A stretch of DNA of 64,000 nt, from contig OU612066.1 of assembly GCA_914767715.1 (NCBI GenBank), positions 19,940,283-20,004,282 on the forward strand, in the 5' to 3' direction. The DNA is from Membranipora membranacea. Its lineage: Eukaryota; Bryozoa; Gymnolaemata; Cheilostomatida; Membraniporidae. This document shows positions 1 to 64,000 of the stretch, in pieces (the first letter of the stretch is position 1; the number at the start of each line of letters is the position of its first letter). Both the position numbers and the translations under genes were made by a program. The notes beneath the pieces are model-generated. The model had not been told where the DNA came from. It was given only the letters and a program-made list of their open reading frames with translations, and ran no database searches.

Positions 1-1036
1 CAACTGCTGGTCGTCCTGAGATAATAAGAGAAGATAAATCATCACACATAAAATGTCTATCATAATGTCATAAGGGAGTGGATTAGTAGGGCATGCTAAC
101 AGCAGGACCACAATGCCGCTTTAACATTGTGAAAAAAAAAGAATTATGTCTTCCGTACAGCACCTAATCCTGGCCCACAATTCAAGAATTCTACCACCTG
201 CGCAAAATATAATATAATGTAATAAAAAGTGTGTTAATCTGGCAGTGCTTACCCACGCTGACGTTTTTATAGCACTGGACGGTTCGTTTCTGATAAGGCA
301 CAGCAGATGAGATCCTGTGCTGACTAGGTGGCTGGGATGATGCATATTTAGATCTGTATTCTGTGGTGGCGTGCACAGATCGTTTGGCCTGAGGTGATGT
401 ATACATGAAGGAATCTCTATTATATGACTGCTTGTAAGTAGGTGCTGTAGGTAAAAAAATGTAGTCTGGTTAACACTTTAAAACGGTATAACGTTGTTCT
501 CTCTATTGTAGCCATATTATCTACTACAGTAATCAGAATAACAGTGTTCAAGGGCCGTTTTTACTGGGCCTGGAACTACTTTCTGCCATCAATGTTAATT
601 CAGATCGCTTTTTAAAGATATTTATTATAACTCATGCAACAATTCGCTTGTCTGATACAGGGACCTACAATTTCATAACAGCCTGAGAAGATGGTTTGCA
701 TCATATAGTATCAAAGCTAATCAAATTTGTTCTTGCGCTTCTCCTTTTTGTTGGACTAAAGTTAGTTGTCTGGTTAATGTACTGTTACTCAGCAATAGCT
801 GTAGTAATAAAACTTAGTTCTGTATTTTTACACAAACCTGATCTTGGTCTGGACCTGACCAGGGAGCCGCCATATGATTGACTGGGATAATGTGACTGCT
901 GAGGACCGGTGTAGGCTGGGGCAGCAGCCGCACCGTAGTAAGTATTAGCACCAGAATGATAATCAGAACTCATGCACATCTGCACACCCAGTGAGTTAGA
1001 TATCGGCATCGACATATAAGATCCGCCGTTCGCCAT
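1..1036 (-). CDS. Unrecognised Ser/Tyr-rich protein, 5' part only
   Basis: Three phase-matched exons can be read on the minus strand: 1036-838 (starts at ATG 1036, ends phase 1 before gtttgt), 444-253 (acceptor after a pyrimidine tract and ctacag, ends phase 1 before gtaagc) and 15-1, which leaves the window. About 135 residues are visible. The N-terminus reads MANGGSYMSMPISNSLG and is followed by Ala, Tyr, Ser, Gln and Pro-rich low-complexity sequence. Exon 2 adds a basic stretch containing PYQKRTVQCYKN. I see no signal peptide or membrane segment. An acceptor (ttgtattcag) 10 bases upstream of the ATG suggests a 5' UTR intron. The composition resembles the disordered N-terminus of a nuclear or RNA-binding protein, but I do not recognise the family and assign no function. 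The splicing model is moderately supported; the identity is unknown. Confidence 0.5.
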
Positions 1037-1577
1037 CTTGGGTGACCTGAATACAAAGAGTATCAGCAACTAATACCAATCGTTCTATACTTCAGCATGT
1101 CATAATCTCCAGAAATTTTCCACAAGCAACAGGAGTAGACCGTGAAACCAGCCGCAGATTTGCTACAGGTTCGCAAAGCATATAATTTGAATGACCAGAA
1201 GATGGAGGGAGTAAGAGTGGTATCCTTGGGAAAAGAGTACAACAGCAGAAACTGAATATACGATGACTGATTTGGGTACACTCCACATAGAACAACCTTA
1301 TTTAGCTCAATATTTGTGTTATGTAGGTCGCGCAGGCTCAGTGTTGGTGGACCACCATTACCCAACATAACATCTACTGAATTGGTCATGTCTTGAAATC
1401 CCTGGTCTATATGTCTATCTCTGGCTTGGGTGTTGTGTCATAGTAAATCACATTACGCCAAATTACCATATCATAGGAGCTGGATTCCAACTCCTTTCCA
1501 AGACTTATAAGGGTCAAATCGCATTCATTTTTCACCAAACTAAATGGAGATCAAATGAGGCTGAGTTTGATGACACC

Positions 1578-1601
1578 AATGAACTAAACCTTTAGTTCAT
1601 T
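1578..1601. repeat. Short palindrome, aactaaac family
   Basis: Arms AATGAACTAAA and TTTAGTTCATT flank a 2-base centre. A half copy lies near 1753, and a longer-armed copy (13-bp arms) lies at 46199-46228. Recurrence in separate intergenic regions suggests a small dispersed fold-back repeat. Confidence 0.55.
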
Positions 1602-2772
1602 GATGACACAATAATTGTTTGATGAAAGTACCAGCCACTATACAGTCCTGATTTGCACAAACTAGAACTGTGCACCATCTGACCAACTCATTGATCTAAC
1701 TAATATTATTATGTATGAATAATACGTGTAATACATGGTACATATTAAAGCAATGAACTAAACCCCTTTAGTTTTTTGATTAAAGTATATATTATATACA
1801 TGCCTGTGCTGCCAAGTAAGTATCATACATACATACCTTGTAATCCAAGAAAAGTAATGTTGCCTTGTTGATATTTGAAGGATTTGTTTATTGCTCAGTT
1901 AATCCAGAGTCTCAAGACTTATCCTCACCATAATTAGCTAGCAATTCAATTCCATTGTAAAATGACATGTGCCCCTTCATGATGAGGGAATTTTTTTGGC
2001 TAGATGAGTATTTATGGATGCTGTTGCTAAGGAATTTTGAAATAAACCGGAAGCACCTGATAATGTTAGCCATAAACTTGAAATATTCCTGAAGAAATCA
2101 TTGCATAGAATTTGTCGATGTCTATGTTTTTTTCCTAACCACTGAATTCTTCAAAGTAATACTCAATGTGGGCCGTTAACACAATATTCACAGCAGTATT
2201 TGGGAACTGAGTCCATCAATCTCTTCCAGAAAAACCAATATCTTCACCATTCTCAGTCAGGTGGAATCATCATGGGATTGACCCTGGGACCTAAATGCCT
2301 TTACTTGCTTTCCCAATGGGTTGATGATACTGAACATTGGCAAAGAAAGCAAAGGCATGTAAGTCCCACTCCCATGGGTGGAATTTCCTTTCCCATGTGT
2401 CATGACAGGATCAGGACAGGTGCTCTCACCAGAATATTAATTAAATGTTGGTCAACAGCAGAGCAGGGACTGGATGAGAACAAGAGAGTACCACTACTAT
2501 GAATAAGGCAAAATAGTTAGTTCATAGTTGGCTGACAGCAAGTTTAGTTCATTGCTGACAGAGCTGCCTATAGTGAACTAGAAGAGCAGCTGACCAGTCT
2601 CTAAAGACCTGACACCACCAACAGAGTCCAGGACTTGCTCTGCTGACACTATAATTTCCTTCTATCTGATCTACTATTATTTATAACCTACTTACTTGAC
2701 TAGCTATCTATATCTATAGATTGGCAAATAAGAGATGCATGTCTCTCCAGATGCCTATGTACTAGAGTACAG

Positions 2773-2811
2773 CCCAGCAGGGAGAATGGCCTGGGCTCAT
2801 TCTCCCTGGGC
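2773..2811. repeat. Imperfect hairpin with GGGAGAAT core
   Basis: The sequence folds by pairing CAGGGAGAAT with ATTCTCCCTG. The same core palindrome (CAGGGAGAATTCTCCCTG) recurs as an insertion inside the decayed Lines terminal exon near 23020, so this looks like a small mobile or dispersed fold-back motif. Confidence 0.4.
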
Positions 2812-3726
2812 CAACAGGCCATTGTCATTACAACAGAGAGTGGAGTAGAAGATACTCTACTTTAGGGAAAGGGAGTTTAATGGTGCAGCTCATGTTGCAT
2901 GCGAAGATGAACTTTCAACGGTTCTCAATCCGATACAAACACACCCAGCAATGTTGTAGAACAGTGGGTGGCAATAAATACACTTGTGCAGGCCATGTAT
3001 GGCACTCCCACATCACTGATATAAGGCTTGACAACAGATTGACTGCCAACTCCACCTGATCTTTGTACACATTCAAAAGAGTTTGAATTAGTGTAATCAC
3101 AGTTTGCACAAGACTAGCAGTCTGCTACCCTAGTACAGTGTATCGTTTAGGCTTAAAACTGGTGTCAATTCGACATATGGATACATAGTGATTAAGACCT
3201 CAAACTTAGCTTGGGCTGCTGGTAGTAGCATTCGATTATCACCACACCATGACGGAATGTCACTACACTACCATCGACCAGTAACCTAGGTCAAAATAAA
3301 GAAAATACAATTGTGTCTGTGGTTAACTTTTGCCTGAGCCGCTGGTATGGGATTCCATTAACAAAGAACACCACCCACAATGTTAAGGCATATCCAGTGA
3401 CCTAGGTAATGTTTGAGCACATACTAGTACTGAAAAACAAGTCGCATACAGCACCTGCAACACTGTAATGGTGTTTGTGGTTTTGTGTTGGTTGGATTGC
3501 TGTGACATCCTACTTACGACACCTAAGGCTGCGGCACAACAGTCTTGCCACCTCTCACAACAGGACAGTTCTAAACTTTGTTATGAGAGCAAGATCTACA
3601 CTGACGTTTGGAACCAAAAGATAATATGTCTGCAATGAGTATTGTTCAGTCTTATATTTATTTTTAAGATACCACACAACAAGTAAGATCACTGCCTGGA
3701 CTAAGGTGCAATAACTACCCAATAAC

Positions 3727-6700
3727 ATGGCGGATAGTGGCAGAGTATACCAGAAAAGTCTAGTCAGTCCGGTACTAAAATGGGGTCTGTTCGCCTTCAA
3801 TATGTTTTTCTGGGTAAGTGCTCCGCAGTTTTTGCTGTTGGTAGGATAGTAAAGGCCATTTCCTTCTTTTTCATTTCTTTTTAAATATAACACTACATAT
3901 AACATACAGCATACATTGTTGTAAACATTTCTGTCTATGATATTACATGGATGGATTTATTACAATCACTGACAAACAAAGGTAAAAGGCAAAAACATAA
4001 AAAACCAGGTCTCAGTGGTAATAGTTGAAAAAGCATGTTGTTGAGTGTGAGAATCAGATGTCGTAAAAAGCAGTCTCGGCCCCTTCATGCTGCAGTAACG
4101 TCCTTATGGGCGTTTATTTAGGAAGTCATTTGTAAAGTGTTCCTCGTCATGAATGTATCTGAGAGCGAGTCCTTAGTTTTGGTGGTCATCAGAGCATGAT
4201 ATTGGTGGATTACCAGTATCACCCCATACCACTTTATCTTGAGAAAGTGAGTCCATGTCATTGATGTCTGACAATACATATTGTACAGCTCCGCACATAT
4301 CATTACTTTATCAACATATTAGTTTCCCCACCGTATCCATCACAGTGATTTTCATTGGCTGCAAGATGAGTTGAGAGTCGTGCTAGTGGCAACTTTGCCT
4401 GCCCTTAGATTGTATACTTTTTTGTAACCTGATTCTCATCTTATGCGGTGTCCTAATTGTAGATTTGTGGGCTGATTCTTATAGCCATAGGAATATGGGC
4501 TTTCTTTATGACACGAGATATGAACACAAACACCAGTATGGATGAATCGAGAGATGTGTTTGATGTATTCTTTGACTTTACTATTATATTCATGGTCGTC
4601 GGATCGGTGATGTTCCTTCTCTCATTTTTCGGAATGCTTGGAGCTTTGAGGGAGAATATATGCCTGCTTAAAACTGTAAGTTACACTGAATGTAAGGTAG
4701 ACTTTATCTGCTCCAATTTAATTTTCGAATAGGATGGTTGGTCCGTCCCACTGCAAACAACCAAGATGGGGCTTGGCTGGCTTCCAGCTGTAGGGATACT
4801 CTGTTCACGGTATACTATAGGATGCCAGTATGGAGAAAAGGCTAGGTTCATAACTGCAAACATTGCTTGTAGCAATGTTTTCATTGAGAAAGCAGGTACT
4901 GTGTATCAGTTTGTCATCACAATATGAACTTGCAAACAGAATAAAACAAAACACCAACCATTAATTTCAGTGCCTTATTGCACCACCATTACCATTATCG
5001 ATGAGTATTTTGGTATCTTTGATATTGTTATAAAGTGAAGCATCCCTAACAACCCAAGTTTTACACGCTAAGTGCTCTTCAAAACATATTGACTATGACA
5101 ACAAGGAGCTAACTCCTTGATGGCAGTCTATCCTCTATACTGTACGCATGGCCTTGCCTCCCATGATAAAAGCTGTACAGCATTGTGTTTGCTCGAAGGA
5201 TTAGGATTAATCTATGCAAGGCTTTTATCACATTCCTATGGGAGTATTTTATAATAAACTAACCTCACCTTGCCTCATTTAATCTTCTTCTCTGAGTCAT
5301 AAATTTTTAAGTGCCATCAGCGTTATATTATTACATATGATAGGGCCGTCGGGCGAAGGGCAAAAGTCTGGGGGGCTCAGACTAGGTATAGGCTAGTTTC
5401 AAGTCTCCAACGGCTATGGGTGTACTGTATTTATAAAAAAATATGATTGCAACCATTCTGATGATTTACTGTTCGATCCAGTGGCACTTCTTGGAAAGCT
5501 GATAGGTAGACAGTTTGGTTTATTAGAAACAAGCTTTTATGAGGGCTCAACCTACTTAAAGACTACCAAAACACCTATGCATGTTATAGTCAGGCGGTTA
5601 CCTATGATAGAATTTTGTCAGATTTACATGGTAAAAAATTCAATGCTCTACTTGGCATGAATTATAAGGGAAGGTAACTTCCATTCCCAGCATTATGAGA
5701 TCGCAGCTTCCCGGAAGTGCAATACAAGCAACCAGCACTTCCGGGAGACTTTTTCATAAGTAACTGCATGACTATAACATGAATTGGTCTTCGGGAAGTC
5801 TTTAACTCTTGGTACTTACCAGGCTCTCAAAATTAGGAAATCTGAAAATTTTCTGTATTTCAATTTCTACAACCCTTCCTCAAAATGAAAATGAAGCCAA
5901 TGTTTTCCTCTCTTCTGCTTTATTACAGTTTGCCATATTGCTCGGGATCATATTCCTGACTGAGGTCATCATATCAATCACAGTGTTAGCTTTGTCAGGC
6001 AAAGCACAGAGAGCGATAGAGGAGCTATTAGCAGATAAAGCTATAGAGGATTACAGAGATGACATCAATCGTCAAAATATCATCGACTGGTTCCAGGAGA
6101 CAGTGAGTAGACTTGTCAGCTATCAGGGATTGTGGGATGTTGGTTAAAAAATCGCAAGTTTCAGTCACGCACCTCATTCCAAAGAATGGTGGCGAAGTAG
6201 TTTGTGCCGTAAACGAGGCCGCAAGGTCTGCGCCAATTTGCTCTCAATTGTAGGCAGGATAGTTATGTTAAAATTGAAAGATACATCACCAGATTGAACA
6301 TTACAGTTGCATCCTATGATAACGGATCGGCGTATATATATATATTGACCAAACACATAATATATAGCATATTTAGCATATATACATATAGCATGTATTG
6401 AGTATATATAAATAGCATAACTTAAGAGTTTATAGCATGTACATTTTCTCACACTTTTCGAGGCAATAGGCCTTCAAACGGCATTGGGAATCAACTGGTG
6501 TGACTGAAGACATCGTAAAGGGCAAGAAATTATCTACACTAATGCTACAAGCAGAAAATCTTGATCATCAACTATGGAGTTCTATGCCATCATCAAACGA
6601 CTCCAAATGCTCTTTGACGGCCATTGCTTTGACAGTTTGAGAGCCTGATTCCTTAACATACCCTTTTTAAGGATAACAAGGAATAACAAGAAGAATTCCA

Positions 6701-8514
6701 TTCTAGCAAGCCATTTAACATGTGATTTAGCTTCCTCAAAGGGTACAGCAACAGGTGCTCTAATTGCAGTTGTCTAATGAATATGTAACCATATCCAATC
6801 ACAAGTCTAGTATTACCAGCACATGATATTCTTATTGCAATGTCTAAAAATCCATTTTTGTCTTATTCTGTCTGGTTCAGTGACATTGGGATATTTGTGG
6901 GTTTTACACATCCTCAGTTTTATTTTCCTCTATCCCACAATTTGTTACCTTGCTTCTTATTTGACACTGTGCGAACCAAGACATGAAGTTGATGAGTTCT
7001 AACCAAAGACTTAATAATAAACCTAAAAATGACACTATATGAAGCATTAGAATTGGTTTATTATTACGTCTATGGTTATAATTGAATCATAGTATTCATA
7101 TTACCCTACTGACCTTAATAATTCGCGGGCTCCTAATTCGCGGAGGGCACAACTACAACCTTTTTCAATCGTCTTAATTATTCACGGATCTCAGGCCCGC
7201 GAATGTGAGAGGATAACTGCTCTATAGTAGTAGTAGTATTCTATTTTAAAAAAACAGACCTTGGTGGGATTTCAACCTGCATCACATTTTACAATGTGAT
7301 TAAAAGGCAGCCAACTACATACTGAGCTAATCAGCCACTCAAAATATTTAACCACTTGAAAACATAAGGTCAGTAGGGTATTGTTTACATTTGCCTTAGG
7401 TATTCGGAGTTGTCCTTTCATTGACATTAAGGGGACAACTCGTAAGTTCTCTCATTTCTTGTGCAGGTAGATGTCTGTTTAATAAAACATGACTCATTGC
7501 TCGTTTTAGTTTGAGTGTTGCGGAGTTGGAGACGAGCGGTGGAGAGCCTGGGAGAGTAATCCTTACTTTAACTGTAGCAGTCCGGCGTTTGAAGCTTGCT
7601 CTGTGCCGTACTCCTGCTGCAAAAACGAGACCAGGTTCAACCAGTTTGGGACACCGAATACAAGATGTGGGTCTGGCATGCTCGAACCTAGATTAAGCGT
7701 AAGTATATAGCTGTATCTGTTTGTTGAATTTTGCTGACATTGCTCTAAATTTCATACTGTAATCCTCATAACCAGGACTTTGTTACCTTTTTATGGTAAA
7801 TTTTCAATAGTCCTCCATATAGACAACCATATCTCATGGCACATCAGTGGGTGAATTTGTGTAAAGTATCCTTCTGTGACTATAGTACCACTGAGTGAGG
7901 ATTTGATTTTACATAGGGAATGAAAATGATAAACCATTCATACTATCACAGAGTAAGGATCCTTACTTTGTGATAGTATGTATGAGTGGTTTATTATGTC
8001 TATTCCCATGTAAAATCAAATTTGCGGCAATAAAGTGATCTGAGCTTATATATTTTAGGAATCTGACGTGGAGGATACTATATTCACAACAGGATGCGTA
8101 GATGCTGTTATTAAGTCGGTACAAGATAACATAGCTATAGTGGGAGGAGTCAGCTTAGCCATAGTTATACCACAGGTAAGATACTTAGATAATTAGAAAA
8201 ACCCAGGTTAAATTTTTGATTCTTCGATAGGTAGTCAGGGATTGCACAAACACAATCAATTGGCAATGATAACCACACAAAAGGGTACATAGATTGAAAT
8301 GACTTCATGAGCACAAACCATTTTCATTCATCGCTGTGAATTATCAAATAATTAACCACCTAAAAACTAATACGACCCAAGTTTGAGGGGGAAATTGTTG
8401 CATGCTAGAACAGTGACTGATATAACGTACTATTATTCCTTGCAGATTCTCGGCATATTTATGGCCAGATTTTTATGGGTGCAGATTGAGGATCAGAGAA
8501 GCCAATACTCATAG
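3727..8514 (+). CDS. TspanC8-type tetraspanin (TSPAN5/14/17/33-like), complete, six exons
   Basis: Exons: 3727-3813, 4463-4675, 5929-6102, 7510-7698, 8059-8175, 8446-8514. All introns are GT-AG and phase 0, giving 282 residues, near the family's ~270. Four membrane helices are visible: residues ~18-40, ~60-85 (ending in the loop motif GALREN), ~101-120 and ~240-265. The large extracellular loop has CCG at 161-163 and VPYSCC at 190-195. Its eight cysteines (161, 162, 180, 188, 194, 195, 211, 234) define the TspanC8 subgroup, known in other animals to bind ADAM10, carry it out of the ER and set its substrate choice in Notch signalling. That role is inferred from the family. The N-terminus ([10 protein letters not shown]) is short and cytosolic. 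The gene converges on the ankyrin-caspase gene. Introns carry a SINE fragment, a TIR element and a hairpin. I am sure of the family, less sure of one-to-one orthology. Confidence 0.93.
5709..5746. repeat. Inverted repeat with ETS-like arms in tetraspanin intron 2
   Basis: TCCCGGAAGTGC and GCACTTCCGGGA face each other across a 14-base spacer. Each arm contains CCGGAAGT, the consensus of ETS-domain factors. It could be regulatory or only a small fold-back repeat; the sequence does not decide. Confidence 0.4.
6144..6250 (-). repeat. SINE body fragment (family A)
   Basis: The segment matches the 3' body of the tRNA-derived SINE seen whole near 20.1-20.6, 27.8-28.3, 31.0-31.2 and 49.3-49.6 kb (shared words include GAGGCCGCAAG and GCGCCAATTTGCTCTC). 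It lacks the tRNA-like head, so it is 5'-truncated. It lies just after exon 3 of the tetraspanin, in the intron. Confidence 0.6.
7102..7380. mobile_element. Short terminal-inverted-repeat element with tRNA-Lys-like core
   Basis: Perfect 16-bp ends TACCCTACTGACCTTA and TAAGGTCAGTAGGGTA bound 279 bp in tetraspanin intron 3. The inside (about 7255-7345, minus strand) reads like a tRNA: TTAGCTCAGT as an A-box, CTTTTAA in the anticodon-loop position (Lys TTT) and GGTTGAAATCC as a B-box, with an enlarged middle. No clear target-site duplication is visible. Either a SINE or pseudo-tRNA was captured by a MITE, or one inserted in the other. Confidence 0.55.
7901..8021. repeat. 121-nt hairpin in tetraspanin intron 4
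   Basis: ATTTGATTTTACAT at the left end pairs with ATGTAAAATCAAAT at the right, and the centre (ACTATCACAGAGTAAGGATC and its mirror) is nearly perfectly palindromic. Arms are about 57 nt with a few mismatches. It is probably a small fold-back MITE; an intronic hairpin RNA precursor is an alternative. Confidence 0.6.
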
Positions 8515-9830
8515 ACCTCAGTGCTCTTGATGAATGGAGACTTTTAGCTGTGTTCCTGTAGTATCAGGGGTAGAGGATACCCCTCCCCAAACAAATGTAA
8601 TTTGTACATTTTTCCATACTGGACCTCTGTCCACAGTTTAGACAATTTAACATCTCTTTTTTAAATTTTAATTTTTCACTCTTTTTGAATTCATCAAAAT
8701 TTTATCAGTTTTCCCTGGTTTTTATTTGATTTATGTTATACCAGTAATAATCTGTCTTTAGGAACTATATACATATATACATCGTATATAACCATACTAT
8801 ATTGAATCTAAGTTTAAACCTATAAATATACCTCAGTGGCCATATTATCACTTGATCGTCTATATGAGGATGTGGTCAATATTAGGGAGTTATTGATATG
8901 CTGGTCACTCCTCTTAGTAAAGGGTTGATTATCTTAGAAATGTGCTGTCAATCAATAATACAAACGTGCTGGCAGTTTGCTAGTCATTTTCCTCAATCTT
9001 ATGCCAGAGGATGACCGACTGAGCAATCAATATTTATCCTGATAGCGCATCTGTTGTGATTGGAAAGTAGCGGTGCTTTATAACAACCCTCCTACTCAAA
9101 AGTTGACAATGCTACTGGCCCCTGATCAAAGACGCCTGGGTACTAAAGTAATACCCAGACCAGGGAGAGAGAGTAGCTTCATTATTTCTCCTGACTATTC
9201 ATCAAAATGTGTGTAAAGCCGCATTACTTCCTATGTGTAGCAGAGATATGCATATTAAACTCATATAGGTCTTGCTGTAAGACTAAATCTGGATGTTGGG
9301 TTATATGTATGATTTATTCAGTTGACTCAATAAGTACTGGGGAGAGGGTAAAGGTTTGTCAGAAAAAAGATGCAATGTTAGTTGTGGTTTGATTCCGGTA
9401 GAGTAATTGAAGGATAAACTAAAGTGTATAAGTATGAGAAACAAGTGATTAAAATTGGAATCAACCATGCATAATTAAAGAAAGTCATCGAAAACAGCAT
9501 TTACTAAAAAAATAAAATTATGATCCATTACGGACAATCACATGTGCGCGGATATTGAATGTGTATGTATAAATTAGGATTTCAGCTGAAAAATATCTTA
9601 TAGATAAAACAATGTCATTCTTAATTAGTTAGTAAAACTAAATGTCATAGAGTAAAGCAGGTTGTTTTATAGTCTTGTATTTCTGTGTAAAGCCATACTC
9701 TCGAAATAATAATAATAATATCATCTTGGGTGAGTAGCCTGATTGTTTCTCCAGCTATATGTTTGTAGTGAGTAATACCAACATGACCCAGAACATTTTG
9801 CGGGTCTCGGAAAAGTAGTGCCTTACAATC
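8515..9830. other. 3' intergenic region between convergent genes
   Basis: The region lies between the stop codons of the tetraspanin (8514) and the ankyrin-caspase (9831), so it holds both 3' UTRs. It is AT-rich. A 61-codon open frame at 9207-9392 has no recognisable motif. I see nothing else in it. Confidence 0.5.
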
Positions 9831-12800
9831 CTACATGTCAATAGACCTGTTCAGGAGCCAACTATACCTATACGCTAAACACCTGCTGCCGCCACTTTGA
9901 CGCTTTGTAATTGCCACCTTTTTTGGCAGTTTGAACATCTTGGTCAGGCTGAGTTTCTTTGTGAGTGTAGACCTCAACTCGCAAATCTGTGCATCTCTGG
10001 AGTAGCCTTTACTTTCCAACTGTTGCCTTACCGCTGAATGAGTTTTGTAGAAAAGTTCCGTAACATCAAGATGAAGGCCAGTTTCTTCCTGTACTTTTCG
10101 TGCTCTACGGAGCTCATTAGCAAATTCTGGAATCATCATATTCCTGAAGGCGTCTCCTCCATTGACCGATGCTACTATAGACACGACATCACAGTGGGTA
10201 ACATCAAAGTGGTCATGCCCAGTGCTGAACCAACCACTAACAGGTGTCGCATCTATATTATCCGTCATCCTCTCAGCTCCACCTATGAAGGTCAAGTATT
10301 TCCAAATCATGAAGAAGGCTACATGAACCATTAATCAAAACAATAAGGGTAAAGGAGAAACCAGTTCTTTTACCACAAAGCATAGCATCACATCGAGACA
10401 ATGTAAAATACAAATATCTTGACAAAAAAGCAGATGGCATGTGAGTTATTAATATTCAATCTAGCAATTGGTGTAATAGACCTGCTCACAAAAAGTTCAG
10501 TTCAGTTTGCATCACGTAGTCAAGCCAGTGGCAGCGTGATGTTCAGGCTCATTTTTTCCTGCATTGACTGTTATTGCTCAATCTGGAATACTTACGTATG
10601 GTCACAGTCTGACATGCTTGCAACATCAAGACCTGAAACAGAGAAACAGATCGTCATAATGAACTGTGTGTATTGATAGAGAGCAGGCCTAAGTTCAATA
10701 TTTTTTAACTTATTTTACCAAAGATGTTTGGTTATTTATTTTTTTTTATAATATTCAGAGGTAAAACAGAAATATATAGACTAGGGAATCCCTATGTTGA
10801 GCTGAATGGCAAGTCATTATAAATATGGGGCAGGTTGTTGTAGCTACATGTTAGATTAGGTTTCTAGCGTCAATTTTCTTTGCTCGTTCTAAGGACATTC
10901 CTTATTCACAAATAATATAACTGAAATTGACCTTGGACATAGGCTACCTACCTTTGGCCTTGATTTTAGAGAGCGAGAACACATCTGAAGCAAGATATCT
11001 TGGATAGCCAAAGGGAAATCTCTCGTTTCAACATAACCTCCATAGCCGTGACTCATATATACCAAAATCAATGCTGAGATGTTGGTTTGGGACTGTGCTT
11101 GCCTAATTTCATCAAGCAATTCTGCGGATGTTGGATCTTCTTTCTTGATTGGGACCACATCTAGGCCTTTGTCCAAAGCTTCCACAAAGTGTGCCACCTC
11201 AACTTCAAAGCCTTCTCGTTCTATTGTGGAGTACATCAGTAAGACAGTAGGTGGATTAGAGAGATAATAGAAACCATCTTGCTTTTCTGACCATTGTAGC
11301 AGCTTCTTGACCTCTTCATTATGGCATATGTCAAAGGCTGTCTGGCCTTTTCGATTTTTCGCACTCAGAGCAGCTTTTCGTAGATCATCGTCCAGATAAT
11401 CCAGGTATTTCTTGATGGTTGTGTACTGCACTTTACCGTTAAGCGTTGCTTCATCGGCACACGCAAGCATTTGGAGGCAACCATTTCCATGTGCGTAGAT
11501 ATAGCTGATGAAAGGAGCTGGAAAACAAAAGGTTTTGACAATTGATAATCTCAAATAATAAATATAAGGACATGGAAAGAAATGAATGAATACTCAAACC
11601 AATTTCAGCACTGGGTACATATATAAGGGATTTGAGTATGACTAGTAGATTGGCCAGGCCTTGCCAAATTTTGCGGGCAAACAGTGCAACACACTATAGC
11701 ATGTTGGGCTGCAAAGCTACTGCAACAGCAGACAATGCCAGCCTACCCATGGTTAATTGAGTGAGTTTTTCATAGTATTATACTGTGTTATATTGTTGGA
11801 AGGGGGGGGGGGGGGGGTTGGGGGTGGCAAAACAGATGGAGCATACTGTTAACATACCTCCAGTTGGTGTCAGATTCTCAATGTCCCATCTTGTGATTCT
11901 TTCCACAAGTTTTCTTAAGTGTTCCTGCTCACGTATACCTATCTCGTCTTTGAGCCGAACATTCAGACTATTTTCCCTCTGGTTTTGATCGAGGTAGCAT
12001 AATCCAGGCAAGTAGCAGAGCTGTTCAGTGGTGAAGCATTTAAGATCTGCCTGTATCACATCAGTGTTTCTTCGGAGAGCTAGATCTAATTTCAGTTTCG
12101 ACAATTGATTGTGATCAATAGAGAGCAAGCCTGATATGACGTGTGTTGGTAGGCAGTATGTTAATCTAGCTAGCATTTCAGGATTTACATGGAATGAATC
12201 TAGAGCGTATTCCAAGGGTGACCCATGGAGTTTGTTTTTCATGGATAGCAGATAAGAAAGTTCGGCAGTTTCGATGAAGATTTCGAAAATAAGTGAAATG
12301 TTTTTTACGCACTCACTGCTAGGCTCACCCTCTTCTCCCACACGTATTATCAGGTCATGGAGAACGGTGTTTTCAGAGTCATCTTGGGACACGATCAGAG
12401 AAATCTTTTCTTCGTCGGTTAGAACGAACAAGACGGTCTTCAGAGCTTCATGATAACCTATGCATCTTTGTAACACAGATTTTCCTTCGGCACCTTTTAG
12501 CTTTAGCACAGGTAGCTTTTTCCCCACTGGTAAGGCTCCTAACAAACACTCTAAAATCAGGCATTCTCCATTTTCAGCAGCCAAATGACACACAGTGTCA
12601 TTGGCCCCATCTTTCACAGTAAAAATGCCTTCATAGTCTTCAACTGCCAATGCCTCAAGGATAGCCTCCATTACTTTGAGTCGCTCAACTTGGGGACTGC
12701 TGCAGTGAGTTGCAAGAGAGTGGAGTACAGTATCCCCCTTGTCCTCGTCAGATACTGTGATCAAGTTTCGACATCTTTCTTGGCCATCAAGTTGCCCCAA

Positions 12801-14465
12801 AAGCACTTTCACAGCATCAACTTTCTCCATAGCTTGATGGAGTACCGTCCTACCTTTACTGCCCTTTTGCTTCATGAGCTTCAGTCGTTCGTCTGGGTTA
12901 AAGCATATAAACCAATCTTTGATCATATCATGATCACCATTTCTTGCGGCCAGATGAAGAACCGTATCCTTCCTGCCGTTTCCCTGGGACAAAAGACTCT
13001 TTTGGTCGTTTGGGCTGGCTGTTTTTATGAGCTCAAACACAGTGCGCAGTACATCTGCAGAATCGGTTTTTGAACATAATTCATGAAGTATTGTATCACC
13101 ATCTTTGGATTTAGTTTTGATCAGCTGGCATCTCTCTTCTGGACTGAGTGGGGATAGTATAGCATTAACAGCAGCGCTACTATGCAGTGCTCTGTGGAGC
13201 ACAGACTTTCCAAGATGTCCGGATGTTTTCAGCACATCTAACAATTCGTCTTTGCAAAATACGCTCAACTCGACCAAATATTTGAGCACATCTGGACATC
13301 CCTTATCAGCCGCAACATGAAATATCATATCTCCATGTTTGTCTTTCTGAAAGAGAAGCTTTTTCAGGGCTTGTTTGTCCAGACCGATCGGTCGCAGGAG
13401 CTTCGTAATCGCAGCATCTAATGTGGAAACGCATGATTTTGTGGCAAGATGGAGAGCGGTTTGATTGTCAATATTCAAAATTGCTAAGACCTGAAGCAGC
13501 TCCTCAGTCGAATCAACAAATTTGAGCATCTTGACAAAGAAAGCAGCATTAGACTCGTTTATCTGTGCCAACATTTCATTACGATCGGTGTCTTGGGATA
13601 TTAAGTCATCATCGATATGATCTTCAGGTGTGGCCGCACGGTGCAGTGCTGTACAGAGACCATTGTCAGGGATACACAAGAGTTCCATTAGCTCACGAGG
13701 GTCAAGGTCTTTTATCTTGGTATAAACGAAATCAATGACATTGCATTTCTTTAGCTTTTGACTTGCCATGATATGCAGAACAGTCTGTCCATTGTTGGTT
13801 ACCACCTTGAGGGTTTCCAGAATCGCTTGTGGTGACCCTGTCAGTGAGCCAAGTAAACAATCTAACAGTCGTTTACTTGTAGACTTGTTTTGAACTGCTA
13901 AGTGGAGAGCAGTTCTACCAGTACCATCTTGCAGCATGAGCACAGCTTTCCGATCTTGAATATCCGGGAGAGCAGAAAGCATGTCTGGAATCTTTTTACA
14001 TGCCCCTTTGTTTTCTACAGCAAGGTGAAGAGCCTGCGATTGAAATTTCTCATTGATTGTTGCCTTGAATAGTTGTATGCGCTCGGACGCCTCTATTGAC
14101 TTGAGAATTGTTATGAAATGATCAAAACTTCCTTTCTGAGAGGTGGCTAGTGACAGAGCAGTTTCCTTTGCGTTGTTCTCGATCTGTATAAGCTTTAGCT
14201 TTTCCTCAGCACTGTCGAGGATTGACATAGACAATGCAGATGACAACCATTCACTGTTGTCACATTGAATTGCAACATGTAATGGAGTGTTACCAAGATA
14301 ATCTCGCTGGATCATACACTCCAATAGTCTCGAATGGTCAAATTCGAACTCAATAAGCTGTTCCATAACATCCGAGTCATTGTTCTTGGCCAGCGTATGT
14401 AATGTGTTTCCCCCATTGGAGCTGCTGCCGGTTCCTTGCAATTGCCCGTACCGAGCCAAAGACAT
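9831..14465 (-). CDS. Ankyrin-repeat/caspase fusion protein, complete, four exons
   Basis: Exons: 14465-11858, 11517-10952, 10632-10596, 10282-9831 (phases 1, 0, 1), giving 1220 residues. Exon 1 encodes about 18 ankyrin-like units, each marked by T-x-LH-x-A (TPLHVAIQ, TALHLAVQ, TVLHLAARNG and others); exon 2 adds one more and the caspase p20 half. Catalytic His is H1026 in YMSHG. The 37-base exon 3 carries the nucleophile in LQACQT (C1065), 39 residues on, as in caspases. Exon 4 holds p10: AFRN at 1115-1118 aligns with the SWRN motif of the S1 pocket, REG at 970-972 with RSG of strand 1, and the end reads LRSTLTKKL. An Asp-bearing linker (DNID, 1078-1081) could be a processing site. QACQT replaces QACRG, and I see no CARD or DED. 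Inference: a cysteine protease activated through ankyrin-mediated partner binding or clustering. An acceptor just before the ATG suggests a 5' UTR intron. Confidence 0.88.
11802..11817. repeat. Poly-G/poly-C tract in caspase-gene intron 1
   Basis: Sixteen consecutive G on the plus strand, so C on the coding strand, just inside the 5' end of intron 1. Similar homopolymers occur at about 33668-33703 (C on plus), 22290 and 32622. They are length-variable tracts with assembly risk. Confidence 0.6.
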
Positions 14466-14739
14466 TGTCCCCCTGTAAGTAAGCGCAACATGATTATAAG
14501 TGAAACATCATACACAGACAAAACTCAATATAACATTCACATATCACTCGAAAAGTCCCTTTGTTGTCTTTTTTTCCTATATGATGCTCAAAACTAATGG
14601 AAAAAAAACCATTGGGTCACAATAGAAATCAGAAAATCCATTCCAACTGACAAATATTAAGGTCTGTCAACTAATGACAAAGAAGATAATGATGATTTTT
14701 CATGCCTCGCCTATCGGAGACATAGCATGAGATAGTTAA

Positions 14740-14950
14740 ATTGTTGTTTGATAAAGGCATCCCATTCCATGACGGTATTATTAGAAATCCATTTCCCATG
14801 AAATCCATTTCCCATGACATGAAACTTAGAATTATCTCCTCATTGGTAATAGAGAGACAACTTGAACTCAAGTTGGATTCAGTTGGATTTCCCAATGAAA
14901 ATGGGATTTCCATTGATTATTTATTGATTATTTAATATAGATACCAAGGT
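14740..14950. repeat. One arm of a composite inverted repeat
   Basis: Contains the words ATTATCTCCTCATTGGTAAT, CAAGTTGGATTCAGTTGGAT and GGGATTTCCATTGATTAT, which recur in both orientations at about 15130-15210 and 15553-15766. It appears to be a solo or partial arm of the same long palindromic element. Confidence 0.55.
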
Positions 14951-15212
14951 CGGGAATTTACCTAGTGGAACAGGTCACGCTTTTGGGAGCTGACCAGAAA
15001 ACAAGCGCCTTCGATGGCACGTTACTCATTACTATATAGTCCTCTGTCTGCCAATAGTTGAGTAAAATGATTAGAATGATTATTCACAATTCACATCCTT
15101 GTTCATCGCCAACAGATTAGGTATTTATATCAAATAATCATTAATTACAATCATTTTCATGGGGAAATCCAACTGAATCCAACTTGAATTCAAGTTGTCT
15201 CCCTATTACCAA

Positions 15213-15365
15213 TAGGCAAAAGCGCGACCTGTTCGACTGTAATAAAATTGATTATTAATAATCAATGGAAAATCCCATACAAGTTGAGAACTTCTGCTAA
15301 TGGGATTTTCCATTGATTATCAATAATCAATTTTATTACAGTCGAACAGGTCGCGCTTTTGCCTA
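15213..15365. mobile_element. Fold-back MITE copy 1 (TA-flanked, GGCAAAAGCG ends)
   Basis: The element reads TA-GGCAAAAGCGCGACCTG...CAGGTCGCGCTTTTGCC-TA. Arms of about 70 bp are nearly perfect inverted copies around a short loop (AACTTCTGCTA region). TA at both outer edges fits a TA target-site duplication, as in Tc1/mariner-type elements. Near-identical copies lie at 15767-15919 and 17478-17628. There is no coding capacity. Confidence 0.75.
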
Positions 15366-15473
15366 ATGAGGAGATAATTCTAAGTTTCATGTCAATATCA
15401 TTGAAAAACCGTATACCTAATCATAAAATCTATTCAGTTGGATTTCCCCATGAAAATGATTATAATTAACGAT

Positions 15474-15545
15474 TATTTAATATAGATACCAAGGTCGCGA
15501 AGTTACCTAATAGGTAAATTCGCGACCTTGGTATATATATTAAAT
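15474..15545. repeat. Palindrome with TACCAAGGTCGCGAA arms
   Basis: Left arm TACCAAGGTCGCGAAGTTAC and right arm GTAAATTCGCGACCTTGGTA meet at a CTAATAG centre. Single arms recur at about 14940-14965 and 15922-15950. The GGTCGCG word is shared with the adjoining fold-back MITE, suggesting related elements inserted into one another. Confidence 0.6.
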
Positions 15546-15552
15546 AATCAAT

Positions 15553-15766
15553 AAATAATCAATGGAAATCCCATTTTCATTGGGAAATCCGACTGAATCC
15601 AACTTGAATTCAAGTTGTCTCCCTATCATCAATGAGGAGATAATTCTAAGTTTCATGTCATGAAACTTAGAATTATCTCCTCATTGGTAATAGGGAGACA
15701 ACTTGAATTCAAGTTGGATTCAGTTGGATTTCCCCATGAAAATGATTATGATTAATGATTATTTAA
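15553..15766. repeat. Long near-perfect palindrome, about 105-bp arms
   Basis: The arms fold around a centre near 15659 (TTTCATGTCATGAAA). Mirrored words include ATGAGGAGATAATTCTAAG with CTTAGAATTATCTCCTCAT, and ACTTGAATTCAAGTTG. It abuts fold-back MITE copy 2. A palindrome this long should be unstable in replication and cloning. Confidence 0.7.
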
Positions 15767-15919
15767 TAGGCAAAAGCGCGACCTGTTCGACTGTAATAAA
15801 ATTGATTATTAATAATCAATGGAAAATCCCATTAGCAGAAGTTCTCAACTTGTATGGGATTTTCCATTGATTATTAATAATCAATTTTATTACAGTCGAA
15901 CAGGTCGCGCTTTTGCCTA
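15767..15919. mobile_element. Fold-back MITE copy 2
   Basis: Same ends and length as copy 1 (TA-GGCAAAAGCGCG...CGCGCTTTTGCC-TA), with the central loop in the opposite orientation (TTAGCAGAAGTTCTCAACTT against its complement in copy 1). This shows either inverted insertion or inversion about the hairpin. Confidence 0.75.
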
Positions 15920-17477
15920 ATATAGATACCAAGGGCGCGAATTTACCTACTCACAGGGAAATCAGAATTTTCATTTCCCATGGGAATTCCAGTTTCCAAC
16001 TGAGTGGAAAATCCATTTGGTAAATGGAAGAATCCTTTTTCCAAGCAGTTTCAGTAAGAAAGTTTTTGGCAAGGCAAACTGTTATCAACAACAGACTACT
16101 TACACATAGTTTGCTATGGACTTCTGAGTAACCATGAGCCACACAGAAATTCAGTTTTTTTGCCCTAATGCAAAAAAAGACTGGTTAAATGGTTTGTGTA
16201 AAAATGCAAGCTTGCAAACCACAAAAATTCATAGTTTTTCTGCTCACTATCAGAAAGGTAACAGCTAATAAAACAAATCACTCGATAACCAACTTGATTA
16301 CGGGTGGCTAACAGCTTGGTTCGCTTAAAACAGCATATTCGTGATTAGAAAATCCTCCACAGTCTAACCAAGCAATCAGAGACAACTCCTTGGTCTAACC
16401 AGCGTCACCAGCCTAAACAATTCTCTGGTTCCCAGATACCATTAGTAATAATAAGGATGTTTATTGAACCAAGGTTGAAAAATAGCAAGTATACTCTAGC
16501 CAAAAATGCTGGCTCCAATTGGTTGAGTTGGAGGGAGAGGGGGGAGACTGCACCTAACTAATCAGAGCCAACACATTGGCTAGGGTACTAAATAGTCGCT
16601 GTATTGATACTAGGTTAATATCCACATCAAGCAACCAAGGTTTGACATGAGGTCCATGAAAATGCAACTGACTCATTCATCTATAAATTGTCAACTTGGT
16701 TACTCCTGATGACAATAACATAAAATGGCAAAACATCGGGAGATTGATACAAAATCAAAGCCTGTATACCAAGAAGGGGCAGTTTCGGGTGGAGAGTCTT
16801 CAGGCACAACTTACCTATCCCTAATAATTCTAGATGTTATTACCACTACTCTACTGGCTACAATAGTGGGGTACTTCGCAGATCAGTAGGCTACGCCTTA
16901 CCTTACCTGCTCATTTGGTGGCAGAGTATGGTAGGTTTTTTTTATGAATCTGTGCTAGGTTAGACTTACTCTTATAAAATCATGGTTACATTTTCTGAAT
17001 ATTTGACAACAGCAGTTTGTGTGAGTGACTGATGCTACGATATTTTTAACAACATAGAAAAGGACAGATGACCATTACAAAAAAGTAGGCTTGAAAGCGC
17101 TGCCGCCATTTCACAATGGGATAGAAAAATTGTGGGACAACAGGACAATTGAATGTGAAATTTTGACAATACTTTGGAGTGGTGAGACCATAGACTTAGT
17201 ATACTAAGACCAAGTCGATGGGTGCGACCCTCTAATATTTATTTACTTATCAATGAAGCACTACTGTGGCTTCATAGCTAAGGTGGACTATAGGTGAGCC
17301 AAACAGCTATTTAAAATTGAATTAAGGACTCACCTTTAGAGTACTAGATCTGCTGTTGATTGTTACTGCTATGACCGACGAATGGCGAATGATACATGTT
17401 GAGGTAATTGTGACATGTGTATTTATACTGTGCGCCAAAGAGTGACTCTTGTTACTTCCTGGGAATGCATTAAATAT

Positions 17478-17628
17478 TAGGCAAAAGCGACCTGTTCCAC
17501 TGTAATAAAATTGATTATTAATAATCAGTGTAAAATCCCATACGCAGTAGCTATCAACTGCGTATGGGATTTTACACTGATTATTAATAATCAATTTTAT
17601 TACAGTGGAACAGGTCGGCTTTTGCCTA
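17478..17628. mobile_element. Fold-back MITE copy 3
   Basis: TA-GGCAAAAGCGACCTGTTCC...GGAACAGGTCGGCTTTTGCC-TA, with perfect AT-rich inner arms around ACGCAGTAGCTATCAACTGC. It lacks the CG doublet of the other two copies near the ends. Solitary in otherwise plain sequence, it best shows the element's borders. Confidence 0.75.
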
Positions 17629-18001
17629 TTGTAATGTAATCATAGCCATCTATTCCACAGCTTTTGGGAATACCTGGGAAAACCATATCCCATTGGTTTA
17701 AAGGGGACCTATTCCACAGTAAGAAAATATGAGGTGATGCTAATATGGATTTTTCCAACTAATCATTCGCAATTGTTTAGTGGCCATACATATACGCATA
17801 ACAAGTTGACATCTGCTTAGATTTTTTTCACAATAGGCGACTTACTGAGCCCAAAAATAACATTTTTATAATTTGGAGTCGTGCTTTTCAGTGCTCTGGA
17901 ACAAGAAAGGAACTCAGTTCAAGAGCGTATAGATTATACAATGCTGAAACCCCAGAAGTGCCTGACCTAAGGGACCAGGATAATCAAAAAAAAGGGACTA
18001 T

Positions 18002-18376
18002 ATGACATTATTCAAGATTGGAGGGTCAGCGCCAGACCCTAATCGACTTAAAGCTTGGATAGCCGAAGATGCTGCCATGACTAAATGGCCACCCATCTCG
18101 TACTTTGAGATACATAAATTTATCGCCAAACTGGGACATTTTCTCTCTGACAGTGCCTTAACATCATACAAAACAGGAAAAGCATACAGCTATTTTTTAA
18201 TGACTGGCTGCAAGAGGTTTTTTTCCACACTATCAGCAAAGAAAGTAGATATTGCTATCTAAAAGCGAAATGTACCCCAAGTAATCGCCTGAGAGATGAG
18301 CCACACTCAGTCTGGATAAAGGTAGTCAAACAAACAGGAGAAGTGCTTTCAGCATATTGCTCATGTGTGGCAGGGT
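18002..18376 (+). pseudogene. SWIM-type zinc-finger gene relic
   Basis: One reading frame at 18002-18262 encodes 86 residues (starting MTLFKIGG, rich in Lys and aromatic residues) and ends at a stop. The bases after it read, in a shifted or spliced frame, as HSVWIKVVKQTGEVLSAYCSC followed by VAG and a gtaagc donor. The pattern HxVWxxxxxxGxxLxAxCxC is the first half of a SWIM zinc-binding motif, as found in proteins that often carry a YqaJ-like nuclease domain and are common in invertebrate genomes as transposon- or virus-derived families. The second half (CxH) is not found downstream. It looks broken, although a spliced gene cannot be excluded. Confidence 0.45.
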
Positions 18377-18856
18377 AAGCAAAATAATAATCTATATTCT
18401 AAAATACTAATGAGATTTTTTCTTAATGCGTTCATTTAATTTTTTTGCAGCCCTTAACCACATGTGAAAGTACTTAACGAATACGGAATCAAAGGCTGAA
18501 CTGTTGGTACACTACACCTGCTGGACCAAAAATGCATTTTTCCTCTATATCAACAAGACAATCAAGTGACACCAATAACTGCCTGACAAGCAAACATTTG
18601 TCAGGAATTTTAATTTCCTTGCAGCAATCTCTATGTTGATTATTAAAAATTGTAAATTAGTATCATAGTTCTATTGTTCTCATTGTTTAAATTTAAAGCA
18701 TTGCTTATTTTTAGGAAGGTTGCCAATCTCAAATTTTATGGGATTTATGGAATTTATGGGATAAATTTTTACATAACAGAGCTGTAATGAGTCATAAGGG
18801 ATAACAGCAAATTGAATAGGTACCATAATCCTTAGAATAATTTGTAAATCTTTGCA

Positions 18857-18939
18857 AAACTCTGTGATCATGTGATATACGAGTCAGAAGCTCAGAGAAT
18901 AGCTCTACAGGGTCTAACCAATCTGCTGCTGTCATGGTA
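18857..18939 (-). pseudogene. Lines penultimate exon, truncated sixth copy (6F)
   Basis: The 5' third of the Lines exon-6 copies is present, with its acceptor (ctatatttatag-like) and sequence matching the first ~83 bases of copies 6B and 6C. The homology then breaks at 18857 into unrelated AT-rich DNA. Upstream sequence (about 18940-19750) matches the spacer between units B and C (about 26680-27480). This is the 3' limit of the duplicated block. Confidence 0.7.
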
Positions 18940-19757
18940 CTATAAATATACAGATTAGGGTAAAATATGTCATATCAGCCAATGTGCTCAGTTGACTGAC
19001 ATAAATAAATGTTTGGATCACTCAACATTTGTTGGTAAGAAACACTCCATGTGGTTGATCTGTCAATGTTCATCCATATAGGTTATAAGTAGCCTTGTCT
19101 TGCGGCCTCGGGTTTGGTTTTTTTGGCTGCTTGACAAGGTTAGGTTATAAGGGAAAACAAAAATCTGAACAATACGTGACTCTAAGCGAGACACTAGATC
19201 ACATCTCCCATTAGTTCTTTGATGCAATATACCCATAGACTTAATAATTATTAAGTAAATGAATATACAATACAGGTATTATTTACATGTGAGATATTGA
19301 TTTGTTACATAGAAATGGTTATCAATCATGGAAGGGGGAAAAATGGTTTCCCCTTTTTAACACACAAAAGAATTCAAAACACTATTTGCAAGGCTATTAT
19401 AAAGTGACATTTGAGAGGACAATGCAGCTATGCTCTACTTAAAAAAACAAGCTGCCCAAAACCTGAGCTTTGAGAACAGCACAGTCTGAGCGCTCATTGG
19501 CATGAAAGTCAGACATGATTTGCATCTTATTCACTCCAAAATTATTGTACAAGGTAGAAGTTTCAAACAGTAAAAAAATTCTGACGGTACAACATATCCG
19601 TGTATCAAGTCACATAACTGTATCAAGTCACATAGTATGTCCACCATGGCACTTACTATATCCTCTGCGCATAGGAGAGCTGAAGTTAGGTAAAAATGTA
19701 TTAATTGGGTAGAGTGAAGATAAGATGTATGACAGTAGGCTTACCTCAAAGACTCAT

Positions 19758-20028
19758 TTAAGTGCGGTCGGTCAGTTTTTCCAGTAGTGAAAGCAAAGGC
19801 GTGACATTAAAAGGTATTAGATTTTGCTGCTGCATTTGTAGGAGAGCGGCATGTAGATCAGAGATAAATGTGGAGATAGCTGTCAGGGAATCAGCTCTAG
19901 AAGGTGTGATGTCATCTTCTTCACCACTATCTGAGCCGCTGCTTGTCTCAGAATCAGTTTGGCTCTCATCTGAATCCATCTCATACGACATTAGAGCTTC
20001 TAAACCGCTGGTTATCTTCAAAACGCTG
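19758..20028 (-). CDS. Lines homologue terminal exon, copy 7E (intact)
   Basis: A 271-base exon with acceptor tttacag, entry phase 2 and an 89-residue reading frame to the stop. It has an acidic Ser/Asp/Glu-rich start (YEMDSDESQTDSETSSG) and then the LINES C-terminal signature NLIPFNVTPLLSLLEKL. It differs from 7A and 7B by only a few codons. It follows copies 5E and 6E, so the 3' three exons of Lines are complete here. No start exon lies nearby: it could be an alternative terminal exon of the upstream gene or an unexpressed partial duplicate. Confidence 0.7.
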
Positions 20029-20102
20029 CTGTAAATAAACCCAATAAACGTAAAGATACTGTAAAAAAATCTGCAGTTCACATAACTGAGTATATCTGTT
20101 TG

Positions 20103-20332
20103 TTAAAATCGCAAGGTTCAGTGACGCACCTCATTCAAAAGTATGGGTTCCGAAAAAATTTGTGCCCTAATGGGGATGCCGCAATTTCTGCGCCAATTTG
20201 CTCTCGGTTTGTAGGCAGGTTGGGATCCAACAAGTCACCGAAGTCAGTGGACTGCATTGGAGTAAAACCCACGACCTTCAACACTTGCATGCTGAAGTCC
20301 AGCGCTCTAACCAACTAAACCTGAGCCACCTA
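20103..20332 (-). repeat. tRNA-derived SINE, family A, minus copy in unit E
   Basis: Read on the minus strand: A-box-like GGCTCAG-GTTGGTTAGAGC, B-box region degraded to GGTTTTACTCC, then the body with CTGCCTACAAACCGAGAGC. It lies head-to-head with the plus-strand copy starting at about 20333, with only AGGAGTAGGA between the two heads. Confidence 0.7.
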
Positions 20333-20582
20333 GGAGTAGGAGGTGGCTCAGTTGGTTAAAGCGCCGACCTTCAACACGCAAGTGTTGAAGGTCGTGGGTT
20401 CGAATCCCACTGCAGTCCATCTTCTACTTGGGATTGGTTGGTCCCTCAGGTGTGCTCCGACCTGCCTGCAAACAGAGAGCAAATTGGCGCAGATATTGCG
20501 GCCTCGCCAATAAGGCAATAATATTTCGCCGCCCATGCCTTGGGATGGGCGAGTGATAAGACATCGGATTTTAATCAACCTT
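20333..20582 (+). repeat. tRNA-derived SINE, family A, plus copy in unit E
   Basis: The head is tRNA-like: GGCTCAGTTGGTTAAAGC (A-box), an anticodon-arm hairpin (CAACACGCAAGTGTTG) and GGTTCGAATCC (B-box). The body contains CTCCGACCTGCCTGCAAAC and GCGCAGATATTGCGGCC and ends in an AT-rich tail with TTAATCAACC repeats. There is no coding capacity; a LINE partner would move it. Confidence 0.75.
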
Positions 20583-21035
20583 TTAATTAATCAACCAACC
20601 TCCTACTCCTACCTATCTTAACTCTTATCTCCAGCTCATGAATAATTACAGAGAATAACTTTAGGCTGATAAAATCTCAATGGTATCATTCACTGATATA
20701 TATTATATGGATTGGGAGAACATATCTGATTCTGAACAAGCGCATAGCTATTTATGTATGGTTGCTGGAACGCATTTCTCATATTTGATTGGTCCACGAG
20801 CTCAGTAATGTTCAGCCGACAACTTGTAAAACTTTCGACAATGAGCTACCCTGAGTTTTTGAAGGTTGTTACTGGGATGTCGATCAATGCATAACGCAAA
20901 AGCTGCCAGAACTATAGCTAGATCCAGTGACTGACACAAAGTTGTCACTGTGTATTTTACCACTGATCCACAAATTCACATCAATGATATCAATAACAGC
21001 CTACTTAGTCCGCTGGCAATAACTAGAGGAGCTAA

Positions 21036-21358
21036 CTGTACATAGTACATACCTCTACATAGTACAAACCTCTACATAGTACATACCTCTACATTGTACA
21101 TACCTCTACATAGTACATACCTCTACATAGTACGTACCTCTACATAGTACGTACCTCTACATAGTACATACCTCTACATAATACATACCTCTACATAGTA
21201 CATACCTCTACATAGTACATACCTCTACATAGTACGTACCTCTACATAGTACGTACCTCTACATAGTACGTACCTGTACATAGTACATACCTCTACATAG
21301 TACATACCTGTACATAGTACATACCTCTACATAGTACATACCTCTTCATAGTACGTAC
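21036..21358 (-). repeat. 17-bp minisatellite at the exon 6E splice donor
   Basis: About 19 units of AGGTATGTACTATGTAG (minus-strand reading), with variants GTACGT and GTTTGT. The first unit contains the actual 5' splice site of exon copy 6E (AG|GTACGT at 21359/21358), so the array is the start of the intron and repeats the donor motif. Confidence 0.85.
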
Positions 21359-21601
21359 CTGAGAATTTCAGGTCCCGCTTCTTCCTCACATCTCATAACT
21401 TCATCTAGTACTGCAGCTGACATGATAAGACTCTGTCTCTTATTGTTTATATGATGTAGTAAGGCTAAGAAGTAAGTGAGGAACCTCGTCTCTGGTGACA
21501 GTATCAGGTCTAACACAACTCTGTGATCATGTGATATACGAGTCAGAAAGTCAGAGAATAGCTCTACAGGGTCTAACCAATCTGCTACTGCCATTGCACT
21601 G
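21359..21601 (-). CDS. Lines homologue penultimate exon, copy 6E (intact)
   Basis: A 243-base exon entered in phase 2 (acceptor attag) and left in phase 2 (CTCAG|gtacgt). It encodes 81 residues containing WLDPVELFSDFLTRISHDHR and LDLILSPETRFLTYFLALL, the core Lines-family signature (hxDLxxSPETxFLxYxLxxL). It joins in frame to 5E upstream and 7E downstream. Confidence 0.75.
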
Positions 21602-22023
21602 CTAATAGATATACACAATGGTATCATAGAGACTTTCTGAAAAATTAGGATGTGTTTTTTTTTATGTTTCCAAGGTCGATAGATTTATCTAAGCATCCTA
21701 ACGCAGCCACAGGCTTTATTTCTCCGTGTCAAACAGAGCTAGGAGTATGGTTAATTGTGTCTAGCGAAGTTAGATAATGAGATGCCAAGTACCACAACAT
21801 GATGACATTGGAGACGTGGATGGTAGTGACTTTGTTTTATCATAGACTAACGATATTGAGCAAAAGTGTCTGTGACATTAACAGAATTGTGAGTTATTCT
21901 AAAGGACGATTCTAGCGAAATTTTATATCGAGATGTTTATGGTGGAGATAAATGCTCAGAATGTAAAAGTCTATCATCTGTAATAACTATCATTGAGCTA
22001 TATTTAAAATGCCTGCTGGATAC

Positions 22024-22204
22024 CTGGATTTGGTAGATAAAAGTCTGTAGAGATCTGTGACCACAATCAGCGCCTCACTCATGACATCATCCTGGTCCAG
22101 AAACACATCATAAAACCACACAGAGATGTGACATGGAGATTTATCGAGCCGCTGGCATATCAGCATGTTTATCTCTGATAAATATGTTAACATGCTGCTT
22201 CCAT
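22024..22204 (-). CDS. Lines homologue exon 5, second copy 5E (intact)
   Basis: A 181-base exon encoding DGSSMLTYLSEINMLICQRL and then FYDVFLDQDDVMSEALIVV, with the same splice phases as 5A (in phase 1, out phase 2). It is the only extra copy of this exon, so unit E arose from a longer duplication than units B-D, or B-D lost it. No copies of exons 1-4 were found near it. Confidence 0.75.
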
Positions 22205-22969
22205 CTAAAATAAAGGCAAAACACATGGACATGCACCGATTAAACACCTCTCATAGTCTAATTTCTCGACAAGCTTTGTTTTAGGGAACACCCCCCCCCT
22301 ACAACAAATCTTGTCAAGACAGACTACTTCAACAACATACATTAGTTTCCCTTTCAACCAAAGGAAGACTGTGAGATGGCTAATTTGCAAGCCTTTCACT
22401 ATGTTGTGAAATGAAAAAACAAACAAGCTTGCGAATTTATTAAGACTAAGACTGTTTAATATGACACGTGGGGCCCATCAAAACCACCACCGTTCAGAGG
22501 ATTTTTTAAATTCTACAAATACACCTTAATCCTTATCAATTGTTTGGTTAATCAAACTCCCTGGCCTTGTTTAGAGTGAGACTCTGTGTGATAATCCTGT
22601 TCTTGTTACCAGAACGGATGTTTACTACCTGAATGTTAAACTAAAAACGCTAATAATAGGATAAAAATTGTAAACTCATATGTACATACTTTGGGAAATA
22701 ATATTGGTATTAGATTAGTAATTTATATCAATTAAAGCCTGTTTTACTGACAAATTTCATTGAATTCTTCAGGAACTTGGTCACTAAAATTGAGATTACT
22801 CAACTTTCAAGCCCCCAATGATATAGAAACCCTGTCCCTCAGGCTTTTCAATGATGCGGATGCTGACACGTTTGGAGTGTTGATGCTAGGTGAATAATGT
22901 ATTAATTGGACAGTTTGATAATAAAAATATATAATATAATAAAAAGTATGTAAGTTCATCATAGACTCA

Positions 22970-23246
22970 TTTACGAGTCGTTCAGTTTCTCCATCAATGT
23001 CAACAAAGGTTTGACCAGGGAGAATTCTCCCTGGTCTGACATTTAAAGGTATTAGGTTTTGCTGCTGCGTTTGTAGAAGAGCGACTTGTAGATCAGCGAT
23101 CAAAGTGAAGATAGCTGTCAGGGAATCAGCTCTAGAAGGTGTGATGTCATCTTCTTCACCACTACTCGAGTCACTGCTATTTCCACTGTCAGTTGTGCCT
23201 TCATCATACAACATGAAGGGTTCTTAACCGCTTGTTATCTTTAAAA
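22970..23246 (-). pseudogene. Lines terminal exon, decayed copy 7D
   Basis: Recognisable by SSGEEDDITPSRADSLTAIF and QQQNLIPLNV. An in-frame stop sits just after ITSG near the 5' end, the acceptor is degraded, and about 24 bases containing the palindrome CAGGGAGAATTCTCCCTG interrupt the C-terminal signature and shift the frame. Confidence 0.75.
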
Positions 23247-23827
23247 CCCTCCTATAAATTGAAACTACAGTACTGATCTAAACCAATGTATCCTCCTTAT
23301 CAGATCATTGTGTAAATATTGTATCACCACCCATCACCTAGGTGGGCTGATAAGAATTGAGAAAGAAAATCCGGTTTTAAATAGATAAAGAAATGCTATG
23401 TCATTATCTAGGCTTCATAACTGGCTTAAATAATACTTGGACAAAAACATATCAGTACAAAACACAGCCTCACTCTAGCCTTGACACACGGCCAACCAGC
23501 TAGCTTCTCTCACTTTCCATGTTTCGATAATTGTATGCTTGAAGTGATTCATTTTTGATCAGCTAAGAGATGTCATTCTGAAATGGCCCAGGTCGCATTT
23601 CATCACTATTTATATTTGAAGTTACCCTACCATGATTGTGACAATAACATTTTCTGTGACCAAAATAACTGTGTCACCATTCAACCTGGCCTGCAGCAGA
23701 ACAGCCGGTTGAGGTAACGTTTTACTTAAAAACCCAAATTTAGTCCAGCAAGTAACATTACTTGTTTAATCCACCAGCAAAAAATTGAAGCTAATCTATC
23801 AAGGGGCTAGCTCTACATAATACATAC

Positions 23828-24006
23828 CTCATGTTTTCTTGACCTCACATCTCTGTCTCATAACTATATTTGAGCTAAGAAGTAAGTGAGGAACCTCGTC
23901 TCTGGTGACAGTATCAGGTCTAACACAACTCTGTGATCATGTGATATAAGAGTCAGAAACTCAGAGAATAGATCTACAGGGTCTAACTATTCTGCTGCTG
24001 TCATCG
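23828..24006 (-). pseudogene. Lines penultimate exon, decayed copy 6D
   Basis: Compared with the intact 240-243-base copies, about 65 bases are missing from the second half, and the conserved WLDPVE tryptophan codon is TAG. One degenerate 17-bp donor unit (GAGGTATGTATTATGTAG) follows at 23811-23829. It forms unit D with 7D. Confidence 0.75.
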
Positions 24007-24447
24007 AGCTGCTGATAAACAGAATCATAAAAAAAATATTTTGTATCAGCCAATAATGGGAAGATTGTACGTCTCATAAAAATACCTGATACTTTGTCAG
24101 CGGAATTAGATCACAAGTCAGCCCCCACATTTCTACTTGTACTTTGTGCTAAACATAATACCTACAGTAATCTCATCACAATGCTGTCAAACTTAACAAT
24201 TTGTAAAATACAGAGATCTAAACTCTGCATGAGAGTGGCACATGATAGTCAGGCATTGTTTGTAGCGTAACATTTACAAGATAGAAGCTTCAAACACATG
24301 GACAAAGTGTACTACAGTGTAATATTTCCATGTGGCTTTAGCATTGATATGTCCGCCACTATACCTAATATATCCTCTACACATAGGAGGGCTGAATCTA
24401 CACAAAATCAGGATGATAAAAAGTATGTAAGTACCTCATAAAATCAT

Positions 24448-24718
24448 TTAAGAGCGGTCGTTCAGTTTCTCCATCAGTGTCAACAAAGGTGAGACATTAA
24501 AAGGTATCAGTTTTTGTTGCTGCATTTGTCGGAGATCGACATGTAGATCATCGAAAAAAGTGAAGATAGCTGTCAGGGAATCAGCTTTTGAGGATGTGAT
24601 GTCATCCTCTTCACCACTACCTGAGTCGCTGCTTGTCTCAGAATCAGTTTGGCTCTCATCTGAATCCATCTCATACGATATTAGAGCTTCTAAACCGCTG
24701 GTTATCTTCAAAACACCA
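24448..24718 (-). CDS. Lines homologue terminal exon, copy 7C (intact but diverged)
   Basis: 271 bases, acceptor cttttacag, frame open to the stop. It has the same organisation as 7A, 7B and 7E but is clearly more diverged (for example DDLHVDLRQMQQQKLIPFNV against SDLHAALRQMQQQNLIPFNV). The divergence marks C as an older duplicate than B and E. Confidence 0.7.
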
Positions 24719-24902
24719 CTGTAAAAGACCCAATCACTATAAAAATACTGCCCGAAATCCTTATAAGTTAAACAAATACGAGACTGTCTATGTAAGCAAT
24801 AGTATCAAAAGTAGTATAATTAGTCCGCTGGCAATGAGTAGAGGTATAGCCATAGATATAAAAACTGTTTTTATAACTATGGGTATAGCAAACAAGGAGC
24901 TT

Positions 24903-25047
24903 CTTCTACATAGTACATACCTCTACATAGTACATACCTCTACATAGTACATACCTCTACATAGTACATACCTCTACATAATACATACCTCTACATAGTA
25001 CATACCTCTACATGGTACATACCTCTACATGGTACATACCTCTACAT
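24903..25047 (-). repeat. 17-bp minisatellite, distal part of the unit C array
   Basis: About 8 units of the donor-bearing repeat, separated from the rest of the unit C array (26031-26438) by a 983-bp transposon insertion. Confidence 0.85.
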
Positions 25048-26030
25048 CAGCTGTGGGCAACCTGCGGCCTTTTTGCCGGTGCGGCCTAATGAGTAATCTG
25101 TTGCGGTCTTATTGCGGACTTTTGTCTAAAAAGAATATTACTTATTCATTTGTTTTCCTGATGTGGATGTCAAAGCATGCATAGCGGGCTTTGTCATAAC
25201 GCAGCTTTTAAAAAAAAGAAGAAAAAAGTGGGTGACGAGAGTAATGTACTATGTAAGCACAATCCTTAGTTTGAGTTTCATAATATTTGCCATTCTGCAT
25301 CATGCATGTAGTTAGGCTACATACATGTTTACGTATCAAGGGAATTCTCAAGCCATACTTTACAAAACATTATAACAGTACTAGTGTAGACTACATTTAC
25401 AAGAGCTTCAATTTGCAAAAAAATAACCCAAAACAGTGAAAACAAAAATATCCTTTCGTAACTTTTGGATGTAGATGTCATCTTACAAGTGCTCAAGAAT
25501 GTTAGACAGGCATATATGAAAAATTTCCCCTTGCCCTTTGCTCAACCACTTGTAACTAAGATAAATTGTAAATTTAACTTAATGTCACGAAACTTCAGAA
25601 GATAAGATAAATACTTAATTATTTAGTTTTAGCTTATGCAGTCAGCTTTGTAACAAAGAGTTGTCATGTTACAAGTGCTCCGGAATTTTATCTGAAATGT
25701 GACAGAGTTCCTTCATTCGACAAGCCTAATTAAAAATTACCCCTTGTCTTTGGTCAAACACATGAACGATTATAATTGTAGCTTAATGTCACAAAACTTC
25801 ACAGAAGATTAGATAAATGTTAGTATTTTGTTTGAGCTCATGCGAGTCAATTTTTTTTCGCAACATCCTACAGTTTTTATTGACACATATTCTGATTTCG
25901 TTTGTACAAAATATACAGAGCCAAAATATACCTCACATTCCAAATTTATGTTTGAAATATGTGTTGAGGCCTTTTGAGCTGAGCCCGCGTAAAATGTTGC
26001 CTTTTTCAAAAAAAAGGTTGCCCACCTATG
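25048..26030. mobile_element. hAT-type non-autonomous transposon inserted in the minisatellite
   Basis: 983 bp bounded by imperfect inverted ends CAGCTGTGGGCAACC and GGTTGCCCACCTATG (sharing GTGGGCAACC, a common hAT end) and flanked by identical 8-bp CTCTACAT (25040-25047 and 26031-26038), the target-site length of hAT elements. The CTCTACAT word belongs to the 17-bp unit, so the insertion split one unit. The inside is AT-rich, with GCGGCC-rich sequence next to the left end and no transposase reading frame. Confidence 0.8.
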
Positions 26031-26438
26031 CTCTACATAGTACATACTTCTACATATTACATACCTCTACATAGTACATACTTCTACATATTACATACCT
26101 CTACATATTACATACCTCTACATAGTACATACCTCTACATAGTACATACCTCTACATAGTACATACCTCTACATAGTACATACCTCTACATAGTACATAC
26201 CTCTACATGGTACATACCTCTACATAGTACATACCTCTACATATTACATACCTCTACATATTACATACCTCTACATAGTACATACCTCTACATAGTACAT
26301 ACCTCTACATGGTACATACCTCTACATAGTACATACCTCTACAGAGTACATACCTCTACATAGTACATACCTCTACATAGTACATACCTCTACATAGTAC
26401 ATATCTCTACATAGTACATACCTCTACATAGTACATAC
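26031..26438 (-). repeat. 17-bp minisatellite, proximal part of the unit C array
   Basis: About 24 units, starting at the splice donor of exon copy 6C (CTGAG|GTATGT at 26439/26438). Unit variants include ATTACATACC and GGTACATACC on the plus strand. Confidence 0.85.
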
Positions 26439-26678
26439 CTCAGACCTTCAGGTCCTGCTTCTTCCTCACATCTCATATCTTCATCTAGTACTGCAGCTGA
26501 CATGATAAGACTCTGTCTCTTATTGTTTATATGATGTAGTAATGCTAAGAAGTGGGTGAGGAACCTCGTCTCTGGTGACAGTATCAGGTCTAACACAACT
26601 CTGTGATCATGTGATATACGAGTCAGAAACTCAGAGAATAGCTCTACAGGGTCTAACCAATCTGCTGCTGCCATGGTA
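26439..26678 (-). CDS. Lines homologue penultimate exon, copy 6C (intact)
   Basis: A 240-base exon, acceptor tttatag, phase 2 in and out. It encodes TMAAADWLDPVELFSEF and the LSPETRFLTHFLALL core. Its 5' boundary differs by one codon from the 6A/6E type (STMAAAD against SSAMTAAE). Confidence 0.75.
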
Positions 26679-27482
26679 CTATAAATATACAGATTAGAGT
26701 AAAATATGGCATATCAGCCAATGTGCTCAGTAGACTGACATAAATAAATGTTTGGATCACTCAACATCTGTTGGTAAGAAACACTCCACGTGGTTTATCT
26801 GTCAATGTTCATCCATATAGGTTGTAAGTAGCCTTGTCTTGCGGCCACGGTTTGGTTTTCTTGGCCTCTTGACAAGGCTAGGTTATAAGGGAAAACAAAA
26901 ATCTGAACAATATGTGACTCTAAGTGAGACACTAGATCACATCTCCCATTAGTTCATTAATGCAATATACCCATAGACTTAATAATTATTAAGTCAATGA
27001 ATATACAATACAGGTATTATTTACATGAGATATTGATTTGCTACATAGAAATGGTTATCAATCATGGAAGGGGGAAAAATGGTTTCCCCTTTTTAACACA
27101 CAAAAAAATTCAAAACACTATTTGCAAGGCTTTTATCAAGTGAAATTTGCGAGGACCATGAAGCTAGGCTCTACTTAAAAAACAAGCTGCACAAAAGCTG
27201 AGATTTGAGAACAGCAGTCTGAGCACCCATTGGCATGAAAGTCAGACATGATTTTCATCTTACCCACGCCAAAATTGTTATACAAGGTAGAAGTTTCAAA
27301 CAGTTAAAAAATTCTGACGGTATAACACATCCGTGTAACTGTATCAAGTGACATAGTATGTCCACCATGGCACTTACTATATCCTCTGCGCATAGGAGAG
27401 CTGAAGTTAGGAAAAAATGTATTAATTGGGTAGAGTGAAGATAAGATGTATGACAGTAGGCAGGCTTACCTCAAAGACTCAT

Positions 27483-27753
27483 TTAAGTGCGGTCGGTCAG
27501 TTTTTCCAGTAGTGAAAGCAAAGGCGTGACATTAAAAGGTATAAGATTTTGCTGCTGCATTTGTCGGAGAGCGGCATGTAGATCAGAGATAAAAGTGGAG
27601 ATAGCTGTCAGGGAATCAGCTCTAGAAGGTGTGATGTCATCTTCTTCACCACTACCTGAGCCGCTGCTTGTCTCAGAATCAGTTTGGCTCTCATCTGAAT
27701 CCATCTCATACGACATTAGAGCTTCTAAACCGCTGGTTATCTTCAAAACGCTG
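27483..27753 (-). CDS. Lines homologue terminal exon, copy 7B (intact)
   Basis: 271 bases, 89 residues to the stop, virtually identical in sequence to 7A (30647-30917), including the flanking introns. This indicates a very recent duplication or gene conversion. Confidence 0.75.
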
Positions 27754-27827
27754 CTGTAAATAAACCCAATAAACGTAAAGATACCGTAAAAAAATCTGCA
27801 GTTCACATAACTGAGTATATCTGTTTG

Positions 27828-28067
27828 TTAAAATCGCAAGGTTCAGTGACGCACCTCATTCCAAAGTATGGGTTCCGAAATAATTTGTGCCCTAAGGGCG
27901 AGGCCGCAATGTCTGCGCCAATTTGCTCTCGGTTTGTAGGCAGGTTGGGATCCAACAAGTCACCGAAGTCAGTGGACTGCAGTGGGATTCGAACCCACGA
28001 CCTTCAGCACTTGCATGCTGAAGTCCGGCGCTCTAACCAACTAAAACTGAGCCACCTAGGAGTAGGA
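27828..28067 (-). repeat. tRNA-derived SINE, family A, minus copy in unit B
   Basis: The tRNA-like head on the minus strand is well kept: A-box GGCTCAGTTTTAGTTGGTTAG, B-box GGTTCGAATCC. It is head-to-head with the plus copy at about 28068-28325, as in unit E. Confidence 0.75.
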
Positions 28068-28325
28068 AGTGGCTCAGTTGGTTAGAGCGCCGGACTTCAA
28101 CACGCAAGTGTTGAAGGTCGTTGGTTCGAATCCCACTGCAGTCCATCTTCTACTGGGGATTGGTTGGTCCCCCAGGTGTGCTCCGACCTGCCTGCAAACA
28201 GAGAGCAAATTGGCGCAGATATTGCGGCCTCACCAATAAGGCAATAATATTTCGCCGCCCATGCCTTGGGATGGGCGAGTGATAAGACATCGGATTTTAA
28301 TCAACCTTTTAATTAATCAACCAAC
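28068..28325 (+). repeat. tRNA-derived SINE, family A, plus copy in unit B
   Basis: Near-identical to 20333-20582 (A-box GGCTCAGTTGGTTAGAGC, B-box GGTTCGAATCC). Unit A has no copy at the corresponding site (about 31214-31222), where the minus SINE runs directly into TCCTACTCCTACC. Confidence 0.8.
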
Positions 28326-28765
28326 CTCCTACTCCTACCTATTTTAACTCTTATCTCCAGCTCATGAATAATTACAGAGAATAACTTTAGGCTGATAAAA
28401 TCTTAATGGTATCGTTCACTGATATATATTATATGGATTTGGAGAATATATCTGATTCTGAACAAGCACATAGCTATTTATGTATGGTTATGTATGGAAC
28501 ACATTTCTCATATTTGATTGGTCCACGAGCTCAGTAATGTTCAGCCGACAACTTGTAAAACTTTAGGCAATGAGCTACCCTGAGTTTTTGAAGGTTGTTA
28601 CTGGGATGTCGATCAATGCATAACGCAAAAGCTGCCAGAACTATAGCTAGATCCAGTGACTGACACAAAGTTGTCACTGTGTATTTTACCACTGATCCAC
28701 AAATTCACATCAATGATATCAATAACAGCCTACATAGTCCGCTGGCAATAACTAGAGGAGCTAAG

Positions 28766-29597
28766 TGTACATAGTACATACCTCTACATAGTACATACCT
28801 CTACATAGTACATACCTCTACATAGTACATACCTCTACAGAGTACATACCTCTACATAGTACATACCTCTACATAGTACATACCTCTACATAGTACATAC
28901 CTCTACAGAGTACATACCTCTACAGAGTACATACCTCTACATAGTACATACCTCTACATAGTACATACCTCTACATAGTACATACCTCTACATAGTACAT
29001 ACCTCTACATAGTACATACCTCTACATAGTACATACCTCTACATAGTACATACCTCTACAGAGTACATACCTCTACATAGTACATACCTCTACATAGTAC
29101 ATACCTCTACATAGTACATACCTCTACATAGTACATACCTCTACATAGTACATACCTCTACAGAGTACATACCTCTACATAGTACATACCTCTACATGGT
29201 ACATTCCTCTACATGGTACATACCTCTACATGGTACATACCTCTACATGGTACATACCTCTACAGAGTACATACCTCTACATAGTACATACCTCTACATA
29301 GTACATACCTCTACATAGTACATACCTCTACATAGTACATACCTCTACATAGTACATACCTCTACATAGTACATACCTCTACATAGTACATACCTCTACA
29401 TAGTACATACCTCTACAGAGTACATACCTCTACATAGTACATACCTCTACATGGTACATTCCTCTACATGGTACATACCTCTACATGGTACATACCTCTA
29501 CATAGTACATACCTCTACAGAGTACATACCTCTACATAGTACATACCTCTACATAGTACATACCTCTACATAGTACATACCTCTACATAGTACACAC
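28766..29597 (-). repeat. 17-bp minisatellite, largest array (unit B)
   Basis: About 49 units of AGGTATGTACTATGTAG (minus strand), with ordered variants (CTCTGTAG, CCATGTAG) that suggest higher-order block duplications. It starts at the splice donor of exon copy 6B. Confidence 0.9.
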
Positions 29598-29837
29598 CTG
29601 AGAATTTCAGGTCCCGCATCTTCCTCACATCTCATAACTTCATCTAGTACTGCAGCTGACATGATAAGACTCTGTCTCTTATTGTTTATATGATGTAGTA
29701 ATGCTAAGAAGTGGGTGAGGAACCTTGTCTCTGGTGACAGTATCAGGTCTAACACAACTCTGTGATCATGTGATATACGAGTCAGAAACTCAGAGTATAG
29801 CTCTACAGGGTCTAACCAATCTGCTGCTGCCATGGTA
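29598..29837 (-). CDS. Lines homologue penultimate exon, copy 6B (intact)
   Basis: 240 bases, phase 2 in and out, donor CTCAG|GTGTGT. It encodes WLDPVELYSEFLTRISHDHR and the LSPETRFLTHF core. Compared with 6A and 6C it carries E-to-D and F-to-Y changes only. Confidence 0.75.
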
Positions 29838-30646
29838 CTATAAATATACAGATTAGAGTAAAATATGGCATATCAGCCAATGTGCTCAGTAGACTGACAT
29901 AAATAAATGTTTGGATCACTCAACATCTGTTGGTAAGAAACACTCTTGTGGTTTATCTGTCAATGTTCATCCATATAGGTTGTAAGTAGCCTTGTCTTGC
30001 GGCCACGGTTTGGTTTTCTTGGCCTCTTGACAAGGCTAGGTTATAAGGGAAAACAAAAATCTGAACAATATGTGACTCTAAGTGAGACACTAGATCACAT
30101 CTCCCATTAGTTCATTAATGCAATATACCCATAGACTTAATAATTATTAAGTCAATGAATATACAATACAATACAGGTATTATTTACATGAGATATTGAT
30201 TTGCTACATAGAAATGGTTATCAATCATGGAAGGGGGAAAAATGGTTTCCCCTTTTTAACACACAAAAAAATTCAAAACACTATTTGCAAGGCTTTTATC
30301 AAGTGAAATTTGCGAGGACCATGAAGCTAGGCTCTACTTAAAAAAACAAGCTGCACAAAAGCTGAGATTTGAGAACAGCAGTCCGAGCACCCATTGGCAT
30401 GAAAGTCAGACATGATTTTCATCTTACCCACGCCAAAATTGTTATACAAGGTAGAAGTTTCAAACAGTTAAAAAATTCTGACGGTATAACACATCCGTGT
30501 AACTGTATCAAGTCACATAGTATGTCCACCATGGCACTTACTATATCCTCTGCGCATAGGAGAGCTGAAGTTAGGTAAAAATGTATTAATTGGGTAGAGT
30601 GAAGATAAGATGTATGACAGTAGGCAGGCTTACCTCAAAGACTCAT

Positions 30647-33600
30647 TTAAGTGCGGTCGGTCAGTTTTTCCAGTAGTGAAAGCAAAGGCGTGACATTAAA
30701 AGGTATTAGATTTTGCTGCTGCATTTGTCGGAGAGCGGCATGTAGATCAGAGATAAAAGTGGAGACAGCTGTCAGGGAATCAGCTCTAGAAGGTGTGATG
30801 TCATCTTCTTCACCACTACCTGAGCCGCTGCTTGTCTCAGAATCAGTTTGGCTCTCATCTGAATCCATCTCATACGACATTAGAGCTTCTAAACCGCTGG
30901 TTATCTTCAAAACGCTGCTGTAAATAAACCCAATAAACGTAAAGATACCGTAAAAAAATCTGCAGTTCACATAACTGAGTATATCTGTTTGTTAAAATCG
31001 CAAGGTTCAGTGACGCACCTCATTCCAAAGTATGGGTTCCGAAATAATTTGTGCCCTAAGGGCGAGGCCGCAATGTCTGCGCCAATTTGCTCTCGGTTTG
31101 TAGGCAGGTTGGGATCCAACAAGTCACTGAAGTCAGTGGACTGCATTGGAGTAAAACCCACGACCTTCAACACTTGCATGCTGAAGTCCGGCGCTCTAAC
31201 CAACTAAAACTGAGCCACCTCCTACTCCTACCTATTTTAACTCTTATCTCCAGATTATGAATAATTACAGAGAATAACTTTAGGCTGATAAAAGCTCAAT
31301 GGTATCATTCACTGATATATATTATATGGATTGGGAGAACATATCTGATTCTGAACAAGCGCATAGCTATTTATGTATGGTTACTGGAACGCATTTCTCA
31401 TATTTGATTGGTCCACGAGCTCAGTAATGTTCAGCCGACAACTTGTAAAACTTTCGACAATCAGCTACCCTGAGTTTTTGAAGGTTGTTACTGGGATGTC
31501 GATCCATGCATAACGCATAAGCTGCCAGAACTGTAGCTAGATCCAGTGACTGACACAAAGTTGTCACTGTGTATTTTACCACTGATCCACAAATTCACAT
31601 CAAGGATATAAATAACAGCCTACTTAGTCCGCTGGCAATAACTAGAGGAGGTAGCTGTACATAGTACATACCTCTACATAGTACATACCTCAGACCTTCA
31701 GGTCCTGCTTCTTCCTCACATCTCATATCTTCATCTAGTACTGCAGCTGACATGATAAGACTCTGTCTCTTATTGTTTATATGATGTAGTAAGGCTAAGA
31801 AGTAAGTGAGGAACCTCGTCTCTGGTGACAGTATCAGGTCTAACATAACTCTGTGATCATGTGATATACGAGTCAGAAACTCAGAGAATAGCTCTACAGG
31901 GTCTAACCATTCAGCTGCTGTCATCGCACTGCTGATAAATATACACAATGGTATCATAGAGACTGTCTGAAAAATTAGGATGTGCTTTTTTTTATGTTTC
32001 CAAGATCGATAGATTTATCTAAGCATCCTAACGCAGCCACAGGCTTTATTTCTCCGTGTCAAACAGAGCTAGGAGTATGGTTAATTGTGTCTAGCGAAGT
32101 TAGATAATGAGATGCCAAGTACCACAACATGATGACATTGGAGGCGTGGATGGTAGTGACTTAGTGTTTTATCATATACTAACGATATTGAGCAAAAGTG
32201 TCTGTAACATTAACAATATTGTGAGTTATTCTAAAGGACGATTCTAGCGAAAATTGATATTGAGATGTTTCGGGTCTCGGATGCTCAGAATGTAAAGGTC
32301 TATCAATTGTCATAACCATCATTGAGTTATGTTAAAATGTCTACTGGATACCTGGATCTACTAGATAAAAGCTTGTAGAGATCTGTGACCACAATCAGTG
32401 CCTCACTCATGACATCATCCTGATCGAGGAATACATCATAAAACCACACAGAGATGTGACCTGGAGACTTATCGAGCCGCTGGCATATCAGGTTGTTTGT
32501 TTCTGATAAATATGATAACATACTGCTTCCATCTAAAATATAAGGCAAAACACATGGTCATGCATTGATTAAACACCTTCAATAGTCTAATGTCTTGACA
32601 AGCTTTGTTTAAGGGAACAACCCCCCCCCCCAACAAAGCTTGTCAAGACAGACTACTTCAACAACATACATAAGTTCAACCGAAGGAAGACTGTGAGATG
32701 GCTACACTATGGCCTGCAGGCCAAAATCTGATCAGTCATCAGCAGTTTAGCTGATCTCTTACCACTTGCAGCTTGACTTTGTGTTGATGCAAGTACTCTG
32801 GCAGCTGACAGTAGCAGTGTTAGTATGACAGGCCGCAGGGTTGACAGCTGCAGATATGAAGTGTCACTTTTGCTGTTACATCTCTGCCATTCATTACCAC
32901 AACGCGCTGGTATCGGCACAGATCTGTAGAAAAGAGATTTAAATAATGATCTCATTTGGCTTGACAGCTTGTTTGTTGACAGTTTTACAGAGGAATTGAG
33001 AAATGATTAGTTTGATATAATTATGTTTTATTGATTGTATAGTTTGAGGACTGAGACGGCTGAGAGTTTGACTCTCTGGCAATCCACTCATGTTTTGATG
33101 AGGGTTTTCGATGCCACAAAGACTCACTTGAAGCGGTTTAAGTTCTCAAACTATACGGGACTTTCACTGTACAGCATGCTTCTCTGCTGGAAATATATAT
33201 AGAAAACATTGAGGTTGAACTTGGCTGCACAATCTTATCACAGCAGATTTGAAAGGATCCATGCTTCAACAATCATGAGATTTAATGCTGCTAACGGAGA
33301 GTTATCCACTCATTGAACTCTAAGTTCAAAGAGCGGACAACTATGAGCTATACTTGCATTTCGAATTATGAGTGATATTACATAGCCGAGTTTGAAATAA
33401 ACATGTTGGTGATAAACATGTTTAGTTAGCTATAATTGTCCAATACGAGCGCCACATTGTAACAATGAGCATTATATCTTTTTCTTACAGCTTTATTTCG
33501 GACATTTGCTACTGATCCCACAGATTCAATATATCAATTAGTAGCGCAAGTAGGAGGTTCTATCAATGATACACCGCTAGCTAATCATTCATCACTGGGA

Positions 33601-35644
33601 AAAATCACCCGAGAATGATATTTTGTTTAAATTTTGAATCACTACGTGAATATGTTTTGTTCAACTGATTGAAAACCATCTCTTAACCCCCCCCCCCCCC
33701 CCCCTGTTCTCAATAAGATGACAAAGACAAGTTGAGAAAAGTCAAACAATATACATACACCACTGCTATCTTATCATTCACTACTTTGTGATATAGTTAA
33801 CAGAGATTTTGTCCAGAAGTCAAATCACTGCCTGCATCGAGTTACGAATTTGCCCCAAAGGATAACACAAGTAAGACAATTGAGTATATGGGCAATAAGA
33901 TATTAAATGTTTTGTTCAATCAACCATAGTAAGATGACAAACCTTAAAGCTTCAAGCGAGACGTCCGTACAAATCCACTCACTGAGAGACAGGATATAGC
34001 CTTCCGGTTCATCACTCTTCCTCTGTAAGCTTTCATATGCCATAATTTTAGTGTACGTCTTGAATAGAGCCCTCCACAGCATACATCTATTGCTTTTCAA
34101 TACTACTTGAAACACATTACCACATAGAACAGGGCAAAGTGATTCCAAATTCTCGGTTGAGGTTGTTTGTTTGAATATTTTGATTAATTTTCGCAAAGAT
34201 TTGATCAACACCACCAATGTCAGGTCACTGAGGTTTGGGATTGGTATGGAGCATTTCCACCAATGCAGAAGTAACTTTTGTAGGCTCGGCAGAAGTGTGA
34301 GATAATCAGAGTTTTCGAGTTGAGAGATCAAATTATGTAAACTCTCTAAAATTGTGACTTGTATAAGAGAATTGCTTCCATCCAGTGATTTCTCATATAT
34401 ATTGTTTAGTGAGGCTGTAATCTGTATTATGAGTTCCTACAAATAGTCAAATTTGAAATAACTTTGTATTTCGGAGCCTGTGTCCATATAATATGACTGA
34501 TTGCCAGAGCGTTAAAACAACAGGGAAAGATCGGGCATAATAACACAATTCCCACGATGCAACTTTAACATGGCAGTTTAAAAGATGATCAGGTCAATCA
34601 CATTCATGATGATTTTGACTAAATCTCGTTGGAAATCACTGAAAATTTGCTTTGTGGATACCAATCAACATGTCCTGAACTTTTATTATATCCAGCTCAA
34701 AGCCCATGTCTAATACCAGGCCAAGTGCCCAGCCTGAAGCAGGGGCAAGTTTGTAGCATTAATGCATGTCACAAACTTTCACTTGGCACAATCGATTAAA
34801 TTGTTCCAACAGAAAGTGTCAGCTTGAACGAGTTTGCCGCTGATCTATATGACTGTTTGGGACAAAACTGTTTGCTGATATTAAGGAGTTGTCTCTCTAA
34901 TATAAATGAAGGGACAACTCCTCATGTTAAGAAATAATTTTGTATAAAATAAACATGAGACGGAATCGACATGCAGTTGTTAGAGGTATAATATAACAGC
35001 AATGAAAAAAGAAACTCCACTTTACCTCTGTCTGTTGATGAAAGGGTATACGACACAGGAAATTCCCGTATGCATCTATTGCAGCTTTAGCTTGATATAT
35101 GACAAACCGATCATTATTTGTGCTAATAACCAGCAACTAAAAGAAAGTTTAATATCAAACTCATTTCATATCAACACCAACAGCAAATTACAAGAGATCA
35201 TCACAATCTGAATTTCAATGGTAACTGCTCATTATAAAAGGATGTAAATTTGACAGCTTTGACGTATGAATAATCACATGAGAAGTTGTCATTGTATGCC
35301 TACTAATTTGGCAAGTACACGTTCATGGGAAAATGTGAGGCATCTGGCATACAAACCAAGTATTCAATCACTTCATATTTTATGAGCTCATGGAGTTGAT
35401 CTTTAGTGATATGATCCAAACTGTTTCCATCATCAGCCAAATGAGTGAACAGCTGCTGATGACAGGTGAGAGCCGACAGCAAACACGACCTGTTGTATGA
35501 TTGATAGTCGGCAATAACCTGGCTGGCTAATATCAAGCCTTCCGTACAACAACTGTCTGTGTTAGAAGACGCAACATGAGATAACTTGTTATAGAGCTTT
35601 TCAAGTTGTTGTAAGACTGTTTCAGACTCCAGTTCAGTTGCCAT
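30647..35644 (-). CDS. LINS1: Protein Lines homologue, complete seven-exon gene
   Basis: Exons: 35644-35357, 35136-35026, 34436-33943, 32923-32763, 32532-32352, 31931-31689, 30917-30647; 582 residues, all junctions phase-matched. The N-terminal exons give a helical repeat-like region. Exons 5-6 hold FYDVFLDQDDVMSEALIVV and DLILSPETRFLTYFLALL (Lines N domain core), and exon 7 has an acidic Ser-rich linker and NLIPFNVTPLLSLLEKL (Lines C domain). Fly Lines is a nuclear segmentation factor acting in Wg/Hh-dependent patterning; the human homologue is tied to cognition. Its biochemical role is unclear. Human LINS1 is longer (about 757). Exon 1 uses a gtttgt donor, and exons 6-7 have NAGNAG acceptors. 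An acceptor before the ATG suggests a 5' UTR intron. It is head-to-head with ERGIC3 (823 bp apart). Exons 5-7 are multiply duplicated downstream. I recognised the family from remembered motifs. Confidence 0.85.
30992..31222 (-). repeat. tRNA-derived SINE, family A, single minus copy in unit A
   Basis: Corresponds to the minus-strand SINE of units B and E, but there is no plus-strand partner. Its head continues directly into the CCTCCTACTCCTACC leader, giving an apparent empty site for the second SINE. Confidence 0.75.
31656..31688 (-). repeat. 17-bp donor repeat, minimal array (unit A)
   Basis: Only about two units follow the donor of exon 6 in the complete Lines gene, against about 49, 32 and 19 in units B, C and E. 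This is probably close to the unexpanded state. Confidence 0.75.
32591..32650. repeat. Fold-back repeat TGTCTTGACAAGCTTTGTT
   Basis: TGTCTTGACAAGCTTTGTT and AACAAAGCTTGTCAAGACA face each other across a poly-C loop. A duplicate, slightly decayed copy lies at 22264-22322 (upstream of exon 5E), and a third at 63534-63596 in NCAPH2. It is a short dispersed MITE-like hairpin. Confidence 0.65.
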
Positions 35645-36466
35645 CTGGGTAGTGGGAAAAACTGTTGAAAAATAAAAACAGATCATATGTTATTTATGGA
35701 CTTGGCAAGTGTTTATAGGAGATTCAAAGTGGAGAAAACGGGCTTCAAAAACTTTGCGTCTGCAATTTTCACACCCAGAGGAATAGAATTATCCCAACAT
35801 GAGGGAAATGAGCTTTGGTCATTATCATTAAGTGTGACATTACTCACAGTCACTGCCTGCCTGAAGTGAGCCTAATAACAATTCAATACAATACATACAT
35901 ACTTGAATAGGCATTTGATCAAAAGTAGTGCATATTGTGCCAGTCCAATCAATGATTAATAAAATGAGTGGCTGGGGGTTGTAAAAGAAGGTAAGTTAGC
36001 CTTCATTACTAGTACTGCTACTGCTACTACCAACAAGAGGAATGCTATTGCTTGTTTGTCCTGACAAGCTTTCCCAAGACAGGATAAGAAAACTGACATC
36101 AGTTTATACAGCATAATACTAAGGATGACCTTGGTAATAGATATACAAATTATCTTGTGAAGTTATTATACCTTTCAGCCTTATTATATAGTTTTCTTTC
36201 TACTCTATACCAACTGTCACTGTGGGCTAAAGTGAAAGTAAAGTTTTAGAAGGATCTTTCATAGAAATACTAAACACATTCTTATTGGTTAATTTTCTAT
36301 ACAACAAGATCAATTTTGTAGTGTGTCAATTTTTAAGTAGTTTTACAGAACTTCCGGTTATGAATTATTTTATTGTTGGCAAAATTAAGAGTTGAGGAGG
36401 AGGAAGAACAGGTTCATTGACACAGTCCCTTACTCAGACCAAGACTATCTAAGAGCATCAAGAAAA
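35645..36466. promoter_or_regulatory. Putative bidirectional promoter, Lines / ERGIC3
   Basis: The two start codons diverge across about 820 bp. An acceptor just upstream of the Lines ATG (ttttcaacag) means its real transcription start lies inside this interval. No clear TATA box or initiator can be named. Assignment rests on gene arrangement only. Confidence 0.4.
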
Positions 36467-39400
36467 ATGTCATTCGAATCTGTTGTAGGTAGACTTAAGT
36501 CTTTTGATGCCTATCCTAAGACACTAGAGGACTTCAGGACAAAAACTTATGGGGGAGCAATCAGTAAGTTACACCTGGTTACACTTCTCAAAGTTGAGTT
36601 GAGAGTGCTCTGGAGTTGAATTCATGATTATACTCTACCTACTTTCCATCAATTGTTTCAATTCGACCCTATTGGAACCAATGAAATAGGTTTAGTTTAG
36701 GTGAGAGCATGTTCCTAATGAACAGTCATAAATAAGCAATACTATGTTCCAATACAGATTCTTTGGCCATTCATATATATTCATCATGATCATATCATCA
36801 ATCATCATACACAATCATGTTCGAATCAGTGACACTACTAACAGTTGAGTGTTTCCTCGCAGCCATACCAGTATAATCTACATGAAAAGTTCAGTCTTGT
36901 TTTCATTTATCTACATGAACAATTTTCAATAAAATAACTAGGCATATCCAAACTTCACAGCCGTAAGTTCATTTGCTTGCAATGTGTACAAAGATAGTGT
37001 TGACCAAAGCGGTTCAGAGCAGCTAGCATGGAATTGCATCCTTGGTTCAGTCATGTTAACATGTTATTGTCCTCTCAATGGCTAAACTTTAGGGTACTCA
37101 GCACTATAATCCATATTCTGTTTTACCAGTCACGATGGTTAGTGCCGTGATCATGTCGCTGTTATTTCTCTCCGAGCTGAACTACTACTTATCAGTACAA
37201 GTTGATCAGGAGCTCATTGTCGACACCATGAGGGGACAGAAAATGAAGATATTTGTCGATGTTTCGTTCCCTAAAATTGGCTGCCAATGTAAGTGCATCC
37301 CTTTCTAGCCTCCTTCCTGTACAGTGCCATTCAGGTGGCTGAGCTTTTCAGCACCATCAAAATGGAATTCAATTTGAAAACACTGTAGATAGCGTTGAAA
37401 TCGGCTGATTTCTTGGTGGCTTTGGAGAATTCTTGATCCCCGAGTAGCTTCACATGGGTAGCTTATACCTGATAACTTTGGCATCGGCTATACCTGATCA
37501 ATCAAAAAAATTGCAAAGATGTTGTGCAGTTCTCGTGCCACCCGCTAAGTTGATGCATAGCAACCTCTTCGGATACCAGCTATTATCCTGAACTACCATA
37601 ATATAAACAAGTTTATAATGTCATCTAATACTACCTCTGACTCCCCTATATTTTATTCCAGTGTTAAGTTTAGATGCTATGGACGTATCTGGTGAATCTC
37701 AGATAGATGTTATATCAAATGTATTCAAACAAAGACTAAACCTAGACGGTACACCCATTGACGCTGAGCATGAAAAACATGGTAAGTAGATGTCCAGAAA
37801 CCTTTAACTGCAAGAAATACTTTCGATTTTGGAGTTGTTTTGTCCTGAATAACCAGCAGGCGATTCTGTTTAGGTTGTAGTCATTGAAATGGAGATAGCT
37901 AATAAATAAAGGGTTCTTTAGGGGAGTGCTGATTATATCCTGTTTACCTTGTGTATAAGAGTCAGGAAAAGGCTAGTTTATTCCATCCATTAGTAATAAT
38001 GTTCGTGTAATGCAGATCAAAGATCAACATTTTCTTTCAGTATCAGCCTAGTTGTGTCAGATTGATTGCAATATGAGATATCATCGATATTATTACCTGA
38101 GATATAGGAGATACTATAGTCTAGAGGATTGAGGTACATTTGGTAGGAAATGGTTCTCCATTTCACACAGGGTTGAAATAGTCAAGTCAACTTTGTGGCC
38201 AGCTAGCATTTACATCATATAGACACCAATCCGTGTGTATGTGAATCTCTGCTAGCTAGTTAAAACAAACTTTGGCTAATATTTACTTCGATAGGGTCTT
38301 CATCAGCCATGTCAGGCAGCCATGTCAGGCGGCCATGTCAGGCGGCCATGTCAGGCGGCCATGTCAGGCGGCCATGTCAGGCGGCCATGTCAGGCGGCCA
38401 TGTCAGGCGGCCATGTCAGGCGGCCATGTCAGGCGGCCATGTCAGGCGGCTACTGTTTTGCTTTGTTTGCGCCCAAGACAAAAAAGTAGCTGCGTGACAA
38501 GGCTAGGTCTTCATAATATAACCGTGAATCAGTGAATGAAGCTCTAACAGTATTATAGAACATCAGTGATTCTGTTGCTGCATGGAGGCTTTGAGAAGTC
38601 TGTTGACTATGTTCTAGTTTCATTTGATGTATTTTAGAACTCGGAAATAAAGATGCCAAAGAAGATAAACAGGAGGAGAAAGAACCAACGACAACCCTCG
38701 ATCCTAATAGATGTGAAAGCTGCTACGGTGCAGAGAGCGATGCTATCAAGTAAGAAATTTCTTTTTTTTAAATATGGTATTCTCAAAATTTGAAAAAAGG
38801 AAATATTCATTGTATGATCTTGCTTGAAGCAAGGCTACTTGACTATTATTGTGTGTTTATGTATGGAAGGAGGTTTGTTACATGGAATCTCTCTGTTGCA
38901 GTCAGTTGATGCGACTAAGACTGTTCTATGGTTTGGGCTTTGATTTGGTTGCAGTCCTCCATGCAACTTTGTATTTAGCCATAGAATATTGGAATATGAG
39001 TCGATGCTATGTTTTCTGTCAGCAGTATATAATGTGGTGGCCTCAAGTTGGAGCAGTAATAAGTCTGTCTAAAACAATTGAAGTGTAAAGCGGGATATTT
39101 GTGGTAGGATCTGAAATAGTTTGTTGAGGGGTAAACAAGTGAGAAAGTTGCGAAACATGTTAGTTCACGGATGGTATTGTCACTGTAATTTTAACAGTTC
39201 CATTTACAAAAAATGTCCAATATTGGTCGAAAACCCTGACGAGCGAATATTGAAAGGGTCAACTTCAATTCCTCATAACACGCTTCTGGGGTCAATTTGA
39301 GGCTTGTTTTGAAGCTGATTAGATGGCGAAACAGCTTTGATAATCCCAATCCTAACTTCATGGATGCTTCAAGTGACTAATATATGCATACCTCACTCCA

Positions 39401-42400
39401 TTTCATATTGAAGGTGTTGTAACACATGTGAAGATGTGAGAGAGGCATACAGAAACAGAGGATGGGCTTTCGTCAACTCTGAGAATATTGCGCAATGTAA
39501 ACGTGAAGGTTACAGTCAGGTAATGTTTCAAACAATTGTCCAACCGACTCACTCATCAGAACCAAATGCTCAAAACTTATTCACAATACTATCCTGCATG
39601 TGAATAAATCTCTACAAAATAATATCCAAGCCAATTTATTCTGTGGTTGTGCCCTCCTGTTACAAGTGGGAGTAACTCATATCCTTTATCAGCTCCTTAT
39701 CTTTGCACCACAAGGCTTTGCATGGAACTTACATCAAGAGCAACCAGTGCAAGATTGTTAACTGAGTAATATTGGCCCGTAAGATTGTCTTCTTGACAAC
39801 TATGACGTCTCCTATTATACCAATATAATTACTCTTTATTTATTACACTCAATTGACCGCCATACTGGCTTTTATTATAGCATTTGAAAGAGTCACTGAC
39901 TGAAGGATGCAGAATCTATGGGTTTCTGTTAGTAAGTAAGGTAGCTGGTAACTTCCATATAGCTCCAGGAAAGAGCTTCCAGTCAAGCCATGTTCACGGT
40001 GAGTATTTTTATTTGAATAGTCATGTGGAATGAAGTAGTTACTAATATCATGGTTCGTGCTAATCACCTTCATGTTCATACTGACTTGTACATCTAGAAT
40101 TCAAAACCCTTATTGACTTTAATATATACTAGCAATTGCTGGTAGAAGGGGTAAGACTTATATGCTGTCTTATTTTTACCAGCAGTCTTGAATGTTCTTT
40201 GGAGTTGCAATAAAGTTCAATATATATGAGGAGTTTGTTATATTGAGCAGTGTATCTGTTAGTTTGACCATGCTAATAAATAATGAGCTTGTTTGCAGAC
40301 GTGGCCATCATATCAACTTGTCCCTGGTCCTATCATAAAGAGGGAGACAGCTAGGACAAAGACTTATCCCCTGACTTGTACAAAACCAGTGTCCTAAATT
40401 TTACCAGTCTTGTCATTGTTCCAATGAGATAATATAGAATTCTTTTTCAATTGCAGTTCACGATCTGAATGTGTTGGAGGGCGGAATGACGGTGAGCATT
40501 TATATGATATTCTCATAAATACATCTTACCCCTAGTACACAGCTTGAATAAAGTTATGCTGTGCAGATAATCAAAGAAACACATGTCAGCATTTCCGTTA
40601 CAACTTTTTCATATACTGTTATTTATATCACCTGGACAAAAGTTTCCGTTATCTTAGCGATATTGAACAGCCTATTTATTGGGCAATATATTTCTTTTGC
40701 AGTGGAACACATCTCACTCAATAGAACATATTGGATTCGGAGACGATTATCCTGGACTTGTAAATCCATTAGATAGCACAGAACAAGTGGCTGAGAAAGG
40801 TAGGTGTTCTCACTCTCTGCATGAAGATAACCATCCAACGCCTTGCCAACTAGTATATAATAACTCTATGGCTTCCACTATCAACAAAGTTTGGCCATAT
40901 TTGAGACCATTTACCATTGGCGGAACGTATCTGGCGTGTACAACATCAACATGAAGAAATAATAGTGAACAGCTAAGGCTATGGTAGTTATATTTATTAC
41001 TTGGGTTGTTTCTGCCTGAAATACTGATACATGTGGAGTTTTATTTTGATGAAACGTGCAATCAGATACAGTGAATACTGCTGCATATATATGATCAGAT
41101 CAGCACAGTGACATGTGGTAAGACAATTCAGAAAAAATTAGCATTCAGTAAGGTTTGGTATTGTGCTAGCATCTGATACCAGTTCCAACAGACATGAAAG
41201 TTCCGAACGATCCTCCGCCTTGCAACATTGTTTTACCGACAGTCCTAACAAGTTCCCTGCCTCGAGCTCCATACCTTTGAAAAAAAGGGCAAAATATCAA
41301 ATAATGGTCCTGCTTCCAGCGATCAATTCAGTTCAAAGCAAAACTAATCTGAGCGAGGCAAATGTGCATATATTCTGATATCTTCCAAAACATAAGCAAT
41401 GCTGAGGCCAATTAGTGACATAGAGGACCAGCGATTTTTTGTGTAATAATTCTGTTTTATGGGGGGTGATAATAGCGTTATCTCATAGGCCCCTTTTTTT
41501 TGTTTTGGGGCATTTGAGAGGTGATACACTTCCCAAGTCTTAGAGCACAAATATCCAGTACACTATCTTACTATGTTACCTGGCACCCCATCTTATCTAC
41601 ATCAGAAACACAAGGTCAATTTGATAAATTTTTGTTCAGATGTTGTATCCCTAATAGCTTTTTGTTATTAGCTAAAAGAGAAATACCCATGTCGTAGTTG
41701 AGACACTCATAAACTAGGGATAACGAGTATGCTGAGCAAGTCATCAGTACTGTTACTTAATTTATTACCTCAACGCAGCAAAGCCACCGAAAAGTCCTCC
41801 AGATACTACGCCCACAGAGAAACCCATCACAAATCCCATCTTCATCTTCTGGAAGCAGGTTGGCTGTCCTGCATGCTGACCGTAATGACTTGGTGGTGGA
41901 GGCATGGCCTATCTGACTTGTAGGGTGATTATTTATTGGAATGGCAACTCTACAAAAAAAGTAAATGATCAGGGTTGTCAAAATGTGGCTATAATGATTG
42001 CAAGATTATTCTGCTGTTATAGAGCATAGTTGGGGTCCGCTGCTTCAATTTGACAGCCAAATAAATATGAAATGTCCAGCATCATGGGCCCATATGTCAC
42101 ACTGCATATCTTAAGGTTTGCATTTCATGTGAATTTTGTGTTAACATTATAGCTACAAAGTAAGGCCCTACCTCAACAGTGAGCAACGTCAATGGGCTAG
42201 TAGTAATGAGGCAGCCTGGGAATTCATATCATATCATAATGATTATTATGTTAGTTTGTTAGGGTACAATAGTTGTACTAGACTTCTCTTTACTGAGTAT
42301 CTTAAGACCAAAATCAAACTTATCATTCTGTTCCAAATATTAAAATGAAGACAAATTGATATAGGCCTATGGGTAAGCAAGAAAGGAGGATCACACTCAT

Positions 42401-45400
42401 TCTAATTGTTAAGCTGAGTCCCTATCTATATATGCTAGCAAGAAGTAACACTCCTCAACTATGGGAACATCTAAGGAGTTTGTTTGTTACTCCTTAACTT
42501 AATCATTATTAGGCTAGGTAGGTAGGTTGATAGGCCTAATTTTCTACTATGAGTTCATTGGTTTCAACATTCATCTCATTATCCATACAAAGTAAAATTT
42601 GATGGTGCAAAATAATACTATTATGTGCAAAGCTAGATGGAATTGTCGCTCACCACTGGGCTAGATCAACTACACCAGCTGAACTGTTCGTTGAGATGAA
42701 AATTGATGATGATGAATGACTCAATCAATAATAATAAATTATCCAGCCAACTCCAACAGTCTCAGTTTATAAACCAGACTGAATAACTTTCCGCAACTTG
42801 AGTTATGATGGTAGTGTGTATTTTTAACTTGTAAGTAACCACGTTAATCCAGATCAGATGGTAACCTCAGCTTTCTTTTCCCAGTTCTGTCTGTAATTTC
42901 AGCTGGCAAAAAGTGTGCAGGGTGGAGATAAACTTAGCTTGTATTTTTAGATCAGACTATGTTTACCTAGAAAGGCTCGGTCAATGTACCACCCTTCATT
43001 GTGTCATGTAAAAGAAATGGAATTACTAGAATTGCTGTAATTTATGTAATTTGGTTTATAAACTACATTGGCTACTAATCGGTGCATCGGCTGCTTGGTC
43101 TAGGGGTATGATTCGCGCTTCGGGTGCGCGAGGTCCCGGGTTCAATTCCCGGAGCAGCCCATATTTTAATTTTTTTTTTATAACCACCTAAACAAACATA
43201 AACGCTCTTTGGTATAAAGCATTGTATAAATTGTGTATTCAGGCTATTCTACTGAGCTTTTGATCTTTATATGTTGTGGTTTAATGATTGGCCAACTGCT
43301 GTTAGCTAGTGCGCCTTTGTCAGATTTGGTCTCATACCTTATGAACCGTCTTGACGACATAATGTGAGACACTGTATAATCCATATCTGCAACTTTTGGG
43401 AGTAACAAACCGTATGTGAAGATCGTCCTAACCCTTGACATTCATCATCTTAGCATTTTAGTAGATGGTTAATTATTACCATAAGCCAGCAAGTGATATC
43501 AAACACCAAACACCAAAATAAAAATATGTACATCTCATTAGAGAAGAAGAAACGTGTGCTAGATTACATAGATGAGGGAAGAGCAGCGTCAATGTTAATC
43601 ATATATCTCATTTGTTTATTGTAGCCATGATGATGTATACATATTACGTAAAAATTGTGCCGACAGTTTACGCAAAAGTTGACGGAGACGTAAGTATGTT
43701 TTGTCAACTGGATAGTACTGAATATAATGACCGAGTAATATTGAATCTGCTATGAAGATTATTCTGTACCTTATATTAATTCATTCTGGTTTTTTTTTAT
43801 AACATTCAAGATCATTTATATCATCGTTTATCTCTATTATTGTGACATGTTAGTGGTGGAGTGTCTTTATGAATATACCATTTTAGCAAATTTCTCTATG
43901 CAAGTCTGCCAACAAGGAATAGAAAACATACACATACATTTACATTCTGCGCATGCTCAGCTCTGGGCATGAGCTGATCTCTGCAAAATTGAGCCTCGGA
44001 ATTCCGAAGCCATCTGATTGGCTACCTGCTCTGGTGGTATGCTCTTCGATGCGTGTGGAATTGATATTGATAGTTATTCTCTCTTGTCACTATTAGCTGA
44101 TTTTGATTGGCAGTTCATGCAGGGGCTATCCCATTCTCCCTGACCAAATTTTCTCTCAGAACCTAGACTAAACTCATTGTTCTTGCACATGCGCAATTTA
44201 AAGTCACGCATGATTTATACTTAGCCTTACGACATCTACTTTGTGGTAACTATAGCCTAGTTTATCAGTGATCTACATGCCCAGTCAGATCACGAGAGTC
44301 AGTATGATACATTTATAAGAATGTATAATATATAATGTTTGTATGTTTGTCTTTATCCAGGTCTTATACTCAAACCAGTTCTCTGTGACGAAGCATTTCA
44401 AATCTGTCGGAGCCATGAGCGGCGAATCAGGACTTCCAGGAGCTTTCTTCATATATGAGTTTTCTCCTATGATGGTCAAATATCAAGAAAAACGCAGGTA
44501 AGTCAGTCTAGAAAAGAATGTGGTTGCGGGTGTTGCCGAGATAAAGTAAGACAATTTCAAGGAGGTGATTGCGTTGGTAAACACCAGTATTGTCCAGGGC
44601 CTCTGAATGCGATGGGTGGAATATATCGCTTGTATTCCGACTGATTTACTCCATCATCTATCTTAGTCGCCCTCATAAGACTAGACAAGACCAGCATGCT
44701 CATTATTTATCTTTGAGACAAATCTTAGCACTCAGACTGGGATTCAATCGAAGTTAGAATAATTAATAGTCTGACCACTCAGACTAGTGACAATGATGGT
44801 ACTTGATAGAGCGGTTATCTGTGTACCTCATAGTCTGAGTGGTTACGCCATCCCCTCATATATTTGCACGTCTGTAAAAGGAATATGGTATTAAAAATAT
44901 CATTTTGTTTGCATACTTTGTGGTTGTCCTCTCCTGCTTAGAATGACTCGTCATTGAGATATCACCCTTTATGACCAGCATGGTGTTGTTTTTTTACAGT
45001 GTGTATCAGAGGCACTATTCAAAATTCTTAACATGTCTCATTGACCAGGGTATTGAATATTCTTGAGACCAGGATATTCCATACTTGACTACATGATATT
45101 TGACACTGTTGTAAAGGGTTTAAGAAATTGAATTAGGATAATGTTTAGTAAAACAGTTGCTTTCGGTAAAAAAATCATTTGGTTTCATACCTGAAGATTT
45201 GCTTATCATTTCTTTTAATAGGTCTTTATTCCATTTCCTCACCAGCTTGTGTGCCATCATCGGAGGTGTCTTTACTGGTGAGTCAACTATATTGAATCAA
45301 TTAAATAAAGAGCAGCAGAAAATTTTCTAACTCAAATTTGTTATTATTTCCAAGTCTGTAACTTTTGGAAGACAAATAATTTCCCCTGTTCGCTGAAAAC

Positions 45401-45619
45401 TGTTTCTCATTTCTCTATCGCTGTAAAAAAGCAAACTTTATCTCCGCGGTTTTTTTAATGTATAATATAAAAAAATGATATGCTGTATGGTTTAATTCGA
45501 AAAAAGACAGATATTCAACACTCTATGCTTCTGTTACAGTTGCCGGACTAATCGATGCTGCTATATATCATTCAGTGAGATCTATACAAAAGAAGATTGA
45601 ACTGGGAAAAGTCAACTAA
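36467..45619 (+). CDS. ERGIC3: ERGIC3 (ER-Golgi intermediate compartment protein 3), complete, 12 exons
   Basis: Exons: 36467-36563, 37130-37288, 37662-37781, 38638-38749, 39414-39519, 39881-39998, 40457-40491, 40703-40799, 43625-43689, 44361-44497, 45222-45277, 45540-45619; 393 residues against 383 in human, collinear throughout. Signatures: [18 protein letters not shown] at the N-terminus, a first membrane helix (about 34-53), luminal NVFKQRL, cysteine pairs CESC (151-154) and CCNTC (164-168), [36 protein letters not shown], and a second helix near the C-terminus followed by IQKKIELGK. The protein cycles between ER and cis-Golgi and acts as a cargo receptor with ERGIC2-type partners (known from the family and from yeast Erv46). 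I chose the ATG at 36467; upstream in-frame codons lack an ATG. Intron 3 carries a 13-bp minisatellite; intron 8 holds antisense ROMO1 and a tRNA gene. Confidence 0.96.
38306..38450. repeat. 13-bp minisatellite in ERGIC3 intron 3
   Basis: About 11 tandem copies of GCCATGTCAGGCG, nearly perfect and GC-rich against an AT-rich background. The high identity implies recent expansion. Reading frames across it are an artefact of the repeat. Confidence 0.9.
41166..41905 (-). CDS. ROMO1: ROMO1 (reactive oxygen species modulator 1), complete, two exons
   Basis: Exons 41905-41769 and 41274-41166 join in phase 2 to give 81 residues (human 79). The sequence has the family's short N-terminus with Pro/Tyr/Gln, [20 protein letters not shown] (first membrane helix, Gly-rich), the conserved loop [25 protein letters not shown] in the second helix and a C-terminal GIRC. 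ROMO1 is a small mitochondrial inner-membrane protein linked to the TIM23 import channel, inner-membrane organisation and reactive-oxygen production (known from vertebrate and yeast work). The gene is nested in ERGIC3 intron 8 on the opposite strand, so the two transcripts overlap antisense in unspliced form. Identity is secure from conserved motifs over the whole length. Confidence 0.95.
43089..43160 (+). tRNA. tRNA-Pro (anticodon CGG)
   Basis: A 72-nt cloverleaf: acceptor stem GGCTGCT/AGCAGCC with discriminator C, D-arm with A-box GGTCTAGGGGTATGATT, anticodon loop TTCGGGT closed by TCGCGC/GCGCGA, and T-arm CCCGGGTTCAATTCCCGG with B-box. No intron. A run of T downstream (from 43168) can serve as a Pol III terminator. 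It lies in ERGIC3 intron 8 in the sense orientation. The fully paired stems argue for a functional gene and not a SINE. Confidence 0.95.
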
Positions 45620-45674
45620 TGATACTTTACTCATCTTAGACTCACGAAATCAGACAGCACAAGATACCTGTCAA

Positions 45675-45703
45675 CTGTCACCTGTCACCTGTCACCTGTC
45701 ACC
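45675..45703. repeat. 7-bp microsatellite in the ERGIC3 3' UTR
   Basis: Four tandem CTGTCAC units begin 56 bases after the ERGIC3 stop codon. Confidence 0.8.
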
Positions 45704-46198
45704 TTTATAACACTTGAAGTACAGGCTTACTTATTTTAGGATGTTTTGTTTAAACTAAAAAGCTATCCAAGTGAATAACTGAGAGTGTTCATAAAAGTTT
45801 TTTGATGTGCTGATCTCAATGACTTTGTTCTTCAAGAGTGCTTTCTCAATGCTTTCCAATGACACGACCGTTTAGGTTCGCTTGTAGTGGATTTCCATTA
45901 ATAAGCCTTGCAAATTAGCCTAGACCTAACAGAATTAGCAAACGTCCAAGGGTTCTGACTAGCCTAGACCAATACGTAACTACGACTCTTACAATGTATA
46001 TAGTACAAACCATGTGCTCATAAACAGGTTGGTTGAATGCTGTGGTTAATAGAATGGACGTGGGATCAAAATTTTATTTTAAGTGCATTTCTTTATCATT
46101 CCAGTGTTTTAGATCTGAAATCTAGTGAACAATACAGCTGACAACTGGATCCCGAATATGACTTGTTGGTTTAACACTGTTTTGGATAAACATGAACC

Positions 46199-46228
46199 AA
46201 TGAACTAAACCTAAAGGTTTAGTTCATT
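46199..46228. repeat. Palindrome AATGAACTAAACC/GGTTTAGTTCATT
   Basis: Perfect 13-bp arms around a 4-base centre; the longest copy of the small palindrome family also seen at 1578. Confidence 0.6.
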
Positions 46229-46791
46229 GCATGAACATTTCCCTGTATCCTAACACAAAGAGTAGCAGGCTGTGATAAAATTTGCACTTTTGCACTGGAG
46301 ATTGCTAACATTGGTACAAGGTATTAAAGAAGCTAGATCACATTTTTGCCATATTAGATATGTCAGGGAAAATGTTTGTTTGTCCCACCCTTGCTGCCTA
46401 AACCCCCTGATTGCATTCCACTTTTATTTGAGGAGTTGCCTCTCCATTTTAAATCTATTTCAGCAATTCCCATTCATAGCCTTGGAACCAGGACTGATCT
46501 CTAGTTCAAACAATTTTACAATAACTTCAATTGATATCACTAATTGTTAAGACATCAAGGATTATTTACATGTTCCATGGTGATACAATAACATTTTAAT
46601 ATGTCACATGCAGTGGCAGGTACTCTGCAATTGATTGATAATTGCATGTTGGTTAGTTTGTGAATTGGTGATTGGAATCTATGCCTAATTTGAACTACAG
46701 AGGGCTTCCAAGAATGTGATGACCAGCAAAACTTGGTAAGAATTTTGGGATGGTGTGCTATGAGGAGCCTCTCCCCCAGCACATTCATAGC

Positions 46792-46901
46792 ACAGGCCTT
46801 CTGTAGTTGGTGCAATTCCAGTGGTCGAGTGCCCCGGTGTTTGAGGCCTCGAGCACTGGGGCACTCGACCACTGGACTTTCACCAACTACAGAAGGCCTG
46901 T
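46792..46901. repeat. Strong 110-nt hairpin
   Basis: ACAGGCCTTCTGTAGTTGGT pairs with ACCAACTACAGAAGGCCTGT, and the inner arms CCAGTGGTCGAGTGCCCC and GGGGCACTCGACCACTGG pair in turn. The loop is TTTGAGGCCTC-like and the internal mismatches are small. It could be a fold-back MITE or a long hairpin-RNA precursor. Confidence 0.7.
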
Positions 46902-47571
46902 CATGTGCATATTTTCTTTACAGGCCATTTATATATAGTTTTGGAACCTCATTTTGTTCTGGCTTTCAATAGTGCACCAGAAACACCTCATGATACTACA
47001 GAAACAGTACTCTGACGCATGATAACAAGAGCCTGAATACACCTTCTTGGAAGGTACCTGGCCACTTTTCCAAGGGGTTGGTGGGAAAATTTCAATTGTA
47101 CATGGATTATGCGCCCTGTTATAGTTAAATCCTGTGAGACCAGTTAAGTTTTTCGTCAAGCCACCGCTCCAGAGAATAAATCTTGGCAATTGAATCACAT
47201 ATTCCTGTGTATTCCACCGTGTGAGCCAGGGGAAATGTTGAGGATACAAACTGGCAACTTCAAGTACATGACAATTGTATCGTGTCTAAAAAGGTTTGAT
47301 AGGACGGTCTCTGAATGCTTATGCCAGTTGACGTATATAATATGCATGTCTCCAACACTCAGCTGGGGAGGAGTGTACTCCACAATAAAATGTCCCCCAG
47401 ACACAGCACAATTGTTGGAGCATTACAATACCCGAAGAGGTCTCTACTAACCCCATATCATATCCAGCAGGTTTAAAGCCCTCGTAAAGATAAATTCCTT
47501 AATTTAGTACAAGTTTGATGTTTTTTATGAGTACGAGTGTGTTATCTGTTTTATTTGGACAGGACTTGAAA

Positions 47572-49578
47572 ATGTCATTCAATGTGGCAGTGAGTATCTC
47601 GTGATTATAGCTGCCCCTAGATTTTCCTGTGCTATCTTCATTGTTTTGTTATATGATCTATTATTATGGTGTTCACATGTGACCACTGGGGATGCTCTCT
47701 GGTCTCGCTATGTATGCTCTCTAGTCTCTATAATACCCTATCTCAGTTTAAAAACTGCGGATTAAAAGAATTTGATAACATAGCGTAGGCCTACATAAGG
47801 AGTAAGATATTGTCTGTGAGATACCAGACCAGGTAGATTCGAGTCCCAGACTAATGGTTTACGGATTATTTCTTTTTCTTGTTGTCTTCTCTCTTGTTGA
47901 TTCAAATTTAATCTTTGGTCTTCCTTTACACCAATGCATTACATATAATTTACTGCCTTGTGAACTAAGTAGCAGGGATTGCCTCAGTTTGCTACTGAAA
48001 TGACCAATAATCTATCGCCAAAGAATCAAGTTACGATATTGTGACAATTATAGCTGTACTTGTGGGCTATGGATTGGAGTATGATTAATTGTAAGCAGCA
48101 ATTCTTTACCATAATAATCAAACATCCCAACCTGAGTCAGTTCTTTCCAAGTATTTAATTTCCTTTGTTGCAGTTGAGAAAATCAAGCTACAACAACCTC
48201 GGAAATACTCTGGTAAACAAACAGTTTCAAAACTTTCCAAATGCAGCATAATACCAATTTTTTCTTAGATCAAGTTTTGTTTCATTTTGCATGTGTTAGT
48301 AGCTTACCCCTACACATAGATACTGGCTACCCGGTCAAGGGAAGCATGCAACATGTAACAAATTTGATCTTTACCTTTCTATAATTAGCCCCTAATGATT
48401 TCTTCTGAAAACGATAATTCAATAATATTTTCATGTACACAGAAAATAATGGGAGGTATCCACTGATACGAGCATATATATATATATATAGATATCAGTG
48501 GATAAATCCAAATAAAACGAGGTCTCAGAGTACCATTTTTTTTCCAACTATGAGAACCATTGAGAGATTGTTTTAGAATCAAATTGTTGTATATATCCTT
48601 TTAGATTGAAATTCATGAAATGGCAACACTGGTGTAAAAGGAGGATGGTTGTTTTTGCTATGAGCATTTGAGAAGTAGAGGAAGGTTCGCCATTAAATAA
48701 TCCTGTAAATATTTCTTTGTAGGGTCAGACAATACCCGTACCGGATATGCAAGGGCTCAAGAATATAGTCTCAGTGAAATCTAAGGACAGGTTGAGTAGT
48801 AGACTCCCTCCGTTAAGAGGAATACCTAATCGCCCAGTAGATGGAGGCAGCCGCTCAACACTGCCACCGATTGGTGCTTCACCCACAGCCGGTCAACATC
48901 CTTTACCCTCAATAAGTGCAACTTTCACTACCTCACAAACTACAAATAAACCTGAGCAGCATGACCACCAGGTGTCTAACGGTCACACGGCTGACCCTGG
49001 GAGCCCAGGTGCATCTAATGGGCGAGGGAATGACGTGTCAGTAAATAGCCATGCAACAGAAAACCATTACAGAGCTTCCATAAATGACAATCAGCAAAAT
49101 GAGTTAGCAGAAAGTCATCGGTATCGTACGCCACACCAGCCGAGGGAGGCAGCAAACAACAGAATGCTCGGACTTCAAAGTACACCGCAAAGTACCATGT
49201 TTCAGACAACGGACAGACGACACGACGAGATGCCATCCCATGAGATGGCAGCGCAGGTGCTAAATAGAGAAGATCAGGTCAGCGGGTAGATATTTATATT
49301 GTAATGATTAACTGTATACATATGTATGAATAAATAGGAATAGGAGGTGGCTGAGTTGGTTAGAGCTCCGTTTTTGTAGCATGCAAATATGTTGAAGGTT
49401 GTGTGTTCAAATCCCACTGCAGTCCATCGACTACTGGGGTTTGATCGGCCCCAAGGTGTCCTCCGACCTGCCTGCAAACAGAGAGCAAAATAGTGCGGCC
49501 GGCGCACCTAAGGCAACTAATATTTTGCTGCCCATGTTTTTGGATGTGGGTTGTAATATGACTTGACTTTATTCAATC

Positions 49579-49610
<32 letters not shown>

Positions 49611-50196
49611 TGTAACATGCTGTAATGTGTAATGTAAAGATTTATATCGAATGATCGCCCTAGCAATCTTCCACAGTCTAACCAGAGACCGTGGAGTAGA
49701 TTTTCTTTGGTTCTGGTCCTCATTGTCTCGCCGTAGCGATTCAATAAGCAAAACAGTAATTTACTATCATGTCTGCTCCAAATCGACACAGTCAAACCTG
49801 GCTCTGACACTTGTTTGTAACTCTTTGAATTATAATATGTGGTTCTGCAACATTGAAATTCATTGGATTCCACTTTCAATTTCAATATAAACTTGATTGA
49901 ATCTATTTCAGGAGACGGTTGAGCACTTAGAGGAGCGGGGGTTACGGACGTGGCCTGTTATTGCAGTATTCAGCGTATTCTTTTGCAATCCACTCCTTGG
50001 CATGATTGCCGCCATGCTAACTCTCAAAGCTGAAAACAGTTACTATCACGGAAACCTGCTTGAGGCGCAACGAGAGTCACGGATAGCCAAGTTCTTCCTG
50101 ATACTAGCCGTGGTATCAGGATGTATAATGTTTGTTAGTATAGTGATATGGGTTTGCGTACGATGTGCAAATTTTGATTGCCCAACACCAAGGTGA
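47572..50196 (+). CDS. CD225/dispanin-family two-pass membrane protein, four exons
   Basis: Exons: 47572-47589, 48174-48212, 48723-49277, 49912-50196; all introns phase 0; 298 residues. Residues 1-204 are Ser/Thr/Pro/Asn/Gln-rich and probably cytosolic and disordered (LPPLRGIPNRP, RSTLPPIGASP). Residues 205-298 form a CD225 domain: TWPVIAVFSVFFCNPLLG (membrane helix 1 with the conserved Cys-Asn-Pro-Leu-Gly), a loop with the small-residue and basic pattern (KAENSYYHGNLLEAQRESR) and helix 2 with AVVSGCIMF. Family members include IFITM proteins, PRRT1/SYNDIG-type synaptic proteins and TMEM91. The long N-terminus is PRRT-like and not IFITM-like, so antiviral activity should not be assumed. The exon 3 donor is gtcagc, the least typical junction. 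An acceptor 10 bases before the ATG implies a 5' UTR intron. Confidence 0.78.
49335..49575 (+). repeat. tRNA-derived SINE, family A, in dispanin intron 3
   Basis: Leader TAGGAATAGGAGGTGGCTGAG, A-box GGCTGAGTTGGTTAGAGC, a degraded anticodon arm, B-box GTGTTCAAATCCCAC, then the body (CTCCGACCTGCCTGCAAAC). More diverged than the copies in the Lines locus. It is followed by an AT microsatellite at about 49576-49610. Confidence 0.75.
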
Positions 50197-52210
50197 TTAT
50201 CTAGCGTGAGTCTAAAACAGCACAACCCTGTGTTTGCCGATTTCTTGCATCACATCTTCATAATTTATTGTCATGATTGGCCAACAACAGATAAACTTTC
50301 TGCTTTCCCCTTTCTCTCATCAGTGAGATGCAGCAAAATACGTCGCAAAACATTGTCACTTAGATTACGAACGTGAAATTGCGATTTTTAATTGGTGAGT
50401 CTGCAGTTCTATAAGATATTTTTATTCAAGCTTCACAGAATGATGTCTTCCAAAAATATGATTTATATCACAAGCCATGCAACTTCTGAATTCAGATGTA
50501 TTATGCTATTTTATCTTCTGAGTATTGCAGTCAATGCTTCAACTATGTAAATAGTCCTATCAACACAGGTCCTGAAAGTTAATCACTCAGAGATTGAAAC
50601 TAGGATTATTTCAGACTAGAAAAGTTTTCATATTAAACTTGATTTTGCTAAGTCACTCTTCTGTGATATTTCATGTTGTACAATAATGCTACTTTGGTGA
50701 TATGTTCATGAACAAAAGAAGGAGGCTGAGTTAAAATTTGAACAAGCACAACAAATTGTGGACTGTTATGTAGCTTAAAGGCAAAACCAAACACATGCAA
50801 TTACACAGCAATATTTGGTTGATCAATTTCCATCCTGTATTTTCACACTGCTTTTCCGATCCATACTTTTCAAGTCAAAAGTCACATTACCAAAATGACC
50901 TAGTCATTTAGATATATATTATCAATGCTGTCAATTCTCATATTTTACTAAGTCGCATTCTAGTCGCTCTTTTGATGAATGAACTGTTTTCCATTAATTT
51001 ATATTTTTTTAGATCTTTGGTTTACGGTAATATAGTGAATTAAGCAAACCAATACAATAAATTTTGAGAGAGACTCTTGAGTTCTCAACACCTAACCAAT
51101 TTTTGTCCATCGAGAAGGGCATTTAACTCTATCTCATTGATAAGATTGATTAACCCAGTTAGAAGTAGATTAAGTTTAATCCAATTGCCTGCAATCCAGT
51201 TGCTCCCCTTCCACTTGTGACGCCGCAGGCAAAAGCTGCGACATCACCAGTGGAACGGGAGCTACTCTAAATTCAGGCAAATGGACCAAACATCATAATG
51301 ACAGGATAGTCATTGCAAATTCTTAAAAGCTGTCTAGGTCATATTAAATATGCTCAGCATTGTAGCATTGTGATTGTTGGTTTCAATTGGTAGCCCACCA
51401 GTAAGAGTACAGTACTCAGCCCTCTTGGGGTTGTGAGGCCTACAATTTCCATACAGCTGACAACCTTCCCTTCGAAAGTATTTGTGTAAGGTATTGACCG
51501 TTCAGGTCTCTCTATACACTAATGTTGTTTGTTATGACATAAGCAAGGCCAGGCCGAGAAGAAGATGAGAACAGACATCGAGCGGGTTAGCTAGAGCCTG
51601 GAGAGCTCAGACTATTGCAGGGTATTTTCATTTGGTAAAATTGGTCAGTTTGATTTTGTGCTATTTATTTAGATGATTATCACTGCCATAGACATTTACT
51701 TTATTTTTTTGTTGTCAGAGTTAGTAAATTAGTTTACTAGGTGTTCAATCCAGCCGTGGAATATTTTTAACGTCTGTTTGTCATTCAAAAGTGGTTTAAA
51801 CTAGCATTCAGCCAAATATACACTGGTGTCTATACAGTTACAGTAAAATTTTTATCCTTCTTCAATATTCTTTATTACTAATGTCATTGTATGGAACTTT
51901 CCTCACTTTCTCATCTACTAGTGGCAATCATGAGAATCGTATAATAACATCAGCACCACATAGAAGATGCCATAGCGAATGAAAATAAAAGACAGTCAAT
52001 TTACAGGTTAGGAGAACTGTTAATTACTTGACAAGAATAAACAATATCACTTGTGTAAACACTTATCTGCTAATTATTTTATCGATCTAGCACCACTTTC
52101 GCCCGCTTGAACACCAACACGCCCCCCCTAGGCACATCAAAGTCCTTGGTCCTTGTCCATGATGTGGTGGCATGGTTAGAATTTTCCAGCAGCGTTAACT
52201 ACCATTATTA
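50197..52210. other. Intergenic region between convergent dispanin and TYW3 genes
   Basis: Holds both 3' UTRs. An imperfect hairpin lies at 51200-51265. Otherwise AT-rich; no exon or RNA gene recognised. Confidence 0.5.
51200..51265. repeat. Imperfect GC-richer hairpin
   Basis: TTGCTCCCCTTCCACTTGTG faces CACCAGTGGAACGGGAGCTA, with inner CGCAG/CTGCG pairing. It stands out from the AT-rich surroundings. Function unknown; a hairpin-RNA precursor or repeat relic is possible. Confidence 0.4.
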
Positions 52211-55200
52211 TCATGTTTCGTCTCTATCATCAGTCGTAAAGAGCCAACTGTCCTGTTCGCTAAACTCCATCGCCTCATTCTCCTTAGTGTCATCTACATT
52301 GTCATGGTGCTTGTTTTGTTTCTCATTTTTAGATTTAGCCAAACTATTACAGTTTTGTTTTATTGGCTTTGTAGGATGTTCTGTTGTACTGTTTGATAAA
52401 CTAGATGTGAGCATATTTCCATATCTGCAAGTGAAATAAAAAGAACATTTCATTTGAGATTCAATATAATAGACTGAAAATATGCAGGCAACATCTATGT
52501 TGAGAGACAGTTGATCTAGTTATTGAATTGAACGGAAAGACTAAAGCTGAGCTATAGACTTGGCACACTTAACAGCAGAAGGTGGCAAAAAGTGACGTGG
52601 TGTTTGCCAAAATAACGGTCATTGTCTTTCCTTATGTAATGAGAGGACAACTCTTAAAAACAAAACAGTGACAAACTACATTACAGAAAGATAGTCTTGT
52701 ATGGAAATCAGTCTGCACTACCTTCGATGATAGTTCAACAGCATTTCAAATAATAGAGATTTTCACCTTTGTTTTTGCCAAATTCTATCATTGTGGAGAG
52801 GTATGACTTTCGTAACTTTCGAAAGCTAATTTTATTACTTTCTTACCTACACTAGTATCTCATCATCAAGTTTTTGTGGCAAATCTAAACAGGTCAATTC
52901 TCAGATATTTGACAGGTTGTATTTATTCTAACATTTTGTCATCCATGAAATGTATATGAAGTTCTACTCTACCTTTTGACACGAGCGAGGTTATCTTCCA
53001 TTTTGAGATTGGCTTGCTTCACCAAAAACTCAACGTACTAAAAAAAGAGCAGGAGCAAAAAACAATTTCAATTAAGTTAGCACTAAGCCTTCGCATAAGG
53101 GAAGCAATCACGAAATCACAAAATGTCTTCAAAAATCTTAAAGGTATAATTCATAGGTAATATAGATATTATAGGTTCCTTAATTTAAAAGACCAAACTT
53201 CTTTTATTTATGTAGTATTAAAATTAAATAGTTCAATTATAGACAGTCACGTCATAGAATTCGTGTCACACGAAAGTATTCCCCTGCATAACATATATAA
53301 TTCAATGTAGGAATTTACCATCTCTCGAATGCTAAGAGCAACAACAAAAGATGCTTTTACATAAATGTTATTGCTATCTAATATGACAATAATCACAATT
53401 CTCATTTCACTCCTTTGGAATCTAGAATTGAGTAATCACATACCTTATCTGACACTAGAAGTTCACCGTCATGTATCAGTGGGACTTCTAACCCAGCAGT
53501 AGATCTCACAGCCTACAGAATACAATGATGAACTATCGTTTTTTTTTTTTTAGATCTCATTCAGATGATAACAGCGCCAAATTTCAAACTAGAAATCGTG
53601 ATTTCTTTGGTACCTAACGTTCACGAACCGATCTGGGCTAAGAGACCTGATCCAGAACCGGTTCGGTTAACCACAGCCATCTTTTTCCCGAAGAGAAATA
53701 TGAGCTGTGCACCAGTATGAGGCTCAAACTGATCGTATCTCCTGATAGTCTCTTCCAAGCACATAAATTTGGCCTTAGTCAGCTTTGAGATTAGGTCATA
53801 CACAATCGTTATAAAATATTAAATGAGGATAACAGAAGGTCTGTTTTTGATCATTTCGCCACTCACCAGTATTATTTTTCCTGCCTTCCCCAAACTTATT
53901 CCAGAGTTCCTGTATCCGCTTGCTACAGAAACTTGTAGCTAAAAAGTTAGTAAAAATTGCAGTCAGATCCTAGAACAAGGATAAACAAGATGACAGAAAA
54001 AAAGAAAGCGCTCAAAGATTGCTCCAATCACTGCCTAACGCTCAACTGCGAAATCGGGTTGAACTTGATAAAACACTACATTGACTTTTCCGCACCAAAA
54101 GAATAATGATTATAATTATTAATTAAATATTATATGCAGTACAGCACAAAAACTATTATGAGGTTTTAAATTTAGCGATAATGATGACTATATTTCGTAG
54201 TTTTTGTGGTGATGAGTTTTGAGGTACAATGTTTGGGTTCTCTTGGCCAATATCTCTTACCAGCTGCTTTGCTTGGTATAAGCTGGAACATTGTACATGC
54301 ATGATAAATGGTTCAAACTTCAGGGTCGCCGAATTCACTGTAGTAATTCTCAGCGAATCTATCTATAACACAGAGCAAAGTTGTTACACAAGACGATTAT
54401 TTTGAGGGTATAGAGGATTCAATTGTCAGAAAACTATTTTGCAAGCAAATGTTTATTTTCAAGTTTCGAGAGGATTTTTGCATGAAAACTGGCAATAATC
54501 ATCCGACAAGTTGTGGGAGCCGCAGGTCATGCATTCGAACTCCTCTCCCAGGACACTTTCAGTAGTTATTTTTTCAGGCAGTATTTTAAGTCGCAAAGGC
54601 TTATCAGTAGCGTGAGGAATCAATTTAGAAAGCAGCCAAACAGAATTATAATATAACTAACCTACCACTTGCAATCTGTCAGCAGTATCATGTGTCACAT
54701 ATAGCCACTTGCACCCTTTTTTCTGTATACCATCTCCTACCTGTATCGTATCGGTAGTATTATCAACCGGATCATCACCACTTGTTGTTAAAGGCGGTGC
54801 ACCAGAGTTTGACTAGAAAATAGTGCAATAAAAAACTGCCAGCCCAGAATGATGTTGATATAATACAAATAAACAAGGACTCAGGAGTGGTCTGATGGTT
54901 AAGGGTGCGGACTTGTGATCTGGGAGGTCCAGGTTCAATTCCCCGCGCCGGCAGTCATTTCTGATTTGGTACTGACGCCATTCATCCCAGCCAGGCCCTT
55001 GCGGAACGGGATTAAAAATATCGGAGGTCCACTGTGTGTTTGCACATCCCACATGTAGTAAAAAGTTCCCCCTCTGCCTTTTCGATAATGAGAGTAGCCC
55101 AAATTCCAGCGGGCAAGGGTATAGGGTGCGGCTCGAGTACCATGGGTCCCTGTACCTGTACTCTAGATGGGTAACCCTCGCCGCAATGACGACTTAGACT

Positions 55201-57576
55201 TAGACCTATACAAATAAATGTCTAAATCTGTGAACCACATGTATCACCATAACATGTAAAAGGCAACAGGCAATTTCCCCTACAGTTGATATCCTATCAA
55301 AACGACAGCATAAAAATCTGATCCATATAAAAGAAAACTAAATTTCATCATTTTACTATGAGGCTTTATTTTCTGAGCTGATTAATATCGATGCCGTGTT
55401 CACAAGAATAAATTGTGTTCGCTATGTCAAATCGACATTTTAATCAATTCATATGATTGAGCAATGTGTAAAATCTTTCGATCAATCACATAATGCCCAT
55501 CAAATTATTATTTTTGTGCAGATATATGATTTTGTTTTTTATTTAGAGGTCGGAAAGTTGTTTGCTAAAGTTATGATATATCAATACGTCTGTAACAGTC
55601 AGCAAATAGCATACCATGACTGATAACTATGACTTATCACATAAACAAATCCTAAAGCTATCTCATGCAAAACTTCCTATTATAGCATAGTGAAAGCTTT
55701 CTTCATTGTTCAATTGTACACTGCCTACATATACCATAATGATTTCACTCTTTGCCATGAGCTCCTCTGGCGCAGATCATCATCTAGCTATTAGCTCATG
55801 GCAGATTGTCACATACAAAACATTTAACCTTTACTTTAACTCAGCTGACGTAACGTACTGTTTGCTAATAAGGCTAATAAGGTAAATAATTCTTCCAACA
55901 TACTTGATTTTATATGTCCTACAATTTGATGTATTGAAACATTCTCTATTTTGTATGTTATTGCAAAGCTATTTCTCTGCTTTATGATGTGCCTTTTACC
56001 ACATAACTTTCACTGTATGTCAACTTACTTATCTTTCAACTGTTCTTTACAGTTATTACGAATCAACATGATCCTGTAAAACTACACTTATAATACACCA
56101 CGCACAGTAAACGTTACAGTAATAACTTAGTCTCAACCTGGGAGCTACAACTCTACAACGGAGGGAGTTACAGCTCAACTCTGTTCCTCGGTATCTTGAA
56201 TCCAGTGTGTTAACACAACACTACTCATCAGTGCTGATCGCAGTGATGTCACAGAAATGACAGTTCTCACCCTGACATCTGGAAAGTCATGCTGAACATC
56301 AGTCACTATTATCTAGTGTAAAACTTAGCTGTGAGACCAACACACTCCACAAACAAACTCCACTAACAATGTCATCACCATTGCCTAGTTCTGCAAATTC
56401 ATTGACTGGATTTAAATAAAGGGATCATTTGCAGTCTTTTGGACGGTAGCGCACTATGATACACGCAGGTCAGTTCGTGAAACACAGAACGAGCTGTTGC
56501 TTGGGTTTCGCCCATGATTGACAGAAAGTCTCTCAGCCATCTTCCACGCCACACACTGTCAATTGACTCGCATCACATGATCAAATACTCCTGGCGTATC
56601 AGGCTTGTTCTCCAACAGGGAGTTCGACGATATGATCGCATCAACTCATCGGCAATAATTACATTACTCTCAGCAGCTTTGGAGTTGTCTCATCTCTACT
56701 AGCAGCTACTACAACAGTGCTGACCTCATAACCGGAAAACATCAGCCGTTTTCGGAGGGAGTGTAACAGTCAGCAAATAGCATACCATGACTGATAACTA
56801 TGACTTATCACATAAACAAATCCTAAAGCTATCTCATGCAAAACTTCCTATTATAGCATAGTGAAAGCTTTCTTCATTGTTCAATTGTACACTGCCTACA
56901 TATACCATAATGATTTCACTCTTTGCCATGAGCTCCTCTGGCGCAGATCATCATCTAGCTATTAGCTCATGGCAGATTGTCACATACAAAACATTTAACC
57001 TTTACTTTAACTCAGCTGACGTAACGTACTGTGTGCTAATAAGGCTAATAAGGTAAATAATTCTTCCAACATACTTGATTTTATGTCCTACAATTTGATG
57101 TATTGAAACATTCTCTATTTTGTATGTTATTGCAAAGCTATTTCTCTGCTTTATGATGTGCCTTTTACCACATAACTTTCACTGTATGTCAACTTACTTA
57201 TCTTTCAACTGTTCTTTACAGTTATTACGAATCAACATGATCCTGTAAAACTACACTTATAATACACCACGCACAGTAAACGTTACAACGTCAATAAAAA
57301 TGTGTAATAATAGATCTAGCCAAATAAAAGCTGGGTGAGAAGCTGGCAAATATATGGGACATTTTGCATTATTAAACTTACCACAACTATGGTTCTTCCA
57401 GAGCAGGAACTTGTTGTGAAGAACTGATCCATGGCGTTTATGGAGGTTACCAACTCAAATATTGGTGCATCTATACTGCCTTTTCTGCTGAGGTCTACAC
57501 TGGCCAATGCCGCCCTCTTGGCTTGTGAAAACTTTTCACTAGACGTCTCGGTATACGAACACTGCATAGAAGCCAT
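52211..57576 (-). CDS. TYW3: TYW3 (tRNA wybutosine-synthesizing protein 3), complete, seven exons
   Basis: Exons: 57576-57382, 54812-54666, 54362-54261, 53938-53867, 53512-53444, 53037-52973, 52424-52211; 287 residues (human 259). TYW3 methylates the N4 position of the 7-aminocarboxypropyl-demethylwyosine intermediate at G37 of tRNA-Phe, using SAM. Signatures in order: VDLSRKGSID, DQFFTTSSCSGR (residues 50-61, the diagnostic SSCSGR), CKWLYVTHD, ATLKFEPFIMHVQC, GYRNSGISLGKAGK, GLEVPLIHDGELLVSDKYVE, then a hydrophilic Lys/Glu/Asp-rich tail of variable type. Exon 2 carries an acidic insert relative to human, before CKWLY. An acceptor (ccaatgtag) just upstream of the ATG hints at a 5' UTR intron. 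Intron 1 (2.6 kb) holds a SINE and a young LTR element. Divergent from NCAPH2. Confidence 0.95.
54882..55206 (+). repeat. tRNA-derived SINE, family B, in TYW3 intron 1 (antisense)
   Basis: The tRNA-like head has A-box TGGTCTGATGGTTAAGGGTG and B-box AGGTTCAATTCC. A GC-rich body follows (TCATCCCAGCCAGGCCCTTG, GTACCTGTACTCTAGATGGG), then a tail made of the short repeat GACTTAGACTTAGAC. It is unrelated in body to family A. It has no coding potential. Confidence 0.75.
55591..56118. repeat. Left LTR
   Basis: 528 bp, TG...CA ends. Contains paired words AGCTCCTCTGGCGC and ATTAGCTCATGGCAG and an AT-rich body; no coding sequence. Confidence 0.9.
56762..57287. repeat. Right LTR
   Basis: 526 bp, near-identical to the left LTR; the 2-bp difference lies in a TATATG/TATG stretch near 57083. 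Confidence 0.9.
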
Positions 57577-59592
57577 AGCAGCGATCTACATTGGAGAATA
57601 AAGTATCATAGGTTAAATGGGTGTGAAGAGAAAGCAGCAATGCCTGTTTACACTTACACTGCTACAGCATTGGCCCCTGGGACCTACATACATGCCTTTA
57701 CTTTGCCAATATGTCCGATATCAACCACCCAAAAAACACCAAATACTACAGGTAATCTGACTGGCCATGATAAAGCAGGCATTGGTTCGCCAGTAATTGC
57801 ATGTGTTGTTGATGCAAGGCGATTTAGTCCTGAAGCAATAACTCTGTTGGGTCTGTCTATGGCAAACACTACACCACCACTTTGTTACTTTGTACGTGGC
57901 CTGGAAGAGTGTGACTATCTCCATTGTCTCCACACTCACATATAAACAAAATGCCAAAAATGTGTTATCAATGCCACCATGGAAGGAGTTCATTGGTACA
58001 ACTACACACACTGGTGACTCACTAACTCAAAGTTCATCATACAATTGAATTGAAACTGACTGGCCTCAACCCTTGCACTTGGCTGTTGGTACTTAGAGAG
58101 TCCAAGTCAACCAGTGAGTCAAGGTGTCCCTGCCATCAACTTACAGTAACAGCATAATTACTATACTCTACGACCATTGCATTGCTACCACTACTCTTCT
58201 CTACTCCTGAGGAGTGGAATCTGATGATTCCGAGGAGATTTGATTCTCATGACATTTGATTTGTCTTTGTTAGAATTCTACCATGCAGAGTGGGTGTTAA
58301 CTGCGGAATTACATGTGGAGTAAGAAGATTACAAATTAAGGCTTATTAACTTGGGATAATTGTAATTATGTTGAGGATAATAAATATACATAGTGTACCC
58401 TTGGTGTTAGTTAGATGACTGCTGGGAAAAAGTGTGAGCATGGTAATGAGCTCTACAAAATTTATAGAAAAATACATCAGTGAAATAAGAGCCTTTATGT
58501 GATTGGCTATTTGTTGGGCTCCTGACCAATGAGAGAGACAGCCCGCTTAAAGTTCCTTGCCTACAAAATCAAAACCTTATTTTTACTACACACCTTTATC
58601 TTTACAAATCCTTTGCACCCAAGTGCAGTGTTCAACTAATTATTTTGCTTCAGATTCACAGAAAGCATTGTATACAACTCAAACTACCACATGCACTCTT
58701 CCTAACACCAGAGTAGTTGATACTGGTCTAAGGTTAGTAAACTGGCTAAATCTGAACTCACTCTCTTAGCTTTTGTTTACTTACAATTGAATTAACAATA
58801 CATAATATACAACACTTAACAATACATACATACATACAGTATACATATTTATTACTTACTACTATTTCTACTACCTATACATACATACTTCAAGCTAGAT
58901 CAATTGACCCATTAATTTATACTTGCTTGTACTCCTTCCTTGTATGTACTGTTGGTGTAAACTTCAATTTTTTGTTAGTACTAGTTAATAATTATTTGTT
59001 ACAACATATCAATATTTATTATCAACCTGGCTAGACTCTAAGTTGAGTTATCTCAGACTCCTGAACACCAAACATCATCAAACTACTAATTATTAGACTA
59101 TACTACTAATATTAGGCTAATATCAATCATATTAGTTGACTCAGTAACTCTTTTATTCTTGTTAATGATGCTACTTTGTCTTACAATCCCAACCATTCAG
59201 GATTCAGTCTCAGTTACTTTATCAACAAGATGGGTGATTAGATAGAAATGTTCCCAGTCTGTTCAGTCCCAGCAACACCCAGTTCATATGGCCAATAAGC
59301 TTAGTTCAATAGTAGATCTGTTTAGCTTGGATACATGATGTAAATGCTTGGCCAGGTGATTGTTAGCTATCTGAACATCCTATGCATGCAGGAGAAAGTT
59401 AACAGGAGCCGACGATAACATTTATGTCAATCTTATTGCAGTAGTCCGCGACCATGTAAGACATGTAAGTCCCAGGGCCCATGTCCGCGGCATAGATAGA
59501 CCTAGGCGATTGTTTCTTCTTGACTTTATTGAACCTTAATTCAGCTAATCAATCAATGTATTCTCACATTTGTAGATTCCCACACTGCCAGT
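57577..59592. promoter_or_regulatory. Divergent intergenic region, TYW3 / NCAPH2
   Basis: About 2 kb between start codons on opposite strands. Both genes show 5' UTR acceptors, so promoters and non-coding first exons must lie here. Overlapping open frames at 57640-57945 (plus) and 57684-58011 (minus) carry no family motif I recognise. 58560-59120 is AT-rich with simple repeats (ACATACAT type). No promoter element can be named. Confidence 0.4.
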
Positions 59593-62500
59593 ATGGAGGA
59601 AATGATAGAGAGGTTCCACCATCTGTTGAAGCCAATACGAGATCTTGAGCAGAATTGGTCCGTAGATTTAGCGGAGGAACTGACGCAAGCGCTGCAATCT
59701 CTCAGTGAACAGATGATCTCATTCGGTCAGAATGGAGATAAGATTATTGACTTCAGTAAAGCTGCTCTCATCATCCAGGGCTCCGCACATGTCTACTCTA
59801 AAAAGGTGAAGCTACTCAACATAAAACATGTGGACATGAATGTTATCTTGGACACCAAAAAGTCATGTCTCCATGTAAAAATGGACAATAGCCAATACTC
59901 ACCTAATCGTTCTATACAAAGAGTTTTGTTTTTGCTGGCATTATTTAAGTTTTATGGTTACCGCTATGTTGCCAATAATCGATGACACTGACTCTTTTCC
60001 TTTGTTTTCAGGTTGACTATCTCTACAAAACGGTATATGATATGAAGGATTGGATGGAGAAATTATGGTGAGTCTCTATCTACTTGCACTCCTGCTAGAT
60101 TTTGTAAATATTATGATACTGAAACTCTTGACCATAACAAACTCTTCACATAATATTAAGTACATTTTTGCTCCAGCTATTACAGTTCAATCGCAATGTA
60201 TTTAATCGATTGACAACAGATATGACTGTTGTCAATTGTGTCACACCTGTATTCTCAATCAAAGGCCTCAATTTTCTCATCTGACTGAAAGATCAAACAG
60301 TAATTTGTGGGTATAAAAGGCTAATAATTCATTGTTATTTTTTTAATTGGCGGGCATTTAAATATCATTGCTTGACAATTACAAAATATAAGCATCAATG
60401 AAAGGGTTAAAGGACATCTTTAGCACTTCTTATCGCATCTATATTCTATATAATTTATTTATAGGGAGGTAGAAAAGAAGAGCAGATCTGGACGTGTACG
60501 TAATGAAGGAGATCATCCAGACCTACACATTGAAGAAGATGAAGATGATGAGCTTGATCTTAGTTATATCAAGGTATTATTTTACCAAATACTTTTTATT
60601 TGACAAGTTTGCTTCTGGTGCACCATTGTATAATTTGGTTTTCAAAATAACACAAGATTAGGACACATCAAATCTGTTATCTGTAAATGGGTCTTTAAAA
60701 AAATGGACCAAATTACTTTGTGAAATGGAAATACAATTACTTTGTCAAGTGCTCAAAACTTATCAGGGCTGCTGGTTACATTTCCTTATAAACAATTTCA
60801 CAACCATGCTATGTGTTTGATAATGAAATGCTACTACCAGCAACCACTGTGGAGTAAGGGCACTTAAACTCAAAGCCCATGATAATCTGGTCAAGAATTT
60901 AATATGCAAATAATGTTTTCATATCTTGTTACAGGAAGATGATACATGGTTAGATGAAGCACAGATTCAAGATCAGATCGATGTGAGTATATCTGCTTAA
61001 TAATGTCCAACTTCCTGAATTTATAGTTTTTGTGTATTATGTCCAGGGCGTTATACACAGTCGGAAGATAGGCTACTTATTTGTCATGCACTACATGCCA
61101 GGGAGCTACCATTTCATAGACTCAGATACACTTATTAGTTATTATCAATTGCCCTTCGATCGCAGCCCTGTATTGTGATGTGCATTTGTAGAATTCACCC
61201 CCTGTATACGAGTAATCTCAAAAGTAAACTAAATTTGTTAATTTTAAAGTGTCATTTTTTTGGTATTCTTTCCCCTTCTGACACTCAGAGATGTAGTAGC
61301 TGATTGAATTTAACACTCTTTTTGTTCAACAGGGATCAGTACTGTTACCTCCTAAACCTATGAAACTAACAGATTCTCTAAATCTCAAGATTCCTCTCAA
61401 GAGGTAAGTTCTGAGCAATGTCCGCGTCATAGACAAAACACATCGTTGTCTACGGATGACTCTGTGAGAAGTAGAAGTACTAGCCTTTTATCCTAGAACG
61501 ACATATCTGCTTCTTGGAGACTATTCATTGGGGTCTAATGAGAAGTGCCAACCCTGATGTATTGATATCTGTAGGTGTTAGGGGCGACATTCGGTGTTGA
61601 CAGTAGTCAGTGTTGACAGTAGGTCTCGGTGTTGATAGTATGTTGACAGTTGACAGTAGGTGTTGACAGTAGGTGTTAGGTGTTCGACATTCCATTGTCA
61701 AACTCAGTGTAATCTGTGGTTTATGCTCTGACCTTTTGAGTTGCTGTCTTAAAGCATACAACGCTAGCACCACTAGATATAAATCCACTTGCAATTTGCC
61801 ATCACAGATATGAAATGTATTCAATAATCCAAATCCTAAATATAATAGCTCTGGCTCTGCACCACAGGGCGGTCAGCAGCCCCTAAATCCCAATGGCTGC
61901 AAAAATCTGAATTAAATTGAGAAGTTTTGTGTATAATCTCATAGAAAAGCGTGATTTTTTTTATTGAAGGCAAAAATATTGTTTTTGTTGATGATTTTTC
62001 AATTGACAGGACTGTTTATGTATTTAAATTAAAAGAAACAAGAGATAACTGCTTTAATTCTAGAAACAATTACTTTTTTACATCAACTTTTTCCAGCAAT
62101 ATGTTTATTTCGAGAGTATTTACACTTGGCCAATCATATTGGGTATGCCTGTTACTGAAACAAAATGGTGGAAAAGGGTTTGCAATTAAAATTTTCTAAT
62201 TTAATATTTTTTTAACATGTAAATTTAGAAAGAGCACATCATTACGCATCAGATATCGAAATAATATGATTTTTGTGGTTGTCTGCTACTTTAACAATAT
62301 CAACGCCACCATTCTTTCTCTCACTAGTTTGATTTTCTACCATTACTTTAGCTTCCTGTATTTTGTCTTAAAGTGCAACCAAGGTTTCAAACAACCTCTC
62401 ATTGATGGCCATTGATTAATAGCAGATTGCACCTTCTGCATGGGGAAAAAGACAAAATATAATTCGGATGATTATTCAGCCAGAATTCTTGTGAAACATT

Positions 62501-63994
62501 TCTTCCATCAGGCACTCAAACCCAGCTAAAAGAGAATACCACATAGCAGTTTCCTGTTCCTGTTATTATTTAGCCTGTGCTCTATAATTATTACAGCAAA
62601 GTCTTGGAACCTCCCCTAAACTGAAGTGTTACCCAGCTTAGAGTCAGCAACTACTTTGAGTTTTGCATCGCGTAATGCACAAAGCTGAAGCTGCCCAGCA
62701 CATTATTTGCTACCCATTAATGCATTGCTGCGAAACCTTGGTTGCCCTTTAAACAGAAAAAAAATCTGTTCCTTTAGCTACAAGTAATGATGGCTGTATA
62801 ATATTTATGGGACATTTATGGATATATATATGTGGAACATATTCATGTATATCATTCACCCAACTCCTGTTTTGCGTTATTACAGTATGAAAGGAGACAT
62901 AATCGGGTACATGAATGAGTTTCTGATTAACACTACTGATATAGAAGCTCTGCTGACAGGTTCTGACTCGATGCCAAAACGTGAGTTTCACACAATCTGC
63001 TCATATCGAGTTAAATTTGAGTTAGCTACATTTCAAGTAGCTCCCTTTTTGCTGGGAAATACTCAGGCAAGAAGGGAAAACTTAAAATTGACCCAAACTT
63101 GATTTACAACGTTATAAGCTCATCATATTTTCCGGCTTCTGCAAGACCCTAAAAAAAGCAGAAATCGAGCTAAGAAAATGTAGTAATTGCATCATTGTGA
63201 CTAATGTATTTAACTGAACCATACAAAAGCCATATCTGTATTGAGAAACTGTAACGACATTAAATATCATGTTTTTTTTTATAATTTCAGCATCAAAACC
63301 ACAGTGTGATGACATAGACATGGGGGCACCTGTAGATACTGGAGCACCTGCTGATGTTGACATGAATGATACATATGAGGCTGTCAATGATGACTATGTG
63401 GACCCTGCTGACAATATCAATGATATGCCGGCATCTAATAAGGTAAGTGGTGATCTCACAAGCATTGGACTCTGTATATAAGTTTTTTGATGCCATGCCT
63501 TGCGCTGTCCCAATGACTTTCATGTATGGGGTAGCCTGTCTTGACAAACTTTATAAGCGGGTGGGGGGCCAACAAACAAAGCTTGTCAAGACAGGCCAGG
63601 GACTGTGGATGCTAGCTATAATATGTGTGTAATGTAACCATCTTAGCATCGCGTCACATGTGATATGTCGAATTTTACAAGATTTATCAGAGCGCCCTAT
63701 ATTAACATTTTATTTCTCAGAGAATGAGACGAATGCAAAACTTACATACATACACACATCACTCTTGCTTATCGATGGTAATTCCACCCTTGAGATAATG
63801 ACCAGGTGTATGGTACCGGGGAAGGTAGCTGCATGTCGTCAGAAGAGCAATGCTTATTATGATGATTTTTCTAATCCCAGGACTCAATATAAACATCATA
63901 GCATCACATTACCCTTGCTGATCAGAGTTCTGTACATACATGGCTCATGTTGTATTTGTAGGATGGTAACTCCAGCTGTCAGACAGTAACACCA
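59593..63994 (+). CDS. NCAPH2: NCAPH2 (condensin II kleisin subunit H2), 5' part
   Basis: Exons: 59593-59805, 60012-60067, 60465-60573, 60935-60982, 61333-61403, 62886-62980, 63291-63442, 63962-63994 (donor gtaaga at the window edge). The first 259 residues are visible; the human protein is about 605. The N-terminus carries the H2 signature: ERFHHLLKPIRDLEQNW, then FSKAALIIQGSAHVYSKKVD and YLYKTVYDM, the kleisin N-terminal region that contacts an SMC subunit. Exon 3 has an acidic patch (EEDEDDELDL), and exons 4-5 give DDTWLDEAQIQDQID and VLLPPKPMKL. Exon 7 is Asp-rich (DMGAPVDTGAPADVDM). Condensin II compacts mitotic chromosomes and sets chromosome-territory structure. The C-terminal half lies outside the window. 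A 5' UTR intron is indicated by tttgtag shortly before the ATG. Confidence 0.92.
61590..61685. repeat. Irregular GTGTTGACAGTA tandem repeat in NCAPH2 intron 5
   Basis: At least six imperfect copies of GGTGTTGACAGTA and truncated forms. Simple local expansion. Confidence 0.7.
63534..63596. repeat. Fold-back repeat, third copy, in NCAPH2 intron 7
   Basis: GCCTGTCTTGACAAACTTT and AAGCTTGTCAAGACAGGC flank a GGGTGGGGGG loop, the same family as 32591-32650 and 22264-22322. Confidence 0.65.
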
Positions 63995-64000
63995 GTAAGA

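Follow-up and report, generated by a model that had tools for sequence, protein, structure and literature searches.

Results

Structure of the locus

The window, i.e. the whole stretch of 64,000 nucleotides from Membranipora membranacea analysed here, contains a minus-strand gene of four exons (14465-9831), whose coding sequence of 3663 nt encodes 1220 amino acids followed by a stop codon. The three introns are all of the GT..AG type and have the phases 1/0/1. Exon 1 (11858..14465) contributes the start codon and an ankyrin solenoid (residues 1-869), supported by a Pfam Ank_2 match of 2.3e-29, an AF2 mean pLDDT of 77 and Foldseek matches to ankyrin, and ends with the phase 1 donor GGAG/gtatgtta. 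It is followed by intron 1 (11518..11857, 340 nt, phase 1) and by exon 2 (10952..11517), which encodes two degenerate ankyrin units, the linker LLxWSxxQxGFYYL and the p20 part of a caspase up to RPK, including R970 and H1026. Intron 2 (10633..10951, 319 nt, phase 0) lies immediately after the PK of this p20 exon, and the small exon 3 (10596..10632, 37 nt) encodes the beta strand VLMLQACQTVTI with the nucleophile C1065 (VLMLQACQT). Beyond intron 3 (10283..10595, 313 nt, phase 1), exon 4 (9831..10282) provides the intersubunit linker with D1081, the p10 part with FRN (R1117) and LRSTLTKKL, a C-terminal tail and the stop codon. The preliminary description had already joined ankyrin and caspase exons into one gene, and its residue numbers for H1026, C1065 (QACQT), R1117 (FRN) and R970 (residue 100 of the exon-2 row) were correct; it counted four junctions, where four exons give three.

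The ankyrin frame comprises 909 codons from stop to stop. Since the longest stop-free frame in 60 same-size windows generated by a first-order Markov model reached 192 codons, a chance origin was dismissed. Codon usage of exon 1 correlated with that of the caspase exons at r = 0.45, compared to 0.68 in a wrong frame, and is therefore no evidence either way. Seven bases 5' of the start codon, an acceptor-like TTACAG (14466..14480, minus strand) may close an intron of the 5' UTR; alternatively, a further coding exon could lie upstream. Nested palindromic repeat elements with arms of up to 179 nt are located directly upstream of the gene (14813-15950).

Elsewhere in the window, partial copies of a Lines-type gene (19758-32014, minus strand) are interleaved with the 17-bp tandem repeat TACATAGTACATACCTC. 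Pfam matches are LINES_N at 21349-21684 (3.6e-9) and, below cut-off, LINES_C at 19761-20102 (3.3e-5); similar frames are found at 22807, 24448, 27483, 30647 and 31595, and the whole looks like a segmental duplication. On the plus strand, we found a tetraspanin-like exon (5806-6144; Pfam 4.5e-4, below cut-off), a tRNA-Pro gene (43089-43160) and the N-terminus of the condensin II subunit CAP-H2 (59533-59982; 3.6e-24).

The ankyrin arm

A motif scan identified 18 rows in exon 1 with a spacing of approximately 40 residues, plus one row in exon 2. The row at residue 79 is probably spurious, and an extra, sub-threshold unit at residue 18 was recognised by eye. The period of these ankyrin-type repeats is thus near 40 rather than 33. 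Pfam assigned Ank_2 to eight stretches of the spliced protein, the AlphaFold model consists of helical repeats in this part and Foldseek agrees, so that the tandem helix-turn-helix units of an ankyrin-repeat protein are present. The "about 19" repeats of the preliminary description are a fair count according to the motif scan; its solenoid of some 900 residues was not confirmed over the full length, as the model is confident to about residue 780 and falls below a pLDDT of 50 at residues 782-869. The nearest solved long solenoids are those of ankyrin-1, ankyrin-B, NOMPC and TRPA1; the TM-scores are low (0.15-0.5, relative to query length) and the rmsd is often large. Protein databases yielded 25 matches to the ankyrin part with an identity of 23-33%. 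Seven of them were inspected, and three (P0016, P0019 and P0037) resemble bacterial ankyrin proteins by eye.

The caspase domain and its active site

In the spliced protein, residues 969-1181 match PF00656 (Peptidase_C14; 1.2e-11, 45.2 bits, cut-off 21.4). Exon 2 by itself gave no Pfam match at 0.01, and the caspase match thus requires the spliced protein. The profile search envisaged in the preliminary description returned solely Ank families and Peptidase_C14 over the 1220 amino acids. Comparisons of sequence and predicted fold (Pfam, PDB) likewise indicate ankyrin repeats and caspases, metazoan caspases being the best matches in both respects, and the 50 rows listed by VIA-align are all caspases, other families possibly following below them. 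The caspase fold was matched with a model of the environmental relative P0007 and not of the window protein; this model has a mean pLDDT of 60 and drops below 50 from residue 178 onward, so that the QAC strand lies in its low-confidence part.

The catalytic dyad is present with H1026 in SHG and C1065 in QAC. R970, Q1063 and R1117 are all retained, which we take, by equivalence to caspase-3, to be the Arg, Gln and Arg of the S1 pocket for Asp at P1. Both the His and the S1 Arg occur in all 14 p20 rows of the family (window included), and the arginine at the FRN position in four of four aligned p10 rows. The earlier view of a probable protease with preserved catalytic landmarks is strengthened by this conservation, and the window protein is likely to be an active Asp-specific caspase. 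Paracaspases and metacaspases are specific for Arg/Lys and have acidic S1 residues; contrary to this trait, basic residues occupy both S1 positions in the aligned rows, which comprise the window protein and its family. A shift of specificity by QACQT and FRN, as proposed previously, has become less plausible with the S1 residues retained: QACQ recurs in five of five readable family members (QACQT in the window, QACQV in L030, P0007 and P0009, QACQK in L029), and F or Y stands before the p10 arginine in the window, P0001, P0006, L029 and L030. In the more distant L015, L031 and L032, A occupies this position.

An Asp-Ala pair at D1081 of the intersubunit linker is common to the window protein, P0001 and P0006; L015 lacks it, and in the linkers of L029 and L030 a P follows the D. 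The LLxWSxxQxGFYYL segment connects the ankyrin arm with the first p20 strand, and most of its named positions are invariant in the 14 p20 rows.

Initiator caspases are recruited via CARD or DED domains. Pfam detected no CARD, DED or DD in the 1220 amino acids, nor any domain in 1089 letters of the upstream same-strand frames (part of 3261 aa). No NTPase (NACHT, NB-ARC or STAND) was matched in the 1220 amino acids at E values up to 1, so that the protein does not qualify as an NLR.

A family of ankyrin-caspases

Two further loci of the same genome, L029 and L030, show the same anatomy, with an ankyrin exon, a p20 exon, a small QAC exon and a p10 exon in equal order on a single strand. Their large ankyrin exons match Ank_2 (1.7e-9 and 6.4e-14, respectively), their p20 exons match with 3.2e-12 and 1.1e-11, and their separate QAC exons, the counterparts of exon 3, were modelled at 64 nt and 58 nt. 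The place of intron 2 is shared, and the intron phases 1/0/1 are identical in all three loci; the intron 3 donor of L029 and L030 was picked as the sole phase 1 candidate, while the phase 1 of the exon-4 acceptor was obtained independently. The four-exon join assumed previously is supported by this common split. In relation to the window gene, the identity is 37% and 44% for the p20 exons of L029 and L030, and about 22% in local alignments of the ankyrin exons. Because these paralogous loci have diverged and still share anatomy and phases, the architecture is old, and the ankyrin-caspases seem to form a genuine family rather than to result from an error of gene prediction. A recent chance fusion was rejected on the grounds of this divergence and of the wide separation of the paralogs. 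The loci are dispersed (contig 2 and two places approximately 9.8 Mb apart on contig 1), and there is no second copy within the window.

Among environmental sequences, 15 relatives of the caspase exons were found with an identity of 36-90% over the aligned part, 13 of which carry p20 and two p10. By eye, an ankyrin-like segment (GNxxLHxLA or variants such as GGSxIHxLT) precedes the caspase part in 11 of 14 p20 rows (window included), and the other three begin too late; Pfam recognised Ank in one and Peptidase_C14 in ten of the 14. The exon-3 region is read through in P0007 and P0009. Given that P0008 is 99% identical to the p20 exon of L030 and P0001 92% identical to exon 4 of the window gene, with a common C-terminal tail, some of these sequences stem from the same species or near kin. 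Full-length proteins with the window caspase region were not obtained among 2447 candidates; the matches that were obtained look mostly like single-exon calls, so that genes split by introns would escape. The viral and prokaryote genome collections gave 47 and 56 pattern matches, respectively, and no relative.

Three loci, L015 (2718-3440), L031 (742-1533) and L032 (1032-1781), all on the minus strand, carry relatives with p20 and p10 in a single frame. No ankyrin match was present in the 9.9 kb around them, and they are possibly intron-less or ancestral forms.

Other caspase genes of the genome

A search of the assembly (339 Mb, 18 contigs) with PF00656 resulted in at least 145 matches, counted as places and not as genes, after scoring 140 of 515 candidates; the window gene is not among the 145. 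We selected 24 loci of approximately 10 kb by hand and hence non-randomly, the last four for the resemblance of their match to the window p20 exon or to a single-exon relative. Two are the ankyrin-caspases L029 and L030, 12 have a long LRR-ROCO-like frame (L011, L012, L014, L017-L020 and L023-L027 on contigs 1, 2, 3, 5, 8, 9 and 10), and neither was detected in the remaining ten. The long frames, all from the 20 loci taken first, span approximately 660-770 codons upstream of caspase exons that are mostly of the QACAG type. Pfam, applied to six of them, matched Roc in all six (three above cut-off), COR-A weakly in four (none above cut-off) and LRR in two (one above cut-off). As judged from their sequences, the 12 loci look like LRR-ROCO-caspases and may thus represent a second wiring of a solenoid to a caspase. 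These genes are clustered, unlike the ankyrin-caspases, and the two groups are apart in a midpoint-rooted p20 tree of moderate support with several long branches.

The PF00656 match with the highest score in the genome (L009, 6681-7730, plus strand; frame at 8.9e-38), as far as candidates were scored, shows DSS at the expected site of QAC and is likely a dead, FLIP-like caspase homologue. In L013, a canonical QACRG exon is preceded, at a distance of approximately 5 kb, by a CARD-like frame (7.9e-5, just below the Pfam cut-off), and ordinary CARD-type wiring may therefore exist beside the solenoid-caspases in this genome.

Discussion

The gene described here is best regarded as a novel form of caspase rather than as an enzyme of a new type; its family is well supported by sequence and anatomy, and its product is probably active. 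With metazoan caspases of family C14A (for example caspase-2, -3, -6, -8 and Drosophila drICE) it shares the order p20-linker-p10, SHG and QAC, the PK before the nucleophile strand, the S1 arginines and the C-terminal STLTKKL. In contrast to them, no CARD, DED or DD was detected, an ankyrin arm of approximately 900 residues abuts the first p20 strand, and QACQx replaces QACRG.

The nearest precedent in the open-access literature, as far as the sections available to us reach, is provided by the LRRs-caspase and TNFR-caspase hybrids of amphioxus, which were proposed to couple recognition directly to apoptosis (PMC2575513). In both cases a repeat or receptor module is joined straight to a caspase, but the amphioxus proteins combine LRR or TNFR with QACXG, whereas the present family combines ankyrin with QACQT/V/K. 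According to the excerpts of a second study, TRADD-N proteins of Amphimedon carry, after their Death-like and TRADD-N domains, either ankyrin repeats or a caspase at the C-terminus, and bacterial LRR-GTPase-COR proteins have variable C-terminal domains (PMC8195603). Ankyrin repeats and caspases are thus immunity modules of animals there, too; however, the window gene joins them to each other, and Death-like or TRADD-N domains were not found in it. Within the genome itself, the apparent LRR-Roc-COR-caspases are similar in having a long upstream repeat exon followed by caspase exons, but differ in their GTPase module, QACAG-type active site, place in the tree and clustering. Another lineage-restricted caspase architecture is caspase-X of Acropora, with a double caspase domain and in some cases a glycosyltransferase; the main text of that paper nowhere mentions "ankyrin" (PMC4715348). 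A figure legend on Dysidea avara NLRs names CASc and COR, so that caspase- or COR-containing sponge proteins have already been depicted (PMC12909245). No ankyrin-caspase occurs in the passages seen of PMC2246300, PMC6321704, PMC12314368, PMC6040629 and PMC4715348. Among the open-access matches listed, none was recognisable from its title or the start of its abstract as reporting an ankyrin-caspase fusion, which does not prove absence, and a ROCO-caspase was not among them either. The phrase "ankyrin-caspase" in PMC13429693, in the excerpt seen, belongs to the name of a UPA-CARD domain and is unrelated.

We hypothesize, with moderate confidence, that the window protein is a single-chain, ankyrin-gated caspase, in which the arm replaces the CARD or DED and drives dimerisation, self-cleavage and thereby the formation of an Asp-specific protease in a death or inflammatory-type response. 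With its roughly 20 long ankyrin repeats, the solenoid would bind a ligand or scaffold in place of a CARD/DED adaptor, and binding or clustering would unite two caspase domains into a dimer. The LLxWSxxQxGFYYL junction could relay a conformational change from the arm to the protease. The dimer would then cut after an Asp of the p20/p10 linker, with D1081 as the best candidate site, and the active enzyme may start cell death or an inflammatory-type response. The single mRNA, the enzymatic activity, the ligand-driven dimerisation, the cleavage at D1081 and the role in immunity or death, including that of the innate sensor considered in the preliminary description, are all inferred. Dissimilar ankyrin arms beside more similar protease exons would fit a varied ligand surface, and equally plain drift.

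Alternatively, the arm may be a scaffold for location or substrates, tethering a regulated caspase to a partner in the cytoskeleton or membrane, so that proteolysis would be local and non-lethal, instead of sensing pathogens or danger. We regard this as unlikely on balance, although the nearest solved solenoids belong to scaffolds and channels (ankyrin-1, ankyrin-B, NOMPC, TRPA1) and the three ankyrin-caspase genes are dispersed, with a single copy in the window, in contrast to the clustered ROCO-type caspases. A fold match, however, carries no functional information, and the lower identity of the ankyrin exons (about 22%, as opposed to 37-44% for p20) is what a fast-changing ligand surface would produce, as drift would also do. 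A pseudoenzyme or decoy, binding without cutting like a FLIP-type inhibitor, is improbable: the deviation of QACQT from QACRG and the nucleophile-less caspase-like gene L009 in the same genome are in its favour, but the window gene retains H, C, Q and the two S1 arginines, and all 14 p20 rows of the family share H and R. That two adjacent genes were falsely joined is the least probable reading, for although the gene model is derived from sequence alone and a transcript that keeps intron 1 would encode just the ankyrin part, with its end at 11778, the exon 2 frame has no start ahead of its ankyrin-like units, which by eye prolong the solenoid, and junction and phase are equal in three of three loci. 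Separate mRNAs for the two parts are improbable in view of the same shared phases and anatomy.

Returning to the ankyrin-gated caspase, a broader and distinctly more tentative idea is that this genome joins recognition directly to proteolysis without Death-fold adaptors, and does so twice, in the ankyrin-caspases and in the expanded LRR-ROCO-caspases, each possibly a one-polypeptide inflammasome whose variable solenoid would do the sensing and whose caspase would be the effector. Together with the apparent LRR-ROCO-caspases of the same genome, the family points to more than one event in which recognition repeats and caspases were joined. If an ankyrin solenoid indeed replaces CARD or DED in a multigene family, this would be another way of switching on a caspase, and the ankyrin-caspases would make it possible to study ligand binding together with protease activation in one and the same protein.
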